Assembly (NCBI GenBank): GCA_040218535.1
Contig: JAVJRG010000005.1
Span: 1,736,001-1,800,000 of the forward strand
DNA length: 64,000 nucleotides
From: Lacipirellulaceae bacterium
GTDB taxonomy: Bacteria > Planctomycetota > Planctomycetia > Pirellulales > Lacipirellulaceae
Reading direction: 5' to 3'
Positions 1-64,000 of the stretch are shown piece by piece. The notes beneath the pieces were generated by a model. It saw only the letters and a list, made by a program, of their open reading frames with translations. It ran no database searches and was not told the DNA's origin. Both the position numbers and the translations under genes were made by a program. The first letter of the stretch is position 1. Each line of letters opens with the position of its first letter.

Positions 1-849
1 AATTTCGCGTCGCATCGCTGGGCTGGTGAGCAAGGTCTCAAGGGTGCCACGTTCTTTCTCGCCGGCACAAAGATCGACGGCCGGATAGAAAGCACCTGTC
101 AACGCCCAGATGATGAGAACGAAGGGGAGAATCTTTGACAGAATCGCCACTTGTTTCTGCTCAACGGGAGCGGTGTCCTGTGGCTGAAACTCAAACGGCT
201 GCGTCGCCTGCAACGGGACGTTGCTATCGGAGAGATTGTTCGTGGTGATGCGCTGACGCCAGAGCCGAAGCACCCGCTCTAACCGAAACTGTGCGGACTG
301 TGATTTGTCGTCTGCCGCGTTGTACGTTGGCTTCAGTTCGAGAGCTTGGCTTTGCCCTTTCGAATCGCGATCAAGAACCGACTGCCGGACAGCCAACAGC
401 CCCTCTCCGAAACCCTCAGGAAATTCAAGGATCGCCTGAACTTGACCCGCTTCTAGCAATCGGCGAGCGTGATCCGAGGGTGATTCACCCTGCTTGCGAG
501 CAAGGTAGTTTGCAGCCTGCTCCTCTTCGGCCAACTTCTCTGCTCTGACGACTTGCAGGCTTTCTTGTTGCGACTTGTGCTTCATTAGGTCGAGATGAAA
601 GTAATCACCGTCTAGCAACGGAGGCAACCAATTCGACTCTTCGAGCTCGGCTATTTCCAGCTCTTCAGCACCGATAACCAGCACCTTCGCGGCATGGCTC
701 TGCATAAACTGCATCATCTGCATGAAGCTCATACCCAAAAGCGGATAGAGCAAGAGCGGCAAGATGGCGATCAAGAACAGAGTCCGCCGGTCGCGCAGCT
801 GATCTCGCATTTCGCGAGAGAAGATCAGTTTGACATTCTTCCACTGCAT
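1..849 (-). CDS. ABC-2 type transporter permease, NatB-like (partial, cut by window edge)
   Basis: Membrane subunit of an ABC exporter. The 283 visible residues start at an ATG at 849; the C-terminus lies beyond base 1. A short basic cytoplasmic N-terminus ([19 protein letters not shown]) leads into a membrane helix at about residues 24-42. A long hydrophilic extracytoplasmic loop follows (about 45-235), then a second helix ([19 protein letters not shown]) and the [14 protein letters not shown] stretch that is characteristic of NatB/ABC-2 permeases. The ATPase gene lies 24 bases upstream in the same direction, so the two form an operon. Sodium export is the role of the best-studied NatAB pair; the substrate here is unknown. 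In planctomycetes such permeases are sometimes fused to a CPBP protease, which could only be checked past the window edge. Confidence 0.85.
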
Positions 850-873
850 GGATTTTTACTTTACCGGGTTCGA

Positions 874-1626
874 TTAGACAACAACGGTTGCTTCTTGCTC
901 GCGAATGAGTTCGAAGAACAATTCCTCGAGATCCTCTTGGCCGTGATCCTCACGCAACGAGTCGAGCGTTCCCTCTGCTAGAAGTCGCCCACGGTGCATG
1001 ATGGCGACCCGATCACAGAGTCGTTCTGCCTCACGCATGATATGTGTTGAGAAGACGATGCATTTCCCTTGATCGCGCAGCTCAGCCACCGCGTCAAGCA
1101 ACGCTCGTGCAACTAGGACATCCAAACCGCTCGTCGCTTCATCGAAGATCAGGATCGGCGGATCGTGCACGATCGCACGGGCGATCGAGACTTTCTGCTT
1201 CATGCCGGTCGACATCTTCGCTCCGAGGAGATCACGGATCTCTTGCATCTTGAGTCGTTCAAACAGATCCTCCATACGTTCGCGGAGCGGCTCGTCTTCG
1301 ATTCCGTAGAGACGCCCGAAGTACTCGACCATTTCCCACGCCGTCATCCGGTCGTAGACGGCAGTATTCGCGGACATGAAGCCGATCTGCTGACGCACCT
1401 GAGAGGGTTGGGTGACGACATCGCAACCGTTAACCGTGGCGGTTCCGCTCGTTGGCTGCAGCACGGTACTCAGAATACGCAGGGCGGTCGTTTTACCGGC
1501 CCCATTGGGGCCGAGAAGGCCGTAGACTTCGCCCTCGACGGCGTTGAAAGTCAAGCGATCCAACGCCATGAATTCACCGCGATGCAAGTCGGTATAGGCT
1601 TTCGTAAGAGCTTGAACCTGGATCAT
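874..1626 (-). CDS. ABC transporter ATP-binding protein, NatA-like
   Basis: ATPase subunit that powers the exporter whose permease follows directly. The 250 residues include Walker [10 protein letters not shown] (39-47), an ABC signature STGMKQ (139-144) in place of LSGGQ, which is usual for NatA-type ATPases, Walker [13 protein letters not shown] (about 158-169) and a switch histidine in VFSTHIM. Length is normal for a single nucleotide-binding domain. Start is the ATG at 1626. It is the first gene of a two-gene minus-strand operon. Transported substrate unknown; export of Na+ or a lipid-like or peptide compound are all possible. Confidence 0.9.
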
Positions 1627-1725
1627 AGCGGATTCTGGCTGGAAGTAGGGCGAGGCGAAAAGAAGATGCCTTGCTCAAGAATACCAGCAGCCCCCGTGCC
1701 AATGGAAGCAACATCACAGCTGAGT

Positions 1726-2865
1726 TCAGCTGACGATGGGCAGCGGAGACAGGTTCTGCCGACTTTGCGGAACAATCGACGTCACTTCCTCGTCGATTAG
1801 CTGGTAATGGACATTTCTTTGCCGCGGCGTGTAGCCTAAATCCGATATCGCGTTGCGAATTTGCTGCAAAGTGAGGTGATGCACGGTGCCCGCCTCAGCG
1901 ACCACATTCTCCTCAATCATGAGGCTCCCCATGTCGTTGGCTCCGTAGAGCAACGCCATCTGGCCGATCTTCAAGCCTTGGGTGACCCAACTTGATTGCA
2001 GGTTGGCGAAATTGTCGAGATACAGCCTTGCGACGGCATTGGTCTTCAAATACTCGAAGGCCCCAGCCGCCGGCACGTCTGCCATGTCGGTGTTCTCGGG
2101 CTGAAAACTCCAGCAGATGAAAGCCGTGAAGCCGCCCGTTTCGCCCTGCAATTGGCGTAACCGCTCGAGGTGTTCGATCCGTTCCGCGAGCGTCTCCACG
2201 TGACCGTACATCATGGTTGCCGTACTTCGGCCGCCAAGCTGATGCCAGACGCGATGAACGTCCAACCAATCGTCGGTCATCACTTTGCCGCGTGTGATTT
2301 CGTTTCGCACGCGATCGACAAGAATCTCGGCACCCCCACCGGGTAGGCTGCCCAGCCCAGCAGCTTGCAATCGCTCAAGGACAGTCTTGAGAGGCAACTT
2401 CGAGAGTTTCGTAAAGTGATAGATTTCTGGAGGGCTAAAGCCATGGATATTGAGACTTGGGAACTCCTGCTTGATTTCTTGGAGCATCTCTTCGTACCAC
2501 TCCAAGGGGTAATCGGGGTGCAAACCGCCCTGAAGCAGAATCTGATCGCCGCCTAGCTCTACGGTCTCTTCAATTTTCTTGAGGATCACACCACGGTCGA
2601 GAACGTAACCTTCAGGGGACTTTGGCTTGCGATAAAAAGCACAGAAGTCGCAGACCGCAGTGCAGACATTCGTATAGTTGATGTTGCGATCAATGTTGTA
2701 GGTGCGATAGTCCTCAGGATGCAGACGGCGAGTGATCTCGTCGGCGGCACGACCGAGAGAAGCCAAGTCGTAAGATTCTAGGAGCTGTAGTCCCTCTTCG
2801 GGCGTCAGCCTCTCACCGGCGACGGATTTCTCAAGCAAGTCGGTGTTAGTTAGCAGTGCAGTCAT
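1726..2865 (-). CDS. mqnC: Cyclic dehypoxanthinyl futalosine synthase (MqnC)
   Basis: Radical-SAM enzyme of the futalosine route to menaquinone; it cyclises dehypoxanthine futalosine. The radical-SAM cluster motif CTAVCDFC (CxxxCxxC, about residues 68-75) follows NIDRNINYTNVC, and GGDQILLQGGLHPD and HGFSPPEI are family hallmarks. Length (379 aa) is typical. The frame is open up to a TTG at 2892, but the ATG at 2865 (MTALLTNTDLLEK) is the better start; it lies inside the last codons of mqnA, giving a 20-base overlap and likely translational coupling. MqnE is the closest alternative, but the adjacent mqnA and the HGFSPPEI/GGLHPD context favour MqnC. mqnB, mqnD and mqnE are not in the window. 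Confidence 0.9.
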   Translation of the reverse strand: MTALLTNTDLLEKSVAGERLTPEEGLQLLESYDLASLGRAADEITRRLHPEDYRTYNIDRNINYTNVCTAVCDFCAFYRKPKSPEGYVLDRGVILKKIEETVELGGDQILLQGGLHPDYPLEWYEEMLQEIKQEFPSLNIHGFSPPEIYHFTKLSKLPLKTVLERLQAAGLGSLPGGGAEILVDRVRNEITRGKVMTDDWLDVHRVWHQLGGRSTATMMYGHVETLAERIEHLERLRQLQGETGGFTAFICWSFQPENTDMADVPAAGAFEYLKTNAVARLYLDNFANLQSSWVTQGLKIGQMALLYGANDMGSLMIEENVVAEAGTVHHLTLQQIRNAISDLGYTPRQRNVHYQLIDEEVTSIVPQSRQNLSPLPIVS

Positions 2866-3685
2866 CGAAACGGAAGTCTGGTACTTGGTCAATCAGTTCT
2901 AGGGCCTTGGCTCGGCGGAAAAACTCCGCCAACCCAAGCCTTTGAGGCCGACCGAGATAAAAATTTAAATTGTCGCGGAGATAGCTGAGGATACGCTCTT
3001 CAGACAGCCCCATGACAGGGGATTGCTCACGTGCAATTTCGTGAAGGGCATCCTCACCGCGATCTCGCGCTGCGTCCAGGGCCTGTTCAACTCGCCCTAA
3101 ACCAGGATACGCGGCCTGTGCCCCTGGCCGAGCCATCCACATGGCAAAGACAAAAGGCAAACCGGTCAGGTCACGCCACCGCTCACCCAAGTCCCACCGC
3201 TCAACAAAATCGTCCGAATCGAGATCAATGGCACGATCTCCGATCACCAGCAGGGCATCGGCTTCAACTTGCAAGGGATCGTCTTGGATGGGCAGCGGGA
3301 TCAAATGAGGCCGAACCCCACATGCTTCGTGAAGTAGAATCTGGGAAAGGATGACGCTGGTTCGAGAGCCCTCATCCAAGGCAAGTGTGTTCACTTCAGC
3401 AGGAGGTCGTCGAAAGAGAAGCTGCACGCTCAAGACGGGGCCCAGGCATCCAATACAAGCGGTTGAAATAATCGACCATTCCGGATGCTTCGCTAGCTCG
3501 ACGCATGGAGCCAAAGCGACATCTAACTCACCCGCTGAGAGTCTTTCGGCTAATTGGCTTGGCAACTCGAAGCTCAGTGCACACTCAGGCAAGTCTTCCG
3601 CCAACCCATGCACAAGTGGCTTGGTGTTGAGGTAGTTGACCGCACCAATTCGCAGGGGTTCGTTCGTCTCGTTGAGGGCGGACAT
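2846..3685 (-). CDS. mqnA: Chorismate dehydratase (MqnA)
   Basis: First enzyme of the futalosine pathway; it dehydrates chorismate to 3-[(1-carboxyvinyl)oxy]benzoate. The 279-residue protein has the MqnA/MqnD periplasmic-binding-protein fold, with the signature RIGAVNYLNTKPL near the N-terminus (12-24), the ELDVALAPCVEL stretch and SYLRDNLNFYLG near the C-terminus. The RIGAVNYLNTKPL signature distinguishes MqnA from MqnD. ATG start at 3685. It is the upstream gene of the mqnA-mqnC operon and its stop codon overlaps the mqnC start, so both steps are probably co-translated. Upstream to 3806 I see only a short gap before a convergently unrelated ABC operon on the same strand. Confidence 0.93.
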   Translation of the reverse strand: MSALNETNEPLRIGAVNYLNTKPLVHGLAEDLPECALSFELPSQLAERLSAGELDVALAPCVELAKHPEWSIISTACIGCLGPVLSVQLLFRRPPAEVNTLALDEGSRTSVILSQILLHEACGVRPHLIPLPIQDDPLQVEADALLVIGDRAIDLDSDDFVERWDLGERWRDLTGLPFVFAMWMARPGAQAAYPGLGRVEQALDAARDRGEDALHEIAREQSPVMGLSEERILSYLRDNLNFYLGRPQRLGLAEFFRRAKALELIDQVPDFRFDDCTAN

Positions 3686-3805
3686 GTCAGCTTGTGTCTT
3701 CTCAAGTGAATGTTGTTTCTGGAGCTAAATTATAGATCAGCCCAGACTGCTCTACGAGGCCAACCGGGGGCGTGATTCTTCGTTTAACTAGTGAAAAAGG
3801 CCCGC

Positions 3806-5629
3806 TTAGACCTCCAGCTCTCGAAATGCCTTGAGGCCTTTGCGAAGCGGTATAATCGTTACAGCAGCCGCTAGAGCGGAGGAGGCCGCTATGCCGATTA
3901 GCAGCAGGACTCGCGCGTCGAGGTTGGGTGCAAACCGCGGCGTAATATCCGACTGGCCAGCCAGGAGATAGAGATGACAGGGCAGGGCAGTCAGCAAGAC
4001 AACAACTAAAATATAGAGGGCGCTGAGTACCAAATTGAGGGTTCCTCCAAAGCCGGCCGCTATTTTGGAAGGTGACTGTTCTCGAAAGTTCGGCATCATC
4101 GCGCCCAAGCCAACCGCCATACCGGAGAGCCCAAAGCAGAGCAACATGCAGATAAACTGATGAACCGCGATCACCAACCAACTGACCTCAAGCGTAACAT
4201 CGCTTAACAGAATCAAGAACGCACAAGGAATCCAAGACCCTCCTGCGGCAAACCAGAACTTTCCCCAGAGAATCGTTTCCCGCTGCACTGGGAGCAGACT
4301 AAGGATCCAAAACCGTCGACCTTCCAAACTCAGAAGAGGATAGATGAAACGCGTAGTAAAGGTGGAAAGAATCAGGCCCACAACCGCCAAATTGAGAAAG
4401 CTGACGACGTTGACCCAAGTCAACACACTTAAGTCTGCCTTATGCTGCCGAAAGCGGTCGACGTTGGCAAAGTAAAGAGAAAGCAAACCAAAGAAGATCA
4501 GAAACTGCGACCACTGAACCGGATCTCGACGAAAGAGGCGTAGGTCTTTCACGATCAGCAGCCTAGTTTGCTTAGGAAACGAGAACATGAGTTTCTCAGC
4601 GAGTCGATCAATCCAGGAAAGATCGATTTTGATCTTCTTCGCTGACCGCGAGGCGAGTCCCCAGTAGCTTTCGCGAAAGAATCGTCTTCCCATCCATTTC
4701 ACTAGCAAATGCAGCATCAATGCATTCGAAGTGATCAGGATGAGATACTGCCCGCTTTCCTTCCAGGGCAAATCCTTCGGGTTGAGGTCCCAGCGTCTGG
4801 CGGCATCGATGAGGGCGTGGCTCAGCCAAGTACTCGGAAGCCATTCGCCGCGGGTGAAGCTAAACCGCTGGTATGTCCGCTTGAACCAAGCCGCTCCCAG
4901 TAGTTCAGCATCGGCAATGGCGAGAGTCTTCCAAATTGATTGGTACGCAACAACAATCACCACGATAGCAGCAATACCTATCGCCAAGCGACGCATCTTA
5001 GGCAGGTGCTTGATCAACAAGAGGCAGCATACAGCTCCTATGGCTGACGGAATATAAGCGAAAGCGATCAGCAGGAAGGGCAAATACGCGTAGTAATACC
5101 ACGGAGAGTGAACGACCCATCCGTAGGCAACCAACATCGGACTTGCAAGCAGGATGAAGCCCCAACTGCTGAACAAGAGTGCTTCTTGAAATCGATAGAA
5201 CACGAGCCGCTCGTCTCGGACTGGCAATGTCATCAAGAACGCCGTCTCGCGAGTGGAATAGAGCCCGCCGTAAAGAATAATGCCGGACGAAAAGACCAGC
5301 ATCACCTGCAAAGACGAGAAAAACAACGTGAAGACAAAGAGAATCGTCTTAGCATGGAGCGACGCTCCCGAGGCTCCTACATGCGACACAACGAAGGTAA
5401 ATCCACCGTAGAAGAGTGCGTAGAGCCCAATCCAAAACAGAAGGCTCAGGACAACGACCAGCGAAGTACGCAGTTTGGCCCTTTCCAGAAGTCGGCTGAG
5501 ATGAGCAATGCCGATCGAGCTGCGTAGCCGTAAAAATATTTGGCCTTCGCGCTCATGCGAGGGGAGCGACTGAGTTAGAGACTCATACTCAGCGTTCGAA
5601 TCCGCTGCAGCATCGGACGGGGCTGTCAT
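3806..5629 (-). CDS. ABC exporter permease, multi-spanning (ABC-2 superfamily)
   Basis: 607-residue polytopic membrane protein, second gene of an operon with the ATPase just upstream (3-base gap). After a hydrophilic N-terminus (SHEREGQIFLRLRSSIG) at least ten hydrophobic stretches are seen, for example VVLSLLFWIGLYALFYGG (about 58-75), ILFVFTLFFSSLQVMLVF, LLIGIAASSALAAAVTI near the C-terminus. It contains no ATPase motif. The architecture, two permease-like halves in one chain and an ATPase partner, suits putative ABC exporters of the YhaP/ABC-2 type. Substrate unknown. ATG start at 5629. Confidence 0.8.
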   Translation of the reverse strand: MTAPSDAAADSNAEYESLTQSLPSHEREGQIFLRLRSSIGIAHLSRLLERAKLRTSLVVVLSLLFWIGLYALFYGGFTFVVSHVGASGASLHAKTILFVFTLFFSSLQVMLVFSSGIILYGGLYSTRETAFLMTLPVRDERLVFYRFQEALLFSSWGFILLASPMLVAYGWVVHSPWYYYAYLPFLLIAFAYIPSAIGAVCCLLLIKHLPKMRRLAIGIAAIVVIVVAYQSIWKTLAIADAELLGAAWFKRTYQRFSFTRGEWLPSTWLSHALIDAARRWDLNPKDLPWKESGQYLILITSNALMLHLLVKWMGRRFFRESYWGLASRSAKKIKIDLSWIDRLAEKLMFSFPKQTRLLIVKDLRLFRRDPVQWSQFLIFFGLLSLYFANVDRFRQHKADLSVLTWVNVVSFLNLAVVGLILSTFTTRFIYPLLSLEGRRFWILSLLPVQRETILWGKFWFAAGGSWIPCAFLILLSDVTLEVSWLVIAVHQFICMLLCFGLSGMAVGLGAMMPNFREQSPSKIAAGFGGTLNLVLSALYILVVVLLTALPCHLYLLAGQSDITPRFAPNLDARVLLLIGIAASSALAAAVTIIPLRKGLKAFRELEV

Positions 5630-5632
5630 GAA

Positions 5633-6427
5633 TCACCTTACCTGCTCTGATTCAGATGACTCATGAGTCTGCGTCGGCTTTGCCGCGTCGTCTCCGAGCA
5701 ATCGGCCTTGGTCCATCAATGCCAAATAGAGGTTCTCCAAAGAATCGCTTGAGTCAGGCATCAGACTGCGAAGCTCTTGAACACTCCCTTCAAACAGCTT
5801 GTGCCCCGCCTTCATCACGCCGATCCGATCGGCTATCTCTTCTGCAACGTTCAAGGTATGTGTCGACATGAATACGGTCTTGCCCGTTTCAACGTACCCA
5901 CGGAGAAGATCTTTAACGAGGCGAATACTGTGGGGATCGAGCCCTACCATGGGCTCGTCAACAACCAGCACCTTGGGGTCGTGAATCATTGCGGCGGCAA
6001 AAACCGTTCGCTGACGCATGCCGTGCGAGTAGCTTTCAGTGAGTCGGTCAAGAAAATCGGTCAACTGAAACCGCTCAGCCTCTCGCTGCAATGCACTCTT
6101 AGCTGCGGCATCGTTCATGCCATACATACTTGCAACGAATTTAAGGAATTCTCGCCCGGACAGCTTATCATAGAGAAAGGGCTGGTCAGGAACGTAGCCG
6201 ATCAGCCGACTCGATTCTCGGGGCTGCTGGACGACGTCGTATGGCCCAACGGTTATGGTGCCGGAGGTGGGTTTGAGCAGCCCGACCAGCGTTTTAATCG
6301 TGGTGGTTTTTCCTGCCCCGTTATGACCGAGCAAGGCGAAGAGCTCACCACCTTCCAGTCTCAAGTCCAGGCCATCGACCGCAACGCGATCACCGTAGGT
6401 TCGCGTTACCTTATCAAACTGGAGCAT
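5633..6427 (-). CDS. ABC transporter ATP-binding protein
   Basis: 264-residue ATPase driving the permease encoded 3 bases downstream. Walker A GHNGAGKTT (34-42), a degenerate ABC signature YSHGMRQR (about 135-142) where the usual LSGGQ is replaced by SHGMR, Walker B VLVVDEPMVGLD and the switch region VFMSTHTLN are visible. The MRQR/MKQ type signature is common in CcmA/NatA-like exporters. A hydrophilic C-terminal extension (KPTQTHESSESEQVR) follows the domain. ATG start at 6427. First gene of the operon; about 120 bases separate it from the upstream hypothetical gene. Confidence 0.9.
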   Translation of the reverse strand: MLQFDKVTRTYGDRVAVDGLDLRLEGGELFALLGHNGAGKTTTIKTLVGLLKPTSGTITVGPYDVVQQPRESSRLIGYVPDQPFLYDKLSGREFLKFVASMYGMNDAAAKSALQREAERFQLTDFLDRLTESYSHGMRQRTVFAAAMIHDPKVLVVDEPMVGLDPHSIRLVKDLLRGYVETGKTVFMSTHTLNVAEEIADRIGVMKAGHKLFEGSVQELRSLMPDSSDSLENLYLALMDQGRLLGDDAAKPTQTHESSESEQVR

Positions 6428-6550
6428 TTCAAAGGGAGCAGAAAGGAGCTATCGTCATAAGAGAATCGTGGCGTTATAGAACTCGCACCACGAAACCGAC
6501 CCCAAGTAGGGCGCCGAGTACCTCTCCGATCATTATGGTCAGATGGCAGG

Positions 6551-7480
6551 CTAGGGCAAAGCGGGCTTTTCCTTACCGGCAATCTCTTTTCTGAGTTTTG
6601 CTTCGCTCATTAGGAGAGGAAAGAATTTGTTTGCCAATTCGGTCACTTTTTCGCCCTCAAGCCGCCGGAAGCTGAGTTTCGCGTTGGCCAAGTAAACAAC
6701 TTGTTTAAGGACGACGCCATTTGGCAACACCCAGGTCTGTGCCCTCAACCGGGCTTTGTCTGAGACACCAACTGCAGAACTACTGTGGTAATCGACCCGG
6801 AGCACACGTTTGCGTTCCACTCCGTGCTCAATGAGTTCCGCTTCAACCACATTCGCGTCCACCCGATCAATCGGTTCACTCGGATTGGCAAACGGATTGT
6901 AAACCTGCTCCTGCCAATGTCGTCCTACGTACATGTATGGCAACTTGGCATCCGGGAACAAGGCTTCGTTTAATGCCGCTTGGTCGGGGATCGTAATCGT
7001 ATGGCTAACATTCAATGTGCCAGATTGAATTTTCAGATGGAGATCTGATTCCTTGACGCGACCAGACATCTTCACGATGCCTGCGACATCGTTAATCGAA
7101 ATTCCGCTTTCGAAAGCAGAAAAATTATCGAGTGAATCGAACTCGATACGCGTCTTGGCAACGAACCTCAGATTGCCCATTCCCTCAACCGTGCTGCGCA
7201 TCCATGCGGGTGCTAGTTCCAGCATTGGCACTTCGTCGAGCGCGAGCTGATTGTGGACTTCGGTAGTCCCCTGAATCCCCTCGCGCAACAGGCTCACGGC
7301 AAAGCCTACATGTTTGCCGGACCATTCGACTTCCCAGGCAACCGGCTCGTTGGCGTTAAGCCCCGAGGCAACCGGCAGATCGCCATCGTAGAACGAGGGC
7401 ATGATCTTATCGACCACCAACCACGCCATACTGCCAAGCCAAAGAACAACAGTGGCCAGAATGAAAGCTCGATTTAGCAT
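6551..7480 (-). CDS. Hypothetical protein with N-terminal membrane anchor
   Basis: Unrecognised protein of about 309 residues. I prefer the ATG at 7480 (MLNRAFILATVVLWLGSMAW) to the GTG at 7552, because it places a clean uncleaved signal anchor or signal peptide at the N-terminus. The rest is hydrophilic with predicted beta-rich segments (for example TRIEFDSLDNFSAFESGI, HTITIPDQAALNEALF), no cysteine motif and no catalytic signature. Likely anchored outside the cytoplasmic membrane. It lies just upstream of the ABC pair on the same strand, with about 120 bases between, so co-expression is possible but not shown. Confidence 0.65.
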   Translation of the reverse strand: MLNRAFILATVVLWLGSMAWLVVDKIMPSFYDGDLPVASGLNANEPVAWEVEWSGKHVGFAVSLLREGIQGTTEVHNQLALDEVPMLELAPAWMRSTVEGMGNLRFVAKTRIEFDSLDNFSAFESGISINDVAGIVKMSGRVKESDLHLKIQSGTLNVSHTITIPDQAALNEALFPDAKLPYMYVGRHWQEQVYNPFANPSEPIDRVDANVVEAELIEHGVERKRVLRVDYHSSSAVGVSDKARLRAQTWVLPNGVVLKQVVYLANAKLSFRRLEGEKVTELANKFFPLLMSEAKLRKEIAGKEKPALP

Positions 7481-7668
7481 CTCGCTAAGCTCGCAGATCG
7501 GTCCTGAAAGTGCCCGTGAGGATTCCCCAATCCACTCCAGAAGATGAAACACCCAACTTATCCGTCAGGGTCTCCAATACTTCCGGTATTCTAGCCGGAA
7601 TTCGTCGCTCTGGCGATTCTTTTTCCAGGAAGACGCATTTTGCTAAAAAACCGGGCAATCTGGGCCAT

Positions 7669-8232
7669 TCAGTGAGCCTGCTTATGGCTCAGTTCGATGA
7701 TTGCAAGGTCAGTTCCTAAGTACCGACTGACGAGATCGCGTGTTGTATAGACCATCGAACTCTGGTTTCTAGTACCTTGCTCATCACCAAGTGCTTCAAT
7801 CGTACGCAAGAGTTCGACGACTGATCCCGAGTCAATGGCGTCGCGCAAAACTTTTCGTCCGTCGCCTTTCCGGGCCAACTGATTCAGCGGCTCATAGGAA
7901 CCTAGAGCCTCAGCAGCGGTTCTTAACGCATCGCCCCCCCTGCGGTGATATAGCCTCGAAAGGGCTGAGCGGTCCTCCAAGACGTGATGAAGGACACGAG
8001 GGGATGTTAGTGGACCCTCACGATGTGTCCGAACTAGGTACTCCTGGAGTTCCAGAACATCAGAGTGCACGATCAGATCATCAGGGTGAAGATCCGAATT
8101 CGACGCCATGAACCGCCCAACTGCTTCAGCCAACTGTTTGCGGGGATTCAGATCAGCCCTTGTAGCCATCTCCTCGCTCTGGAGTTGAAGGCCGAGCGAC
8201 AAAACCAGACAGCTCGTGCATAGGGTATTCAT
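7669..8232 (-). CDS. Hypothetical small exported protein
   Basis: 187 residues, not recognised. The N-terminus MNTLCTSCLVLSLGLQLQSE resembles a short signal peptide. The mature part is mostly helical and charged (LNPRKQLAEAVGRFMASN, RLYHRRGGDALRTAAEALGS) and contains no known motif. It is divergent to the zinc-ribbon gene at 8556 and upstream, on the same strand, of the membrane-anchored hypothetical, with about 190 bases between. Start is the ATG at 8232. Codon use looks like that of its neighbours, which supports it being a real gene. Confidence 0.55.
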   Translation of the reverse strand: MNTLCTSCLVLSLGLQLQSEEMATRADLNPRKQLAEAVGRFMASNSDLHPDDLIVHSDVLELQEYLVRTHREGPLTSPRVLHHVLEDRSALSRLYHRRGGDALRTAAEALGSYEPLNQLARKGDGRKVLRDAIDSGSVVELLRTIEALGDEQGTRNQSSMVYTTRDLVSRYLGTDLAIIELSHKQAH

Positions 8233-8555
8233 CAGTGATTCTTCTCTCTGTCTTGTCGGGTCAACAAGGCGAAAAACATAGCTTGGGACCGAGCTGTGAG
8301 CGACTTTCTATCCCTAGCAAACCTAGCATTTTCCAGGTGGCATGGGAGCAATCCATACTGAGCTGCATAAGAGGCCAGAGCGATTCGCAAGTCGTTTCTC
8401 AGAAAGCACTTACAGCGATACCCAGCATGCCGTTAAGCGATATTTGCCGAGCTTTTTCAGTTTCTGTTTGAATTCCTGGCCCAGAAAATGTAACATGTTT
8501 TCTCAGCAACGATGCTGATGAAAAAGCTTTCAATTTCTTCGCAGGAGGTCAATCC
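8233..8555. other. Intergenic region between divergent genes
   Basis: About 320 bases between two divergently transcribed genes, so it must carry promoters for both. Near the right end there is an imperfect palindrome around 8485-8503 (GAAAATGTAACATGTTTTC) and a short hairpin CAGCA-acga-TGCTG just after it, then a strong Shine-Dalgarno (GCAGGAGG) for the gene at 8556. No coding frame here looks convincing. Confidence 0.35.
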
Positions 8556-8801
8556 ATGGCTGGTACGCCTTACTTCGTTCAAGAGTGCCCGACTTGTGGG
8601 AGAAACCTACAAGTACGTGTCTCCTACCTGGGAAAGAACGTCGCCTGTCGCCACTGCGGAGTGAAATTTGAAGCTCGCGACCCCGATTCGAGCGAACCTC
8701 TTCCCGCCGAATCTGGTATTGCACTTTTAGCTCGTGCAGACGAGCTACTCCTGCAGGCTTCTTCAATGCAAGGCAAGCTGGACGCGAGTTCGCGTTGCTA
8801 G
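8556..8801 (+). CDS. Small zinc-ribbon protein
   Basis: 81-residue protein with a clear double CxxC knuckle near its N-terminus: ECPTCGRNL (C11, C14) and VACRHCGVKF (C30/C33 region). This is the MJ0042/zinc-ribbon pattern that many planctomycete proteins carry at their N-terminus, followed here only by a short acidic linker and a helical tail (LLARADELLLQASSMQGKL). The start is secure: AGGAGG lies 7 bases before the ATG. Probably a metal-binding or nucleic-acid/protein-interaction module; function unknown. It stands alone, convergent with aroA (21 bases between stop codons). Confidence 0.7.
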   Translation: MAGTPYFVQECPTCGRNLQVRVSYLGKNVACRHCGVKFEARDPDSSEPLPAESGIALLARADELLLQASSMQGKLDASSRC

Positions 8802-8822
8802 GCAATGCCCTAGTCGCAACCT

Positions 8823-10106
8823 CTAGCTTTGGCTGCAAAGATCCTGCAAGTCTTGAAAGAACTTCGGATAGGTCTTGCTCACGCATTGCGGTTCGAGAAT
8901 CTCGATTCCAGGCTGGACAAGACCGGCAAGTGAGAAGCTCATCGCCATCCGGTGGTCGTTATAGGTTGCAATCTGAGCCGGTTGCAGATCACCCGGTTGA
9001 ATCACCAGTCCGTCCTCCGACTCTTCAACCTCTGCGTTCAGCTTTCGCAATTCGTTCGCCACCGCCTCAATACGGTCCGTTTCCTTATGACGGACGTGGG
9101 CTACGTTTCGAATGCGAGTTGGTCCTTCAGCGAACAGAGCAACCACAGCCAAAGTTTGCATCGTGTCGCTGATGGCATTCATGTCCACATCGACTCCCTT
9201 GAGCTCACCTCCTCGCACGCGAATTGAATTCTCACCGTAATCGACTCGGCAGCCAATCTGTTCTAAGCAGTCACAGAAGGCCACATCACCTTGCAGACTC
9301 TCGCGGTGTAATCCTTCGACAGTAATATCGCCTTTGGTAATAGCCGCGGCTGCAAAGAAGTAGCTGGCCGCTGAGGCATCGGGTTCAATGTCGTACTTGG
9401 TACCTACGTAGCGTGAGTCGCAACGCACAGTCACATTTTGGCTGCGATCATCGGAGCTCAGCTTGGCACCGAACGATTCCATGACGGCTCTCGTCATTTC
9501 TACGTAAGGAACCGAGACGAGCGTCCCCAGTACTTCGATTGAAACATCAGTTGCCGCATAAGGGGCAGCCATCATCAGGGCACTCAAGAACTGACTCGAG
9601 ATGTCACCCCGGATTCGTACCTTTCCGCCCGTAAGCCCACGTGCGTGAACTTCGACAGGGGGACAACCGGTTTCGCTTAAGCCTATGTTTGCCCCGAGTT
9701 GCTTGAGTGCCTCGCTGAGATCTGCGAGTGGACGCTCCCGCATCCTGGCGATCCCGTCTAGGCGGTATTCTCCGTGTCCGAGCGTTGTGAGTGCGGTCAA
9801 GAACCGCATCGAGGTGCCGCTGTTCTCGATGAAAAGACTCGCTTCCCCTGCGGGTAGCTTTCCTCCACACCCGCTAACCCTAAGCGTGCGCCCCTCGTCA
9901 GACGCCTCAACAGCGATACCAAGCTCGCGCAGGCTGGCTATCATGACCTGAGTGTCTTCGCTATCGAGCGCCCCGGTGAGGATCGACTCACCCTGAGCAA
10001 GCGCAGCACAGATCAAAGCCCTATTTGTTAAGCTTTTCGAGCCTGGGGGGCGAACGCGTGCAGTAATAGGCTGCGTAACGGGGGTGATTGCAATCTTATC
10101 GGTCAT
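8823..10106 (-). CDS. aroA: 3-phosphoshikimate 1-carboxyvinyltransferase (EPSP synthase)
   Basis: Sixth step of the shikimate pathway: shikimate-3-phosphate plus PEP gives EPSP, leading to chorismate (the substrate of MqnA encoded nearby). The 427-residue length is normal. Motifs seen: PPGSKSLTNRALICAALA (20-37) with the phosphate-binding Lys and Arg, FIENSGTSMRFLTALTTLG (about 92-110), RGDISSQFLSALMMAAPYA, and HKETDRIEA followed by YNDHRMAMSF with the catalytic residues. ATG at 10106. It ends convergently against the zinc-ribbon gene. About 50 bases separate it from the PQQ gene upstream on the same strand. Confidence 0.95.
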   Translation of the reverse strand: MTDKIAITPVTQPITARVRPPGSKSLTNRALICAALAQGESILTGALDSEDTQVMIASLRELGIAVEASDEGRTLRVSGCGGKLPAGEASLFIENSGTSMRFLTALTTLGHGEYRLDGIARMRERPLADLSEALKQLGANIGLSETGCPPVEVHARGLTGGKVRIRGDISSQFLSALMMAAPYAATDVSIEVLGTLVSVPYVEMTRAVMESFGAKLSSDDRSQNVTVRCDSRYVGTKYDIEPDASAASYFFAAAAITKGDITVEGLHRESLQGDVAFCDCLEQIGCRVDYGENSIRVRGGELKGVDVDMNAISDTMQTLAVVALFAEGPTRIRNVAHVRHKETDRIEAVANELRKLNAEVEESEDGLVIQPGDLQPAQIATYNDHRMAMSFSLAGLVQPGIEILEPQCVSKTYPKFFQDLQDLCSQS

Positions 10107-10156
10107 TCAAGAACGGTCAGCCTCGGTCGAACGCAATTTCTAATTCGCAGCATCTT

Positions 10157-11452
10157 CTAGTTCTCCGTGGAAACCTCAGTTTGCTCGCTGGCTGAGCTTT
10201 TTGCAATCTTCCACAAATGCTGATGACTTCTCACGAACATCGCGTTACCTGCGATTGCAGGCGAGCCGAGAACTTCCTCGCGAAAGTCAGGCTTGGCGGC
10301 TATCTTCCCTTTTTTTCCTTTATTGGCTTCTGTCAGGTCCACGACGAACGCCAGACCGTCAGCATTGATGCAATACAGTGTCTCCCCGGCTAGCACCGGT
10401 GTCGCCCAGAAGCGACCGCTTAGCCGCAACTCCCAGGGCCTGCCAGCTTCGGCTTGATCGGTAAGTCCGCACTTCAATACGCCAGAGCGATTGATAATAT
10501 AAGCTCGCGAACTGTCGATCAACGGACTGGGTGAACCCATTTGCAAGCGACTTTCGCTCCACTCAGGCGTGTTTGTATCTTCCGATCCCGGCTGAATACG
10601 AAAGGCCTTGATTCCCTTTGAAGGTACATAAAGTCGATCACTAAAGACGGGTGACGCGATGGACTCGCAACGCATTTCGTGGTTCCAGAGAAGCTCACCC
10701 GTCGCGGATTCGTACACGTCCAGTTGCTCACGAGACTGTACCGCAACTGCCTCAACCATAGCCCCGTTCTTTTCGACCCGCATGGCAACTGGTGACGCCC
10801 AAGCCGACTCTAGCGGTCGCTCAACGTCCCACAGCATTTCCCCTGTTTGTGGATCGAAAGCTGCAACGAAAGAAGCGCCTTGTGCTTCGCTTTGCACAAT
10901 CACTCTGCCTCCCGACACCACGGGAGAGCTGGACATCCCTAGGTCGTTGCCTGCTTGTGGAAAATTCAGTTGCAAACCGCGTATCCAAAGAACGTTGCCC
11001 TCAAGATCAAGTGCCACCAGATCGTTCGAGGAGAAGAACGCAAAGATGCGTTCTCCATCCGAAACCGGGGTATTAGCGGCGACTGCGGAGGTACCGTGAC
11101 AAAGCGTTCGTCCTGTCGCCCAGAAGTTTCGTTGCCAGAGGAGTTCTCCTGATTGTTCGTCGAAGGCGAGAACATGCAGGCGATCCTCCTTCGGCCCGCT
11201 TGAGCATGTCACGACGACCCGGCCACTGACGACAATAGGCGACGAAACGCCTCGTCCGACAAGCTCCGCCTCCCAGGCAATATTTTCGCCCGTCTCGACC
11301 GACCACGTCTTGGGCAAGCTTGCTTCTCGGGCGATGCTGGTGCTATCTCCCCGAAAGCCCAACCAGTCTTCGGCAACGACCGAACCAACAAGCAATCCCC
11401 AAGCGAGACTGCTCGCGATTACACCTCTTAATAGTCTGTTAAACTCAGACAC
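10157..11452 (-). CDS. Secreted PQQ-like beta-propeller protein
   Basis: About 431 residues. The frame opens at a TTG (11506), but a GTG at 11452 preceded by GGAG at 7 bases spacing gives a clean signal peptide (MSEFNRLLRGVIASSLAWGLLVGSVVAED). The mature part holds repeated WD-like strands typical of PQQ-binding-like propellers: DWLGFRGDSTS, SGELLWQRNFW, EGNVLWIRGLQ, TGEMLWDVERP and TGELLWNHEMR. No heme or dehydrogenase catalytic set is visible, so it is probably a non-enzymatic scaffold or binding protein in the periplasm. It follows the lectin-like gene at 11510 by about 57 bases on the same strand, so the two probably form an operon. Confidence 0.85.
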   Translation of the reverse strand: MSEFNRLLRGVIASSLAWGLLVGSVVAEDWLGFRGDSTSIAREASLPKTWSVETGENIAWEAELVGRGVSSPIVVSGRVVVTCSSGPKEDRLHVLAFDEQSGELLWQRNFWATGRTLCHGTSAVAANTPVSDGERIFAFFSSNDLVALDLEGNVLWIRGLQLNFPQAGNDLGMSSSPVVSGGRVIVQSEAQGASFVAAFDPQTGEMLWDVERPLESAWASPVAMRVEKNGAMVEAVAVQSREQLDVYESATGELLWNHEMRCESIASPVFSDRLYVPSKGIKAFRIQPGSEDTNTPEWSESRLQMGSPSPLIDSSRAYIINRSGVLKCGLTDQAEAGRPWELRLSGRFWATPVLAGETLYCINADGLAFVVDLTEANKGKKGKIAAKPDFREEVLGSPAIAGNAMFVRSHQHLWKIAKSSASEQTEVSTEN

Positions 11453-11509
11453 ACTCGATCTCCCTGATCCAACTTCCGTCTTTGGCTGGCTTCCGTAAAT
11501 GTTCAATGG

Positions 11510-12685
11510 CTACTGTTTCAGATCTGCAGCGCCGCCAAGTTGGTCCGTGATTCGGAGCCTAAACTCCCATTCCTTTTCCCAACCCATCTTCTTGGCGTTC
11601 TGACATACCTTGACGAGAACCACATTATCCCCCTGCGCGAATTCAACAGGGACAACATATTGGTCGATGGCGAACCCTGAATGGTAAATCTCAAACTCAC
11701 CGACTTGCTTCCCGTTGAGCCAGACCTTAAGGGCATTCTTACTCGCGAGACGCAGCTCGACATTCTGGGCCTTTTCGCTGGTGATCGACGTCTGCGCGTA
11801 GGCGATTACTTCTTTGTCGTTTTCGAGGGCTTCGTTCAGGTCGATTATCCCGTACTCACTCTTCGAGCTGTGAGGCTGCCAAGTAACTTTCCCGTTCTTC
11901 CCCTTGTAATAAGAACCCTTCAATGATGCTGCTGAGCTGCCAGCATCTGCTTCCGGTCCGTACTCAATTGCGAAACCATCGAGGTCCGTATTGTCGAAAG
12001 GCCCCACGATCTGCCAATCGACCACGTAACCCATTTGCTTGATCAAGTCCGCTTCAGAGCCGAGCTCCGTGAGCTTCTCCGCAAGCGACTCGATTTGCTG
12101 AACATCTCGTGCGGCAGCAAAGGCCTTCTTCAGCATCGTGATCTGCTGGTCCGGCTCTGAGGACGCCTCTGCCTTCTGAATCAGTTGGGCTACCGCTTCG
12201 AATCGCAAGTCAAGGCTCGTATCTTCGAGCATCTGCGGAAGAAGGCGCTCTTGAGCTGTAGGATCGACTCTCTCAAGCCATTCGAAAGCCACACGCCTAC
12301 CCAGCGGCGGCTGGGATCGATCGGTGACAAAGGTCTCGAGCATCGCTTTGGGCAATTCGCCCGTTTCTTGATAGTGACGTTGGGCAATGGTATCAGCAGC
12401 GGTGCGGAGCCAATTTCGCCCTAACGGAGTGGCGCCCTCCAGTGATCCAAGGATCGCGGGAATGCTCTCCACTCCCCCAGCGGATACCTCACCCCAAGCC
12501 TGCTGTTGAGCAAGTTGAGCCTCGGGGCCGTACCCGGCACTTGCAAGGACGCTTCGCGGCTCGTTGGCGACATTCTCTTGAGCTACGGCATACGAGGACT
12601 GTGCGAGAATGAATACGGCCCAGCAGGCGACGTATGCTTGTAGGGGAATGCAGGGTAAGTGCTTGGAAGAAAGCTTGAAATGCAC
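11510..12685 (-). CDS. Secreted protein with helical-repeat N-half and lectin-like C-domain
   Basis: About 391 residues. The frame extends to an ATG at 12733, but a GTG at 12685 has AGGAG 6 bases upstream and starts just before a signal peptide (LQAYVACWAVFILAQSSYAVAQ), so I prefer it. The first half is alpha-helical and HEAT-like (LEGATPLGRNWLRTAADTIA, GRRVAFEWLERVDPTAQERL). From about residue 205 (WQIVGPFDNTDLDGFAIEYG) a beta-sandwich follows with LRLASKNALKVWLNGKQVGE, the pattern of galactose-binding or PA14-like modules often found in planctomycete secreted hydrolases. No catalytic residues seen. Probably binds a carbohydrate outside the cytoplasm; paired with the PQQ gene downstream. Confidence 0.7.
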   Translation of the reverse strand: MHFKLSSKHLPCIPLQAYVACWAVFILAQSSYAVAQENVANEPRSVLASAGYGPEAQLAQQQAWGEVSAGGVESIPAILGSLEGATPLGRNWLRTAADTIAQRHYQETGELPKAMLETFVTDRSQPPLGRRVAFEWLERVDPTAQERLLPQMLEDTSLDLRFEAVAQLIQKAEASSEPDQQITMLKKAFAAARDVQQIESLAEKLTELGSEADLIKQMGYVVDWQIVGPFDNTDLDGFAIEYGPEADAGSSAASLKGSYYKGKNGKVTWQPHSSKSEYGIIDLNEALENDKEVIAYAQTSITSEKAQNVELRLASKNALKVWLNGKQVGEFEIYHSGFAIDQYVVPVEFAQGDNVVLVKVCQNAKKMGWEKEWEFRLRITDQLGGAADLKQ

Positions 12686-12884
12686 GATTGGCTCCTCTTG
12701 ATTCCATTCCGTGGTCGCTGGCTCCAGCATCATTGGAAAAGCGGTTCTCGGCTCGTTTGCGATCCGATAGCCACCAGCTATGCTAGTCCAGTTGATTGAG
12801 TATAGGCCACTATTTGAAAACCTATCGCGATTAGCCGCCCACGGCTAGCCATCGCTTGAAATACTGAGACAGAAAGCACCCAGC

Positions 12885-15089
12885 ATGAAAAAGGTGAAGA
12901 CAGGTGGCGGTTGGCCAGCAGTGGCCTACACATTCCGCAAAGCCCAAGAAGCCGGGGGTCTGTGGAAGCTATGGAAAGCGATGCGTTCCAAAAACGCCTG
13001 CAAAACCTGCGCTCTGGGGATGGGTGGCCAGCGTGGCGGGATGGTCAACGAAAGTGGCCATTTTCCAGAAGTATGCAAGAAATCTCTACAGGCGATGGTG
13101 GCGGACATGCAAGGCGCCATCACTACCGAGTTTTGGCAGAAGTACACCCCCGAGATGCTCAAAGGCTTCACGCCCAAAGAACTCGAAGATTGCGGGCGGC
13201 TCACGCAGCCGGTCCTCTACACGCCCGAGTTGAAACGCTACCAGCCGATCTCCTGGGACGAAGCCTACGAGCGGATTTCTAGAAAACTGAAAGAGCTAAC
13301 CTCAGAGGAAACCTTTTGGTACTTCAGTGGACGGAGCAGCAATGAAGCTGGCTTTCTGCTGCAAATGTTTGCGCGCCTGTACGGCACGAATAACGTCAAC
13401 AATTGCAGCTACTACTGTCATCAAGCCAGCGGCGTTGGCCTCACGAGTGTGACCGGCAGTGGTACCGCTACGATTCAACTCGAGGATCTCGACGAAGCGG
13501 ACATGGTGTTCGTGATCGGCGGGAATCCTGCCAGCAATCATCCCCGTCTACAGCGCACACTAATGCAGGTGCGACGTCGCGGTGGCGAAGTAATCGTCAT
13601 CAATCCGATCGTCGAGACCGGGATGGTCAATTTCAGCGTCCCCAGCGACGTGCGTAGCTTGCTGTTCGGTTCGAAGATTGCCAGCCTCTACGTTCAGCCC
13701 CACATCGGCGGAGATCTTGCACTGTTGGCCGGCGTCGCGAAACGCATTGTTGAACTCGACAAGCATGACAAGACTTTCTTGGATAATCATTGCAACGGCT
13801 GGCAAGAATTAGCTACTTCACTGAGCCTCACCAGTTGGGACGAGATCGTCACCAAGAGTGGGGTTTCGCAAGAAGAGATCTACGAAATCGCTGACCGCTA
13901 CTCGAAGGCCAAGAATGTTGTCTTTAGCTGGACGATGGGCATTACCCACCACGAACATGGCGTGGAGAACGTGCAAGCGATTGCCAACCTAGCTCTCCTC
14001 CGAGGCATGGTCGGTCGGCCCGGTGCCGGACTGATGCCCATTCGCGGCCATTCCAACGTGCAAGGGATCGGCTCGGTAGGAGTCACGCCGCAACTCAAGA
14101 CGGCCATCTTTGATTCGTTGGAAAGTCACTTTGATGTGAAACTACCAACGATCGAAGGCCGTGACACAATGGCCTGTATGGAAGGGGCAGAGCAGGGTGA
14201 GTTGAAACTCGGCTTCTGCTTGGGCGGCAACCTTTACGGTTCGAATCCCGATTCCACGTACGCAGAGAAGTCGCTGAGCAACCTCGACACGTTGGTTTAT
14301 CTGAATACCACGCTCAACACGGGCCACGCCTTCGGACTCGCTCGCGAGACGATCATCCTGCCGGTACTCGCTCGCGATGAAGAGCCACAGGCGACAACTC
14401 AGGAGTCGATGTTTAACTATGTACGCCTCAGCGATGGCGGTCCCGCGCGACACGAGGGTCCCAAGAGCGAGATCGAAGTGATCGCCACGCTAGCTGAAAG
14501 AGTGCTCGGCCAAAAAACTTCTGGCGTTGATTGGCCTCTGATGCGCGACACGGGAAGGATCCGCGAAGCCATTGCCGCAATCGTCCCCGGCTTCGAAAAA
14601 ATCGCCGGCATCGGTGCCAACAAGCAAGAGTTCCAGATCAGCGGACGCACTTTCCGCGAACCCAGTTTTGCGACCAGCAATCGCAAAGCGAATCTCCATA
14701 CGCATCGTCTTCCCAAGCTCAAAGGCGAAGGCGAGCAACTGCGATTGATGACCATCCGCAGCGAGGGGCAATTCAACACGGTGGTCTACGAAGACTACGA
14801 CCTCTATCGCGGGGTGCCTCGCCGTGACGTCGTGCTCATTCACCCCGAGGACATCCAGCGGCTCGGCCTTGATACTTCGATGACCGTCAGCATTCACGGC
14901 CCAGCAGGAAGCATGCACGGCCAGCACTTACACCCCTTTGAAGAGATACGTCCTGGCAACATCGCGATGTACTACCCCGAAGCAAACGTGCTGGTGAGCC
15001 GGGATCTCGACTCGAAGAGTAAAACGCCTGCATTCAAGTGTGTGTTGGTGACCTTGGAAAAAGAGTCGTTGGCGGTGGTGTCTGCTTAA
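12885..15089 (+). CDS. FdhF/YdeP-type molybdopterin oxidoreductase
   Basis: 734-residue soluble molybdopterin enzyme of the formate-dehydrogenase-like family that includes E. coli YdeP. The N-terminal part has NACKTCALGMGGQRGGMVNE (about 37-56) with two of the family's cysteines, then GRSSNEAGFLLQMFARLYGTN, the MGD-binding segment FVIGGNPASNHPRL, and the C-terminal dinucleotide-binding domain (LRLMTIRSEGQFNTVVYEDY). No Cys or Sec at the FdhF catalytic position is apparent, consistent with the YdeP subfamily whose substrate is unknown. No TAT signal, so cytoplasmic. It has no adjacent electron-transfer or fdhD-like gene. ATG at 12885; the upstream intergenic stretch has an imperfect inverted repeat (TTAGCCGCCCACGGCTAG near 12831-12848). 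Confidence 0.85.
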   Translation: MKKVKTGGGWPAVAYTFRKAQEAGGLWKLWKAMRSKNACKTCALGMGGQRGGMVNESGHFPEVCKKSLQAMVADMQGAITTEFWQKYTPEMLKGFTPKELEDCGRLTQPVLYTPELKRYQPISWDEAYERISRKLKELTSEETFWYFSGRSSNEAGFLLQMFARLYGTNNVNNCSYYCHQASGVGLTSVTGSGTATIQLEDLDEADMVFVIGGNPASNHPRLQRTLMQVRRRGGEVIVINPIVETGMVNFSVPSDVRSLLFGSKIASLYVQPHIGGDLALLAGVAKRIVELDKHDKTFLDNHCNGWQELATSLSLTSWDEIVTKSGVSQEEIYEIADRYSKAKNVVFSWTMGITHHEHGVENVQAIANLALLRGMVGRPGAGLMPIRGHSNVQGIGSVGVTPQLKTAIFDSLESHFDVKLPTIEGRDTMACMEGAEQGELKLGFCLGGNLYGSNPDSTYAEKSLSNLDTLVYLNTTLNTGHAFGLARETIILPVLARDEEPQATTQESMFNYVRLSDGGPARHEGPKSEIEVIATLAERVLGQKTSGVDWPLMRDTGRIREAIAAIVPGFEKIAGIGANKQEFQISGRTFREPSFATSNRKANLHTHRLPKLKGEGEQLRLMTIRSEGQFNTVVYEDYDLYRGVPRRDVVLIHPEDIQRLGLDTSMTVSIHGPAGSMHGQHLHPFEEIRPGNIAMYYPEANVLVSRDLDSKSKTPAFKCVLVTLEKESLAVVSA

Positions 15090-15193
15090 AGTTGCTGCTG
15101 CCGGTAATTGGGCAAGTGAGTCTTCGCTGTTCGCTACGCCTCCAACGAACTATACTTAATTGCAGGAAGTTCGTTACTCTCGCGAGGAAGATC

Positions 15194-15424
15194 ATGACTT
15201 ATCAAGGCACCGTTTCCAACGGCGTTGTTGTTTTTGAACCCGGGGTTGTTCTACCTGAGGGGGCGAAGGTCTCGATTGAAGTCGAGACTGCCGAAACAAC
15301 TCAGCATGAGACATCAAGATCGCAGGTCGAAATACGAGACGGCATTCCCGTTTTTCTGGACAATGGCTCTGGATTCCAGGCTGACATGGACCTCGTTAAT
15401 CGACTACGTGATGAGGAACGATGA
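15194..15424 (+). CDS. Antitoxin-like small protein (partner of PIN toxin)
   Basis: 76 residues starting at an ATG at 15194 with GAGGAAG upstream. It begins MTYQGTVSNGVVVFEPGVVL, a short beta-rich segment that is typical of small proteins placed in front of VapC toxins (DUF104/AF2212-like), followed by a charged helical tail ending DLVNRLRDEER. A longer in-frame start at 15038 would overlap the molybdopterin gene and is unlikely. The stop overlaps the toxin start by ATGA. The antitoxin call rests on position and fold pattern, not on recognised DNA-binding sequence. Confidence 0.7.
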   Translation: MTYQGTVSNGVVVFEPGVVLPEGAKVSIEVETAETTQHETSRSQVEIRDGIPVFLDNGSGFQADMDLVNRLRDEER

Positions 15425-15861
15425 TTTACTTGCTCGACGTCAATGTTCTCATCGCGTTACTCGACGAAACTCATATCAATTACGAGGCCGCACATGATTG
15501 GTTCCTCTCAAAGCGGGTTACGAATTGGGCCACTTGCCCACTAACCGAGAACGGCACAATCCGCATTCTTGGTAATCCGAATTACGTCGCTGTGAATGCT
15601 GATTCAGCGATGATCGCCGATCAACTCGGGACACTGCTACAGGTGAAGAATCACAGTTTCTGGCCGGATGAACTCTCCATCCTCGACCGTTCGATCTTCG
15701 AACTCACGAAACTCACCGGACACAAGCAGGTTACTGATCTCTACTTGGCGGGCTTAGCACAACACAACGGCGGCAAGCTCGCAACTTTTGACCAATCGAT
15801 TCCGGTAACCGCGTTGGTCAAGCCGTGGAGCGGCGTTCTTGAAGTAATCCAGGCAAATTGA
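15421..15861 (+). CDS. PIN-domain ribonuclease toxin, VapC-like
   Basis: 146-residue PIN domain, the nuclease of type II toxin-antitoxin pairs, expected to cut RNA using Mg2+ or Mn2+. The N-terminal MIYLLDVNVLIALLDETH gives the first acidic residue (D6); TENGTIRIL (about 42-50) gives a conserved Glu; TDLYLAGLAQHNGGKLATFD (about 105-124) carries the last acidic residues. This is the TA_VapC-like subfamily with the characteristic CPLTENG and LATFD blocks. It overlaps the antitoxin by 4 bases and ends 8 bases from the convergent secA. A standalone TA cassette of this kind is often mobile; codon use does not stand out strongly from its neighbours. Confidence 0.85.
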   Translation: MIYLLDVNVLIALLDETHINYEAAHDWFLSKRVTNWATCPLTENGTIRILGNPNYVAVNADSAMIADQLGTLLQVKNHSFWPDELSILDRSIFELTKLTGHKQVTDLYLAGLAQHNGGKLATFDQSIPVTALVKPWSGVLEVIQAN

Positions 15862-15868
15862 TCGAAGC

Positions 15869-17809
15869 TTACCCAGGCGTATCCAAATAAGGATCCTGCC
15901 CCATTTGCTTCTGCACCTTTTGCCGCTCTTTTTGGTGATAGAGCAGCACCTTCCGATCGCGGAACTGCTTCCGTTCGACCTTTCGCTGGGCTTTGCGAAA
16001 GAGTGGCTCAAAGTTACCAAGTTCCTTGGTCTTCTTCTCGCCGTGGGCCTCCAGCTTGCGAGCCTTCTTGGGACCAAAGCCTGATAGCAGAATCTCATCG
16101 TCGAGAGCGAGGAACTGCCGATAGGTCCCAGGGTCGCCCTGACGACCGCAGCGACCGATCAACTGACGATCGACACGTTGCGATTCGTGCAGCTCGGTAC
16201 AAATCACGTGCAGTCCGCCAAGTTCGTGAACACCCTCGCCGAGCTTGATATCCGTACCGCGGCCAGCCATGTTCGTGGCCACGGTTACTTTCCCTTGCTC
16301 GCCAGCTGCGGCGACGATTTCCGCTTCTTGGGCTACGTGACGTGCGTTGAGCACAGTGAACTCGATTCCTCGCTCTTCGAGCAATTTCGCTAGGTGCTCA
16401 CTTTTATCGATGGTCCGCGTGCCAATGAGAACAGGGCGACGCTTCTCGTGCTCAGCGATGGCGTCTTCGACAACCGCGGCCCACTTTTGGTCGGCGGTGC
16501 CAAAGACTCTTGTGGGAAGCTGCTTGCGAATCGGCGGCTTATTCGTCGGGATGGGCTCAACGCGCACCTTGTAGATCTTCTGAAGTTCACGACGGCTGGT
16601 AGATGCCGTTCCGGTCATGCCGCAAAGGCGTTCGTAGCGGAGAAAAAGGTCTTGAATCGTAATCGTCGCTGCTTGATTCGTAGCGAAGGTAATCTCGACT
16701 CCTTCTTGTGCTTCGACCGCCTGATGAATCCCCGCACGCCACTTTCGGCCTTCTCCTAGCCGACCTGTGAACTCGTCGACGATGACAATCTCTCCATCGC
16801 GGACCACATAGTGCTGATCGAGGAACATTTCCCGCTTCACCTTCACAGCACGCTGGATGTACTCATAAATCGAGGAGAGCGGCAGGCGATCCATCGCCTC
16901 TGGTTTTTGCAGTCCGCGAACTAATTGCCGACCTTCGAGGGTGAGCTCGACGGTCCGCTCATCGTGATCGTATTCGTAGTGTTCGTATTCCACAAAGTCA
17001 GGTGCTGTCTTTGCGGCCCAATTGTAAGCTTCGGAAGCAATTTTCTCATCTTCGCCCGGAAGCGCGCTGATGATGAGCGGCGTGCGTGCTTCGTCGATGA
17101 GAATGCTGTCCGCCTCGTCAACTAGCATGAAGTGCAATCCGTGTTGCACAGGCTGGTCTTGCTTTCCAGACTTCACGCCAAGCATCTGGCCGAAGATGTC
17201 TTGTTGTCCTTCTCCTTGACTGCGAAGCAACAGGCGATCACGAAGGAAGTCGAACCCCATCTCGTTGGCCGTTCCGTACGTGACATCGCACTTGTAGGCC
17301 TTGCGACGATCGTCCTGCGGCTGCTGTGCTTGAATGATGCCGACCGTCATACCTAGCGCCTTGTAGATGGGCTCCATCCACTCCGCATCACGCTTGGCAA
17401 GGTAATCGTTGACCGTAGCGAGATGGGCACCTTTGCCTTCGAGTGCCGCCAGGTACATCGGCAGCGTCGCGGTGAGCGTTTTGCCTTCTCCAGTTTGCAT
17501 CTCGACGATCGAGCGATGATGCATGGCGGCCCCACCGACGAGCTGCACCTCGAAGTGACGCATCCCCAGCGTTCTTCGCCCTGCTTCCCGAACCAGCGCA
17601 AACGCTTCGACAAGCAGTTTATCGAGCGGTTCACCGCTACGGGCCCTATAGCGGAGCCCCAAGCTCGCCTTGCGGAGTTGCGGGTCAGCAAGAGCCTTCA
17701 TTTCTGGCTCAAGAGCTTCAATCTGAGGCAAATAGGCAGCGTAACGGGCGATCCGATCGCCGGTCGCGGCCCGCATACTTCGATTGATACCAGTGGGAAC
17801 GCGCGACAC
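15869..17809 (-). CDS. secA: Short SecA-type translocase ATPase (SecA2-like)
   Basis: 646 residues, well short of the roughly 840-900 of canonical SecA. Present: Walker A MQTGEGKTL (about 104-112), DEAD motif VDEADSILIDEARTPLIIS, the preprotein-crosslinking segment ending VDEFTGRLGEGRKWRAGIHQ, the motif GMTGTAST, and the second helicase domain ATNMAGRGTDIKLG through QLIGRCGRQGDPG. After LSGFGPKKARKLEAHGEK the chain ends with about 60 charged residues: the helical wing, most of the scaffold and the C-terminal zinc finger are missing. Start GTG at 17809; an ATG at 17776 is possible. Probably an accessory SecA with a restricted client set; the main secA would then be elsewhere. Confidence 0.85.
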   Translation of the reverse strand: MSRVPTGINRSMRAATGDRIARYAAYLPQIEALEPEMKALADPQLRKASLGLRYRARSGEPLDKLLVEAFALVREAGRRTLGMRHFEVQLVGGAAMHHRSIVEMQTGEGKTLTATLPMYLAALEGKGAHLATVNDYLAKRDAEWMEPIYKALGMTVGIIQAQQPQDDRRKAYKCDVTYGTANEMGFDFLRDRLLLRSQGEGQQDIFGQMLGVKSGKQDQPVQHGLHFMLVDEADSILIDEARTPLIISALPGEDEKIASEAYNWAAKTAPDFVEYEHYEYDHDERTVELTLEGRQLVRGLQKPEAMDRLPLSSIYEYIQRAVKVKREMFLDQHYVVRDGEIVIVDEFTGRLGEGRKWRAGIHQAVEAQEGVEITFATNQAATITIQDLFLRYERLCGMTGTASTSRRELQKIYKVRVEPIPTNKPPIRKQLPTRVFGTADQKWAAVVEDAIAEHEKRRPVLIGTRTIDKSEHLAKLLEERGIEFTVLNARHVAQEAEIVAAAGEQGKVTVATNMAGRGTDIKLGEGVHELGGLHVICTELHESQRVDRQLIGRCGRQGDPGTYRQFLALDDEILLSGFGPKKARKLEAHGEKKTKELGNFEPLFRKAQRKVERKQFRDRKVLLYHQKERQKVQKQMGQDPYLDTPG

Positions 17810-17816
17810 TTGTTGT

Positions 17817-17851
17817 GGGGCGAGAGATTAGAGGCGAGGGGCTAGTTTCAA
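17817..17851. repeat. Array of five degenerate heptamers upstream of secA
   Basis: Thirty-five bases can be read as five consecutive 7-mers, for example GGGGCGA and GAGGCGA with GGGGCTA. On the minus strand the array reads as C-rich heptamers and ends 7 bases before the secA GTG. The same 5 x 7 layout is seen before cdsA and before the TIM-barrel gene at 59097. It looks like a short tandemly repeated intergenic element. Confidence 0.5.
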
Positions 17852-17871
17852 GTCATTATACTAGCACGAAA

Positions 17872-19014
17872 CTACTGTCGCTGCCGCTGTACGCCGGAAA
17901 GTTGGTAGACCGGGGCGAAAGCGTTTTGATCGTTTTGCAAATTGTAGAGCTGCCCACGCACCATGACAAAGTCGCCCGAGTTGAGTTGCCCAAGCAACTG
18001 AGGATTCGCCACGGCGACACTGCCGCCGAGTTGATCGGGTGTTGAGCCCGTAGGCATGTAGACAACTCGCCACTGCCCCGTTTCCTGCGAGTAGACAAGT
18101 TGGCCTCGCAACCATTCGTAGGTTGGCCCCATGCCGTAGCGAGTTGCTGCTTCCTGGGCAGCACGTTCGGCCGCATCGTGAGCGGCAAAGAGGCTGCTGC
18201 CTGAACTAGCCTGCGTGCTATGAACAGCGACGCCACGATTCTGCGAGCTGCCCCGCGGCTGGAAGCCATCGCGTGCGGCTAATGAACTTGTACTGTTGTT
18301 GAAACTAGGGGCAGAGAATGCTTGAGTACTCGCTGGCGTTACAGCACGGAGTCGAGCGGGCCCCAGATTCTGATTGAGATCGCCTGGACTGAGTTGATCC
18401 GAGCTCTGCGGAGTGTAGGCGACGGCATTGGACGCTTGGTTAAAAGCGACTGGTGGATCAGCGGGCGTCGGTAAGATCGAGTCGTCCGTTTGCTGCACCG
18501 TGGCGAGGGCTGGCGTCGGTTGTACTTGCTCAAACCGCAAGCGTGACTGATCTTCCGGCACGCGAATTGTGTCGATTCCAGATGCAATGGCTTGGCCGCC
18601 ATATTGCTGTTGCGTTAGCTGGTCGGCAGGCCCGAGAGGAATCTCGGCACTGGTGGGTCGAACCCCGTATCCCGGTGCAGGCGTATAGGGCGTTTGCTGC
18701 GGGGCGGTGTTCCACCCACCCGGCGGCGTCGAACCGGGAGTCCCGTAGGCCGGGGCGCCACCGTTGTAGTTTGGAGTTGGCGTAAAGGCAGGCGGTTGAC
18801 TAGCTCCAGGAACGCCAGGAACAGGATCACCGGCGTAGTAAGGTTGCGCCGTACCTGGAGTCAACACACGTGTTGAAGGAGGCGGTACCCGGTCGGGACT
18901 CATGAAAGGGTTGGTCAGGGCGGCCTGCTGATTCTGGCAGCCCACTAAGCAGAGCGTGACCAGGAGCCCGGCTACTATTCCATGAGCACATCGTGTGCAA
19001 CGCATCGGCGACAT
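17872..19014 (-). CDS. Lipoprotein, proline/glutamine-rich, unknown function
   Basis: About 380 residues from the ATG at 19014 (MSPMRCTRCAHGIVAGLLVT); the frame continues to 19116 but the upstream part has no signal character. The signal peptide ends in a lipobox, LCLVGC, so the mature protein is probably lipid-anchored at Cys near residue 25. The first two thirds are low complexity, rich in Pro, Gln, Thr and Gly (repeats of the type TPGSTPPGG and APGYGVRP). The C-terminal 90 residues are better folded (YEWLRGQLVYSQETGQWRVV, LNSGDFVMVRGQLYN) and look like an OB- or SH3-like module. Not recognised further. Confidence 0.7.
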   Translation of the reverse strand: MSPMRCTRCAHGIVAGLLVTLCLVGCQNQQAALTNPFMSPDRVPPPSTRVLTPGTAQPYYAGDPVPGVPGASQPPAFTPTPNYNGGAPAYGTPGSTPPGGWNTAPQQTPYTPAPGYGVRPTSAEIPLGPADQLTQQQYGGQAIASGIDTIRVPEDQSRLRFEQVQPTPALATVQQTDDSILPTPADPPVAFNQASNAVAYTPQSSDQLSPGDLNQNLGPARLRAVTPASTQAFSAPSFNNSTSSLAARDGFQPRGSSQNRGVAVHSTQASSGSSLFAAHDAAERAAQEAATRYGMGPTYEWLRGQLVYSQETGQWRVVYMPTGSTPDQLGGSVAVANPQLLGQLNSGDFVMVRGQLYNLQNDQNAFAPVYQLSGVQRQRQ

Positions 19015-19114
19015 CCTATCTTTCAGCCATCGGTCCCCCCACGATCGTTCGGGCGGATGATAGCGGATTGCTGCATCCAGTCCAGACCGATCACTAGCAG
19101 ATGTTGACGTGTAC

Positions 19115-19158
19115 AAAAAAGCAGCACGGCGTGGATTGCTAGCAGTCCACGCCGTGCT
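19115..19158 (-). terminator. Rho-independent terminator
   Basis: A perfect 13-bp inverted repeat (AGCACGGCGTGGA, 19123-19135, pairing with 19146-19158) with a 10-base loop. On the minus strand it is followed by GCTTTTTT, so it terminates transcripts of the small secreted gene at 19182-19661, 24 bases after its stop. The plus-strand side lacks a long T run. Confidence 0.85.
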
Positions 19159-19181
19159 TTGAGTTCTTCTACTATTTGCTC

Positions 19182-19661
19182 TTAGCGAACCATATATGTC
19201 GCCTGCAAGATGGGGCCTTCAACAGCATCAGCCTGTGGCATCGCGTAAGGATTCACGATCGCTAGCGGTTCGACACGTTGCTGAGTGCTCGTCGTTTGGT
19301 CAAGTGACGGCTTTTCAACCTGCGAATCAGCAGCGGCGGTTTGCGATTCCTTCATATAAGGATTGTCGATCGCCAAAGGCGCTGGGGCGGCGTACTCAGG
19401 CGTGACATGCGTTGGAAGGTAAGCAAACGGGCTGTGTCCGTAAGTGCGGGGCACGGGGTAGCTGTAGTAGACGGGTGGGAAGGCGGAATAGTAGGGGACG
19501 TTCTGAGAGAGTACCCGGTACAAATTCCCAACATCAGCGTAGGCACCGAGCCCGAAAGCTCCGAAACCGCCACATTGGGCTTGGGCCTTTTCGGTTGCGG
19601 CTAGCGGACACGCAACTAGCGCGGCAATGAGCAATACTTTACGAAGATTCATGGTTGTCAC
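19182..19661 (-). CDS. Small secreted Tyr/Pro-rich protein
   Basis: 159 residues with a clear signal peptide (MTTMNLRKVLLIAALVACPLAATEKAQAQ, cleavage after AQA). The mature part is rich in Tyr, Pro and Ala (PYYSAFPPVYYSYPVPRTYG) and carries two related segments, LAIDNPYMKES and LAIVNPYAMPQ, a small internal repeat. GAGGTGA precedes the ATG at a good distance. A strong terminator follows. Probably an abundant secreted or envelope protein; not recognised. Two 13-bp direct repeats lie upstream and may be regulatory. Confidence 0.75.
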   Translation of the reverse strand: MTTMNLRKVLLIAALVACPLAATEKAQAQCGGFGAFGLGAYADVGNLYRVLSQNVPYYSAFPPVYYSYPVPRTYGHSPFAYLPTHVTPEYAAPAPLAIDNPYMKESQTAAADSQVEKPSLDQTTSTQQRVEPLAIVNPYAMPQADAVEGPILQATYMVR

Positions 19662-19677
19662 CTCTGGTTCTGTTAGC

Positions 19678-19725
19678 GAATTGCCTATCTGTCCGGGGAG
19701 TCGATGGCAATAGAATTGCCTATCT
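19678..19725. promoter_or_regulatory. 13-bp direct repeat upstream of the small secreted gene
   Basis: GAATTGCCTATCT occurs at 19678-19690 and again at 19713-19725, 35 bases apart (about 3.3 helical turns), in the short gap between two divergent genes and just upstream of the minus-strand start at 19661. The placement suits an operator or activator site. This is inference from the repeat alone. Confidence 0.45.
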
Positions 19726-19810
19726 CCACACTAATTGGGGCACGAAGAATTCGCAAGAAAACTCTGCTGTTGTGCGGAAAACAAAGGCCTTTGCAAGCTA
19801 GAATCTCAGC

Positions 19811-20884
19811 ATGACGCCGTTGGAAATCTCTACGCGAATCAAAGAAGCGAGCACCGAACTTGGCTTCGCACTCTGCGGCATATGCCCAGCAGTTGAGCCG
19901 ACCGGGGTCAGCCGGCTGGCTGAGTGGCTCTCTCGCGGCTACGCGGGAGAGATGCACTATCTTGAGCAGCGGCAGGAAGCGTATTCGAGTCCGAGACATG
20001 TGCTCGAAGGGGTAAAGAGCATCATCATGCTGGGGATGCTTTACCAAACCGTCCAGCCAAACATGCCGCAACCGGGGCAGGGCAGAGTGGCTCGCTACGC
20101 TTGGGGAGAACGTGATTACCATGATTTAATCAGACCCAAACTTCATTCACTGGCCGACAGAATACGCGAATGGTCGCCCGCAGGGAATACTCGTGGTGTT
20201 GTGGACACGGCACCTTTGCTGGAACGCGAATTCGCTCAACTTGCGGGACTTGGTTGGGTCGGTAAAAACACCTTGCTGCTGAACCGAAAAGAAGGCAGCT
20301 ACTTTTTCTTGGCAGCGGTGCTAACCGACCAGCTACTAGAATACGACGAACAGTTCACCGCTGACCATTGCGGTAGCTGCACGGCTTGCCTCGACGCTTG
20401 CCCAACCGACGCCTTCCCGCAGAGCTACGTGTTGGATGCCTCGCGCTGCATTAGCTATCTGACGATCGAGCACCGCTCGGAAATCCCGCTCGACCTCCGA
20501 GATGGAATCGGTGATTGGCTCTTCGGTTGTGATGTGTGCCAAGAAGTCTGCCCCTGGAACAACCGCGCCCCAGAAACTGAGGAGCCGTCGTATCAGCCGC
20601 TCGCTGGGATGAATCCTGTAGAGCTCGCTGAGTTGTTTGACCTGGACGAACCTGCCTTTCGCCAGCGATTCCGTAAGACACCGCTCTGGCGTCCGCATCG
20701 ACGGGGGCTGTTGCGCAATGCGGCGATTGTACTGGGCAATCAACGCTGCGAATCGGCAGTACCGGCACTGAAGCGAGGGCTCAATGATGCTGAGCCGATT
20801 GTCCGTGAGGCCTGCGCTTGGGCGCTCGAGTGTATCGCTGTAACAGATAATTTGGACGCTGATAAACGCAGATCGGGCGGATAA
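19811..20884 (+). CDS. queG: Epoxyqueuosine reductase (QueG)
   Basis: Cobalamin- and iron-sulfur-dependent enzyme that reduces epoxyqueuosine to queuosine in tRNA. The 357 residues include the family N-terminus (ELGFALCGICPAVEPTG), a cobalamin-binding region with YAWGERDYHDLIRPKL, VDTAPLLEREFAQLAGLGWVG, two ferredoxin clusters (HCGSCTACLDACPTDAF and GCDVCQEVCPWN) and a C-terminal HEAT-like repeat (RRGLLRNAAIVLGNQRCESA). ATG at 19811. The last 10 or so codons lie inside an inverted repeat at 20854-20993, so the C-terminus (DNLDADKRRSGG) has probably been replaced or extended by repeat DNA. Confidence 0.93.
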   Translation: MTPLEISTRIKEASTELGFALCGICPAVEPTGVSRLAEWLSRGYAGEMHYLEQRQEAYSSPRHVLEGVKSIIMLGMLYQTVQPNMPQPGQGRVARYAWGERDYHDLIRPKLHSLADRIREWSPAGNTRGVVDTAPLLEREFAQLAGLGWVGKNTLLLNRKEGSYFFLAAVLTDQLLEYDEQFTADHCGSCTACLDACPTDAFPQSYVLDASRCISYLTIEHRSEIPLDLRDGIGDWLFGCDVCQEVCPWNNRAPETEEPSYQPLAGMNPVELAELFDLDEPAFRQRFRKTPLWRPHRRGLLRNAAIVLGNQRCESAVPALKRGLNDAEPIVREACAWALECIAVTDNLDADKRRSGG

Positions 20885-20993
20885 TACGGATTTCTTTCTG
20901 CAGTTACACTTAGTGCCAACTTAAAGAACCTTGTTACGGCTAAGCACTCGCAGGATCAGCGAAGATCCGCTCAATCCGCGTTCTTCCGCGTCC
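20854..20993. repeat. Imperfect 29-bp inverted repeat overlapping the queG stop
   Basis: Left arm 20854-20882, right arm 20965-20993; 23 of 29 positions pair. The arms are built from GGACGC, AACGC-GAT and GCGGAT blocks. The left arm includes the last queG codons and its stop begins at 20882. The right arm ends 44 bases before the dihydrouridine synthase ATG. The style is that of dispersed palindromic intergenic elements. Confidence 0.6.
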
Positions 20994-21037
20994 CATTCAT
21001 TGTTGACGGTTGGGCCTTTCCAGCGAAAATAGCTTCC

Positions 21038-22105
21038 ATGCTCAAGCCACTTCAGATCGGTGACATTCAGCTCGATTTTCCTGTCGTCCAGGCAGCGTTG
21101 TCGGGCTATAGCGACACGGCAATGCGGGTGATCGCCCGTCGGTTGGGTGCGCCCTACACGCTTTGCGAAGTGATGCTCGACTATTTCGTTCTTCAGGTGA
21201 AAGAACGCCGCAAGACAAGCCACTTGATGCACGTGGCCGACGAAGAGCATCCCGTTGCGGGCCAGTTGATGGGTGCAGAGCCGGAGCAGTTCGGACCGGC
21301 AGCGTTGAAGCTCGTGGAGAAGGGCTTCGACGTCATCGACATCAACTTCGGGTGCCCTGTTAAGAGAGTCTTAGGACGCTGCCGGGGTGGTTTCCATCTG
21401 AGCCAGCCTGATATTGCTCTCGAAATCATCGGAAGGGTTCGCGATGCCGTGCCAGATCGCATTCCTGTCACCGTTAAAATGCGTCGCGGCATGGACGATG
21501 AGCAGGAAAGCACTGACCAGTTCTACAAGATCTTCGACGGGGCCTTCGACCTTGGTGCTGTGGCCATCACGGTCCACGGCAGGACAGTCAAACAACGTTA
21601 CAATGGCCCTTCGCGTTGGGACTTTCTGCGGGACCTTAAGCAACATGCGGGAGAGCGTGTGTTGTTGGGAAGCGGCGACTTATTCACAGCGCAAGCGTGT
21701 CTCGACATGATTGAATACACCGGCGTCGACGGCGTGACGGTGGCTCGGGGTGCGATTGGCAATCCTTGGATCTTCCAACAGGCGAGGGCTCTTGCCGCCG
21801 GCTTACCGATGCCGGAACCTCCCACGCTACACGAGCAACGGGAGATTATCGCCGAGCACTATACGATTGCCGAAGAGCTCTACGGAGCCGATCGCTGCGT
21901 GCCAACGATGCGAAAGTTTGGCATCAAGTATTCGCAGCTTCACCCGGAGCATAAGGAAGTCCGCACAGACTTCTGTTCCGTGAAAAGGGCTGGCGCGTGG
22001 CGTGAGGTACTCGACAAGTGGTACGCGACTGACGGCCCTGGAGTCCATCCTGTTGTGGATGAGCCTGAGCCCATCCGTGCCGGCGATGTGGCTGTTCAAG
22101 CCTAA
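21038..22105 (+). CDS. tRNA-dihydrouridine synthase
   Basis: FMN enzyme that reduces uridine to dihydrouridine in tRNA. The 355 residues start at an ATG at 21038 with LQIGDIQLDFPVVQAALSGY, followed by the substrate/catalytic block DINFGCPVKRV with the catalytic Cys, GRTVKQRYNGPSRWDFL, VTVARGAIGNPWIF and the family C-terminal helical domain. The usual GAGSALL after the catalytic Cys is here GRCRGGFHL, which suggests a lineage-specific subfamily closest to DusB. It follows queG in the same direction, so two tRNA-modification genes are adjacent, though the 150-base gap holds an inverted repeat. Confidence 0.9.
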   Translation: MLKPLQIGDIQLDFPVVQAALSGYSDTAMRVIARRLGAPYTLCEVMLDYFVLQVKERRKTSHLMHVADEEHPVAGQLMGAEPEQFGPAALKLVEKGFDVIDINFGCPVKRVLGRCRGGFHLSQPDIALEIIGRVRDAVPDRIPVTVKMRRGMDDEQESTDQFYKIFDGAFDLGAVAITVHGRTVKQRYNGPSRWDFLRDLKQHAGERVLLGSGDLFTAQACLDMIEYTGVDGVTVARGAIGNPWIFQQARALAAGLPMPEPPTLHEQREIIAEHYTIAEELYGADRCVPTMRKFGIKYSQLHPEHKEVRTDFCSVKRAGAWREVLDKWYATDGPGVHPVVDEPEPIRAGDVAVQA

Positions 22106-22108
22106 CCT

Positions 22109-25100
22109 CTAACGCCAAAGACGAGGCGTCCATTGGCGAAAACGATCCGTCAGCCGTGGCGTTTTCTCAGGCGTCTGCTGGTTTCCCGACTGGGTTTCGG
22201 CTGTCTGTACGGCTGGTGCACCAGGAACGTTAGCGAGCAAGTAACGCGGCAGGTAACCGTCCACCAGTCGTAAGCAGTCGACATATTGCTCTTTCTCAAG
22301 AGCCGTTTTCGCAGCGAACACACGTTTCGCCAGATCAATGCGTGTTTGTGTATCGAACTGCAAATCGAACAATTCCAGGTCGTCCACGGCGGCCTCTCCT
22401 TGGCCTGTTAGGTGAAGTTGAACTCGCAGTTGCGTATCCTCGGTGGCCGCCAGCTCATCCAGGACGAGCTCGCACTCCGTCCATTCTCCCTGAGTGGGTG
22501 GCAGTGCCTGATGTAACCTTCTCGCGCCGCCTGGCACGCTGTATTCCACCGAAAGGTACAGGCGGGACTGGGGTTGTTGAGCCGCCAAACGATACCAGCC
22601 GCTCACAGCGACACGTCCTGTATTGGGGATCGCGAATGAGTTACTCTCAGCCGCGACTCCGATGGCATCCGCACTGACCAGCCTTAGTGCCCGTTTGCCC
22701 GATCGCGGTTCTGCTTTGAAGTCAACACTTCCATGACGACCCAAACGCACTTGCCATGCTTTTTCCAAAGGTGCGTCCTGTTGGATCTCAAAGCCGGGAC
22801 TCTTGAGCCCCGGATAAGTTCGCCTGACATCAAGACGCCCCAGCCGATCTTCTAGCTCCGCGATTCGTTCGCTCAACTGCCGGCTCGCCTCCGGCGACAA
22901 TTGAACCTTAGGCGAATCAAATCGCATTCCTTTCGAGTCGAATCGCCAAGCCGCAATATCGTAGGCGGCCAAATCGACGGACCATCGTGCCCTTCCGACT
23001 GGGAGAATCCCTTCGGCAAGCGGCTTCTCTGCAGCGCTTGCCGATGCATTGCCGAGACTTTGCGAACCGAGTCGCTTGAAGGAAGTTGGCTGCTCGCCTT
23101 GCAGAGAGAACTCCACCTTACAAGGCCACGGGGAGACGTTGGTGAAGCAAATAGTGGTCGCTGTCGGCTCGCGATAGATTCGCGTGGTTAGCGGTTGCTG
23201 CTTCTCGGTACTGACTTCATATCGCGGCAGCGGAAGTTCGCTAATGGCACCAATCAACGGCCGGAAAGTTTGGGCATCTCCTAAAGAGGCCAACGGTAAG
23301 TCGGTCACCAAGAGGGAAGGATCGTCCTCGGCCAACGCATCGGTCAGTGGTTTGCGTACCGAATCGTCTGAAGGCAGTGAAGGACTTGCCAACTCAACCC
23401 TTGCATAACCAGAGAAGGGATTCGCTCGATCGAAGCTAGGCAAGCGAAGCGGGAGCTGCTCATGAAAGACTTGGGTGCCGACACTTTGTTGATTCGAAAC
23501 ATCGATATCCAAATCGCGGACTTCGTTGAGATAACCTGCAACCGATTGTTGCTGTCTCGACTGCCCCGCGTTGAAGCGTCGCGGCCTGAGTATCAAGATG
23601 CCCTCCGTGCGAGACAACTGAGGCAGATTGATGCCCACTTCTGCCAATTCTCGCCGCAGCGAGGTTTTACCGATTGCCGACTGCTGGACACCTTCAACAA
23701 GCTTCGGGCCAGTGAGTAAGCGATCGGTGCATAGCAATAAGTTCCAGTCACTACGTCGCTGACGCAAGGAGTTCGCTAGCCGTACGTAGTAGTCCGAGAG
23801 CATCGTCTGCCGCCAAGCTAACCACTCAGGTCGATTCTCCCCACCAAGCTGCTCCGCACGACGAGCGAATCTTTGAGGTCCCTCTGCCGGGACTGCGATA
23901 CCCGTATCCTGTGCGAAACGGGCCACCGTTCGATCATCCAAACACCAGAGGACGCCAGGGAGCGTTCCATAGCCATCCCCTGCAACCTGCAACGCTAAGC
24001 CACCTAATGCGGGATGGTCGCGATATCGATCAACAAGCTTATGTAGCGACTGGTCAAGCTGCTGCTGGACGAAAGGGCTCAGCAAGTTGTATCTTGGCCC
24101 AGCATCTGGTGAGGATGAAGAATCCTCATGCCAAGCCCGCCCTTCTGGACCGAGGCAGTAAAGATCGCCTCGTGATAAATTGGTTGATTTCAAGCTTTCC
24201 AAGGCCGGTAAAGCGTGACTCAACTGCACAGCAGGAATCAGCTTGAGGCCTTCTCGATCGAAAACTCTCAAAAGAACTTCCAGAACATCACGCGGCATCA
24301 CATCGACTTCGGTCATCTTTGCCGATTGGTATCGAGGTGAATCGCCGAGGCTAGCGATGGGTGCTAGCGTGCTGCCCTCAGCAGAAATGGTCACGACCGC
24401 AGCGTTGTAACCACCGGCATGGAGCTGTTGGGCAAGCCGATTGGCGGCCAGTAGATGCGATTGCCAAGTATCAACGCTCACCCCCGTCGAAGCATCGTAT
24501 CGCTGAGGAGCGCCAAAGTATTCGACAAGCTTTGGCAATGCCAGATACGCTGCAACCATGCGATTGCCAGTGGCCTGGGCAGGTGTTTGGACATCTGACT
24601 TCTCCTGTGAAACAAGCGAAAGATCAACGCGACCAAACTCGGCTGCCTCAGCCTTCGATCGGTTGACGACTAAGAGCACAGGCGAAGAGGTCCGAGGCCA
24701 GAAAGTCAGCCGTTTTGTCGTTGAGCCTGTCGAGCTACCTAAGTTCGATCCTTTCGAGAGTACTGCACCCGTATCTCGACCAAACTCTTGAACATTCCCA
24801 CTGGCGTCCGGTTCCAGAATGCTAATGGCCAGGTGCTGCTGCCGATCTGAGGGCAGAGCAATTTCTACCACATGGGGCTGGCCTGGCTGTCGGACCGGAA
24901 GAGTAAACGCCTGCCAGTTCGGATCTTTGTTTTCGTCGCTTGCAGGAAGGGACACGAAGCCCTCTTGAGAACCCTTACGAAGCTGCGTGTTGCCCAACGG
25001 CGAAGTCTTCGAAACCCCAGGCAGTGGTGAACGACGCGCCCACTTCGGCAAGCGCTGCCACCACCCAGGTTTCGCTGGATCGATCGTAAGTACCGGAGTT

Positions 25101-26011
25101 GTCTCTTGACTCAGCCGAGGCAGACGTGCCTCGGGATCGACCACGACCAACTCGATCGTTCGACGAAGTTTTGCTACTGAATTACTACCGGCTATCCAAC
25201 GCTTTGCGAAACCACTTTTCTCATTGACACTGAACTCAATCGAATAAGCGCCCTCGCTTGCGGGCGCTGTAAATTCAAACGGTATCGTCCGGGTTTCTTC
25301 CAAGTTCCAAACAATCGACTCTTGTGATATCGCTTCGCCTGAAGCCAGGTTGCGAACCGTGGCAGTTACTTCTAACTGCTGCTTCGGTAGATCTTCATCA
25401 GCGCCGGGGCTAAGGACTGCCTGCCACTTTTCACCTGGAGAGAAAACCATCGAAGAGCGATCAACCGCCACACGAAGTCGATCACCCGGAGCGCGATCAA
25501 CAATCAGAAACCCGAGTCCGTCATTCAATCGATGGCGAGCTGCATGATCGAACACTTCCGAGAGAGGAATGCTGAAGTTGTTCGCCTCACCCGCAGTCCC
25601 TTTCGAGTTCGGTTCCAGTGAGATGATGAGGTTGCTAGCCAATGTTCCTTCGACTTCGAGATCACAACCATCAAAGGATCGACTCAATCGAGGTTGTATA
25701 ACGACTTCATCTCCGGCAAGTCTTAGGGCTTCTGCCTCGTCGGTATGGCTACCCAGCGGGTGCATCTTGAGAATCGAGCCGGACTCAACACGAATCCTCC
25801 CAGCCCAGTAATCAGTCCTCTTTGCCTGAGCCTGAGTGGCCCGTCCCCAGATCAATCGCAACTTGACCGTTCGTTCCGATTCTTCTGCCGCTTTTCCTTG
25901 CTTGCAAACCAGAAGTATAAGAAGGCTCGCCGCAAATATGAGAAAGCGCGGGTAACCAAGCCCTTGATCGGACCTGTAGCTCCGGATTGTTCGACGAATG
26001 CTTCCGTGCAT
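22109..26011 (-). CDS. Giant exported protein with glycoside-hydrolase-like TIM barrel
   Basis: 1300 residues, with a signal peptide or anchor at about 22-42 (FLIFAASLLILLVCKQGKA). The first 480 residues look like beta-sandwich modules (RTIPFEFTAPASEGAYSIEF). From about 505 to 810 a barrel-type region resembles the GHL/GH10 family (NRLAQQLHAGGYNAAVVTIS, VFDREGLKLIPAVQLSH, ALGGLALQVAGDGYGTLPG, EWLAWRQTMLSDYYVRLAN). The C-terminal third is beta-rich with a late carbohydrate-binding-like domain (SFAIPNTGRVAVSGWYRLAA) and a coiled region. The family's catalytic Glu pair cannot be assigned. Probably a polysaccharide-active or binding protein outside the cell. ATG at 26011; converges with the dihydrouridine synthase, stop codons 3 bases apart. 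Confidence 0.7.
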   Translation of the reverse strand: MHGSIRRTIRSYRSDQGLGYPRFLIFAASLLILLVCKQGKAAEESERTVKLRLIWGRATQAQAKRTDYWAGRIRVESGSILKMHPLGSHTDEAEALRLAGDEVVIQPRLSRSFDGCDLEVEGTLASNLIISLEPNSKGTAGEANNFSIPLSEVFDHAARHRLNDGLGFLIVDRAPGDRLRVAVDRSSMVFSPGEKWQAVLSPGADEDLPKQQLEVTATVRNLASGEAISQESIVWNLEETRTIPFEFTAPASEGAYSIEFSVNEKSGFAKRWIAGSNSVAKLRRTIELVVVDPEARLPRLSQETTPVLTIDPAKPGWWQRLPKWARRSPLPGVSKTSPLGNTQLRKGSQEGFVSLPASDENKDPNWQAFTLPVRQPGQPHVVEIALPSDRQQHLAISILEPDASGNVQEFGRDTGAVLSKGSNLGSSTGSTTKRLTFWPRTSSPVLLVVNRSKAEAAEFGRVDLSLVSQEKSDVQTPAQATGNRMVAAYLALPKLVEYFGAPQRYDASTGVSVDTWQSHLLAANRLAQQLHAGGYNAAVVTISAEGSTLAPIASLGDSPRYQSAKMTEVDVMPRDVLEVLLRVFDREGLKLIPAVQLSHALPALESLKSTNLSRGDLYCLGPEGRAWHEDSSSSPDAGPRYNLLSPFVQQQLDQSLHKLVDRYRDHPALGGLALQVAGDGYGTLPGVLWCLDDRTVARFAQDTGIAVPAEGPQRFARRAEQLGGENRPEWLAWRQTMLSDYYVRLANSLRQRRSDWNLLLCTDRLLTGPKLVEGVQQSAIGKTSLRRELAEVGINLPQLSRTEGILILRPRRFNAGQSRQQQSVAGYLNEVRDLDIDVSNQQSVGTQVFHEQLPLRLPSFDRANPFSGYARVELASPSLPSDDSVRKPLTDALAEDDPSLLVTDLPLASLGDAQTFRPLIGAISELPLPRYEVSTEKQQPLTTRIYREPTATTICFTNVSPWPCKVEFSLQGEQPTSFKRLGSQSLGNASASAAEKPLAEGILPVGRARWSVDLAAYDIAAWRFDSKGMRFDSPKVQLSPEASRQLSERIAELEDRLGRLDVRRTYPGLKSPGFEIQQDAPLEKAWQVRLGRHGSVDFKAEPRSGKRALRLVSADAIGVAAESNSFAIPNTGRVAVSGWYRLAAQQPQSRLYLSVEYSVPGGARRLHQALPPTQGEWTECELVLDELAATEDTQLRVQLHLTGQGEAAVDDLELFDLQFDTQTRIDLAKRVFAAKTALEKEQYVDCLRLVDGYLPRYLLANVPGAPAVQTAETQSGNQQTPEKTPRLTDRFRQWTPRLWR

Positions 26012-26234
26012 TGCTAATCGATCATCGAAGATTGAATAGGCTTTAGATATCGAACTCTGCGCCTGCCAAGTCTAGTTGGCAATCGGCCTATCACTGGCCT
26101 CTAAAACGCGGGCGGAGTGTACGCTGCAAGCACGAAGGTTGCCAGAGCAATCGGTCGTAAAGAATGGCCTAAGTCGACGTCAGATTTCAGCTTACGCCGA
26201 ATCAAGGCATGGAGATGAAATAAAGGAAGTGGTG

Positions 26235-27452
26235 CTAGCTATTTGGCCCGATCAACAACATTTCCCGTTCTTCCTCAGTTAGCTCGATCCCTGCTTCCTC
26301 TCCCTTCGATAACTGTGTCTGTAGAGCCTGCATAGCCGCTAGCACTTCTGGGCAGCGATTGGCCACTTCATTCGACTCCCAACGGTCGTCAGGTTTCACG
26401 AAAAGTTCTGAGGTGCCCTCGCTTGTACGCATCAACCAAGCCGGGGTCCTCAGTGCGGATTCACTGCCACTACCACTGCCAGAAAGTATCCACTGCCGCC
26501 AGTTGTCTGCATCGTTAGCAATCATTGGCAGTAAGCTCCTTCCGTCTTTGCTAGCAGAATCTACGTCAAGTTGCATCGAATCACAAATTGTCGCACCCAA
26601 ATCCATTGGCTGCGTCAGGCCTGAGAACCTGGGAATAGGCTGATCAATGTTCGGGGCTAGCAATAAACAAGGCACATGAAGAAGTTCTCCGTAGAGCGGA
26701 CGAGCGTCAGTACCAAGTGTCCCGTGTTCCCCGAGTGCGAACCCGCGACTGCCCGCTAAAACCATGAGGGTAGATTCTGCAATTGTGGAGTAGGCAGCCG
26801 CAAAGAAATCGCCTAGGCATTCGTCCAAGACAGCCATCTGAGCTTCGTAGGCAGTCCGATATTGGAACAGCTCATCCGGATCGTCACTCTCGATGAACTG
26901 CGGGGGGGTGACAAAGTCTAGCGGTGGCGGATCGCCCTCGACAAGACGCTGTTGGCGATACTCCATCGGCGCATCCCAAGGACCGTGGAATCCACGCGCG
27001 TGAATCCATGCGATTCTTGGATCATTACCTCTCGATTTCGCTAGTTGCTCTCCAGCAATGGCAAATAGCTCTCCGCAAGAAGTCTCAGCGACCGAACTCG
27101 CAGCCTTTGTTCTTTCCAGATCAAGGAAAGACAATTGCTCGAGCGGCAAATTAGTTGCCGCTTCTGCAAGCCAAGGTTCGTCCGTGTAGAGCGATGTGCG
27201 GTAGCCTTTGTCAGCAAGTCTGTTCAAGATCGAGTATTCGTCTGAGTGATTTTGCAGGCTGTGTTTCGCGTTCCAAAGCGAATCGTAGAAATCAGGCAAT
27301 TCCACGGAATCACACAGCAGGTGATCGATGAGCAATGATTCACTGGCCAGCTTGTCACAATTCGGAGTTGGCAATCCGCTGTTGCCGTAGGCACCCAATG
27401 AAGAAGCTCGCCAGCCATCAATGACAATTAGAAGCAAATTGGGAACAGACAC
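26235..27452 (-). CDS. Sulfatase/alkaline-phosphatase-fold protein without the formylglycine motif
   Basis: 405-residue member of the alkaline phosphatase superfamily. The start resembles sulfatases (NLLLIVIDGWRASSLGAYGN, TPNCDKLASES), and LGEHGTLGTDARPLYGELLH with VPCLLLAP matches their C-proximal metal site region. However, the second metal Asp of the usual IxxDD is Gly here, and no C/S-x-P-x-R motif follows; the expected place reads LLCDSVELPDFYDSL. No signal peptide. It starts at a GTG with AAGGTG upstream. Either a pseudoenzyme or a hydrolase with another nucleophile; planctomycete genomes encode many sulfatases, so duplication and decay is plausible. Confidence 0.75.
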   Translation of the reverse strand: MSVPNLLLIVIDGWRASSLGAYGNSGLPTPNCDKLASESLLIDHLLCDSVELPDFYDSLWNAKHSLQNHSDEYSILNRLADKGYRTSLYTDEPWLAEAATNLPLEQLSFLDLERTKAASSVAETSCGELFAIAGEQLAKSRGNDPRIAWIHARGFHGPWDAPMEYRQQRLVEGDPPPLDFVTPPQFIESDDPDELFQYRTAYEAQMAVLDECLGDFFAAAYSTIAESTLMVLAGSRGFALGEHGTLGTDARPLYGELLHVPCLLLAPNIDQPIPRFSGLTQPMDLGATICDSMQLDVDSASKDGRSLLPMIANDADNWRQWILSGSGSGSESALRTPAWLMRTSEGTSELFVKPDDRWESNEVANRCPEVLAAMQALQTQLSKGEEAGIELTEEEREMLLIGPNS

Positions 27453-27652
27453 CGGGGCACCTTATCTTTGCAACTCTCTAAGGCGGGAATCGCCCGAATG
27501 AAGCCATTTTCGCATTGGGTTTTAAGTCGACCGCAAATTGCGTACAATCTGCAACGGCGGAGAGTTAGACGCTTTCTAGTCTGCCATTTCTCCGGCAAAG
27601 CTCATCTTATCCACTACTCATCGATTTCGCGACGCTTCTCACGTAGCACTTC

Positions 27653-28471
27653 ATGGACTCCGTGAAGTCCGAAACAGTGTCGCCAGAAGATCCATCAATG
27701 GAAGAATCAACAGTCGAAACCCCAGAAAGCACTGCGAATTCTCGCAGCCGCTCAAGCACGGTCTATCTCGTCCTCTTATTGGTTGGGATAGGAGCAGTAG
27801 CAGCTTTCCTTTGGTCTCGCCAACAGAAACGACTCGAAGCAGCTGAGGCCGCCGCGAAGCCAAAGATCCAACAACTCGGAGGGTTAGTTCTCTCGGGAGA
27901 TTCTGGCAATCATGTTGGCAGTGTCAATCTTGCCTTGGTACGAAGTCAGGAGAACTTCGACCAAGCAATAAAGCTGGTCTCCGATTTGCCTTGGCTGAAG
28001 GTACTTGACCTCACGGGCAATTCCATCAGCGGTGAGCAGCTTAAGCAAGTAGGCCAGCTCAAGGAGCTGACTTCGCTGCACATGGCCAATACGACCATTG
28101 ACGATGCGAAGGCTGAAAACCTTACGGGGCTAAGTTCCTTAACCGCACTCCATGCGCCTGGAACTCCTCTCACTGGCAAGTCACTCGAATCCATTGGGAA
28201 CCTAAGCGCGCTTGAAGTTCTTGATCTCTCCGATACGCAGATTACGGGCGACCTCAAACCGCTAACGCAACTAGGAAAGTTAGAATGGCTCGTTCTGAAG
28301 AATGTGCCACTTCAAGACGAGTCTCTGGAAAATCTTTCGAAGATCGCTTCGCTGAAAAGACTATCGCTTACGAGCGGGCAGATTACTGCCCAGCAGTATA
28401 AAACCCTTAAGGAACAACGCCCCGGCCTGAGCATTGACGGAATGGATCCCGAAGAGGATGAACCACATTAA
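27653..28471 (+). CDS. Leucine-rich-repeat membrane protein
   Basis: 272 residues: an acidic N-terminus, one membrane helix (VYLVLLLVGIGAVAAFLWS, about 36-54), a short coiled linker (RQQKRLEAAEAAAKPK) and then about six LRR units from residue 70 on, for example LPWLKVLDLTGNSISGEQL, LGKLEWLVLKNVPL and IASLKRLSLTSGQITAQQ. The spacing (about 23-24 residues) is that of bacterial LRRs. Such proteins bind partners outside the membrane; no enzymatic motif. ATG at 27653 without clear Shine-Dalgarno. Divergent from the sulfatase-like gene and upstream of the DUF1559 gene on the same strand. Confidence 0.75.
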   Translation: MDSVKSETVSPEDPSMEESTVETPESTANSRSRSSTVYLVLLLVGIGAVAAFLWSRQQKRLEAAEAAAKPKIQQLGGLVLSGDSGNHVGSVNLALVRSQENFDQAIKLVSDLPWLKVLDLTGNSISGEQLKQVGQLKELTSLHMANTTIDDAKAENLTGLSSLTALHAPGTPLTGKSLESIGNLSALEVLDLSDTQITGDLKPLTQLGKLEWLVLKNVPLQDESLENLSKIASLKRLSLTSGQITAQQYKTLKEQRPGLSIDGMDPEEDEPH

Positions 28472-28602
28472 CAGATTGCAACACAAAGATAGGCTTCTGA
28501 TCGTCTTCTTAGACATGGAATAGAAAAGTCTACTTCTCTTTACTCCTTGTCGTTATCACTTTTCGATGCATTATCCTTCTCGGATGCATCTGGAGAAATC
28601 AA

Positions 28603-29685
28603 ATGCGAACTTCCAAAGCTAATCAGGGCTTTACCCTAGTCGAGCTCCTTGTGGTGATCGCCATTATCGGTGTCCTCGTAGGATTACTCTTACCCGCTGT
28701 CCAAGCAGCACGTGAGGCGGCTCGAAGAACGCAATGCCTCAATAACTTGAAGAACATTAGCCTTGCGGCCATTAACCATGAGGCTCAGTTCGGCTACTTC
28801 CCAACAGGCGGGTGGGGATTCAGATGGTCAGGCGAGCCGGATATGGGTTTCGGTAAAAAGCAACCCGGTGGCTGGGCCTTTAGCACTTTGCCCTTCATGG
28901 AAAATCAAAACATCTTTGACATGGCTAAGGGCCTGTCCGGTACGGATAAAGTAACTGCGATCGTTGCTCTGCGGTCGACGGTCGCTCCGATGTTCAATTG
29001 CCCCAGCCGTCGAGCTGCCGTTGGTTACCCAATCGTGAAGACGGACGAGACGCTCTATTCACAGAATCCAGAGGTTGCCGGAAGAACTGACTACGCTGGC
29101 AACGGTGGTACTGTTCGATACGGTTGGCAAGGGGATGTCGCAGTTCCGATCGCAGGTCCAGCGATAACTTGCCTCGACAGTTATCCAAGCTGTCCTGGGT
29201 TTGCAACGATCGAAACTCCCGCACAAAATGCAGCCAGCATCGGTATCGAGCCCAATGGGGCCATTGGGTACAGAAGCGAGGTCACGATTGGCCAAATCTC
29301 GGACGGAACCTCAAACACGTTCCTCTTGGCTGAGAAGTATCACAATCCACTTTCCTACGACACTGGCGATCACTGCGGAGACAACAACTCCCTTTTTCAT
29401 GGCTACGACTGGGATAATCTGCGCTGGGGACCGAGACGCGACGTCAACGACCCCACCATGTTGGTGGCCGCCACAGTCACCGGTCGAACTCCACGTCAAG
29501 ATAGATCCGGCTTTGATGGAAGCGGCCCAGGCAGCTGCAGCCAGCAGTTTGGAGGCCCTCATGCCGCCGGGTTCAACAATGCCCGCTGTGATGGCTCAGT
29601 TGATACTACTTCGTTCGATGTCGATCTGTTTGTATTGAGCTCGCTTTGCTCTCGCAACGATGGTCAGTTCGTAAGCGAAGACTAG
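28603..29685 (+). CDS. DUF1559 family pseudopilin-like protein
   Basis: 360 residues. The prepilin-type N-terminus is textbook: a short basic leader then [19 protein letters not shown] (about 8-26), to be cut after Gly and methylated on Phe. The DUF1559 domain fills the rest ([36 protein letters not shown]) and ends with the H-x9-DG motif, [12 protein letters not shown], near the C-terminus. This family is massively expanded in planctomycetes and is the best lineage marker in the window. The ATG has GGAGAAATCAA upstream. The next gene, an EF-hand lipoprotein, is 42 bases downstream, and such pairings of a DUF1559 protein with a small secreted protein are typical. Confidence 0.95.
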
Positions 29686-29727
29686 AGATTCCAGTGCGTA
29701 AAAGTACCGTTACCTGAAGGATCAAGT

Positions 29728-30351
29728 GTGAAGCCACGAATGAACCATTGCAGAAGTGTTCTAGTTTCGATCTCAGCATGCCTCTTGTTGCTTGGCTGCG
29801 AAGCGAAACTCGACCGACCCGATTTCGATCCGCAATGGTCCTCCTCAAAAGCGCTTGAGCAGTGCGACGCAAATAGCGATGGACAGATCGATCCCTCGGA
29901 GGCGGCAGCCGCTCCGGGATTGCTGATGGCCTTCGACCAATGGGACACGAACGGCGACAAACTAATCTCAGGTGACGAATTCGGTGAGCGAATCGCGAAG
30001 TACAAGGCATCCGCGGGCTCAGTAGCTTCTGCCGGTTTCACCGTGACTTACAAGAAGAAGCCGCTTCCGGGTGCAGAAGTCATACTTGACCCTGAACCCT
30101 TCATGGGTGAAGGTTTTGCCCCTGCAAAGGGCACAACCGACCGTCGCGGATACGTTTCCCTCAACCGCCCAGACATGGGAGATGGCGGTTACCCGGGAGT
30201 CTATCTCGGGCTGTATCGCGTGAGAATTTCGAAGCAGGAAGGTGGCAAGGAACTTCTGGCTGAAAAGTACAACACCGCTTCTGAGCTAGGGTTTGACTCT
30301 GGCGGCCAAACCCGTGAAGCACGAACAAGCCCACGCTTCGACCTTGAGTGA
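29728..30351 (+). CDS. EF-hand lipoprotein with regulatory-like beta domain
   Basis: 207 residues starting at a GTG that has AAGGA 7 bases upstream. The signal peptide ends in a lipobox LLLLGC, so Cys near 24 is likely lipidated. Two EF-hand loops follow: DANSDGQIDPSE (about 48-59) and DTNGDKLISGDE (about 72-83), both with good calcium ligands. The C-terminal part (FTVTYKKKPLPGAEVILDPE through DRRGYVSL) resembles a carboxypeptidase-regulatory-like Ig fold common beside DUF1559 genes in planctomycetes. Likely a calcium-binding envelope lipoprotein made with the DUF1559 protein. Converges with the polymerase/transferase fusion, 35 bases between stops. Confidence 0.85.
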   Translation: MKPRMNHCRSVLVSISACLLLLGCEAKLDRPDFDPQWSSSKALEQCDANSDGQIDPSEAAAAPGLLMAFDQWDTNGDKLISGDEFGERIAKYKASAGSVASAGFTVTYKKKPLPGAEVILDPEPFMGEGFAPAKGTTDRRGYVSLNRPDMGDGGYPGVYLGLYRVRISKQEGGKELLAEKYNTASELGFDSGGQTREARTSPRFDLE

Positions 30352-30386
30352 TCACAGACATCGTGACGTTCACTGGCTCACAGTCT

Positions 30387-32663
30387 TCAACTCTCCAACC
30401 GCAACCACTCGCGCCAGACAAGCCGCGGAAAAACGAGACCGTCTCTCAGGTAGCGCTTCGCAAGCCGTCTCGGCTCAGTCGCCAAGCGATGGAGCCATTC
30501 CAAGCCGGTCTTTCGCATCCACAGTGGTGCCCGCTGCTTTTCACCGGCTAGAAAGTCGATCGTGGCCCCGATGCAAAGTGCCGCTTTCGCTTCAAGCCGG
30601 TCGGCATGCTTGTGAATCCAAAGTTCTTGCTTCGGAGCCCCCAAGCCGAGTAGCACGAGATCAGGCTGAGCGGCAGCCACGGCTGCGTAGATTTTTTCGT
30701 TCTCGATTTCGCTATGTTCGAAACCGAGCGGAGGCGAGTAGACACCGACGACATCAACGCCGGCCCAGCGAGACAGAATGTTCGCCCTGGCACGTTCTGC
30801 AACACCTGGAGCGGCTCCAAGCAGAAAAACCCTCAGTAGCCGACGAGGACGTTGAGTCCCTGCAGGAGTTTGCGAAGCTCTCTTGAAGAGAGCCGGGGCC
30901 AGATCGCTTCCGGCAACTCGTTCGGGTAGCGCCTTTTGCAACATTCGCGAAGCCAACACGACCGGCGCACCGTCAGCCAAGACTAATGAGGCATCTTCGT
31001 ACGCGGCACGCAATCCGGCGTTCTCTTGGAACATGACTGCATGATCGACGTTCGGCGTCACAACGTAACGACACCGCTCACCGCGTGGAGCGGCGCACCA
31101 CTGGAGGACTCGATCAACCGTCTGTTGCATGTTGAGTGAGTCGATCTCCATTCCGAGAAGGCTAACTTTTTTCGGCGTGGGGTTCTTAGTCTCTACCTTT
31201 TGGCACATGGATTCTTGCTTCTCGTATTGAGTTAGGAGCGCGGTGTTCAAAGCAAATCGGGGCGAATTCAATGCAGTTGTAGTGGGTTGAGCTATCGGAA
31301 GCGTATCACCAGACGGAACGAAAACTCGTTGGCGTTGCGCTACTAGGCTGACTGAGACGCCGCTGACGAGAAACAGCATCCACTGCTCGGGTGGCGAGAG
31401 CGTCAGGTCGTGAAACAGCGCGGTAGCTAGATAAGCAACCATCGTGGCGATACCAAACAGCCCCTGTGAACGCTGCCATGCGGGCACTTCCGCGTCCCGC
31501 CACAGCCGCCACGCGGCTTGGGTCCAGCTTGTCAGCACAGTCAGGAATAATGCGAATCCGATGATTCCCGTCTCCACCAGAATACTGAGAAGCGTATTGT
31601 GGTGGTCCAAATTGCGAATCGAATCGAGTTCAATCTGCTGTCGCCGATCCGCTAAGTAAGGCATCTTCAAATCAAAGAAGCGGCTAACCCCGTGGCCGAA
31701 CACAGGAGCGTCCTTGAACATCTCCCAGGAGACGTAAGCAAACGATGCTCGTTGGTAAACCGAGTGCTCCGCCGACGCATCAGAGTCCTTGCGTCCCAGT
31801 TTCTTAAGGTCCGTTCCGAACAGAGCCAGGCCCGTGATCGCTAGGCAGAGGCCCGTTACTCCGACAGCAAACTTGGCCCTTCGAGGCATCTGCAACAGCG
31901 GCACAATCGCCAGCCCGCCAGCCAGTCCCAACCATGTGCTACGTGTGTAGGTGTAGTAGACTCCCAACGCCATCGCGAATAGGAGACCGGTTAGTACGAC
32001 TCGCTGAAGGGGCTTTGCCCGACTCCACAACAGCCAAGCCGCCCAAAAACAAATCGTCAGAAACACACCAAGGCTAGCCGACATGAGGGCAGGGCCACGT
32101 GCCCGACCGAAATGCGTTCCCAACGTTGGGTCGGAAATGTAGCTTGGGAACACCGCCCACCATTGGTGCTTCACTTCAGCAACAGCCGTGAAAGCCAGGT
32201 ATCCACCTAAACAGACGAATATTGCGAGCAGCCCTCTCCAGTTCCTGCGATTGACCACACCGACGCGAGCGCAGAAGTAAAGAATCGCCGGCATCCAAAA
32301 GCTGGCGATCAGTCGCCACCAAGGGCCGACGTTGGATCGTACCACCCCCGCGGGAGGTGTCAGGAAACAACGGAGCGTCAGGTAACCGAGCAGTGCCGCA
32401 ACAAGCCAATCAGCCGTGTGCAATCCGCTCAGTTCCAGCTTCCCTTGCCGCCAAGCCAGACCAACAAGTGCCAACAGCCCGGCAAGCAGCAGACGGTCAA
32501 CAGTGAAGGTGACGGGACCAACCGAGGCGTGCCAGAAAGGATGTTGAAGGACATACCCGACGGCAACGAAAGTTCCGGCTCCCATCAGAAGCGTACTATC
32601 CTGCGTACGCCTGACTCTCCAGAAAAGAGCACTGATGACAACGATGGCAATGAAGAAGCCCAT
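30387..32663 (-). CDS. O-antigen-ligase/polymerase fused to WecG/TagA glycosyltransferase
   Basis: 758-residue fusion of two usually separate proteins. Residues 1 to about 440 are a polytopic membrane protein with a dozen hydrophobic segments and the Wzy/WaaL-type O-antigen ligase pattern (FGHGVSRFFDL, DHHNTLLSILVETGIIG). After a linker (about 440-490) a complete WecG/TagA/CpsF domain follows: KVSLLGMEIDSLNMQQTVDR, RYVVTPNVDHAVMFQ, DGAPVVLASRMLQ, FLLGAAPGVAERA, VLLGLGAPKQELWIH and GATIDFLAGEKQRAP. The first half polymerises or ligates repeat units on the outer face; the second would act on a lipid-linked sugar on the cytoplasmic face. Both stops and starts are clean, with no frameshift. ATG at 32663; the Wzz-like gene lies 31 bases upstream. 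Confidence 0.88.
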   Translation of the reverse strand: MGFFIAIVVISALFWRVRRTQDSTLLMGAGTFVAVGYVLQHPFWHASVGPVTFTVDRLLLAGLLALVGLAWRQGKLELSGLHTADWLVAALLGYLTLRCFLTPPAGVVRSNVGPWWRLIASFWMPAILYFCARVGVVNRRNWRGLLAIFVCLGGYLAFTAVAEVKHQWWAVFPSYISDPTLGTHFGRARGPALMSASLGVFLTICFWAAWLLWSRAKPLQRVVLTGLLFAMALGVYYTYTRSTWLGLAGGLAIVPLLQMPRRAKFAVGVTGLCLAITGLALFGTDLKKLGRKDSDASAEHSVYQRASFAYVSWEMFKDAPVFGHGVSRFFDLKMPYLADRRQQIELDSIRNLDHHNTLLSILVETGIIGFALFLTVLTSWTQAAWRLWRDAEVPAWQRSQGLFGIATMVAYLATALFHDLTLSPPEQWMLFLVSGVSVSLVAQRQRVFVPSGDTLPIAQPTTTALNSPRFALNTALLTQYEKQESMCQKVETKNPTPKKVSLLGMEIDSLNMQQTVDRVLQWCAAPRGERCRYVVTPNVDHAVMFQENAGLRAAYEDASLVLADGAPVVLASRMLQKALPERVAGSDLAPALFKRASQTPAGTQRPRRLLRVFLLGAAPGVAERARANILSRWAGVDVVGVYSPPLGFEHSEIENEKIYAAVAAAQPDLVLLGLGAPKQELWIHKHADRLEAKAALCIGATIDFLAGEKQRAPLWMRKTGLEWLHRLATEPRRLAKRYLRDGLVFPRLVWREWLRLES

Positions 32664-32694
32664 AATGAACTCAGCCGCGAAGGTGACTCAACTA

Positions 32695-34857
32695 CTAGCG
32701 AGATTCCACAGCGGCATTCATCGCCTCCTCGAGCGACATTCCTGCGAACTCTTGTTCGGCTTCTTCGAGCGTTCCTCCAGTCGAAGGGAGGACACCGGGA
32801 TTGAGCATTAGGGTCTTCTCAGGCGATGAAACCGTTGGCACCTCAGGGCGAGCTGCTTGTTGGGGAACCGCTCTCTCTTCAGTCTCCTCAGGTTGCTTTT
32901 CGGCCACGGGCATCACGTAGTTGGCCCAAGGGTTCGGTTCTTCAGTTTCCTTTTCAGTTTCTACTGGAGTCTCCGGTTTCACCGTGCTATCTGACGAATC
33001 AACCAGCGACGGAGCGGCTAATTCTTCGCTTTCTTCTGACTCTGCATTCTGCTCAACCGGGTTATCTAGAAATTGGGTCGCTTGAATCGGTTCTGGTACT
33101 TCAGACTCTTCTGGCTGTTCCTCAGTGGCCACATGAGTTTGCTCAGCAACTGAGTCCTCTGAGACTTCCGTAGAGCCTAGATCATCAACTGAGGAAATCG
33201 GCTTAGGAGGTTCGTCGAATTCGGCATCTTCAGCCGCCGACGGCTTAGCAGAGTTGATGACGACGCCTTCGCGAGCGTTGAGCTCCGCGATGCGCGCTTT
33301 GCGCTGAGCATTCTCTCTTTCGGCCTCTTCCCTGGCCGCTTTTTCGGCTGCTTCCGCTTCGGCGACTCTCCGCGCTGCCTCCGCCTTCTCAGTAGAGGAC
33401 TCATCGTTTGTTGAGACGCTGGTATTCTCTGCAGATTCCCACCACTCTCGCGTTGGAGGTGTCGGGGCGGCCTGCGATTCTTGAGTCCGCTCCGGGCTGG
33501 CCGCAACGGGAGCAACGACAGAAGGTCCGCCCGTCAGAAGGACCAAACCGACACCCAGCGACAATCCGCCGAGCAATCCTGCCATCGACATGGTTGCCAT
33601 GCCGATTCCCTCGCGACTGGAGCCGGTCTCTGGCTCGTCCAGCGGAGTGAGAACATGAGCCTTCTCACTTGCTGAGCGGCTCGCTTGCGCGGTGTTGAGC
33701 TGTTGTTTGACGCGATCAAGCGTTTGACGACTTGTTTCCAAGGCTGCAACGCGGTTGGAATACTCAGCACGTTTCTCAGCGAGCGAAGCCAAACGCGATT
33801 CGAGCTCAGTCAGTTGTTTTCTCGCCGCGGCATGTCGGGCGGTATTCAGTTCCAGCTCTGCTTCAGCCGCCCCGATAGCCGACTGCAGTTCCTCAAAAAG
33901 GTCGCGTCGAATGCCTTGCTCAGCTTCGTGTGCAGCCAAAACTCGTGGGTGTTCGGCAGATCGAGTTCCTTGCAGCTTGGCCGTCACCAATTGGGCGTCG
34001 ACTAGCCCATCCTTCAAGCGACGCAAAGCCGGTTGGCTGGCTAGTAATGAGTTAGGCGTGGCGACGATCTGGGACGGGTCGCTCTGAGCAGACCGCAGCA
34101 GTTCGAGCAACTCCTTGGAGTCGCGCATCTGGGTCTGAAAACTGCGTGCTTGGGTTTCCAAGTTCACGTACTGTTGCCGCAGGTCGCTCTGACCGCTGAA
34201 CGAGGAATGCAGCATCCGCAATTCGCCAAGATCCGATCCGATCGCGGCTTCGTACGCGGCCAATCGTTGCGTTTCTTCCTGATTGAGCTGCTCAGCAAGT
34301 TTGACCTGTTGCTTCAGCTCTTCGACTAAGCCTTGTGCTTGCTCGTTACGCAGCTCTTGCAGTCGGGAGTCCAGTTGTCGCGTCATTTCAGCGACCAGAT
34401 GCAAGGCCTTTGCCCGATTCGTATCTTTGATCCTCAAATAGAAAACTTCAGTCTTACCAAACTCCGCCCCACCCGGGGGAAGCATTGTGAATTGATCACG
34501 GAATTCGTCGATTTCGCTTGCCGAAGGTTCACCGACGGGAGACCCGCTGGCAGCCGAGTCAACCGCCTTAAGCGTCGCGGCGATTACTTGGCGACTTTTT
34601 GCGAGTTCGAGAATCGTTTCCTGAAGCGTCCGCATCGCATAAAGATCGGAAAACTTACCCGGATTGTCAGCCGAAGCAGTCGCTTCTTGGCGAACCACCA
34701 CGGCTTGAGATGCTTCCCAGGGTCGTGAGCTGACGAGCGAGAACAGTAGTGCAAGCACTCCGCATCCCGCTGCAGTAAGTAGCCAGACAAAACGGTAGTC
34801 CAACAGTCGACGAACTGCATAACGGACGCTGTGAGACAAAGATTGCGTTTGATTCAT
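32695..34857 (-). CDS. Wzz/GumC-like chain-length determinant with acidic tail
   Basis: About 720 residues from the ATG at 34857 with AGGA upstream; a GTG at 34887 would add ten residues. First membrane helix at about 26-48 (FVWLLTAAGCGVLALLFSLV), then a long periplasmic coiled-coil (ELKQQVKLAEQLNQEETQRL, AEAELELNTARHAAARKQLT), a second helix near 430-450 (MAGLLGGLSLGVGLVLLTG) and about 270 cytoplasmic residues rich in Glu, Pro, Ser and Thr. The tail replaces the BY-kinase domain that is fused or adjacent in most GumC-type co-polymerases. Acts with the polymerase fusion encoded just downstream to set polysaccharide length. Confidence 0.82.
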   Translation of the reverse strand: MNQTQSLSHSVRYAVRRLLDYRFVWLLTAAGCGVLALLFSLVSSRPWEASQAVVVRQEATASADNPGKFSDLYAMRTLQETILELAKSRQVIAATLKAVDSAASGSPVGEPSASEIDEFRDQFTMLPPGGAEFGKTEVFYLRIKDTNRAKALHLVAEMTRQLDSRLQELRNEQAQGLVEELKQQVKLAEQLNQEETQRLAAYEAAIGSDLGELRMLHSSFSGQSDLRQQYVNLETQARSFQTQMRDSKELLELLRSAQSDPSQIVATPNSLLASQPALRRLKDGLVDAQLVTAKLQGTRSAEHPRVLAAHEAEQGIRRDLFEELQSAIGAAEAELELNTARHAAARKQLTELESRLASLAEKRAEYSNRVAALETSRQTLDRVKQQLNTAQASRSASEKAHVLTPLDEPETGSSREGIGMATMSMAGLLGGLSLGVGLVLLTGGPSVVAPVAASPERTQESQAAPTPPTREWWESAENTSVSTNDESSTEKAEAARRVAEAEAAEKAAREEAERENAQRKARIAELNAREGVVINSAKPSAAEDAEFDEPPKPISSVDDLGSTEVSEDSVAEQTHVATEEQPEESEVPEPIQATQFLDNPVEQNAESEESEELAAPSLVDSSDSTVKPETPVETEKETEEPNPWANYVMPVAEKQPEETEERAVPQQAARPEVPTVSSPEKTLMLNPGVLPSTGGTLEEAEQEFAGMSLEEAMNAAVESR

Positions 34858-35137
34858 GGGGAAATATCCTGTTGCTGCCGGCGACACCTATATCACCGCG
34901 CGCCTATTTGGGGCGTATTTTGCTGCACAAACGTAGCTCAATTTTCCCACCCCGTGCGGATCATTGCGGGAAAAGCCAATCGTTCGGGAAGTAACGATCC
35001 TGCGGTGTCCGTTGTTCGCCGAGACGAGAAGTATCCACGCGAAACAGAGAGGGACCGTCCTATGTTTGAGAACACCCTGGGGAACAACGTTTCCCAGCTT
35101 GCGATCGCGCCCTCGGAACGCCCTGACAGAATCACTC

Positions 35138-36283
35138 ATGAACGTCGAATGTCTCGAAACGCTGGATGCTCTCGAGCCATACTGGGCCCGCTGGGACGAG
35201 CTTGCCGGCGACTGTGTTTTCCGTAGCGCACTCTGGCAGCGCACCTGGATTGAGCATTACTGCTTTTGCGCCCAGAGTTCCGAACAACAAGCAGATTCCA
35301 ACTTGCGGGTGATTGTCGTTCGCGACGATTCTGACCAAATAGTCGCGATCTTGCCCTGCTATGAGAAGCAATCCTTCGCTTTAGGAAGGGTCTGGCGGCT
35401 GGTAGGCGACGGCGAAGTCTGCAGTGATCACTTAGGTTTCTTGTTTGAGCAGGAACGTGCCGACCAGGCTGTTGAGGCCATTGCTGAATACTTAGCGAGG
35501 CGGGACGACTGGGATTGCTTTGACTTCACCTACTTTGACGCTAACGACGACGCTTCGTGTCTACTAGCCGAGGTGTTGAAGACGCACAATTGCTTCGTTG
35601 AGTCATCACCTGGGCCAAACTGCTGGTCAATCGATCTTCCGGAGACCTGGGACGGCTACTTGATGATGCTCTCGAAATCGCATCGCAAACATATTCGTCG
35701 CCTCCAGAGAAGTGCCGCAGCAGCCGGACCGATTGAGTGGCATCTTGTCGAAGACGAGCAAGACTTTGAGGCTGCTTGGGCCAACTTGGTCGACCTCCAT
35801 CAACGGCGCAGGCACAGCCTTGGCGAGCCGGGCTGCTTCGCTTCCACAAGCTGGGCGGAGTTTCACAAAGACATTGCCCAGAAGTTGCTCTCTGCTGGAA
35901 TACTACGCCTTTCCTCTTTGGAGCTTGGCGGCCGTTTCGCTGCGGCTGAGTATCAGTTCGCCACGCCCACAACCATATCAGCCTACCAGGGTGGCCTCGA
36001 CCCCGATCGGCTTGACGAGCAGCCCGGGCGGCTCTCGCTGATCCACACGATTCAACATGCGATCAGCCAGGGCTGTACTCGGTACGACCTGATGCGAGGT
36101 GACGAGCCCTACAAGGCTAGTTGGCGAGCAGAACCCAATCGCACGCTTCGCGTGCAAGTCACCCCTGCGAGGCTTTCGGCACGCTTGCGATTCACCGCTT
36201 TGCAAAGCGTACGCAAGGCGGGGCGTTTCGCTAAGCAGATGGCTGGAAACACGCGCAAGCAAACTGAGCTAATCAACGAATAA
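35138..36283 (+). CDS. CelD/BcsL-type GNAT acetyltransferase
   Basis: About 381 residues from the ATG at 35138 (MNVECLETLDALEPYWARWD); the frame is open back to 34964, but the upstream part is unlike protein. Shows the double-GNAT pattern of the FemAB/CelD group: WDELAGDCVFRSALWQRTWI near the N-terminus, SKSHRKHIRRLQRSA in the middle, and the second half with GGRFAAAEYQFATPTTISAY followed by YDLMRGDEPYKASW. These enzymes transfer acyl groups to sugars during exopolysaccharide synthesis, and homologues sit in PEP-CTERM/exosortase polysaccharide loci. First gene of the plus-strand half of the surface-polysaccharide block; the deacetylase follows after 35 bases. Confidence 0.82.
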   Translation: MNVECLETLDALEPYWARWDELAGDCVFRSALWQRTWIEHYCFCAQSSEQQADSNLRVIVVRDDSDQIVAILPCYEKQSFALGRVWRLVGDGEVCSDHLGFLFEQERADQAVEAIAEYLARRDDWDCFDFTYFDANDDASCLLAEVLKTHNCFVESSPGPNCWSIDLPETWDGYLMMLSKSHRKHIRRLQRSAAAAGPIEWHLVEDEQDFEAAWANLVDLHQRRRHSLGEPGCFASTSWAEFHKDIAQKLLSAGILRLSSLELGGRFAAAEYQFATPTTISAYQGGLDPDRLDEQPGRLSLIHTIQHAISQGCTRYDLMRGDEPYKASWRAEPNRTLRVQVTPARLSARLRFTALQSVRKAGRFAKQMAGNTRKQTELINE

Positions 36284-36318
36284 ATCCTTCAACCCTATCA
36301 AAAGTTAGTCGTAGCCCC

Positions 36319-37173
36319 ATGTTACCCAACGCTTGTAAAGAACCGATTCTCGGAATGTACTACCTTGCCACCTTGCCCGGACGCCGGCAGGCAGCCTCGC
36401 GGCGTGCCGCGGAAAAGCGTGCCCCCATTACGACGTTGTTCTACCATCGCGTAGCGGACGACCATCCCAACGACTGGACGATTGGCTTCGAGCGATTTCA
36501 GGCGCATATCGAATGGATTCGTGAACGCTTCGAAATCATCACGCTCACCGAGGCTCAGCACCGCATTGGTTCCGAGGAAAATCGGACGCCGGCCGTTTGC
36601 ATTACTTTCGACGACGGATACGCAGACAACAGTCGCGAAGCCTTACCGTGGCTACTGGATGAGAAAGTGCCGTTCACGTACTTCGTCTCGACCGATCACA
36701 TCGCTGAAGGGAAGCCTTTCGCCCATGACGAGGAGGCCGGAGTTCCGCTCGCACCTAATAGCATCGAGGAACTCCGAGTTCTCGCCGATGCTGGCGTGGA
36801 AATCGGGGCGCACACACGCAGCCATGCTGACTGTGGGAAGATCGACGATGAGGAGCAACTCTACGAGGAGATCGTGGGCTCGAAACGTGACTTGGAAGCG
36901 ATGATCAATCGCCCCGTGCGTTACTTTGCTTTCCCTTACGGTTTGCACGAGAACCTCTCCAAAGCGGCGTTCCGGATAGCCTTTCAAGCCGGTTTCTGGG
37001 GCATTTGCTCAGCCTACGGCGGATACAACTTCCCTGGTGACGATTCCTTTCACCTCCAACGCATCCACGGCGACCCAAGCTGGGCTCGCTTTTGCAACTG
37101 GTTGACCGTCGATCCGCGCAAGTTGAAGCGGGTCGAACGGTTCGACGCTGGTGATTATCGCCTCTGCTTCTGA
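36319..37173 (+). CDS. Polysaccharide deacetylase (NodB domain)
   Basis: 284 residues, carbohydrate esterase family 4. Motif 1 TFDDGYADN (96-104) supplies the catalytic and metal Asp; motif 2 IGAHTRSH (about 165-172) supplies the metal His pair; RPVRYFAFPYGLHENLS is motif 3. Removes N- or O-acetyl groups from a surface polysaccharide. Homologues accompany FemAB/CelD transferases in PEP-CTERM loci, as here. ATG at 36319 lacks a good Shine-Dalgarno; the ATG at 36355 is an alternative. No signal peptide, so cytoplasmic or exported by another route. The flippase frame follows in the same reading frame after the stop at 37171. Confidence 0.9.
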   Translation: MLPNACKEPILGMYYLATLPGRRQAASRRAAEKRAPITTLFYHRVADDHPNDWTIGFERFQAHIEWIRERFEIITLTEAQHRIGSEENRTPAVCITFDDGYADNSREALPWLLDEKVPFTYFVSTDHIAEGKPFAHDEEAGVPLAPNSIEELRVLADAGVEIGAHTRSHADCGKIDDEEQLYEEIVGSKRDLEAMINRPVRYFAFPYGLHENLSKAAFRIAFQAGFWGICSAYGGYNFPGDDSFHLQRIHGDPSWARFCNWLTVDPRKLKRVERFDAGDYRLCF

Positions 37174-37305
37174 CATAAGTTTCTGACGGATAAGATCATC
37201 AACAGGACCGAACAGACCAACGACAGACAAAGCTCGCCCGATGCGAAAGCAAAGGGCAAGGGACGGCTACGTACCGATACATTCGCGGCAAGCGTCGTCA
37301 TTCTG

Positions 37306-38757
37306 TTGATCGTTACCTTGGTGCAGCGCACTGTCGGGTTTGGCAGGGGGATTCTATTTGGTCGCTGGCTTTCTCCCGAAGAACTAGGCCAGTGGGATCT
37401 GACTTACAGCTTTCTGCTACTGGCGGCCCCATTGGCAGTCCTCGGTGTCCCCGGCTCTTTCGGACGCTACGCGGAACACTATCGCCAGAAGACTCAGCTT
37501 CGGACTTTCCTCAAGCGGTCCGTCCTGTGGACAGGAATCTGCTGCGTCATTGCGACCCTGCTGATCGCCTGGGGAGCTCGCTTTTTTTCCGAGATCATCT
37601 TTAACACCTCAGAGCACGTCGAGCTGACGGTCGGCATCGCCTACTGCCTGGCGGCCATCATCTTGCACCACACGCTCACGGCACTTCTGACAGCAATGCG
37701 TCTCTACCGTGTCGTCTCAGCGATGACCTTCGCTCAGAGCCTGCTGTTTGCGATCGTCGCATTAGGGCTCGTTTGGTATTGGCCGACCAATGCAAGCGTG
37801 CTGATCGGTTACGGCTTGGCCTGCCTAGTTTCATCACTCGGAGCCCTGGCCTGGGCCTGGCCCGGGCTGAAGCAGATCGAGCAACCTCATGAGTCGCTGC
37901 CGCACAATCACTTCTGGCCGAAGCTCTTGCGATTCGCGTTTTTCGTCTGGATCGCCAATTTGCTGTCTCATTTGTTTACCATCATCGACCGTTCGATGCT
38001 GCTCCATTATTCCGGCATGTCACCAGAAGACGCCTGGGACACCATCGGGCAGTACCACAGCAGTCGGATTGTTCCACTTCTATTGGTTTCTTTTGCTGAC
38101 CTGCTGGGTGGACTGCTCCTTCCACACCTCAGTGCCGACTGGGAAGCCGGTCGCAAGCAGGCTGTCTCACAACGCCTGAACCTGACTCTCAAGCTCACCT
38201 CGCTCGGCATGCTTTGCTTTGGAGTTGCCGTTTTGATCTTCGAACCTTTCCTTTTCGGCGTCTTGCTTGAAGGAAAGTACGAAGAGGGTTCCGCAGTCCT
38301 ACCTTGGACTCTCGTCGGCTGCATCTGGTTTAGCTTGTACACCATTGCCCAAAACTACCTGTGGTGTGCCGAGAAAACCAAGCTTGCAATCGTCCCGCTA
38401 CTTTGGGGCGTTGCGGCAAATGTCCTGCTGAATCTGTTACTTCTACCACCACTGGGGCTCTACGGAGCCGTGCTCGCCACAGCAGCGGCAACGGTGGTTT
38501 GCTTTATCGCGACGCTGTTGCTCAACAGCCGTAACGAAATGCACGTTGATTCAGGAACCTGGCTCGCGTTTGCCTTGCCCACCGTCTTAGGGCTTGGTCT
38601 CTCGCCAGCTCTCATTACGTTGCTGGGAGTTGTCATCGTCATGTTCGCGACGAATTGGATCATCGGACAAGACGAGCGGCGGGAACTAACAGCCTTCTTA
38701 CAAACCTCGCTTGCGAAACTTCAACGGCCCAAAAGAACCGCACCAATAGCCCATTAA
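37306..38757 (+). CDS. Polysaccharide flippase (Wzx/MATE-like)
   Basis: At least 483 residues with 12 or more hydrophobic segments, of the oligosaccharide flippase/MVF group (GFGRGILFGRWLSPEELGQW at the N-terminus, then PLAVLGVPGSFGRYAEHYR). Moves lipid-linked repeat units across the inner membrane. The start is unsettled: the TTG at 37306 would cut the first helix, which really begins upstream (TDTFAASVVILLIVTLVQRT). The frame is open back to the deacetylase stop at 37171 with no ATG or GTG, only a CTG at 37183, so translation may start at a rare codon. The GT4 gene follows after 4 bases. Confidence 0.85.
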   Translation: MIVTLVQRTVGFGRGILFGRWLSPEELGQWDLTYSFLLLAAPLAVLGVPGSFGRYAEHYRQKTQLRTFLKRSVLWTGICCVIATLLIAWGARFFSEIIFNTSEHVELTVGIAYCLAAIILHHTLTALLTAMRLYRVVSAMTFAQSLLFAIVALGLVWYWPTNASVLIGYGLACLVSSLGALAWAWPGLKQIEQPHESLPHNHFWPKLLRFAFFVWIANLLSHLFTIIDRSMLLHYSGMSPEDAWDTIGQYHSSRIVPLLLVSFADLLGGLLLPHLSADWEAGRKQAVSQRLNLTLKLTSLGMLCFGVAVLIFEPFLFGVLLEGKYEEGSAVLPWTLVGCIWFSLYTIAQNYLWCAEKTKLAIVPLLWGVAANVLLNLLLLPPLGLYGAVLATAAATVVCFIATLLLNSRNEMHVDSGTWLAFALPTVLGLGLSPALITLLGVVIVMFATNWIIGQDERRELTAFLQTSLAKLQRPKRTAPIAH

Positions 38758-38761
38758 AAAC

Positions 38762-39934
38762 ATGGCAACCAAATCCAAAAACTTGCTACGAGTTCAGTTC
38801 ATTGCCACGAGCCTTCCGGTAGGCGGAGCGGAAACGCTACTGGTGAATCTGGTGCGCCGCCTCGACCCGAATCGATTTGCTCCGGAAATCGTCTGCCTCA
38901 AAGAGCCCGGTCCCTTGGGTGAGCTGCTTTCGCAAGAAATGCCAGTGCATAGCAATTTGATCGGCAACAAATACGACATCCGAGTGTTGTGGAAACTCTG
39001 GCGGCTGATGCGTCAGCGCGACGTCGGGGCGGTCGTTACCGTCGCCGCAGGAGACAACATGTTCTGGGGGCGTCTAGCTGCGAAACTTGCCGGCGTTCCT
39101 GTGGTTGCTTCGGCGCTACACAGTACCGGCTGGCCCGACGGGGTAGGGAAATTGAATCGGCTGCTGACACCTCTGACGGACGCATTCATCGCAGTCGCGG
39201 ACGGGCACGCACAGTTTCTCTCGGAGTTTGAACGATTCCCCGCGGAGAAAGTCCACACGATTTACAACGGGGTCGATACACAGCGATTCGCTCCGCATGA
39301 AGAAGCAGCACTCAAAGAAACGCTTGGCATCGATCCAACGTCGACCGTCGTCGGGATCCTGGCGGCCTTGCGTCCGGAAAAGAATCACGAGCTCTTCCTG
39401 CATGGAGCTGCAGTTTTGCTTAGAGATTTCCCCGAGACACAGTTCCTTGTAATGGGTGATGGCCCGCGACGTCATGACTTGGAACAACTGGCCTTCGATC
39501 TTGGCATTTCAAAGTCGATACATTTCCTCGGTTCGCGAGATGATGTTCCTCAGTTGCTCAATGTCTGTGATGTTGTTTCTTTGACGTCTCACAATGAGGC
39601 GAGTCCGGTCTCCGTTCTGGAAGCACTGGCCAGCGGCGTGCCTGTCGTCGCCTCAGAAGTGGGGTCCGTCAGAGAAACAGTCGTCGACGGTGAAACGGGG
39701 CTTCTCTTTCAAGCGGGCGACCAGCCGGCCTATGTCTCGGCGATGACCAAGCTACTGCAGAATGAGGCTCTACGAGTCTATCTGGGTGAGAACGGGCGAA
39801 AGCGTGTGATGGAGAAGTGGTCTCTCGATGGCATGACACGCGGATACGAGCAGCTCATTGAACGCATCTATTCCTCAAAGAGAAACCCTCGCATCGAAGC
39901 TGCAACCAGTAAAAGCCCGGCGGCAGCAACCTAA
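38762..39934 (+). CDS. Glycosyltransferase family 4
   Basis: 390 residues with the GT-B fold. The N-terminal domain shows VGGAETLLVNLVRRLDPNRF, the usual acceptor-side glycine-rich loop of GT4 enzymes; the C-terminal domain shows FLGSRDDVPQLLNVCDVVSL and the EX7E motif EASPVSVLEALASGVPVVAS (about 280-299), which binds the sugar nucleotide. Retaining transferase for assembly of the repeat unit flipped by the protein encoded 4 bases upstream. ATG at 38762. Donor and acceptor are not predictable. Confidence 0.9.
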   Translation: MATKSKNLLRVQFIATSLPVGGAETLLVNLVRRLDPNRFAPEIVCLKEPGPLGELLSQEMPVHSNLIGNKYDIRVLWKLWRLMRQRDVGAVVTVAAGDNMFWGRLAAKLAGVPVVASALHSTGWPDGVGKLNRLLTPLTDAFIAVADGHAQFLSEFERFPAEKVHTIYNGVDTQRFAPHEEAALKETLGIDPTSTVVGILAALRPEKNHELFLHGAAVLLRDFPETQFLVMGDGPRRHDLEQLAFDLGISKSIHFLGSRDDVPQLLNVCDVVSLTSHNEASPVSVLEALASGVPVVASEVGSVRETVVDGETGLLFQAGDQPAYVSAMTKLLQNEALRVYLGENGRKRVMEKWSLDGMTRGYEQLIERIYSSKRNPRIEAATSKSPAAAT

Positions 39935-40024
39935 GAGCACTATTGGAAGTGATTGGCCGAGCATTCCGCTCAGCCTTGCTGCTAGCTAAAATAAAGGATT
40001 CCACCTACTTCGCGCTAGCAGACC

Positions 40025-40627
40025 ATGATTACTGAAACACTGCTCACCTGGATCGCTCGCTTCATCAGCGGCGTCAGCGTGCGCTGGGTGGAATCGCAGC
40101 CTGATACCTGTCAGCGGGTTTACTTCGCAAATCATACCAGCCATTTGGATGGCATCCTCGTCTGGTCCGCATTGCCGCCGAACATGCGGAAACTTACGCG
40201 CCCGATCGCGGCAAAGGATTATTGGAGCGGGGGCTGGGTCCGTCGCAAGCTGGCGAAGACTTTCAACGTGATGCTGATCGACCGCACAAAGATCAAAGTC
40301 CACCAGAGCCCAATCGACCTGATCCTGAGGGAGATCGGCAAAACTCAGTCGCTGATCCTCTTTCCCGAGGGGGGACGCACCCCCGGTGGCGAGATCGGGG
40401 AGTTCAAAAGTGGACTCTATTACTTGGCAAAGAAACGCCCCGAGTTAGAGTTGATACCGGTACACATCAATAACATGAACCGGATTCTCCCACGCGGAGA
40501 AGTGCTTCCTGTGCCGCTGCTTTCAGCCGTCACTTTTGGCCCCCCGATGTGGCTGGAAGCGGGTGAAGGGAAAATGGATTTCCTTGGTCGAGCGCGCAAC
40601 GCAGTGCTTAGCTTGAAAGACGCATAA
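40025..40627 (+). CDS. 1-acyl-glycerol-3-phosphate acyltransferase (PlsC family)
   Basis: 200 residues. The acyltransferase block I, NHTSHLDG (36-43), holds the HX4D pair (H37, D42), and block III reads LFPEGGRTPGGEIGEFKSG. Other members use lysophosphatidic acid or related acceptors; the protein is short, as in many PlsC-like enzymes. The downstream neighbour cdsA uses phosphatidic acid, the product of a PlsC, so the pair plausibly makes phospholipid precursors. ATG at 40025; cdsA follows 51 bases downstream across a heptamer array. Confidence 0.88.
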   Translation: MITETLLTWIARFISGVSVRWVESQPDTCQRVYFANHTSHLDGILVWSALPPNMRKLTRPIAAKDYWSGGWVRRKLAKTFNVMLIDRTKIKVHQSPIDLILREIGKTQSLILFPEGGRTPGGEIGEFKSGLYYLAKKRPELELIPVHINNMNRILPRGEVLPVPLLSAVTFGPPMWLEAGEGKMDFLGRARNAVLSLKDA

Positions 40628-40641
40628 CAGAAATACCCTAC

Positions 40642-40676
40642 AGCTAATAGCTCACTACTAACGACTCACGATTAAT
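40642..40676. repeat. Array of five degenerate heptamers upstream of cdsA
   Basis: Five consecutive 7-mers (for example AGCTAAT, AGCTCAC, GACTCAC by position 40642, 40649, 40663) fill exactly 35 bases and end 2 bases before the cdsA ATG. It is the second of three such arrays in the window; the unit consensus is loosely NRCTNAY. Position next to the start leaves little room for a Shine-Dalgarno. Confidence 0.5.
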
Positions 40677-40678
40677 CC

Positions 40679-41638
40679 ATGCTCGAACATTGGGCTCTGA
40701 TCGCAATCGCAGTTGCTCTGCTCGCTCTCGCGACGTGGATTGGTCGCTGGCTGCGCGAGCAGGAGTCGCTCAGCTTAGACCTTCGCACCGTCGAAGCGTA
40801 CAACGCGCGAGTCCAAGCCTGGTGGTTTTTCGGCGGACTGCTGCTTGTTTCCTTCTTCTTCCCGAGAATCACAGTCGCCCTGTTCTGCGGAATTTCCTTC
40901 TGGGCACTGCGTGAGTTCGTCACCATCACGCCGACCAGCACCGGCGATCATCGAGCGTTATTCTGGGTGTTTTTCTTCTTTACACCGATGCAATTCATCC
41001 TGGTCGCTTACAACAACTATGGTTTGTACAGCGTGCTGATTCCCGTCTACGCGTTTCTGTTTATTGCCGCCCGAGTTGCCTTTAGCGGCGATTTCACAAG
41101 GTTCCTTGAGCGTGTCGCGAAAGTGCAAAGCGGGCTGATGCTCTGCGTCTATTGCCTCAGCTTCGCTCCGGCGCTGCTGTACCTCAAGTTCCCATCGGCT
41201 CCGGGCAGTGCACCGCAGGGCGAACGTGCCAACGCTGAGCTGCTGTTCTTCTTCATCACGATTGCACTGATCGCCGACCTCATGCAATTCCTGTGGAATC
41301 GCCTCTACGGCAAGCACGTCATTGCTGAGAAAGTTGATCCCATTCGTACCTGGGAAGGCCTCATCGGCGGAGCGATCACCACCTCGGCGATCAGCCTTGG
41401 ACTGGCTTGGGCGGCTCCGTTCCCCAATTGGTACCATGCCCCGGCAATGGCTTTGGTGATCGCACTGATGGCTTCCGCCGGTACGATGACGATGAGCGCG
41501 ATTAAACGCGATCGCGGCGAGTTAGCCTCGGGCACTTTTGTTGAAGGGCACGGAGGGGTACTCAATCGGATCGATGCCCTCTGCTTTGCTGCTCCGGTCT
41601 TTTATCACCTGACGCGTTACTTCTTTGCGGCACGCTAA
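40679..41638 (+). CDS. cdsA: Phosphatidate cytidylyltransferase
   Basis: Makes CDP-diacylglycerol from phosphatidic acid and CTP. The 319-residue protein has eight or so hydrophobic segments and the family signature in the last third: KVDPIRTWEGLIGGAITTSA and SAIKRDRGELASGTFVEGHG followed by NRIDALCFAAPVFYH. The usual signature reads S-x-x-KR-x-x-G(K)D-x-G, matched here as SAIKRDRGE. ATG at 40679, no Shine-Dalgarno because a heptamer array abuts it. Ends in a GCTAACGCC element shared with the convergent gene. Confidence 0.9.
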   Translation: MLEHWALIAIAVALLALATWIGRWLREQESLSLDLRTVEAYNARVQAWWFFGGLLLVSFFFPRITVALFCGISFWALREFVTITPTSTGDHRALFWVFFFFTPMQFILVAYNNYGLYSVLIPVYAFLFIAARVAFSGDFTRFLERVAKVQSGLMLCVYCLSFAPALLYLKFPSAPGSAPQGERANAELLFFFITIALIADLMQFLWNRLYGKHVIAEKVDPIRTWEGLIGGAITTSAISLGLAWAAPFPNWYHAPAMALVIALMASAGTMTMSAIKRDRGELASGTFVEGHGGVLNRIDALCFAAPVFYHLTRYFFAAR

Positions 41639-41657
41639 CGCCCCAGCCGCTAACGCC
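41634..41657. repeat. Direct repeat of GCTAACGCC across two convergent stop codons
   Basis: GCTAACGCC is found at 41634-41642 and 41649-41657, so both cdsA (stop 41636-41638) and the minus-strand peptidase gene (stop 41650-41652) end inside the same repeated motif. A related GTTAGCG/CGGGTT element occurs near 62055-62090. It may be a dispersed intergenic element that supplies C-termini. Confidence 0.4.
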
Positions 41658-42642
41658 GCAGTGTCCCGCCAAGCGAAGCGTCTCTCGCTCGCAGATAGGG
41701 CGAAATCGCTTTGCTCGCTTGTCCCGGGGTTGGAGTCACAGGCCAATCTTGAGCGGCGCGCGGCACTTTGCTGGCCGCCAAATCGCTGTCAGAGTCTCTT
41801 GCTGAAGCCGGATCTTGCCCACGCATAACGGCTTGTTCTGCCGCAGCTAAGACGACATCACCCTGGGGAGCGATCTCGGGTTGGCCATTACGCACCCAAT
41901 CGAGCCAAGAATTCTGCAAAGCCAACAGGTGTGGATAGGAATAATTCTCCTCGATCGCCCGCGGCCAGTTCTCATCAGTCAAACCATCTTCAATGAACCG
42001 CATGAAGGCTCGCTTCCCTTTCTGGGCAATCAAATACTTCGCCAGCGAGTGCCCTTGAGCATACAAAGGCAAAACGTCACGGGGATATTCCTTCATGGCG
42101 AACATGTCGTTGAAGGGAATGCCGCGCCGGGTCTTAAGGAACTCAATCAGCATGCGCTCCTGTTTGCCGATTTCGCTCTCGTGCTCGACAGTCGTGCAGG
42201 CACCCTCATCCGCCCAGCGGGGTAGGGGACGGCGAAAGTGGCTGGCGAAGATCGTGTGAGTTACTTCGTGCGGAACCACGGAATCGAGAACCCGTTCCGC
42301 CGACCCTTGGATATCCATACGCCAACCAAACACGCGTCCGCGATCGAACACAAAACTCGTCGCGCCGCCGGCCCCAAGATTCGGCGATACCTTTGCCTTG
42401 ATTGGGCAAGGCTTCGGCCAATTCTCCAGCGGCTCGCCTAGCCACTCGATCGCAAGTTCCCGGCGACATCGCTCAGCAGTATCACCAATGGCTTTCGCCA
42501 ATTGTCGCGTGGGGGCATCGACCGTGAAATTAGCAGTGCGGTAAGCGGCTGCATTGGCACGGCCAGAGAGAAAGAATGCAGCAATCGAAAATGCTGCTAA
42601 TACCAGGCGCACTTTGCGTGCGCACTTTGCTTGAGCTTCCAT
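41650..42642 (-). CDS. Exported zinc metallopeptidase-like protein (gluzincin motif)
   Basis: 330 residues with a signal peptide (VRLVLAAFSIAAFFLSGRANA). The motif HEVTH (125-129) is a classical HExxH zinc site and WADEGA (E146) is the third ligand of gluzincins, 17 residues downstream. FARQ-type flanks are absent, but DSVVPHEVTHTIFASHFRRP fits the peptidase MA group. It may be an active peptidase or a planctomycete family of peptidase-like proteins. ATG at 42642; convergent with cdsA. A second low-complexity C-terminus (TPTPGQASKAISPYLRARD) follows the folded domain. Confidence 0.8.
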   Translation of the reverse strand: MEAQAKCARKVRLVLAAFSIAAFFLSGRANAAAYRTANFTVDAPTRQLAKAIGDTAERCRRELAIEWLGEPLENWPKPCPIKAKVSPNLGAGGATSFVFDRGRVFGWRMDIQGSAERVLDSVVPHEVTHTIFASHFRRPLPRWADEGACTTVEHESEIGKQERMLIEFLKTRRGIPFNDMFAMKEYPRDVLPLYAQGHSLAKYLIAQKGKRAFMRFIEDGLTDENWPRAIEENYSYPHLLALQNSWLDWVRNGQPEIAPQGDVVLAAAEQAVMRGQDPASARDSDSDLAASKVPRAAQDWPVTPTPGQASKAISPYLRARDASLGGTLRR

Positions 42643-42950
42643 GCTCAGTACCTCGTAGGGTCAAAGGACGGTCCATGTCCATAATCCGGTGCGAGCGAAC
42701 TCTGCTTTCCAAGCGCTCGCCACGGGGATCGAAATCGTAGGCTGCAAAAGGTGGTCCAATCTTTGGACCACCGTGCATAACGCTTACGATCATTGCCAAA
42801 CTAAGGTTCGCGGGAGAACCAAATTATTGGCAACTCCCCTGAGGACAACTCGCAGTTTTGCCCTCAAGGTTTGCAGAATTTACCAAGAGTGACCCGATTT
42901 CACCTAGAGCAGTTCCGCTAGCATTGAATCGTTAGCTCGCTGCACCAGCC
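42643..42950. other. Intergenic region downstream of fabI
   Basis: About 310 bases between two minus-strand genes. It contains the fabI terminator-like hairpin (42746-42772) and must hold the promoter of the downstream peptidase gene. No convincing coding frame. Confidence 0.35.
42746..42772 (-). terminator. Terminator-like hairpin downstream of fabI
   Basis: Perfect 10-bp inverted repeat GGTGGTCCAA (42750-42759) with TTGGACCACC (42763-42772) around a 3-base loop. On the minus strand the stem is followed by TTTTGC, a short T tract. It lies about 180 bases after the fabI stop, so it may close the fabI transcript. Confidence 0.6.
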
Positions 42951-43781
42951 TCAGCCACCGCGTGCGGCCTTGATCTGATCAAGCATTCGCCCTGGTGAGC
43001 CCATCGCGTTGTAGCCGCCATCGAGATGGAGAATTTCACCACTGATGCCACTCGACATTTCTGAGAGTAAGAAAGCACCGCTCTTGCCGGCTTCCTCGTG
43101 GGTGATGTTGCGGCCTAGGGGAGCCATCGCCTCGTAGAGCCCCAGCATTTCATCGACGCCGGCTCCACGGCCAGAAATCGTCTGCAACGGGCCAGCGCTC
43201 AAGGCATTCACGCGAATCCCGCGTGGTCCAAGATCGAATGCCAGGTACTTCACAATGGAGTCCAGTGCCGCCTTGCAAACCCCCATGACGTTATAGCCCG
43301 GCACGCACTTCTCACCGCCGTAGTAGGTGAGCGTGAGGATGCTGGCATTGTCGGCAAGTGCTTCTCTGGCGTGGTTTGCCAAAGCCATGAGGCTGTAGGC
43401 GCTGATTTCCATGGCCAGCTTGAAGCCTTCCCGACTGGTGGCGACCGTGTCTTTCTTCAAATCTTCAGGCGGAGCGAACGCGATTGAGTGCAGCAAGAAG
43501 TCGATCTGGCCAAATTCGCTCTTCGCCTTCTCAACGACGGCTGCAATTTGGGTGTCGTCTGTCACGTCCATGGGATGAACGAACTTCGCCTGGCTGTTCC
43601 CATCGGTCAGCTTCGTAATGCGGCCCAGATTCTTCTTCCGCTCGTCATCCGGCTTGTCCGGCATGTAGGAGAACCCACACTCGGCCCCCTCGTTCATGGC
43701 CCGCTCCGCGATCGCCCAGGCGATCGATTGCTTATTGAAGACTCCGGTAATCAGGCCCTTTTTGCCATCAAACATACCCAT
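42951..43781 (-). CDS. fabI: Enoyl-ACP reductase (NADH)
   Basis: Last step of fatty acid elongation. The 276 residues start best at the ATG at 43781 (MGMFDGKKGLITGVFNKQS), because GGAG lies 6 bases upstream; the frame also offers an ATG at 43793. SDR fold with GVFNKQSIAWAIAE at the dinucleotide loop, the active-site tyrosine in LTYYGGEKCVPGYNVMGVCK, where Y-x6-K is the FabI catalytic pair, and the C-terminal substrate loop. Contains the usual long FabI insertions. Divergent from the sigma-54 activator gene. Confidence 0.95.
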   Translation of the reverse strand: MGMFDGKKGLITGVFNKQSIAWAIAERAMNEGAECGFSYMPDKPDDERKKNLGRITKLTDGNSQAKFVHPMDVTDDTQIAAVVEKAKSEFGQIDFLLHSIAFAPPEDLKKDTVATSREGFKLAMEISAYSLMALANHAREALADNASILTLTYYGGEKCVPGYNVMGVCKAALDSIVKYLAFDLGPRGIRVNALSAGPLQTISGRGAGVDEMLGLYEAMAPLGRNITHEEAGKSGAFLLSEMSSGISGEILHLDGGYNAMGSPGRMLDQIKAARGG

Positions 43782-44070
43782 GAATCGCTCCATCTCATCC
43801 GCTGTGAACTGATTGCGAGGTCGAGAACTCTCGCAGGATCAAAGCAAGATAGCAACTGTCCTACCGCCTGAGAACAGTCCATTTTCGTGCGGATCGACTC
43901 AAAACATAGCTATTTCACGCGATTTCTGATCCAGTCCAGCCATATAGTGAATCTTATTGATATCACTCGAATTGACCTAAGGCAGCCCTTATCGTATACT
44001 TTTGAGTACATTTGGAACGAAATAACGATTCGATTTCGCACAAACAACTCACTATTGCACCTAATGCGTT

Positions 44071-45951
44071 ATGAAAAAGAGTCAAGAAGACACGCAACTG
44101 ATTCACTTCTTGCTCGATAAAGCGAGCAAATCGAATCAGATTGACGAATTCCTCGCCCAGGCGATCTCGGAAGCTCGTACCGCCTTGCCTGCAGACGCTT
44201 TGGCGGTCGTGCGCGCTAATCCCCCTCAATGGCAGATCCTGGCGGCCAATGGAATCCCCGAGCATGAGATCCCCACCGATGTCGCTGCCGACGCGATCGA
44301 CCAGGACGCAGTTGCCACTTGGAATGAATGGCAAGCGGCGCCATTAGGAAACAGCTATGCGCTGGTTGCCCGTAAGGTGCCTTCGGCTGAAGTGCTTAGC
44401 AGTTTTGCCGAAGCCCTCGCCGCCAGCATGTTGTCAGTGCGTCAAACGCAAACGCGCGAGCGACGCATTCGCCGGCTGGAACGCATTCTCGAAGTCACCC
44501 ATAACTGGGGCCAAACCAACAGCATGGAGTCACTGCTCCATGCGATGGCTGAGGCGGCCACCGATCTGTTAGACGCGGACCGTGCAAGTATCTTCCTCTG
44601 GGACCGTGCAAACAAACAGCTTGTCGGGCGTCCTGCACTTGGCGTTGAAGACGGCGAGCTACGCATACCCGACGATGCGGGCATCGTCGGTCAGGTAATT
44701 CACTCGGGCGAAAGCCGTCGCGTTGGGGGTGGGCTTGGCGATGAGGACATTGATCGTAATGTCGATGAGCAGACCGGCTACAAAACAAGCACGCTGTTGT
44801 GTGTGCCGTTGACTTCGCCCGAGGGCAAACTGCTGGGTGCGTTCGAAGTCCTCAACAAGCATAACGGTCACTTTTCGAGCGAGGACGAACACGGACTCAC
44901 CGAACTTGCCGCTCACGCCGCGGTCGCTTTGGAGAACACGCAACAGCTAGAAGAGTTGCTGACCAAACATCAGCAGCTCGTTGATCAGGCTGCCGAAGGC
45001 GTGCAGCTTATTGGCGATAGCCCGGCGATTGAAGCGGTTCGCTCCACGGCGAAGCGGATTGCCGATACCGATTTGGCGATCCTCATCTTGGGTGAGAACG
45101 GTACGGGGAAGGAAGTCGTCGCTCAGTCGATCCACTACTTGAGCAGTCGGCGCGAGCAACCTTTCATCGCCGTCAACTGTGCCGCTTTGACTGAAACCCT
45201 ATTGGAGAGCGAACTTTTTGGTCACGAAAAAGGGGCGTTCACCGATGCCCACGAAGCGCGGGCCGGTAAGTTCGAGCTCGCCAGTGGCGGCACGCTGTTC
45301 CTTGATGAAATCGGCGACATGAGCCTTTCCGGCCAGGCGAAACTCCTGCGCGTGCTAGAAGAGAAAACGGTCGTACGCGTCGGCGGCTCCACGCCGATTC
45401 ATACTGAAGTGCGCATCCTCGCCGCCACGAATCAAGATCTGGCCGTGATGGTAAGGGAAAAGAAGTTCCGCGAAGACCTGTTCTTCCGCTTGAATGTGGT
45501 CAGCCTCGAACTCCCCCCGCTGCGCAACCGCGGCGACGATGTGATGCTGCTGGCCGAACATTTCCTCCGCAACTTCTGCCGCACAATGGGTCGCCCGGCG
45601 CCGAAGTTCTCCGCCCCTGCCGCCAAACGCTTGCTCGCCCACCGCTGGCCCGGCAACGTGCGTGAATTGCGTAACCTGATGGAACGAATCGCATACCTCT
45701 CCACCGGCGAAACCGTGGAAGTCGACGATCTGGCGTTCATCGAAGCTGTCTCCGGCGAACTCACCGACACGGTCGACATGAACGCTACACTGAGCGACGC
45801 CACCCGCCAGTTCCAACAGCAATACATCCGCCACACGATCGACCTCACCAAAGGCAATATGAGCAAAGCCGCCAAACGCCTGGGGCTGCATCGCTCGAAT
45901 CTTTATCGCAAAATGCGGCAGCTTGATATGGGCGGGGATGAGGAGGAGTAG
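44071..45951 (+). CDS. GAF-domain sigma-54-dependent transcriptional activator
   Basis: 626 residues. A GAF domain covers roughly 135-300 (TDLLDADRASIFLWDRANKQ), preceded by another GAF-like stretch. The AAA+ domain follows with Walker A GENGTGKE (about 347-354), the sigma-54 contact loop GAFTDA rather than the usual GAFTGA, FLDEIGDMSLSGQAKLL at Walker B, and ALRNRGDDVMLLAEHF. A Fis-type helix-turn-helix ends the protein (RLGLHRSNLYRKMRQLD). No receiver domain, so signal input should come from the GAF part. ATG at 44071; the long upstream gap to fabI (divergent) probably holds its promoter. Targets unknown. Confidence 0.9.
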   Translation: MKKSQEDTQLIHFLLDKASKSNQIDEFLAQAISEARTALPADALAVVRANPPQWQILAANGIPEHEIPTDVAADAIDQDAVATWNEWQAAPLGNSYALVARKVPSAEVLSSFAEALAASMLSVRQTQTRERRIRRLERILEVTHNWGQTNSMESLLHAMAEAATDLLDADRASIFLWDRANKQLVGRPALGVEDGELRIPDDAGIVGQVIHSGESRRVGGGLGDEDIDRNVDEQTGYKTSTLLCVPLTSPEGKLLGAFEVLNKHNGHFSSEDEHGLTELAAHAAVALENTQQLEELLTKHQQLVDQAAEGVQLIGDSPAIEAVRSTAKRIADTDLAILILGENGTGKEVVAQSIHYLSSRREQPFIAVNCAALTETLLESELFGHEKGAFTDAHEARAGKFELASGGTLFLDEIGDMSLSGQAKLLRVLEEKTVVRVGGSTPIHTEVRILAATNQDLAVMVREKKFREDLFFRLNVVSLELPPLRNRGDDVMLLAEHFLRNFCRTMGRPAPKFSAPAAKRLLAHRWPGNVRELRNLMERIAYLSTGETVEVDDLAFIEAVSGELTDTVDMNATLSDATRQFQQQYIRHTIDLTKGNMSKAAKRLGLHRSNLYRKMRQLDMGGDEEE

Positions 45952-46372
45952 TGGCAGGCTAGTTTCACGTTGGCGGTATGCCATTTTCAGCACTGGGTTG
46001 CGACTCGCTCCTGCAGCGGCGGTAAGTCTCACCGCTCATGGTAACTGCGTGAATCCCAATCTACTGTGAGAGCAATTTCGAAGCTAATTCAGAGTCCTCA
46101 GAAAGTACCTCGGCGTTTCACGCTTGGGCAGGTTAGCAACTCGCAGTCTCCACACGAGGTGGTTCACTCCTCATCGCTCAACTTTCACTAGCAAATTGTT
46201 GAATTAGTGTACATCTCCAGCAGTGTATAGGCCCAAACTAGAGCTGCTTAGGGAGGTGAATTCAATGCAGACTAACAATCAGGGGCGTGCGGCTTAGACG
46301 GTGCTCTACTGATAGCCAATGGGCGGCGATTTTTGAAATCGATGCTTACACTTGGCGTACAAGAATATGCAA
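45952..46372. other. Non-coding stretch with no recognised feature
   Basis: 420 bases between the sigma-54 activator and a convergent PEP-CTERM-like gene. I see no convincing reading frame, no terminator and no repeat longer than a few bases. Confidence 0.3.
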
Positions 46373-47020
46373 TCACCTCCCCTGATATTTCTGCTTCAGC
46401 CGGTAGCGTCGGCGCATGGTTATGGAAGCGATTGACGCTGTTGCTATAGACAGGGTTGAAGTTTCCGGGATCTCAACGAGATGTAACTCGAAAAAATCAA
46501 ATCCCCCGAAATTTCCGCTATTAGCTCGGGCTCCTCCAAATCCAAGACGCAAGTGCACTCTCCCCGTAGAAAGCTCCTCAAGAGTGAGATCAGGAAGATC
46601 AACCGAATAAATATTGTATTCGAGCTGCCCACCACCGTGAGCATCAAGCTGACGATTGAGCTGGTCGCTATAGTCGTGATCATTAATGTAGAAGAAACTA
46701 ATTTGATGGCCTGGAGCCGAAGAATCATGTTCCCAAAGTCCCATGCGGATGCTTGCTGATCGGTAGTTTCCGTCGAAGTCGAGATACCACCAGCCGCTTG
46801 CTCGCTGGTTACTAAGAGATTGATTACTTAGGTCATTTCCAAGGGGCGTATTTATCTTCCTAGGCTCTATGCCCTGCGAGGCGGAGAACTCTGCCTTAGT
46901 TAAAATGTCCCCATCTTCGAACTCCTGGATACCGATTCGAACGATGGTAGCTGCATGGCAGATTGTGCTGAGCGAGATTAGCACGGCAAATGGAACAGTT
47001 GTCTTCGACAGTGTATTCAT
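46373..47020 (-). CDS. PEP-CTERM-like secreted protein
   Basis: About 215 residues from the ATG at 47020, which gives a signal peptide MNTLSKTTVPFAVLISLSTICHA; the frame extends to 47212 without signal character. The C-terminus (VEIPETSTLSIATASIASIT then MRRRYRLKQ) has the arrangement of a PEP-CTERM exosortase signal, proline-containing motif, hydrophobic helix and basic tail, though the motif reads IPETST in place of VPEPS/T. The middle (RLGFGGARANSGNFGGFDFF) is beta-rich. Probably sorted by an exosortase to the surface. Unknown function. Base composition is more AT-rich than the neighbours, which hints at transfer. Confidence 0.65.
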   Translation of the reverse strand: MNTLSKTTVPFAVLISLSTICHAATIVRIGIQEFEDGDILTKAEFSASQGIEPRKINTPLGNDLSNQSLSNQRASGWWYLDFDGNYRSASIRMGLWEHDSSAPGHQISFFYINDHDYSDQLNRQLDAHGGGQLEYNIYSVDLPDLTLEELSTGRVHLRLGFGGARANSGNFGGFDFFELHLVEIPETSTLSIATASIASITMRRRYRLKQKYQGR

Positions 47021-47880
47021 AAAGCGACTCACCGGAAAGCGACCATTATATGTACATGCCTTGAACAAAACGTAGTAAGAGATGATCCGCAAGCCAAGAT
47101 CAGTCTGTATCGCGGCTGTAAGAACTGTGTCTATATGCCGATTTCTCGATTGGTTTTCAGTCCGCAGTGTACGAAGAGCGATATCGCAATTCACTATGTT
47201 CATGCAGTGCACTAGTACGTTCCACTTAGTCGCACGAAACCTGAGATTGAACTGCGATGCGCGTATCGGTGGGACTCACCGAGCTTGGAATCTGCTGGTT
47301 GCCAAACTTCGTTCAGCTTCATCGACCTGTATCGGTAAGCGACGGTGCCGAAAACTGGCCCGCTGGTAGATCGTTCGGCAAATTCTCACGCTTCAGATTC
47401 CAACGGCACAGTATCCTTTCAATCGGCTTTAGCTTCTCACACGCTTTTGGCCACGAACTCGGTTAAAATAGAGGGCTCTACGCTCTTTCTCAACTCAGTG
47501 AATACCGCTTCCTGCGGATCGACTTACGTCAATGCGTTCCCCTAAGCGAAACGCGCTTTCGAGAGCAAAAGTCTCATCCACTTTTTCCTCGCACAGTATT
47601 TAAACGATTTAGCAGATAGCATTTGCGTTCAGCCAGGGCTTGTTGCCTCTCGGACTTTTGCTCGCTCCCGTCGTAGTTTCGTGCAAAAGTGCAAAAGGTT
47701 GCGAACGACGTAAGTGGGGGGAGCTCCTGCATGCTATGCCGGAACTGCCGCAAGAAAACTCGAAGAATTTCTGAGTCCCCCTGTCACCTCTCGTGACCGT
47801 TTCTTGATTGAAGCAATAGAACGGCAAGGTTTTGCCGCGTTCTTCCGCACACTAGGGCTTCAAAACAGGGGAAACGTATC
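47021..47880. other. Non-coding stretch upstream of PEP-CTERM gene
   Basis: About 860 bases between divergent genes, AT-richer than the genes around it. No frame convinces, and no repeat or terminator stands out. It must hold the promoters of the two PEP-CTERM genes; the Shine-Dalgarno of the downstream gene (AGGGG) is visible near 47867. Confidence 0.3.
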
Positions 47881-49458
47881 ATGAGGATCAAGAAACGAGT
47901 CAGTTCGTTCGTGGCCGGTTACGGCACGCTGGCGATGTTAGCCGGCACGGTTTTGGCCACGCCGCCGACCTATTCGGTCGATTTTCAGGGACCCACGGCC
48001 GTGCCGCCGGGGGGATCGGGGCCGTATTCAGCGGCTGACATTTTGACGCCGGGGGCTGGGCCAGCACCCGGGTTGGCGATTCCAGCCGGTTTTCCGGGAG
48101 CTTTCGGTACGCTGGCGATCGGTGGCTTTGGTGTCAATTCACAAGATGAAGTGCGTGAACTCGACGCACTTTCCTACGGCCTGGATGGCATGTTCTTTCC
48201 TGAGAACCTGATCGCGCGTCCGTTGGCTCCAGAACGCGATCGTTTCCGCCACTCGTGGACGTTCTCAGTTGATGAATTTGCCGTGGGCAACGGGTTGGGC
48301 AGCGGCCCCTCCGTTTCAACGGAAGGTGCTTTCGGCTCGCTTGAGGCTTCCGCGGATGTTTTCCGTTCCAATACTCTTCCGGGCGGCTTCGGGCCGTATG
48401 CACCTGGGACCAACTTGGGAGTTTTCGACGGTAATGGTATGGCACCGTTCGCAGGTCCAACGCTCAACTTGGTTGAGAAGAATCCTCCAACGGTTGGTGT
48501 CCTACCAGACGAAGGCGACAATCTTGACGCCTGGGACATGGACACGCCCGTTTCTCAAAACGAGTTTCCTGGCAACGTCTACTTCTCGCTCGATTCGTTC
48601 TACCCTGAGCCCTTCGAGCCAGGTCCACCCGTCAATACGGGCACCGCAATCGCCAACGGTTTCGTTGGAGGTGATGTGCTGGTCAGTGACCTGAGCGGTG
48701 CACCTCCCAGCCTGTTTGCTGATTCCCGTTTTCTCGGACTCAACGGAGGAATGCCGGGCCAGGGCCAAAATGATCTCGACGTTGACGATCTCGACGCGCT
48801 CGTCCTTTGGAACAATGACAACCCTGAATACGATCCCGTCACTGGCCCCTACAGTTGGCTCGACCCAAGCGGCGAAGGGGAGGGTACGGATATGCTGCTG
48901 TTCTCGCTGCGTCGCGACTCAGCACTACTGACCACGCCGACGCTCGACGCACTCGGTTCTGGTCTGGAGATCACCGAAGGTGATATCCTGGTCCCCGTGC
49001 TTGTGGGTCCCGGCACTTGGGCACCCGGTATCTTCATCAACGCTGAGGCGCTCGGCATCGATACCGTTCGCTCCGGTGGCGGCACGTCTTGGGGAGTGCC
49101 GAATCCTCGTTATGAAGGCGAAGATATCTGGGATGACGAACTCGACGCGCTCGACGTGACAATGGTTGAGGCGGCAACCCCCGATGCCAACTTCGACAAT
49201 GACCTTGATGTCGACGGCACCGACTTCCTCACCTGGCAGGAAAATTACCCGACGATGTTCGGGGCCACCAACGGCACCGGCGATGCTGACGGCGACGGTG
49301 ATGTCGATCTGGCAGATCTTGGAATCTGGCAATCCCAGTACGGCATCCTCCCAGCCCCCGCCGTCGCTGTGGCCTCAGCCGTCCCCGAGCCGACAAGCGT
49401 GCTCCTCCTGTTTGGTGGAATCACCGCCCTGGCCGTCAGCCGCCGCGGCCGCTGTTAG
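47881..49458 (+). CDS. Dockerin-type PEP-CTERM secreted protein
   Basis: 525 residues. A signal peptide (FVAGYGTLAMLAGTVLATP) starts the chain, Gly/Pro-rich beta segments follow, and a dockerin-type calcium module lies near the C-terminus: DNDLDVDGTDFLTWQENY and DADGDGDVDLADLGIWQSQ, with DxNxD/DxDxDG loops. It ends with VPEPTSVLLLFGGITALAV and RRGRC, a textbook PEP-CTERM exosortase signal. Several acidic Asp-rich loops elsewhere (LDVDDLDALVLW) may also bind calcium. ATG at 47881, AGGGG 11 bases upstream. A terminator follows at 49494. A surface or secreted protein sorted by exosortase. Confidence 0.92.
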   Translation: MRIKKRVSSFVAGYGTLAMLAGTVLATPPTYSVDFQGPTAVPPGGSGPYSAADILTPGAGPAPGLAIPAGFPGAFGTLAIGGFGVNSQDEVRELDALSYGLDGMFFPENLIARPLAPERDRFRHSWTFSVDEFAVGNGLGSGPSVSTEGAFGSLEASADVFRSNTLPGGFGPYAPGTNLGVFDGNGMAPFAGPTLNLVEKNPPTVGVLPDEGDNLDAWDMDTPVSQNEFPGNVYFSLDSFYPEPFEPGPPVNTGTAIANGFVGGDVLVSDLSGAPPSLFADSRFLGLNGGMPGQGQNDLDVDDLDALVLWNNDNPEYDPVTGPYSWLDPSGEGEGTDMLLFSLRRDSALLTTPTLDALGSGLEITEGDILVPVLVGPGTWAPGIFINAEALGIDTVRSGGGTSWGVPNPRYEGEDIWDDELDALDVTMVEAATPDANFDNDLDVDGTDFLTWQENYPTMFGATNGTGDADGDGDVDLADLGIWQSQYGILPAPAVAVASAVPEPTSVLLLFGGITALAVSRRGRC

Positions 49459-49493
49459 ACCTCAACCATCCTTGATCCCCTTCACAAGGATAG

Positions 49494-49524
49494 CCTCGTA
49501 CGCCTCGTGCGTACGAGGTTTTTT
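49494..49524 (+). terminator. Rho-independent terminator after the PEP-CTERM gene
   Basis: Perfect 10-bp stem CCTCGTACGC (49494-49503) with GCGTACGAGG (49509-49518), 5-base loop, followed by six T (49519-49524). Thirty-six bases after the stop codon. Textbook structure. Confidence 0.92.
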
Positions 49525-49592
49525 CCATTAGTGGCGGAGCGTGGTGCGATGCGATAAGTTGGAAGACGCTGTCATGCTCTCAAGGAGGACTA

Positions 49593-50738
49593 ATGGTGCT
49601 TTGTATTTCTCAACCGCGCCGGCTCGTGTTCGGTGCGATTGTCCTCGCACTCCTGTCTCAGTTCGCCTTTGCTCAGGAAGCAACCTTGAGCACTCCCGAC
49701 GCAGATGTCTTAACCGAATCGGAATGGAGCGAGGTCGACGAGTCCGTCAACCGTGCGCTGAAGTGGTTAGCGTCTGAACGAAACGACGACGGTTCCTTTC
49801 CAACGCGAGTACAAGGCCAGCCCGCAGTGACAAGCTTGTGTGTGATGGCCTTTCTCTCCTCGGGTCATTCACTGAACGATGGAGAGTACTCCAGTGAACT
49901 TTCTGAGGCCGTCAACTTCACTCTGGATTGCCAGCAGGCGAACGGGTTGATCTCTCTCCCGAAGACCCAACCAAGAACCGTTCGTCATAACGGTTCGCAT
50001 ACCGCCTACTACAATCACGGCATCTCGGGATTGATGCTTGGTGAGGCTTACGGCAGCACGTCCGGTAGGCAATCGGAGAGAATTCGCAACGCGATCCCTC
50101 AAGCGATCCAGCTCCTCCAGAAAACACAGCGTGACAAACGTCGCAAAGAAGATCACGGCGGCTGGCAATACTATACGAATCATTTGGATGTCGACTCGGA
50201 CGTCTCGTCGACGACGTGGCAGCTCATGTTTTTGAGATCGGCAAAGAATGCAGGGTTCGAAATGCCAGACGATCTGGTTCTCGAAGCAACAAACTACATT
50301 GAGCGCTGTTACGACAAACGACAACGCGTGTTTACGTATGGGACCTTCGGTCGAGAACGCTACGTGACCGTTGGATCCGTGGGGGGCGGAATTATCTCAC
50401 TTGCCATGAGTGGCAAGCACGAGTCGCCGATGGCTCTCGCTTCGGGGAAGTGGCTGATGAATCGGCGATTCGAAAATTATAACGCCTTCATCAGCCCAGG
50501 CGGTTTCTACCACTACGGAGTGTACTACAGCAGCCATGCAAGTTATCAGCTCGGCGGAGAGTATTGGCAGAATATCTATCCGCGAATCGTCCGTGTGCTA
50601 CTCACCAACCAAAGTGCTGACGGATCGTGGCCTCCGGAAACCGGGCTCGCCTCTGGTTATGGCAGTTGCTACTCGACGGCTCTTTCGGTCTTGGCTCTGA
50701 CTCCACCCTACCAATTACTGCCCATCTATCAGCGATAG
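49593..50738 (+). CDS. Secreted prenyltransferase/squalene-cyclase-fold protein
   Basis: 381 residues with a signal peptide (RLVFGAIVLALLSQFAFA). The mature part shows repeats of the alpha/alpha barrel type found in terpene cyclases and their non-enzymatic relatives: WLASERNDDGSFPTRVQGQ, VTSLCVMAFLSSGHSLNDG, WQYYTNHLDVDSDVSSTTWQ and NQSADGSWPPETGLASGYGS. These match the QW-like GS(F/W) repeats. A signal peptide argues against a cytoplasmic squalene cyclase, and the DXDD catalytic motif is not apparent, so it is probably one of the planctomycete secreted proteins of this fold. Start is secure: AAGGAGG lies 7 bases before the ATG. The small secreted gene follows 116 bases downstream. Confidence 0.85.
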   Translation: MVLCISQPRRLVFGAIVLALLSQFAFAQEATLSTPDADVLTESEWSEVDESVNRALKWLASERNDDGSFPTRVQGQPAVTSLCVMAFLSSGHSLNDGEYSSELSEAVNFTLDCQQANGLISLPKTQPRTVRHNGSHTAYYNHGISGLMLGEAYGSTSGRQSERIRNAIPQAIQLLQKTQRDKRRKEDHGGWQYYTNHLDVDSDVSSTTWQLMFLRSAKNAGFEMPDDLVLEATNYIERCYDKRQRVFTYGTFGRERYVTVGSVGGGIISLAMSGKHESPMALASGKWLMNRRFENYNAFISPGGFYHYGVYYSSHASYQLGGEYWQNIYPRIVRVLLTNQSADGSWPPETGLASGYGSCYSTALSVLALTPPYQLLPIYQR

Positions 50739-50853
50739 GCAGATCGCCCTTAGCTGACACAGCGACTTCTTGCGAAGTAAACTCTGCTTCACTCGCAATA
50801 GACGGCTGGTATAATGAGGTAGCCTGCAATAACTCTATCTCGGAGTTGAAAAA

Positions 50854-51075
50854 ATGATGCGAAAACTGATCTTCCCAATGGCATGCGTTTGCTTTTTTTT
50901 CTTGATGCCATCCGAACCAGCTCAAGCCGGTCGCTGGAGTCCAGGTAACCCGGGCATCTACGGCAACATCCATGGCATGACTTACCGTTCGATGCGGTAC
51001 GAGCGGGAGCAAGGTACACGGAAGTCGTACGTCCGACGAAGCAACACAGCTCGCTTCCGGTTCTTTCGGCGGTAG
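50854..51075 (+). CDS. Small basic secreted peptide
   Basis: 73 residues: signal peptide MMRKLIFPMACVCFFFLMPS (cleavage near AQAG), then a basic, Arg/Tyr-rich mature part (GMTYRSMRYEREQGTRKSYV and RRSNTARFRFFRR). GGAG precedes the ATG with 8 bases spacing. No cysteines in the mature part, so it is not a disulfide-linked peptide. Function unknown; the cationic character could suit binding to an anionic surface polymer. It sits in a run of three secreted-protein genes on the plus strand. Confidence 0.65.
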   Translation: MMRKLIFPMACVCFFFLMPSEPAQAGRWSPGNPGIYGNIHGMTYRSMRYEREQGTRKSYVRRSNTARFRFFRR

Positions 51076-51119
51076 TTTCGCCTGAGTCTCGATACGCTCT
51101 TAACATCAGGAAGATGATT

Positions 51120-51878
51120 ATGCCTGACACATCGGCCCGTTCTGTACTACGAGCGACGCTAGTTCTAACGATGATGTTCTTATTCGTGTGTTTGCTTGTT
51201 TCTCGGTCCGATGCCGAGGAGTCGCCAAACGAAGCTGCGGAGGGCAGCGAGGACGTTCAAGCAGCGAGCCGAGAGCCCATGGATAACGGGCGTCTCGGCA
51301 AGCTGCTGGAAGCGCATTTCAAGGACTCAAAGATTGAAGGACAGCCCGGCTTGTGGCGGATCGATCTTTCGAAACTAGAGAAACAGCCGCCTGCCAAAGA
51401 GGAAAAGCAGCAAGGGCCTGCTCCTGAGGATGAGGAGACGGATTCCCCAGAAGCTGAGTCCCCAGAGACGCAATCCCCGGAAGCAGAGTCTCCAGAGCAG
51501 GTGGCTCCTGGGGCGGACAACCACCTTCCGCCGGTTGTCCTCGTCATGACCGACCAACGGGCTGATCGGATGCGTATCATGATGCCGATCCGTAACTTCG
51601 ACCCACAAACTGTCGAAGATCTTCAGCTAGCGCTCATTGCGCTGCACGCAAACTACGATCGTGCTCTGGATGCGCGCTATGCCATCCAAGATGGTGTACT
51701 CTGGTCCGTGTTCATTCACCCGCTTGGTTCACTCACGCCGAAGGACTTGACCAACGCCCTAAATCAGGTCCAAGCTTTGCGGGAAAATACCGGCACTACT
51801 TATAGCAGTAGCGAGCTAATCTTCGGCCCAGGTCAGGAGGCTCCTGAGGATGAAGACATTCAGGACAGGCTGACATAA
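51120..51878 (+). CDS. Exported protein with SPE-rich repeat
   Basis: About 252 residues; I prefer the ATG at 51120 because AGGAAG is 6 bases upstream, rather than the ATG at 51114 where the spacing is too short. The N-terminus is a signal anchor or signal peptide (LRATLVLTMMFLFVCLLVSRSDA). A low-complexity middle holds tandem five-residue units of the form SPEA/SPET/SPEQ (about 107-125), with an acidic flank. The C-terminal 100 residues are better ordered (RADRMRIMMPIRNFDPQTVE, LALIALHANYDRALDARYAI) and contain a long amphipathic helix. Not recognised. Ends 24 bases from the convergent dnaA stop. Confidence 0.7.
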   Translation: MPDTSARSVLRATLVLTMMFLFVCLLVSRSDAEESPNEAAEGSEDVQAASREPMDNGRLGKLLEAHFKDSKIEGQPGLWRIDLSKLEKQPPAKEEKQQGPAPEDEETDSPEAESPETQSPEAESPEQVAPGADNHLPPVVLVMTDQRADRMRIMMPIRNFDPQTVEDLQLALIALHANYDRALDARYAIQDGVLWSVFIHPLGSLTPKDLTNALNQVQALRENTGTTYSSSELIFGPGQEAPEDEDIQDRLT

Positions 51879-51902
51879 TTCGAGGAGCTAACTCTTTTGA
51901 AA

Positions 51903-53300
51903 CTATGCCCGACGCAGCGCTGCTTCGACTCTTCGTAGCGCTTCTTCCACATGGCAAGCTCCCTCGGCAACGACAACTTCGGCATCGTCACCGATCATTT
52001 TCTCGAGCCGTTTCTGGGCACTTAAGACAGCCGTGTGACTGCGACGGTTGTAGTAGCTGCTAATCTCAGAGAGCCCTGCTCGCGTAAAGCGACGACTGAG
52101 GCAAAGGCAGAGCATTCGTGGGTCGGTAATGTGCCGCGCTTTGCTGGCGGACTTTAGGGTTTTCGACTCGGTTCCAAACACCTCGCAAACCGCTTTCTCC
52201 ACGTCAATCATGTTGACCTGCGGCGTGTTCTGTTGGCAGAACTCGCTGAGAACCATGTCAGCGTTGATCGGCGTGATCGGACGGCGTTCCGCCATACTGG
52301 TGACGACCAGACGGTTGAGAGCACCGGATAGCAGCCGAGCACTGCCGATCACTTGTTTGGCAATCATCTCAATGACCGGCTCGCTAAGCTTGGTCTTTGT
52401 CCTCGCAGCCATCACGCGGACGATCCCGATACGCGTCTCGTAGTCCGGCGGAGCGAGCGGTGCCGACATGCCTCCAGCAACACGAGACGACAGCCCAGGG
52501 TCGATCGACTGTAGCTCATTCGGCGATGCTTTGCTGGTGAGAATGACTTGGCCGCCACGCGTATTGATGGCGTCGATCGTGTAGAGGAACTCTTCGATCG
52601 TCGCTCGCTTGGTGCCCAGGAAATGAACATCGTCAACCAACAAGACGTCGACACCGCGAAACTTCTGCCGGAAGGAAGTGGTCGTCTTGGTGCGAAGCGC
52701 TTCCATAAACTCGGCGGTGAACTCTTCGCAAGTGAGCCTCAGCACCTGAGGTCGCGCCGGATTCCTTCGCAGTCCGGCAGCAGCAGCATCCAATAGATGG
52801 GTCTTGCCCGTTCCTAGAGGACCGTAAATCAACAGCGGACTGAAACGCCCTGGCGATTCGATCACCGCTTTGATCGTTTCCAAAGCGAGCTTGTTCGACT
52901 TGCCAGGAACAAAATTCTCCAGGTCGCGACGCACGCGTACGCCTTTGGTGGTGCGACGAACAGGCGCGGTCGCCGCCTCGGATGCAGAGGCTTTGCTCTC
53001 CGATGACTCGGATGACAAGCCAGGAAGCAACGGCTGAGTCGTTGCTACCTCGGAGGCCTCGTCGACTTGGTAGTCAACGGTGAATTCTTGCCCCAGCACC
53101 GCGGAACTTACGGATTTCACTTCCTTACCAAGTTTGCGACGCAGCCAATCGAGCTCGGCTTGCGAAGGGCAAACGACCTGGAGGCAATCCTCTCGCAGGG
53201 AGAAGGCGACATGCTGGCCGATCCACAACTGGTAGCGGTCTGCTCCCAGTCGGTCGTGCAATGCCTGCCTGATTTTGGACTCCATGCCCGTCGCTTCCAT
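51903..53300 (-). CDS. dnaA: Chromosomal replication initiator DnaA
   Basis: 465 residues in the normal four-domain order: domain I (ESKIRQALHDRLGADRYQLW), a short acidic linker, AAA+ domain with Walker A GPLGTGKT (160-167), Walker B VDVLLVDDVHFLG and the sensor regions, then domain IV. The DnaA signature in domain IV usually reads GGRDHTTV; here it is NRRSHTAV, so two or more box-contacting residues differ. This agrees with divergent DnaA proteins of planctomycetes and may shift the DnaA-box sequence. ATG at 53300; an ATG at 53285 is an alternative. The upstream AT-rich region is a candidate origin. No dnaN or recF is adjacent, as is common in this phylum. Confidence 0.93.
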   Translation of the reverse strand: MEATGMESKIRQALHDRLGADRYQLWIGQHVAFSLREDCLQVVCPSQAELDWLRRKLGKEVKSVSSAVLGQEFTVDYQVDEASEVATTQPLLPGLSSESSESKASASEAATAPVRRTTKGVRVRRDLENFVPGKSNKLALETIKAVIESPGRFSPLLIYGPLGTGKTHLLDAAAAGLRRNPARPQVLRLTCEEFTAEFMEALRTKTTTSFRQKFRGVDVLLVDDVHFLGTKRATIEEFLYTIDAINTRGGQVILTSKASPNELQSIDPGLSSRVAGGMSAPLAPPDYETRIGIVRVMAARTKTKLSEPVIEMIAKQVIGSARLLSGALNRLVVTSMAERRPITPINADMVLSEFCQQNTPQVNMIDVEKAVCEVFGTESKTLKSASKARHITDPRMLCLCLSRRFTRAGLSEISSYYNRRSHTAVLSAQKRLEKMIGDDAEVVVAEGACHVEEALRRVEAALRRA

Positions 53301-53793
53301 GATCTCATCCTGAAATATCGCTTCTCATCGTCGACGTACCGCTTACGTGATCGCGCAGCAGACCTCAGAAGGCTACTTCGATGCGAACGTTTTCAGCGTG
53401 CAAGTCGTTGAGAAAAGCAGATCGGTTGCCGCAATCGATGCGTCAGCCGTAGATACCCGTTGTTGTCACCTGAGGCGTTGATTTTAGCGTGCTAGCACTT
53501 TGCAAAAAGGGCTTGACGACGGGCAAGCTAACATTCGCATCTTCATCATTCCTAAACACGCGAAAAGATGCGTAATGTCAGGTTGAAGTTTGGAAAAATT
53601 TTTTTGCACACCGCGATTCGGTAAGTGGAAAAAACGTCGCTGAATTTTTATGCGTTAAGAATTCAAATTCGTGATCAACCAAACGTGAAAATCAAAACGA
53701 CTTGTTTGACTCAAGAAACGGTTTTACCCAATAGTGAACGAACTACTGAACGCAAGTATCAAACGATTGCATTTGTGTGCGGTTGGAAGCGAA
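53301..53793. other. AT-rich region upstream of dnaA, candidate oriC
   Basis: About 490 bases with no convincing gene. From about 53580 it is clearly AT-rich, with long A and T runs. One perfect match to the DnaA-box consensus TTWTNCACA lies at 53602-53610 (TTTTGCACA) and one near-match at 53624-53632 (AGTGGAAAA). A palindrome GTGCTAGCAC sits at 53490-53499. Only one clean box means the origin call is weak, and this DnaA may prefer a different sequence. The dnaA promoter must also be here. Confidence 0.4.
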
Positions 53794-54729
53794 TTACGAC
53801 TTTCCGTGTAAACACGCGTACACATGACGCCGTTGCCACGATTGAAATCCGAGACTTCGATAAACATTCAGGGCAGGTTCATTGGTTGCATCCACTGCTA
53901 ACACGAGTCGTGAGACCTTAGCCTTAGCTGCTTCCTCGATCGCGTGCCCCACGATCAAACGCGAGAGGCCTTTGCCGCGATAATCGGGGGCGATTCCCAT
54001 ATAGACAAGCTCCCAATTCGCCTCTTCTCCGCTTCCGTGACTCGCCAAAATCAACACACCTGCGTCCTGGCCCTCGCGACTCAGCAGATACCAATGCTCG
54101 GGCATCATCATCCCTTGCTTCTTGTACCCTTCGATGACCTCACTTAAGTCACGGACGCCATTGAGAGCAGGGCAGTCTTGCGTATCTTGATAAGTCTTTT
54201 CAAGAATTCCCTCGAGCCGCTCTGGGTATCTGTCCGCGTTGGGCAAAAACACTACGTCAGCGAGAGCATCGTCTGCAGCTTTATCCTCCCGCTCAGCGGG
54301 AGCTGCGGGGTCGAGCCACAAGTATTCGAGCGTTGCGAGACGCTCGAAATCTTTTTCTTTGAGCAGCGACTCGTCGACGCTCTCCCCCTCTGCTAACAGC
54401 ATTTGCACGAGTTGCAGTTTCTCGCTGCGGGCGTGCTCCTTTGCCTTATCGAGAAGCTCAGCAGCTTGGGGGTGAGCAAAACTCGGCGGCCAGAGCACTC
54501 CCGTTCTCCCTGGTAGCTCTTGCAACCAAACGGCTGCTGGAGACGAGCCCTTTGCATCAAGGTAATAGAGCCCACGAAACGCATTCTCACCGAGTGCTTG
54601 CTCTTGCTTCAATGCACTAACTAACACGGATTGCAGCGAAGGAGGGAGCCCTTCGTTGAGTGTCAGTAAAGCGTCGCGACGTTGTTCTGGCGGGCAACGC
54701 TCAGGCCGTGGCTGGTGGAGATTTGCCAT
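53794..54729 (-). CDS. GNAT family N-acetyltransferase
   Basis: About 311 residues from the ATG at 54729. The acetyl-CoA-binding motif A is VYMGIAPDYRGKGLSRLIVG (about 245-264), followed by NEPALNVYRSLGFQSW near the C-terminus. The N-terminal half (LTLNEGLPPSLQSVLVSAL) is a second, degenerate GNAT-like domain, as in mycothiol-synthase-type two-domain proteins. Substrate unknown. A GTG at 54795 would overlap the previous gene. The end lies in the AT-rich region upstream of dnaA. It shares its direction with the 306-residue gene directly upstream, so probable operon. Confidence 0.85.
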   Translation of the reverse strand: MANLHQPRPERCPPEQRRDALLTLNEGLPPSLQSVLVSALKQEQALGENAFRGLYYLDAKGSSPAAVWLQELPGRTGVLWPPSFAHPQAAELLDKAKEHARSEKLQLVQMLLAEGESVDESLLKEKDFERLATLEYLWLDPAAPAEREDKAADDALADVVFLPNADRYPERLEGILEKTYQDTQDCPALNGVRDLSEVIEGYKKQGMMMPEHWYLLSREGQDAGVLILASHGSGEEANWELVYMGIAPDYRGKGLSRLIVGHAIEEAAKAKVSRLVLAVDATNEPALNVYRSLGFQSWQRRHVYACLHGKS

Positions 54730-54788
54730 GCAGATCAGCTTAGCTGATTCCCAGTCCCCAACAACAGAGACGCGGCACCAGAGAGACT

Positions 54789-55709
54789 TCACCACAGGTT
54801 GCGGCGGGTGTCGAGACTGTCAATCTGCTCTTTTGGCACGCGACTGCGCGGGAAAAAGGCTTTCCAGCCTTCCTCTTTCCGTTTCGCTTTCTCCTGAGGA
54901 GAGAGATTCTCTGCCGCATACTGCTTCGCCTCAGCCGCTTGGCGCTCTGCCGCGGCTTTGGCTTCCGCTGCCCGAATGGCAGCTTCGTCCACCTTTGGCA
55001 ACGGTGGAAGTGCCCTCACGAGCGGGTGAGCCGTATCCGGACGCTGGAGTGTCAGCTCGACATCGAAACTCTGATGCGGCGAGCTTTCCCAAAGCACCGG
55101 GGCAGGGCGGGTGCGTAGTTCGCTAATGACATCGTTGCCACGCCTTAGTTGATAGAGCTGCTGGCCAGCGATCGGCGTTGGCTGACGTTGCAGTCCGTAG
55201 CGTTGCGTGACGAGGTTCACCAGTTGTGTTGTATCCCCCGTCGATCCGCGGAATGTCAGCCGATGAACATGTCCATTCGCCCCAAACAAGTAAGTCAGAG
55301 ACCCAGCAACGTCATGAAGTTGTGTCCCTGTGACCAAAGGAACGCGAACGCCGAAGAGATTTAGCTCCGAGGTGGTCGTCGACTTCCGCGCCCACCGTTG
55401 GTAAACCCACTCTTTGGTGATATCCATCCGGAGGACTTCTTCGACGGCTAGAGCCGGGATGCCTTCCAACGGTGTTTCCGTCGGGTAAAGTAGAGCCCCA
55501 GGACCTTGAGGAGAGCTCGCCAACTGCCGGCGGCGTGCCTCCTCGGGAAGTTCTCCTGGCAGAGCTGGCAACTCAGCGGCACCGACGCTGGCGGGCTTGC
55601 TTTCGCCACCCCAAGGTTTGGGAATCCCATCAGTCCCTTGTGTAGCAACATAGGGCACGGCTACCGAGGCAGCCAACAGAGCGGGCATGGCTAGAGTGCG
55701 AGTAATCAT
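54789..55709 (-). CDS. Exported hypothetical protein
   Basis: 306 residues with a signal peptide (LAMPALLAASVAVPYVA). Mostly beta with one helical, alanine-rich stretch near the C-terminus (AAIRAAEAKAAAERQAAEAKQYA), then a charged tail. TQLHDVAGSLTYLFGANGHVH and FRGSTGDTTQLVNLVTQRYG form the core of the folded domain. I do not recognise the family firmly; the domain could belong to an uncharacterised planctomycete family. ATG at 55709, no clear Shine-Dalgarno. Its end overlaps the alternative GTG start of the GNAT gene, consistent with operonic coupling. Confidence 0.7.
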   Translation of the reverse strand: MITRTLAMPALLAASVAVPYVATQGTDGIPKPWGGESKPASVGAAELPALPGELPEEARRRQLASSPQGPGALLYPTETPLEGIPALAVEEVLRMDITKEWVYQRWARKSTTTSELNLFGVRVPLVTGTQLHDVAGSLTYLFGANGHVHRLTFRGSTGDTTQLVNLVTQRYGLQRQPTPIAGQQLYQLRRGNDVISELRTRPAPVLWESSPHQSFDVELTLQRPDTAHPLVRALPPLPKVDEAAIRAAEAKAAAERQAAEAKQYAAENLSPQEKAKRKEEGWKAFFPRSRVPKEQIDSLDTRRNLW

Positions 55710-55840
55710 CGGAGTCGTCAGGAATCGGGTTCAGGGTCGGGAGGATGGAGAGAGTTCCCCCCTTCTCAAACCATCGACCCACGAAACCGAGTGACTTCGC
55801 GATGTGATTTTTGGTCGCTTGCCCTTATGTGATACGTAAG

Positions 55841-57118
55841 ATGGGATTGTTGCGTAGCGCTGTTTCAGCCACTTCAATCGGAATTCACTCCGCCAATACG
55901 ATCCGCAAAGCCCGACCAGCCGTGGACGACTTGAACGACCTTGACGATTACGCCTGGCTGATTGGGGACGAGGCCAAGAAGTACCTGCGCGAGCTGGCCC
56001 AAGACACCCGCCCGACTCTAGAACGTCTTACCAGCCTGCGGAAAAAGTTGTCATCTGCACGGGCGCGATTGGTTGTGCAGCAGAGCGAACTTCGCCGTAA
56101 GGCAGTCGCAAAGTTTGGCGAGCTTGCAGACCAACTATTTTTCACGCCGACGCAACTTCAACAGGCGACGGATCACTGGATCGCACGCTACAAAGCTGCG
56201 CGTTTTGGCAGTGACGACGTCGTCGATTTCTGCTGTGGTATCGGCGGCGATCTGTTGTCCCTGGCTGAGCGAGGATCGGCTACCGGCTGGGAACATGACC
56301 CACGGATCGCATTAATTGCCGAGACCAACCTGGCTTGCGTCCGAGCGAAGCACGCCTCGTGCGTGAAGGTCGCCGACGTTGCAGAAGCGCGTGTCGAGCC
56401 AGGACAAAGCTGGCACGCTGATCCCGACCGACGCATCGGCAACCGACGGTCCATTCAGATCGAGCTGCACTCACCCAGCAAGGAAACGATTCAAAAGTGG
56501 CTGCAATCCGCGTCTGAAGGGGCGGTGAAACTTGCCCCAGCGTCGACGCCACCCTCCCAGTGGCAGAAGAGCAGCGAGCAGGAATGGATCTCCCGTGGGC
56601 GTGAGTGCAAACAGTTGATGCTTTGGTTTGGCTCCTTGAGTAACAACCACGGCAAGCGGAGAGCAACAAGTTTGCATCTGAACGAGGAAGACGAGCCAAC
56701 ATCCATTAGCTATTTAGGAGAGCACGCAGACGCGATCTCAATTGCAGAAATGCCAGGCAAGTACGTTTATGACCCCGACCCCGCATTGATCGCGGCGAAG
56801 CTTACCGGGTCGCTCGCCAACGAGCACGGTCTTTCGTCGCTCGGCCCAGGGGCAATCTATCTGACCAGCGACAAGCTTACCGCTGCGCCTCTGCTCTCGG
56901 CCTTTGAGGTGCTCGACACCTTGCCCCTTCGTGCGAAGCAAGTGTCCGAATATCTTCGTACCCGTAATGTGGGTCGCGTCGAGATCAAAGTCCGCGGGGT
57001 CGATATTCGACCGGAGCAATTTCGCAAGAAGCTCGCACTACGAGGGGACGAGGAGTGTTCGCTAATCCTCACGCGAATTGGTCGGCGAGAAGTCGCAATC
57101 GTAGCAACAAGAGTATAA
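55841..57118 (+). CDS. Class I SAM methyltransferase with THUMP-like C-domain
   Basis: About 425 residues; the frame opens at a TTG (55811), but the ATG at 55841 is more likely. The methyltransferase core is VDFCCGIGGDLLSLAERGSA (about 127-146), where FCCGIGG replaces the classic DxGxG loop and E/D positions follow (WEHDPRIALIAETNL). The C-terminal quarter (LSAFEVLDTLPLRAKQVSEY, RTRNVGRVEIKVRGVDIRPE) resembles the THUMP-like domain described in SAM-dependent methyltransferases. Substrate unknown; RNA is plausible from the THUMP link. Ends 125 bases before the ebo region, across a long hairpin. Confidence 0.82.
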   Translation: MGLLRSAVSATSIGIHSANTIRKARPAVDDLNDLDDYAWLIGDEAKKYLRELAQDTRPTLERLTSLRKKLSSARARLVVQQSELRRKAVAKFGELADQLFFTPTQLQQATDHWIARYKAARFGSDDVVDFCCGIGGDLLSLAERGSATGWEHDPRIALIAETNLACVRAKHASCVKVADVAEARVEPGQSWHADPDRRIGNRRSIQIELHSPSKETIQKWLQSASEGAVKLAPASTPPSQWQKSSEQEWISRGRECKQLMLWFGSLSNNHGKRRATSLHLNEEDEPTSISYLGEHADAISIAEMPGKYVYDPDPALIAAKLTGSLANEHGLSSLGPGAIYLTSDKLTAAPLLSAFEVLDTLPLRAKQVSEYLRTRNVGRVEIKVRGVDIRPEQFRKKLALRGDEECSLILTRIGRREVAIVATRV

Positions 57119-57126
57119 GCTACCGC

Positions 57127-57202
57127 CCCTAGCCCGCGAGCTACGTCTCGCAAGGTGCACTTGCACAGATTCTCCGCGCGAGGCGTAGCTCGCGGGCTAG
57201 GG
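57127..57202. repeat. 25-bp inverted repeat at the start of the ebo region
   Basis: Left arm 57127-57151 pairs with right arm 57178-57202 with one wobble, leaving a 26-base loop. The arm core reads CTAGCCCGCGAGCTACG. The element lies between the methyltransferase and the first TIM-barrel gene. It has the look of a dispersed palindromic element; as RNA it would form a very stable hairpin without a T tract. Confidence 0.75.
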
Positions 57203-57243
57203 AGGGGTAACTTCGTGAGCTGATCTTCATTACAATAGCGAAC

Positions 57244-58113
57244 ATGAAACTCGCCTTCAGTTCCAACGCTTACATGAACTTCTCGATTGAGGAGACGATC
57301 CGTCGTATCTCCGCGATCGGTTATCGCGGGATCGAGTTACTCGCCGATGTGCCGCATGCGTGGCCGGCAGGTTTGCTTCCAGAGCGTAAGGAATCGATTC
57401 GGCGCGCCCTGGACGACGCGGGCCTGACGATTTCCAACATTAACGCGTTCATGATGAACGCGGTAGCTGACCCGCGACAGCCCTATTGGCACCCAGGCTG
57501 GACCGACCCTGATCCCCATTATCGGGCGATTCGCCGCGAGCACACTAAGCGTTCCCTGCACCTCGCAGCAGAACTAGGTGCACCGCACATCACGACTGAG
57601 CCCGGTGGAGAGTTGCAACCAGGACAGACCCGCCAGCAGGGCTACGATCTGTTCTACGAGGAGTTAATGCCGTGCCTCGAAGTCGCTGAAGAAACCGAGA
57701 TTGGCTTGCTGATTGAGCCGGAGCCTGATTTGTTGATCGAACGGTTCGATGAGTACTTGGAGTTTGTGGATCGACTTGATTCCCCACGTGTTGGACTCAA
57801 CTTCGACATTGGTCATGCCTTTTGTGTGAATGAAGATCCGCAGGACTGGGTCGCCAAGATGGCGGACCACACCGTCCACTATCACCTGGAAGACATCGCC
57901 GAGACGCGGGTACATGCTCACTTGATTCCCGGGCGGGGTGCTATCGACTTCGCCGCGACCTTGGCTGAGATTCAAGCCACCGATTACGAGGGGTGGCTCA
58001 CGGTAGAACTTTACCCGTACGTTGATTCGCCCGACGAAGCCGCTGCTGAAGCGCGCGAGTTCTTACAGCAGGAGCTTGCAAAAATCGGTCCGGCGGAAGT
58101 TGCAGGCGAATGA
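57244..58113 (+). CDS. Sugar phosphate isomerase/epimerase-like TIM barrel (ebo-region)
   Basis: 289-residue xylose-isomerase-type TIM barrel. Metal-site landmarks: ITTEPGGELQ (about 117-126), EIGLLIEPEPDLLIE with a conserved Glu (about 151-165), GLNFDIGHAF (about 190-199), HYHLEDIAE (about 217-225) and a late LTVELYPY. Start ATG at 57244. It overlaps the UbiA gene by ATGA (58110-58113), so the two are translationally coupled. In ebo/EDB clusters a TIM barrel of this superfamily is EboE; here two are present and this one is the more divergent partner. Likely acts on a cyclic or sugar-like intermediate. Confidence 0.85.
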   Translation: MKLAFSSNAYMNFSIEETIRRISAIGYRGIELLADVPHAWPAGLLPERKESIRRALDDAGLTISNINAFMMNAVADPRQPYWHPGWTDPDPHYRAIRREHTKRSLHLAAELGAPHITTEPGGELQPGQTRQQGYDLFYEELMPCLEVAEETEIGLLIEPEPDLLIERFDEYLEFVDRLDSPRVGLNFDIGHAFCVNEDPQDWVAKMADHTVHYHLEDIAETRVHAHLIPGRGAIDFAATLAEIQATDYEGWLTVELYPYVDSPDEAAAEAREFLQQELAKIGPAEVAGE

Positions 58114-59048
58114 GCAGGCGAGATTCCTCAGAAGCGCCCGACAATCAGGGGCTAAGCAAAGTGGCGGCTTGGCGACAGTTACTACGACTCGCCAATGTCT
58201 TTACCGCACTGTCCAACGTACTTGCGGGAGCCTTGATTGCTCAAGAAACCTGGCAACCGACCACTCCGCTCGCGTTGCTCTTGGCAAGTTCGGCATTGTT
58301 GTATTGTGCCGGGATGGTTCTCAACGACGTTTTCGACGCGGAACTCGACGCGAAAGAACGACCGGAACGCCCAATTCCTTCGGGGCGAATCAGCCGAGAA
58401 GAAGCCGCTTTGGTCGGTTGGTCATTACTCGCAACAGGTGTCGGCGCCGCAGCCTGGGCCAGTTATCTACTGGCCAGTATCGCGCCGATCATCCTCGGCG
58501 CGAGTCTTGCCGTGACGATCGTCATGTACGATGGCGGCCTGAAAAGTATGTGGGCAGGCCCCTTGGCAATGGGTTGGTGCCGTACGCTGAATGTCCTGTT
58601 GGGAGCGAGCCTCGCAGGAACTGCCGTCGACGGTCCGGCTTGGTTGTACGCGGGAGTCGTCGGGCTCTACACGATCGGGCTCACCTATCTAGCCAGGGAT
58701 GAAGCAACGACGAGCAGCGCTGGTGGGATTCGCACCGCAGGCCTCTTGCTGCTGGCAGCCTTTGGTCTGTTCTTCGCGTTTTCTTTCTCTGTCACACTCG
58801 CTGTCCCAGACCTTGTCTGGTTCGTGGCTTGGGGATCGGCGATCGAACTTGCCGGATTAGCCTTCTTCACGGCTGCACGGCAGCCTTCTCCGAAAAGAGT
58901 GCAACTTGGTGTGAAAAGGCTTATCCTATTGTTCATCGTGATCGACGCAGTGGCGTGCCTCGCCGTGGGAGGGTGGAAACCGGCAGGGCTAGTGCTGAGC
59001 TTGCTCGTGCCAACGCTCCAGCTATCGAGAAAAACGGCTATGACCTAG
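58110..59048 (+). CDS. eboC: UbiA-family prenyltransferase, EboC-like
   Basis: 312 residues with eight or nine membrane helices. The first Asp-rich motif is NDVFDAELDAKERPERPIPS (about 71-90), the UbiA metal/pyrophosphate site with the family's RPxRPIPSG, and YDGGLKS (about 137-143) fits the second-loop region. EboC proteins of ebo/EDB clusters are UbiA prenyltransferases of this length, and the operon context (TIM barrels, phosphatase-fold protein, EboB) supports this over menaquinone or heme prenylation. It overlaps the upstream gene by 4 bases. The isoprenoid and acceptor are unknown. The first 20 residues are hydrophilic (SRRDSSEAPDNQGLSKVAAW). Confidence 0.88.
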   Translation: MSRRDSSEAPDNQGLSKVAAWRQLLRLANVFTALSNVLAGALIAQETWQPTTPLALLLASSALLYCAGMVLNDVFDAELDAKERPERPIPSGRISREEAALVGWSLLATGVGAAAWASYLLASIAPIILGASLAVTIVMYDGGLKSMWAGPLAMGWCRTLNVLLGASLAGTAVDGPAWLYAGVVGLYTIGLTYLARDEATTSSAGGIRTAGLLLLAAFGLFFAFSFSVTLAVPDLVWFVAWGSAIELAGLAFFTAARQPSPKRVQLGVKRLILLFIVIDAVACLAVGGWKPAGLVLSLLVPTLQLSRKTAMT

Positions 59049-59058
59049 AGACTCTATA

Positions 59059-59093
59059 AGCTGAAAGCTGACGGCTGACAGCTAAGAGCTTTT
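59059..59093. repeat. Array of five degenerate heptamers inside the ebo region
   Basis: Five consecutive 7-mers beginning AGCTGAA and AGCTGAC fill 35 bases and end 3 bases before the ATG at 59097. It is the third array of this kind, alongside those before secA and cdsA. Units share an AGCT core. Confidence 0.55.
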
Positions 59094-59096
59094 AAG

Positions 59097-59942
59097 ATGC
59101 GACTTGGCTACAACACCAATGGACTTGTTCATCACAGCCTACCTGCTGCGATCGAATTGCTTGCTTCGTTAGGGTACGAGAGTGTCGCGATTACTCTGGA
59201 TCATGCCTGCCTCAATCCTTTCTCGCCCGATCATGAACGCGAGCTTGAGGAAGCTGCCGCGCTGCTGAAGCAGCACGGCCTGAGGAGCGTGATTGAGACC
59301 GGGGCTCGGTATTTGTTGGACCCGCGTGAGAAACATCAACCGACTTTGGTTTCTCCCCGCTCAGCAGGACGACCGCGGCGGATTGAGTTTTTGCGTCACG
59401 CTATCGATACGGCTGCCGCTTTGGGAAGCGACTGCGTTTCGCTCTGGTCAGGCGTACTGCCTTCTGAGGATTCTCGCGAAATTGGGATGGAGCGGCTCGT
59501 CAAATCGCTGAGTGCTGTGCTGGACTACGCAGAACGACGCGACGTGATTCTAGGCTTCGAGCCCGAGCCGGGGATGCTAATCGACACGATGGATTCCTTT
59601 TCGGAGCTTCTTGAGGCGATGTTTCTCAAGAAAAGCGACTCCGACCACTTACAACTAACCCTCGATCTTGGTCATCTGCACTGCTTAGGCGAGGGGCCCA
59701 TTGAACAAGTGATCAAACGGTGGAGTGAACGGCTGGTAAACATCCACATTGAAGATATGCGAGCCGGAGTGCATGAACACTTGATGTTTGGCGAAGGCGA
59801 GATCGACTTCCCTCCGATTCTTTCCGCTTTGCAGGATGTTAACTACCAGGGTGGCTTACATGTCGAACTAAGTCGCCACAGCCATATTGGGCCAGGAGTT
59901 GCTGCGCGTTCAATAAAGTTTTTGAAATCACTGGCAGGGTAA
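59097..59942 (+). CDS. Sugar phosphate isomerase/epimerase-like TIM barrel, EboE-like
   Basis: 281-residue TIM barrel. Starts with LGYNTNGLVHHSLPAAIELL, and shows VILGFEPEPGMLIDTM (about 155-170), LQLTLDLGHLHC (about 200-211), NIHIEDMRAGVHEH (about 229-242) and GGLHVELSRHS (about 260-270), the metal and catalytic strands of the superfamily. It is the second TIM barrel of the region and the better candidate for EboE, which in other clusters lies between eboC/eboD and eboF. ATG at 59097, 3 bases after a heptamer array. The alkaline-phosphatase-fold gene follows after a 104-base gap with a long inverted repeat. Confidence 0.85.
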   Translation: MRLGYNTNGLVHHSLPAAIELLASLGYESVAITLDHACLNPFSPDHERELEEAAALLKQHGLRSVIETGARYLLDPREKHQPTLVSPRSAGRPRRIEFLRHAIDTAAALGSDCVSLWSGVLPSEDSREIGMERLVKSLSAVLDYAERRDVILGFEPEPGMLIDTMDSFSELLEAMFLKKSDSDHLQLTLDLGHLHCLGEGPIEQVIKRWSERLVNIHIEDMRAGVHEHLMFGEGEIDFPPILSALQDVNYQGGLHVELSRHSHIGPGVAARSIKFLKSLAG

Positions 59943-59955
59943 AACACATTTAATT

Positions 59956-60030
59956 TGAACAGGAGGGAATAGAGGAAACGGAGAAGAGCTTTACCTGAAC
60001 TCCTCCGTTTCCTCTGTTCCCTCCTGTTCA
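59956..60030. repeat. 28-bp inverted repeat between the EboE-like and EboF-like genes
   Basis: Left arm 59956-59983 pairs with 60003-60030 with one T-G wobble; 19-base loop. The arms can be read as three 9-mers of the type CTCCGTTTC on one strand. It ends 17 bases before the GTG start at 60047, with AAGGAA between as Shine-Dalgarno. RNA would fold into a very strong hairpin in the operon leader; no T tract, so not a terminator. Confidence 0.8.
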
Positions 60031-60046
60031 CTACAAGGAATCTTCC

Positions 60047-61366
60047 GTGTCAGAGTACGTCGTTCTGCTTTCAGTTCCAGGCTTGCGGGGGAAAGACCTC
60101 GCCCACATGCCGCTCCTCCGCAATCTTGTCCAAGAAGGTGATCAAGCAGAGCTCGTGGCCAGCTTCCCAGCAGTGACGTGCCCGGTTCAAGCGAACATGA
60201 CAACCGGAGCGCCACCCTCAGAGCACGGCGTGGTCTCCAATGGTTTCTACTGGCGTGACAAGCAAGAAGTGGAAATGTGGACCGCCGGGAACGAGTGCAT
60301 CGAGAGAATGCAACTTTGGGACATCCTCCACGAGAACAATCAGAAACTCACCTCCGCTGTTTGGTTCCCGCTGCATAGCAAGTACTGCGGAGCCGATTAC
60401 GTCTGCACGCCCGCCCCAATTCACAATCCTGACGGGAGCGAGTCACTCTGGTGCTATACCAAACCCGAATCGATTTACGGAGAGCTCCGCGACGAACTTG
60501 GGCACTTCCCGTTACAGCACTTTTGGGGACCGGCCGCTAACATCAAGTCTTCCGCATGGATCGTTTCTTCAGCAATTACTTGCGCTGAGCAGTATCGCCC
60601 AAATCTCTTCTACATCTATTTACCGCACCTTGACTATGCCGCGCAAAAACATGGCCCCAACAGCGAGGAAGCGATCGCTGCCTTGAGTGAACTCGACCAA
60701 GAATTGGGGCGGCTCGTCGATGGCTTCACCTCAGCTTACGAAGACAACCAACCTTTATGGCTTGTCGCCAGCGAGTACGTGATTACTCCGGTTGAAAACG
60801 TTTGCTACCCCAACCGTGCTCTGCGTGAGGCGGGGCTGCTTCGGGTTCGAGATTCTGAACAGGGCGGGGTCATCGACTACGAAAACAGCACGGCTTGGGC
60901 ACTATGCGATCATCAGATGTCGCACATTTTCCTGAGTGATGAGGCTGATCGCGAGAAAGTAGCTGGCCTGTTGCGACAACTGCCAGGGATCGCCGACGTC
61001 TTCGCGCCGGACGAACGACCTGAGTTTGACTTGAGTCACCCTCGAAGTGGCAACCTCATCGCCGTGAGTCACGACGACAGTTGGCAAGCCTACTACTGGT
61101 GGCACGATGATGCCGCTGCCCCCAAGTTTGCGCGAACTGTCGACATCCACCGAAAACCGGGTTACGACCCCGTGGAAATGTTTTTCGATGCGGAGAACAA
61201 GTGCATCCCGCTGGATGCGACTCTCGTAAAAGGCTCGCACGGGGCTCCCCCGCGTGAAAGTTGGCAACGTGGCGTTCTGCTTAGCAGTCAGAAAGGTGTC
61301 TTCGTCGAGCGACCCTTAGGGGACATCGACGTGGCCGACATCGTGCTGCGGCAGTTTGGAATCTAG
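60047..61366 (+). CDS. Alkaline-phosphatase/nucleotide-pyrophosphatase-fold protein, EboF-like
   Basis: 439 residues starting at a GTG with AAGGAA upstream. The nucleophile-type segment reads FPAVTCPVQANMTTGAPPSE (about 42-61), where Thr is the usual nucleophile of this superfamily; PHLDYAAQKHGPNSEEA and VKGSHGAPP supply later metal ligands (Asp and His), and YVSEYVITPV-type strands lie between. No signal peptide, so it acts in the cytoplasm or is exported otherwise. EboF proteins are of this superfamily, which supports the cluster call. It follows the EboE-like gene and is the last plus-strand gene of the region. Confidence 0.85.
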   Translation: MSEYVVLLSVPGLRGKDLAHMPLLRNLVQEGDQAELVASFPAVTCPVQANMTTGAPPSEHGVVSNGFYWRDKQEVEMWTAGNECIERMQLWDILHENNQKLTSAVWFPLHSKYCGADYVCTPAPIHNPDGSESLWCYTKPESIYGELRDELGHFPLQHFWGPAANIKSSAWIVSSAITCAEQYRPNLFYIYLPHLDYAAQKHGPNSEEAIAALSELDQELGRLVDGFTSAYEDNQPLWLVASEYVITPVENVCYPNRALREAGLLRVRDSEQGGVIDYENSTAWALCDHQMSHIFLSDEADREKVAGLLRQLPGIADVFAPDERPEFDLSHPRSGNLIAVSHDDSWQAYYWWHDDAAAPKFARTVDIHRKPGYDPVEMFFDAENKCIPLDATLVKGSHGAPPRESWQRGVLLSSQKGVFVERPLGDIDVADIVLRQFGI

Positions 61367-61373
61367 CGGCAAA

Positions 61374-61973
61374 TTAAGCTGCTTGCGAAAGACTCGTCCG
61401 TTCAAGTTCGTCAGCAGGCAATAGCATGTCTTGGAGGAATGTTTTTCCTTGGAGAGCCGTTAGCTCCAGCCGCACTCGGTGTTCCTGAGCCAGCGCATTG
61501 CCTGCTGTCTCACGACGGCCTTGAAAGCCGCCATCGTAATTTCCGATGATTGGAATCGTCAGCGTGAGTTGCAAGCCTGCCGTATTAAGGGCAGACAGAT
61601 TCATCGGCAGCTTGCCTGGTGTCTCTGAATCTTCCCAGATTCTCACATACGCTTCCCGCCAAGAATCATCAGCCAGTTGCAACCAGCCTTTGACTCCAAG
61701 AAGAGCGTTCGGCAACGAACTATTATTCACGACCGCAAAGTCGATCCCGTAGGTGGCTGGGATTTGACCTTCTTCCAATGTTAGCCGCTGGTAAGCTTCC
61801 GGATCTTCCTGAGGCATCGGGACATTGCCCCAAGTTTGGCCGACGGGTTGCACCTGAACTTGGGCGCGTTCTCGGTTAGCACGCACGAGCCAAAAGTAAG
61901 CCGTCGACGCAAGAGCCATGAACGATGCGCCCAGGCTGATGGCCTCTTTGGTTGATTCGATGTCGAGGGGCAC
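61374..61973 (-). CDS. Membrane-anchored hypothetical protein
   Basis: About 199 residues. A GTG at 61973 is the best start, as AGGAG lies 7-8 bases upstream; a TTG at 62021 would lengthen it by 16 residues. A single membrane segment (EAISLGASFMALASTAYFWL) lies at the N-terminus, followed by a beta-rich domain (YGIDFAVVNNSSLPNALLGV, WREAYVRIWEDSETPGKL). No known motif. It is convergent with the EboF-like gene (7 bases between stops) and downstream of eboB on the same strand, about 130 bases away, so it may or may not belong to the ebo region. Confidence 0.6.
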   Translation of the reverse strand: MPLDIESTKEAISLGASFMALASTAYFWLVRANRERAQVQVQPVGQTWGNVPMPQEDPEAYQRLTLEEGQIPATYGIDFAVVNNSSLPNALLGVKGWLQLADDSWREAYVRIWEDSETPGKLPMNLSALNTAGLQLTLTIPIIGNYDGGFQGRRETAGNALAQEHRVRLELTALQGKTFLQDMLLPADELERTSLSQAA

Positions 61974-62102
61974 GGGTCGTCTCCTGGAGCCGGAAATTTC
62001 CGACGGATCGTAGGAGAGCAAAGAAGCAGAGTCAACGCTGCTGGCGCACTGAATTGCTAGCGTGCCGGGTTGTTAGCGCCGGGTTCTGAGCATAGTGGGT
62101 CA

Positions 62103-62915
62103 TCAATCTCGGGGCTGGTAATCAAACCCCCGGCTCTGCCCAAAGAACGCGCGCGGGTTGTCGTAGACTACCTTGCGAATTAACGACTCCGCATGTCCGC
62201 GGCTTCGCATTTCGACGATAAAGTCGGGCACTGCCGTTGGCTTTGACGGGCCCCAATCCCCAGCGGAATTCACCAGTACGCGGTCAGGGCCATACATTTC
62301 AACCATGTCTGCGGCTCGTTGGGGCGTGCATTTGCTCACGGGGTACAGTGTCATGCCAGCCCAGAATCCAGCTTCCAGCACGGGACGGATCGTATGTTCC
62401 TCAACGTGATCCACGAGCACTCGACTGCGGTCTATTCGCGAGTCCCCGGTGAGCATGTCCAGGATCATCCGCGTCCCCTGATGCTTATCCTCTAAGTGCG
62501 GTGTGTGAATTAGGATCTGCTCATTGGTCTTCATCGCAAGGTCAAGATGCTCAAGAAAGACGGTCGCTTCATTCTTCGTGTTCTTGTTCAGCCCAATCTC
62601 ACCAATCCCTAACACGCCGGGGCGGTCGAGGAACTCCGGGATCATGGCGATGACTTCTCGCGAAAGAGCAACATCCTCAGCTTCTTTCGCATTGATGCAA
62701 AGCCAAGTGTAGTGCTGAATGCCGAAGCCGGCGGCACGGCGACGCTCGAAGCTCGTCAGTTGTTCGAAGTAGTCGCGGAAGCCATCAACGCTGCCCCGGT
62801 CGTAACCGGCCCAGAAGGCAGGCTCGCTCAAGGCGACACACCCCATCCGAGCGAGCGTCTCGTAGTCGTCGGTCGTGCGCGAGACCATGTGGATGTGGGG
62901 ATCGAAGTAATACAT
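62103..62915 (-). CDS. eboB: TatD-related metal-dependent hydrolase, EboB-like
   Basis: About 270 residues from the ATG at 62915, which starts MYYFDPHIHMVSRTTDDYET as EboB proteins do; a GTG at 62933 is also possible. Metal ligands are visible in order: DPHIH (HxH), GIGEIGLNKNT (Glu), ILIHTPH (His), RVLVDHVEEHT (His) and VNSAGDWG (Asp). PAFWAGYDRGSVDGFRDYFE and AAGFGIQHY are close to known EboB proteins. It lies on the opposite strand to the other ebo-type genes, but within 0.8 kb of them. A small gene (62953-63195) precedes it in the same direction by 37 bases. Substrate unknown. Confidence 0.9.
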   Translation of the reverse strand: MYYFDPHIHMVSRTTDDYETLARMGCVALSEPAFWAGYDRGSVDGFRDYFEQLTSFERRRAAGFGIQHYTWLCINAKEAEDVALSREVIAMIPEFLDRPGVLGIGEIGLNKNTKNEATVFLEHLDLAMKTNEQILIHTPHLEDKHQGTRMILDMLTGDSRIDRSRVLVDHVEEHTIRPVLEAGFWAGMTLYPVSKCTPQRAADMVEMYGPDRVLVNSAGDWGPSKPTAVPDFIVEMRSRGHAESLIRKVVYDNPRAFFGQSRGFDYQPRD

Positions 62916-62952
62916 AGATCTGTCGCCGACCACTCAGTTGAGCAGCAAGGAA

Positions 62953-63195
62953 TTAAACCTGAAATTCTTCCCGCCAATTGGGCTGGTACTCTCGACTGAA
63001 CAGCAGTTGAATCGCTTCGGCACGATCAGCAGAATCTGCCAGAAGCTTCTCGATTCCCTGCCTCAGAAGACGCTTTTGGTCAGTTTGCGGTAACTCGCCT
63101 TCGCCACGATCGATACGGTCAAGAGCTGCGGCAATCTCGAGAATCTTTGCGCGAACCAGCAGGAACTCTCGCTCCAAGACTTGCTCTTTGTTCAT
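62953..63195 (-). CDS. Small conserved-looking helical protein next to eboB
   Basis: 80 residues from the ATG at 63195 (MNKEQVLEREFLLVRAKILE); the frame runs further up to 63237. Entirely helical and charged (EIAAALDRIDRGEGELPQTD, RLLRQGIEKLLADSADRAEA). Upstream of eboB by 37 bases in the same direction, so likely co-transcribed. No domain recognised, and it is far shorter than EboA, so it is not that protein. Could be a small adaptor for the cluster. Confidence 0.6.
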   Translation of the reverse strand: MNKEQVLEREFLLVRAKILEIAAALDRIDRGEGELPQTDQKRLLRQGIEKLLADSADRAEAIQLLFSREYQPNWREEFQV

Positions 63196-63415
63196 TGCTG
63201 CTCTCATAAACAAGTAAAAACTAGGTAGTCCCACCAAAGGGCAGATGTGCCCACAGCATGAAACAGGTTTACACCGCAGGTGCCACCACTAGCCGGAAAC
63301 GCATGCCCAGCGAGGTTCCTCCCTGTTTAGCCCTATTTTGACGGATATTCCGGCAGTTGCCAATGAGTCGCACACGGAGACCTGCTCGTGTGGCGGTTTT
63401 GCAACCTACATTTCA

Positions 63416-64000
63416 ATGCCCTTGAAATACAGACCTTGGAAGCGCCTTGTAGGCGTTTTGCGTTCCAAGGTCGAGCACTGCAACAAGAAGAAGCCCTGCG
63501 ACGTGTCCGAAGCACTCAACCTGACTATCGAAACGCTCGCCAAGAGCCGCAACCAAGCGGCTACCGATGCGCTGCTGGCTGCGTTTGATAGCGGAGACGT
63601 CGACTCTTTCGATGCGGTCATTGGCGGACTAGCCAAGCGGCGCAGCAAGGCAGGACACAAGGCGCTGCTGGAAATCTGGCACACGCTTTCCAGCAAACAG
63701 CAAGACGCGGTTGAGCAAGGCCGTGGTCGCATGGGCGGGGCTTTGCGTGACGCTCTCTTGGGCGAAAATCAGCTATTCCAAAACGCCTGTTCTGTTGCTG
63801 AACGCTATAGTGAGTTCGATCTGATCCCCACACTCATTACCATCGGCGAGCATCCCACCAATCCCCGTGCGATTGAGTCCGTCAAAGTCGCGTCACGGCT
63901 GATCGCGCAGCTAAATAACTTGCTGCACAGCCCTCCTAGCGAAACCGAACATCGCGATCCTGAAGCAGTGCGGCGGTACGTGCTTGAGAGCTTAGAACGC
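63416..64000 (+). CDS. Hypothetical helical protein (partial, cut by window end)
   Basis: 195 visible residues from the ATG at 63416 (MPLKYRPWKRLVGVLRSKVE), still open at the window end; the frame is also open upstream to a TTG at 63338. Strongly helical with repeat-like periodicity (LNLTIETLAKSRNQAATDAL, FDAVIGGLAKRRSKAGHKAL, LIPTLITIGEHPTNPRAIES), suggesting an armadillo/HEAT-type helical repeat protein. Not recognised. Divergent from the eboB operon, with the intergenic gap starting at 63196. The other frames here look like shadows of this one. Confidence 0.55.
   Translation, partial: MPLKYRPWKRLVGVLRSKVEHCNKKKPCDVSEALNLTIETLAKSRNQAATDALLAAFDSGDVDSFDAVIGGLAKRRSKAGHKALLEIWHTLSSKQQDAVEQGRGRMGGALRDALLGENQLFQNACSVAERYSEFDLIPTLITIGEHPTNPRAIESVKVASRLIAQLNNLLHSPPSETEHRDPEAVRRYVLESLER

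Follow-up and report, generated by a model that had tools for sequence, protein, structure and literature searches.

Recurrent fusion of Wzy_C and WecG genes in a conserved exopolysaccharide gene cluster of Lacipirellulaceae: a candidate two-sided inner-membrane enzyme

In Brucella and its relatives, WadA is an O-antigen ligase (GT121) with an N-terminal cytosolic glycosyltransferase of family GT25 in the same chain (PMC9938171, PMC10920833). Its active sites are reported to face opposite sides of the inner membrane, and its describers considered it, to their knowledge, the first such enzyme (PMC9938171). Two Wzy-type pathways that include a WecG-family transferase have been described as well: those for the Caulobacter holdfast (HfsJ; PMC6372794) and for Sphingomonas promonan (PrmH/PrmJ; PMC11340318). 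The Caulobacter pathway is described with a deacetylase, a putative acyltransferase (HfsK), and a flippase (HfsF) (PMC6372794). In Sphingomonas, the O-antigen-ligase family gene prmJ is named Wzy, and deletion of either prmJ or the WecG-type prmH is reported to abolish exopolysaccharide (PMC11340318). For WecG-family transferases, the reported step is addition of the second sugar, onto an undecaprenyl-pyrophosphate (Und-PP)-linked first one (PMC11340318). For TagA, of the same family, T37 and D65 are described as catalytic and R214 and R221 as part of an appendage, and the enzyme is proposed to be active only as a membrane-bound monomer (PMC6493773). In the Caulobacter and Sphingomonas systems as presented in these sources, transferase and polymerase are separate genes, whereas in the locus described here they are fused. 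Among open-licence papers, we found no report of a Wzy or O-antigen ligase fused to WecG, and WadA was the sole precedent found.

The fused gene lies on the minus strand of the window (the whole 64-kb stretch of DNA that was analyzed). Its parts and its neighbors, with the basis of each assignment, are as follows.

30387..32663, minus strand: fused gene, Wzy_C polymerase/ligase plus WecG/TagA/CpsF (GT26) domain, 758 aa (open reading frame list, Pfam, family search)
31329..32663, minus strand: membrane half, residues 1-445, with 13 predicted transmembrane helices and a large predicted outside loop, 284-360 (family-averaged hydropathy and charge count)
31542..31985, minus strand: Pfam Wzy_C, residues 227-374, with T240-R241-S242 (R-x3-L here) and H355-N356-x9-G-x-x-G (Pfam; conservation in 37 sequences)
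31170..31328, minus strand: linker, residues 446-498, 53 residues (alignment, hydropathy)
31206..31208, minus strand: in-frame ATG (Met486), possible start of a stand-alone transferase (sequence)
30390..31169, minus strand: transferase half, residues 499-758 (alignment to TagA; Pfam)
30450-30992, minus strand: Pfam WecG part of the transferase half, residues 558-738 (Pfam)
32695..34887, minus strand: Wzz-type chain-length determinant, directly upstream across a 31-nt gap, same operon by position (Pfam, locus comparison)
34964..36283, plus strand: GNAT/FemAB-type acyltransferase, in the divergent half of the locus (Pfam)
36319..37173, plus strand: polysaccharide deacetylase (Pfam)
37306..38757, plus strand: Wzx/MurJ-type flippase (Pfam)
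38762..39934, plus strand: GT4 glycosyltransferase, best NCBIfam match TIGR03088, below cut-off (Pfam, NCBIfam)
40025..40627, plus strand: PlsC-type acyltransferase, conserved neighbor (Pfam, locus comparison)
40679..41638, plus strand: CdsA-type cytidylyltransferase, conserved neighbor (Pfam, locus comparison)
26235..27452, minus strand: sulfatase-superfamily gene, which in 31 genomes of the family adjoins the transferase gene but is displaced here (Pfam, locus comparison)

The first-pass annotation had read this frame as a ligase-type membrane protein joined to WecG, and that reading was true. The gene at 30387-32663 (-) runs from ATG to TGA through 758 codons with no internal stop, and both Pfam domains score above their cut-offs: Wzy_C (PF04932) at 80.6 bits against 31.7 and Glyco_tran_WecG (PF03808) at 198.4 bits against 27.4. 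These two were the only Pfam domains found in the fused protein at E values up to 0.001, and a GT25 domain was not among them. In NCBIfam, the transferase half scored 123.8 bits (cut-off, 69) for the WecB/TagA/CpsF superfamily. The sole TIGR match of the membrane half, to TIGR03097 (putative O-glycosylation ligase, exosortase A system), scored 37.5 bits, below the cut-off of 188.1.

The fused gene and the Wzz-type gene stand back to back with the divergent plus-strand set that runs from GNAT/FemAB to CdsA. Genes for Wzx, Wzy, Wzz, and glycosyltransferases thus occur together, as is characteristic of a Wzx/Wzy-dependent locus. No initiating transferase of family PF02397 was found within the 64-kb window; four PF02397 places occur elsewhere in the same genome. 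Likewise, the fused gene is the only Wzy_C place in the window, and the genome holds four others. Another Wzy_C place of this genome (L049:640-3408, +) is part of a 922-aa frame. Three plus-strand genes, at 27653-30351, separate the fused gene from the sulfatase-family gene: one of 272 aa that looks leucine-rich-repeat-like by eye, one of 360 aa with a prepilin-like N-terminus, also by eye, and one with an EF-hand (Pfam). Because the transferase and sulfatase-family genes adjoin in 31 relatives, including the congener G001, these three genes are an insertion in this species. Farther out, at 22109-26011, is a 1,300-aa gene with no Pfam match, relatives of which occur near the locus in 8 of 14 stretches compared; none was found in L083, a stretch that reaches about 7 kb past the sulfatase-family gene.

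The whole transferase domain aligns with the solved GT26 chains 7mpk, 5wb4, and 5wfg (E = 8.9e-36), which we take to be from Thermoanaerobacter italicus. TagA residues T37, D65, R214, and R221, counted by hand on the alignment, correspond to T536, D564, R726, and R733, all four of them at least 97% conserved among 37 sequences. The fused protein has kept the catalytic residues and appendage arginines of the TagA/WecG/CpsF (GT26) family. The counterpart of TagA R224 is ambiguous, being either K736 or R737. Whereas TagA binds the membrane by its own appendage alone, the transferase here is joined to a membrane protein. In the WaaL literature, two motifs are known, H-[NSQ]-x9-G-x-x-[GT] and R-x3-L. 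The first is present in 37 of 37 sequences, with H355 and N356 each at least 97% conserved. The second is present in the window protein, and in the 37 sequences its R241 is at least 97% conserved and its leucine less so. The conserved arginine and histidine of WaaL/Wzy_C ligases and inverting polymerases (clan GT-C1, PMC10920833) are also found here, and the long outside loop described for WaaL/Wzy_C proteins near the C-terminal end of the membrane part (PMC10920833) has its predicted equivalent in the fused protein. A search for solved structures matching the membrane half returned none of relevance, either by phmmer (E up to 5) or with a 14-sequence profile (E up to 1), which at this distance is a weak test. 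On sequence grounds, both halves may be active.

The topology was predicted from hydropathy and charge only. Family-averaged hydropathy placed 12 helices above the first threshold (residues 2-20, 25-43, 51-69, 83-101, 114-132, 144-162, 195-213, 222-240, 242-260, 265-283, 361-379, and 399-417). A thirteenth, at 427-445, fell below that threshold and was added by eye, giving 13 predicted helices compared with the 12 of WaaL/Wzy_C proteins. In all 37 sequences, residues 419-451 contain a 17-residue segment with a mean hydropathy of at least 1.0; two further hydropathy peaks, inside the globular transferase, were set aside. The lysine-plus-arginine total in the short loops, counted with loop 284-360 omitted, was greater on the tail's side of the membrane in every one of the 37 sequences. 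Outside loop 163-194 had a mean of 3.2 such residues, equal to the inside loops, and the net charge after the last helix, which is weaker evidence for the side, was positive in only 24 of 37. An AlphaFold model built on three rows (the window protein and L033) reached a mean pLDDT of 42 and a pTM of 0.27 and was left unused for topology. Given the charge bias and the 13 helices, loop 284-360, with H355, is predicted to lie outside and the linker and transferase to be cytosolic. The predicted topology thus agrees with the proposal of the first-pass annotation that the two halves act at different faces of the membrane, and its concern that the transferase might lie outside the membrane is answered, at the level of prediction, by a cytosolic tail.

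The comparison of fused and split forms that the first-pass annotation had in mind was made across 43 genomes of the same family, 41 of which gave matches. Both genes occur at one place in 35 of the 43; they are fused in 7 and form separate, adjacent, same-strand pairs in 28. The eight genomes left uncounted (G016, G021, G027, G030, G032, G036, G037, and G038) lacked a match, had just one gene of the pair, were cut by a contig end, or had a gene on another contig; in G027, the polymerase is present with no transferase beside it. The six other fused genomes—G001, G035, G004, G017, G012, and G015—all have both Pfam domains above cut-off in one frame. G001, a one-contig genome, represents a different species of the same genus, with 70% identity over the protein, and the remaining five span three other genera. 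Since the gene order around the pair is identical in the fused and split genomes compared, the fused and split genes are orthologues, but in 28 of 35 genomes they encode two proteins. These observations confirm the Wzy_C-WecG gene fusion as genuine and recurrent in a conserved exopolysaccharide locus. A scan of genome contigs returned four loci, one of which (L033, a split pair) matches both halves and three of which match short parts of the membrane half; L033 is on the same contig as L009 and, as a duplicate, was uncounted. Among plasmid records, 290 matched, none of which had a single place covering 80% of the query, and the 15 matches listed covered the transferase part and linker only.

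In a sample of the phylum (392 genomes), 97 genomes had a WecG match at E 1e-20. Nine matches outside the window lay in frames of more than 600 codons, seven of which were scanned with Pfam; the remaining two, L061 and L062, measure 325 and 462 aa when read from their first start codon and stood outside the seven. Because none of the seven long frames scanned combined Wzy_C with WecG outside the family, the fusion may be lineage-specific. Other joined genes were also seen. In other Planctomycetota, L059:1537-3513 (+) and L060:1930-4080 (+) are clear GT4-WecG fusions of 658 and 716 aa; in L058, a marginal match to GT4 follows WecG. Genome G057, from another family of the order, encodes a related Wzy_C protein with a C-terminal FkbM methyltransferase (775 aa; L065:266-2593, -, also L111:6266-8593, -). 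Its FkbM domain, at the same end of the membrane protein, is of a SAM-dependent type and would be expected in the cytosol. An order-wide search of 396 genomes found matches in 224; among the matches listed, G330, G386, and G323 had whole-length matches with one stop and are split genes.

A tree was built from 37 sequences, 35 from this family and two from another, and labeled by fused or split state; L028 and the outgroup row L046 have long branches in it. The fewest changes were four, well-supported branches also forced four, and the number held with and without the linker columns. Given a split ancestor, four changes imply at least four separate fusions, although losses are also possible. 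Counted from the first base of the polymerase stop, transferase similarity begins 2 to 166 nt downstream in split pairs (median, 49.5 nt); in 6 of the 28, the two genes already share a frame. As a control, seven other neighboring pairs of the locus were followed in 36 family genomes. No fusion was seen among 210 adjacent cases (34, 31, 27, 31, 31, 28, and 28 per pair, zero fused in each), compared with 7 of 35 here; loss of the stop is therefore no general trait of the locus and was seen solely at the Wzy_C/WecG junction among the eight junctions examined. By the same measure, median gaps are 38 nt for GNAT-deacetylase, 49 nt for Wzx-GT4, and 26 nt for PlsC-CdsA, with 0 of 27, 0 of 31, and 0 of 28 fused. 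Topology may explain part of this restriction; a Wzz-polymerase fusion is predicted to put the polymerase N-terminus on the wrong side. Two loci, L110 and L112, from one genome each of two other families (G073 and G059), have the order Wzz, polymerase, PF02397 sugar transferase, GT4, WecG. Their order suggests that the Wzy_C and WecG genes became neighbors once the intervening genes had left.

We think it probable that the fusion of two neighboring genes in this Wzx/Wzy-type exopolysaccharide locus has produced a bifunctional inner-membrane enzyme, with an early-acting transferase as its tail and a polymerase as its membrane half. A phosphoglycosyltransferase encoded elsewhere, perhaps at one of the four PF02397 places, would load the first sugar onto Und-P, and the GT26 tail, cytosolic on its 53-residue linker, would add the second sugar to undecaprenyl-PP-sugar. 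The GT4 enzyme and other transferases would finish the repeat unit, and the Wzx-type flippase would turn it over. At the outer face, where its motif residues are predicted to lie, the Wzy_C half would then join the flipped units under the control of its Wzz neighbor. The order seen in G073 and G059 fits an early step on Und-PP. The suggestion in the first-pass annotation that WecG performs the first stage of assembly was not borne out, as the family is reported to add the second sugar and not the first (PMC11340318; TagA, PMC6493773). Because flipping lies between the two sites, substrate would not pass directly from one to the other. What the fusion might gain is a 1:1 ratio of transferase to polymerase, a transferase held permanently at the membrane, and co-localization in the assembly complex. 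The accompanying claim that fusion couples the early and late stages is unsupported as worded; we infer coupling at most, and the fusion is dispensable, since 28 of the 35 family genomes with both genes keep them as two.

Several other explanations bear on whether there is one protein at all. The chance that a sequencing or assembly error deleted a stop is negligible. Nothing was found in its favor, and the identical fusion recurs in the congener, whose genome is one contig, and in five genomes spread over three more genera, which makes such a loss very unlikely. Error as the source of the fusion, a doubt raised in the first-pass annotation, was accordingly rejected on the strength of independent genomes. 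The frame might instead be continuous while most of the transferase is produced on its own through internal initiation at Met486, giving two proteins as in split genomes. In the window gene, that ATG lies in frame 27 nt ahead of the point where transferase similarity begins, the G001 and G035 linkers hold ATG codons too, and an in-frame ATG occurs at the corresponding place in 26 of 28 split pairs (by the script's rule, the exceptions are L014, which has GTG, and L028, whose ATG falls a few codons within the similarity). We nevertheless consider internal initiation improbable. A linker ATG is absent from four of the seven fused genes (L007, L019, L022, and L024), though three of these four have TTG codons in the linker, and no clear ribosome site was found before Met486 (GAGAAG, nine bases upstream, was read by eye). 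For the four ATG-less genes, anything other than a joint product would be hard to argue. A single product might still be neutral: a stop lost between close, in-frame neighbors, with the joint frame kept as the downstream gene lost its start. The short gaps of split pairs, the six pairs already in frame, linkers that differ in sequence and in length (20 to 53 residues across the seven fused proteins), and the split state of most relatives would all suit such an origin, and we regard it as possible, if somewhat doubtful. It sits poorly with the three pairs of the same locus that have equal or smaller median gaps and no fusions, and with the repetition of the event, as four events at one junction have P = (1/8)^3 = 0.002 under the assumption of eight junctions of equal chance, unweighted for spacing or topology.

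The remaining alternatives concern where the two halves sit and what the membrane half does. In favor of a periplasmic transferase domain, the 13 helices are a family average whose last member was added by eye from below the threshold. This arrangement is very unlikely, in view of the uniform short-loop charge bias, the hydrophobic segment at 419-451 in every sequence, the cytosolic location of the nucleotide-sugar donors that the domain needs, and the alternative fusion of a membrane half to a methyltransferase in G057. Rather less remote, though still unlikely in our view, is that the membrane half is a ligase that transfers glycan to lipid or protein and not a polymerase. Its Pfam name is O-antigen ligase, its weak TIGR03097 match is to a putative O-glycosylation ligase, and the precedent WadA is a ligase. 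Against this, the window contains no second Wzy_C place, the locus also encodes Wzz- and Wzx-type proteins, and a Wzz partner points to polymerization; the Wzy of an exopolysaccharide locus can bear the same family name, as prmJ does, and the ligase role could fall to any of the four Wzy_C places elsewhere in the genome. We therefore favor the bifunctional enzyme with a polymerase as its membrane half.

Read as Rosetta stones, the fusions raise the tentative idea that planctomycete GT26 and Wzy_C polymerase form one complex even when encoded separately, the polymerase tail being a docking site at which repeat-unit enzymes were recruited and repeatedly fused. Fusions at that tail involve WecG, with its four fused/split changes, and FkbM methyltransferase, in one genome. 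If this idea is correct, inner-face assembly and outer-face polymerization would be coupled through direct contact. Contact of cytosolic Wzx/Wzy-pathway transferases with the polymerase across the membrane is hard to test, and a recurrent natural fusion with close split relatives offers ready paired constructs for the question. The make-up of the cluster resembles that of the Caulobacter holdfast pathway (PMC6372794), and members of Lacipirellulaceae have been described with holdfast structures (PMC7717034); a holdfast role for the planctomycete locus is conceivable, as a guess.

Among known systems, WadA invites the closest comparison (PMC9938171, PMC10920833). Both proteins combine a cytosolic glycosyltransferase, here a predicted one, with a polytopic half of the O-antigen-ligase type in one chain. 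The first-pass annotation had placed the enzyme on both sides of the membrane; the two-sided arrangement is indeed predicted for the fused protein, but it is not unprecedented given WadA as described (PMC9938171), and for a polytopic protein whose tail is cytosolic, a presence on both sides is ordinary. The two differ in that the WadA transferase is N-terminal, belongs to GT25, and acts on the lipopolysaccharide core, as described in these sources, whereas the transferase here is C-terminal, belongs to GT26, and is encoded in a Wzx/Wzy/Wzz-type exopolysaccharide locus. In a further difference from WadA, split orthologues are abundant here and the tree shows four fused/split changes. We predict that the fused protein works like WadA yet is no WadA, having another transferase family, the reverse domain order, and another locus, and it stands beside WadA as a second, differently built candidate two-sided enzyme.
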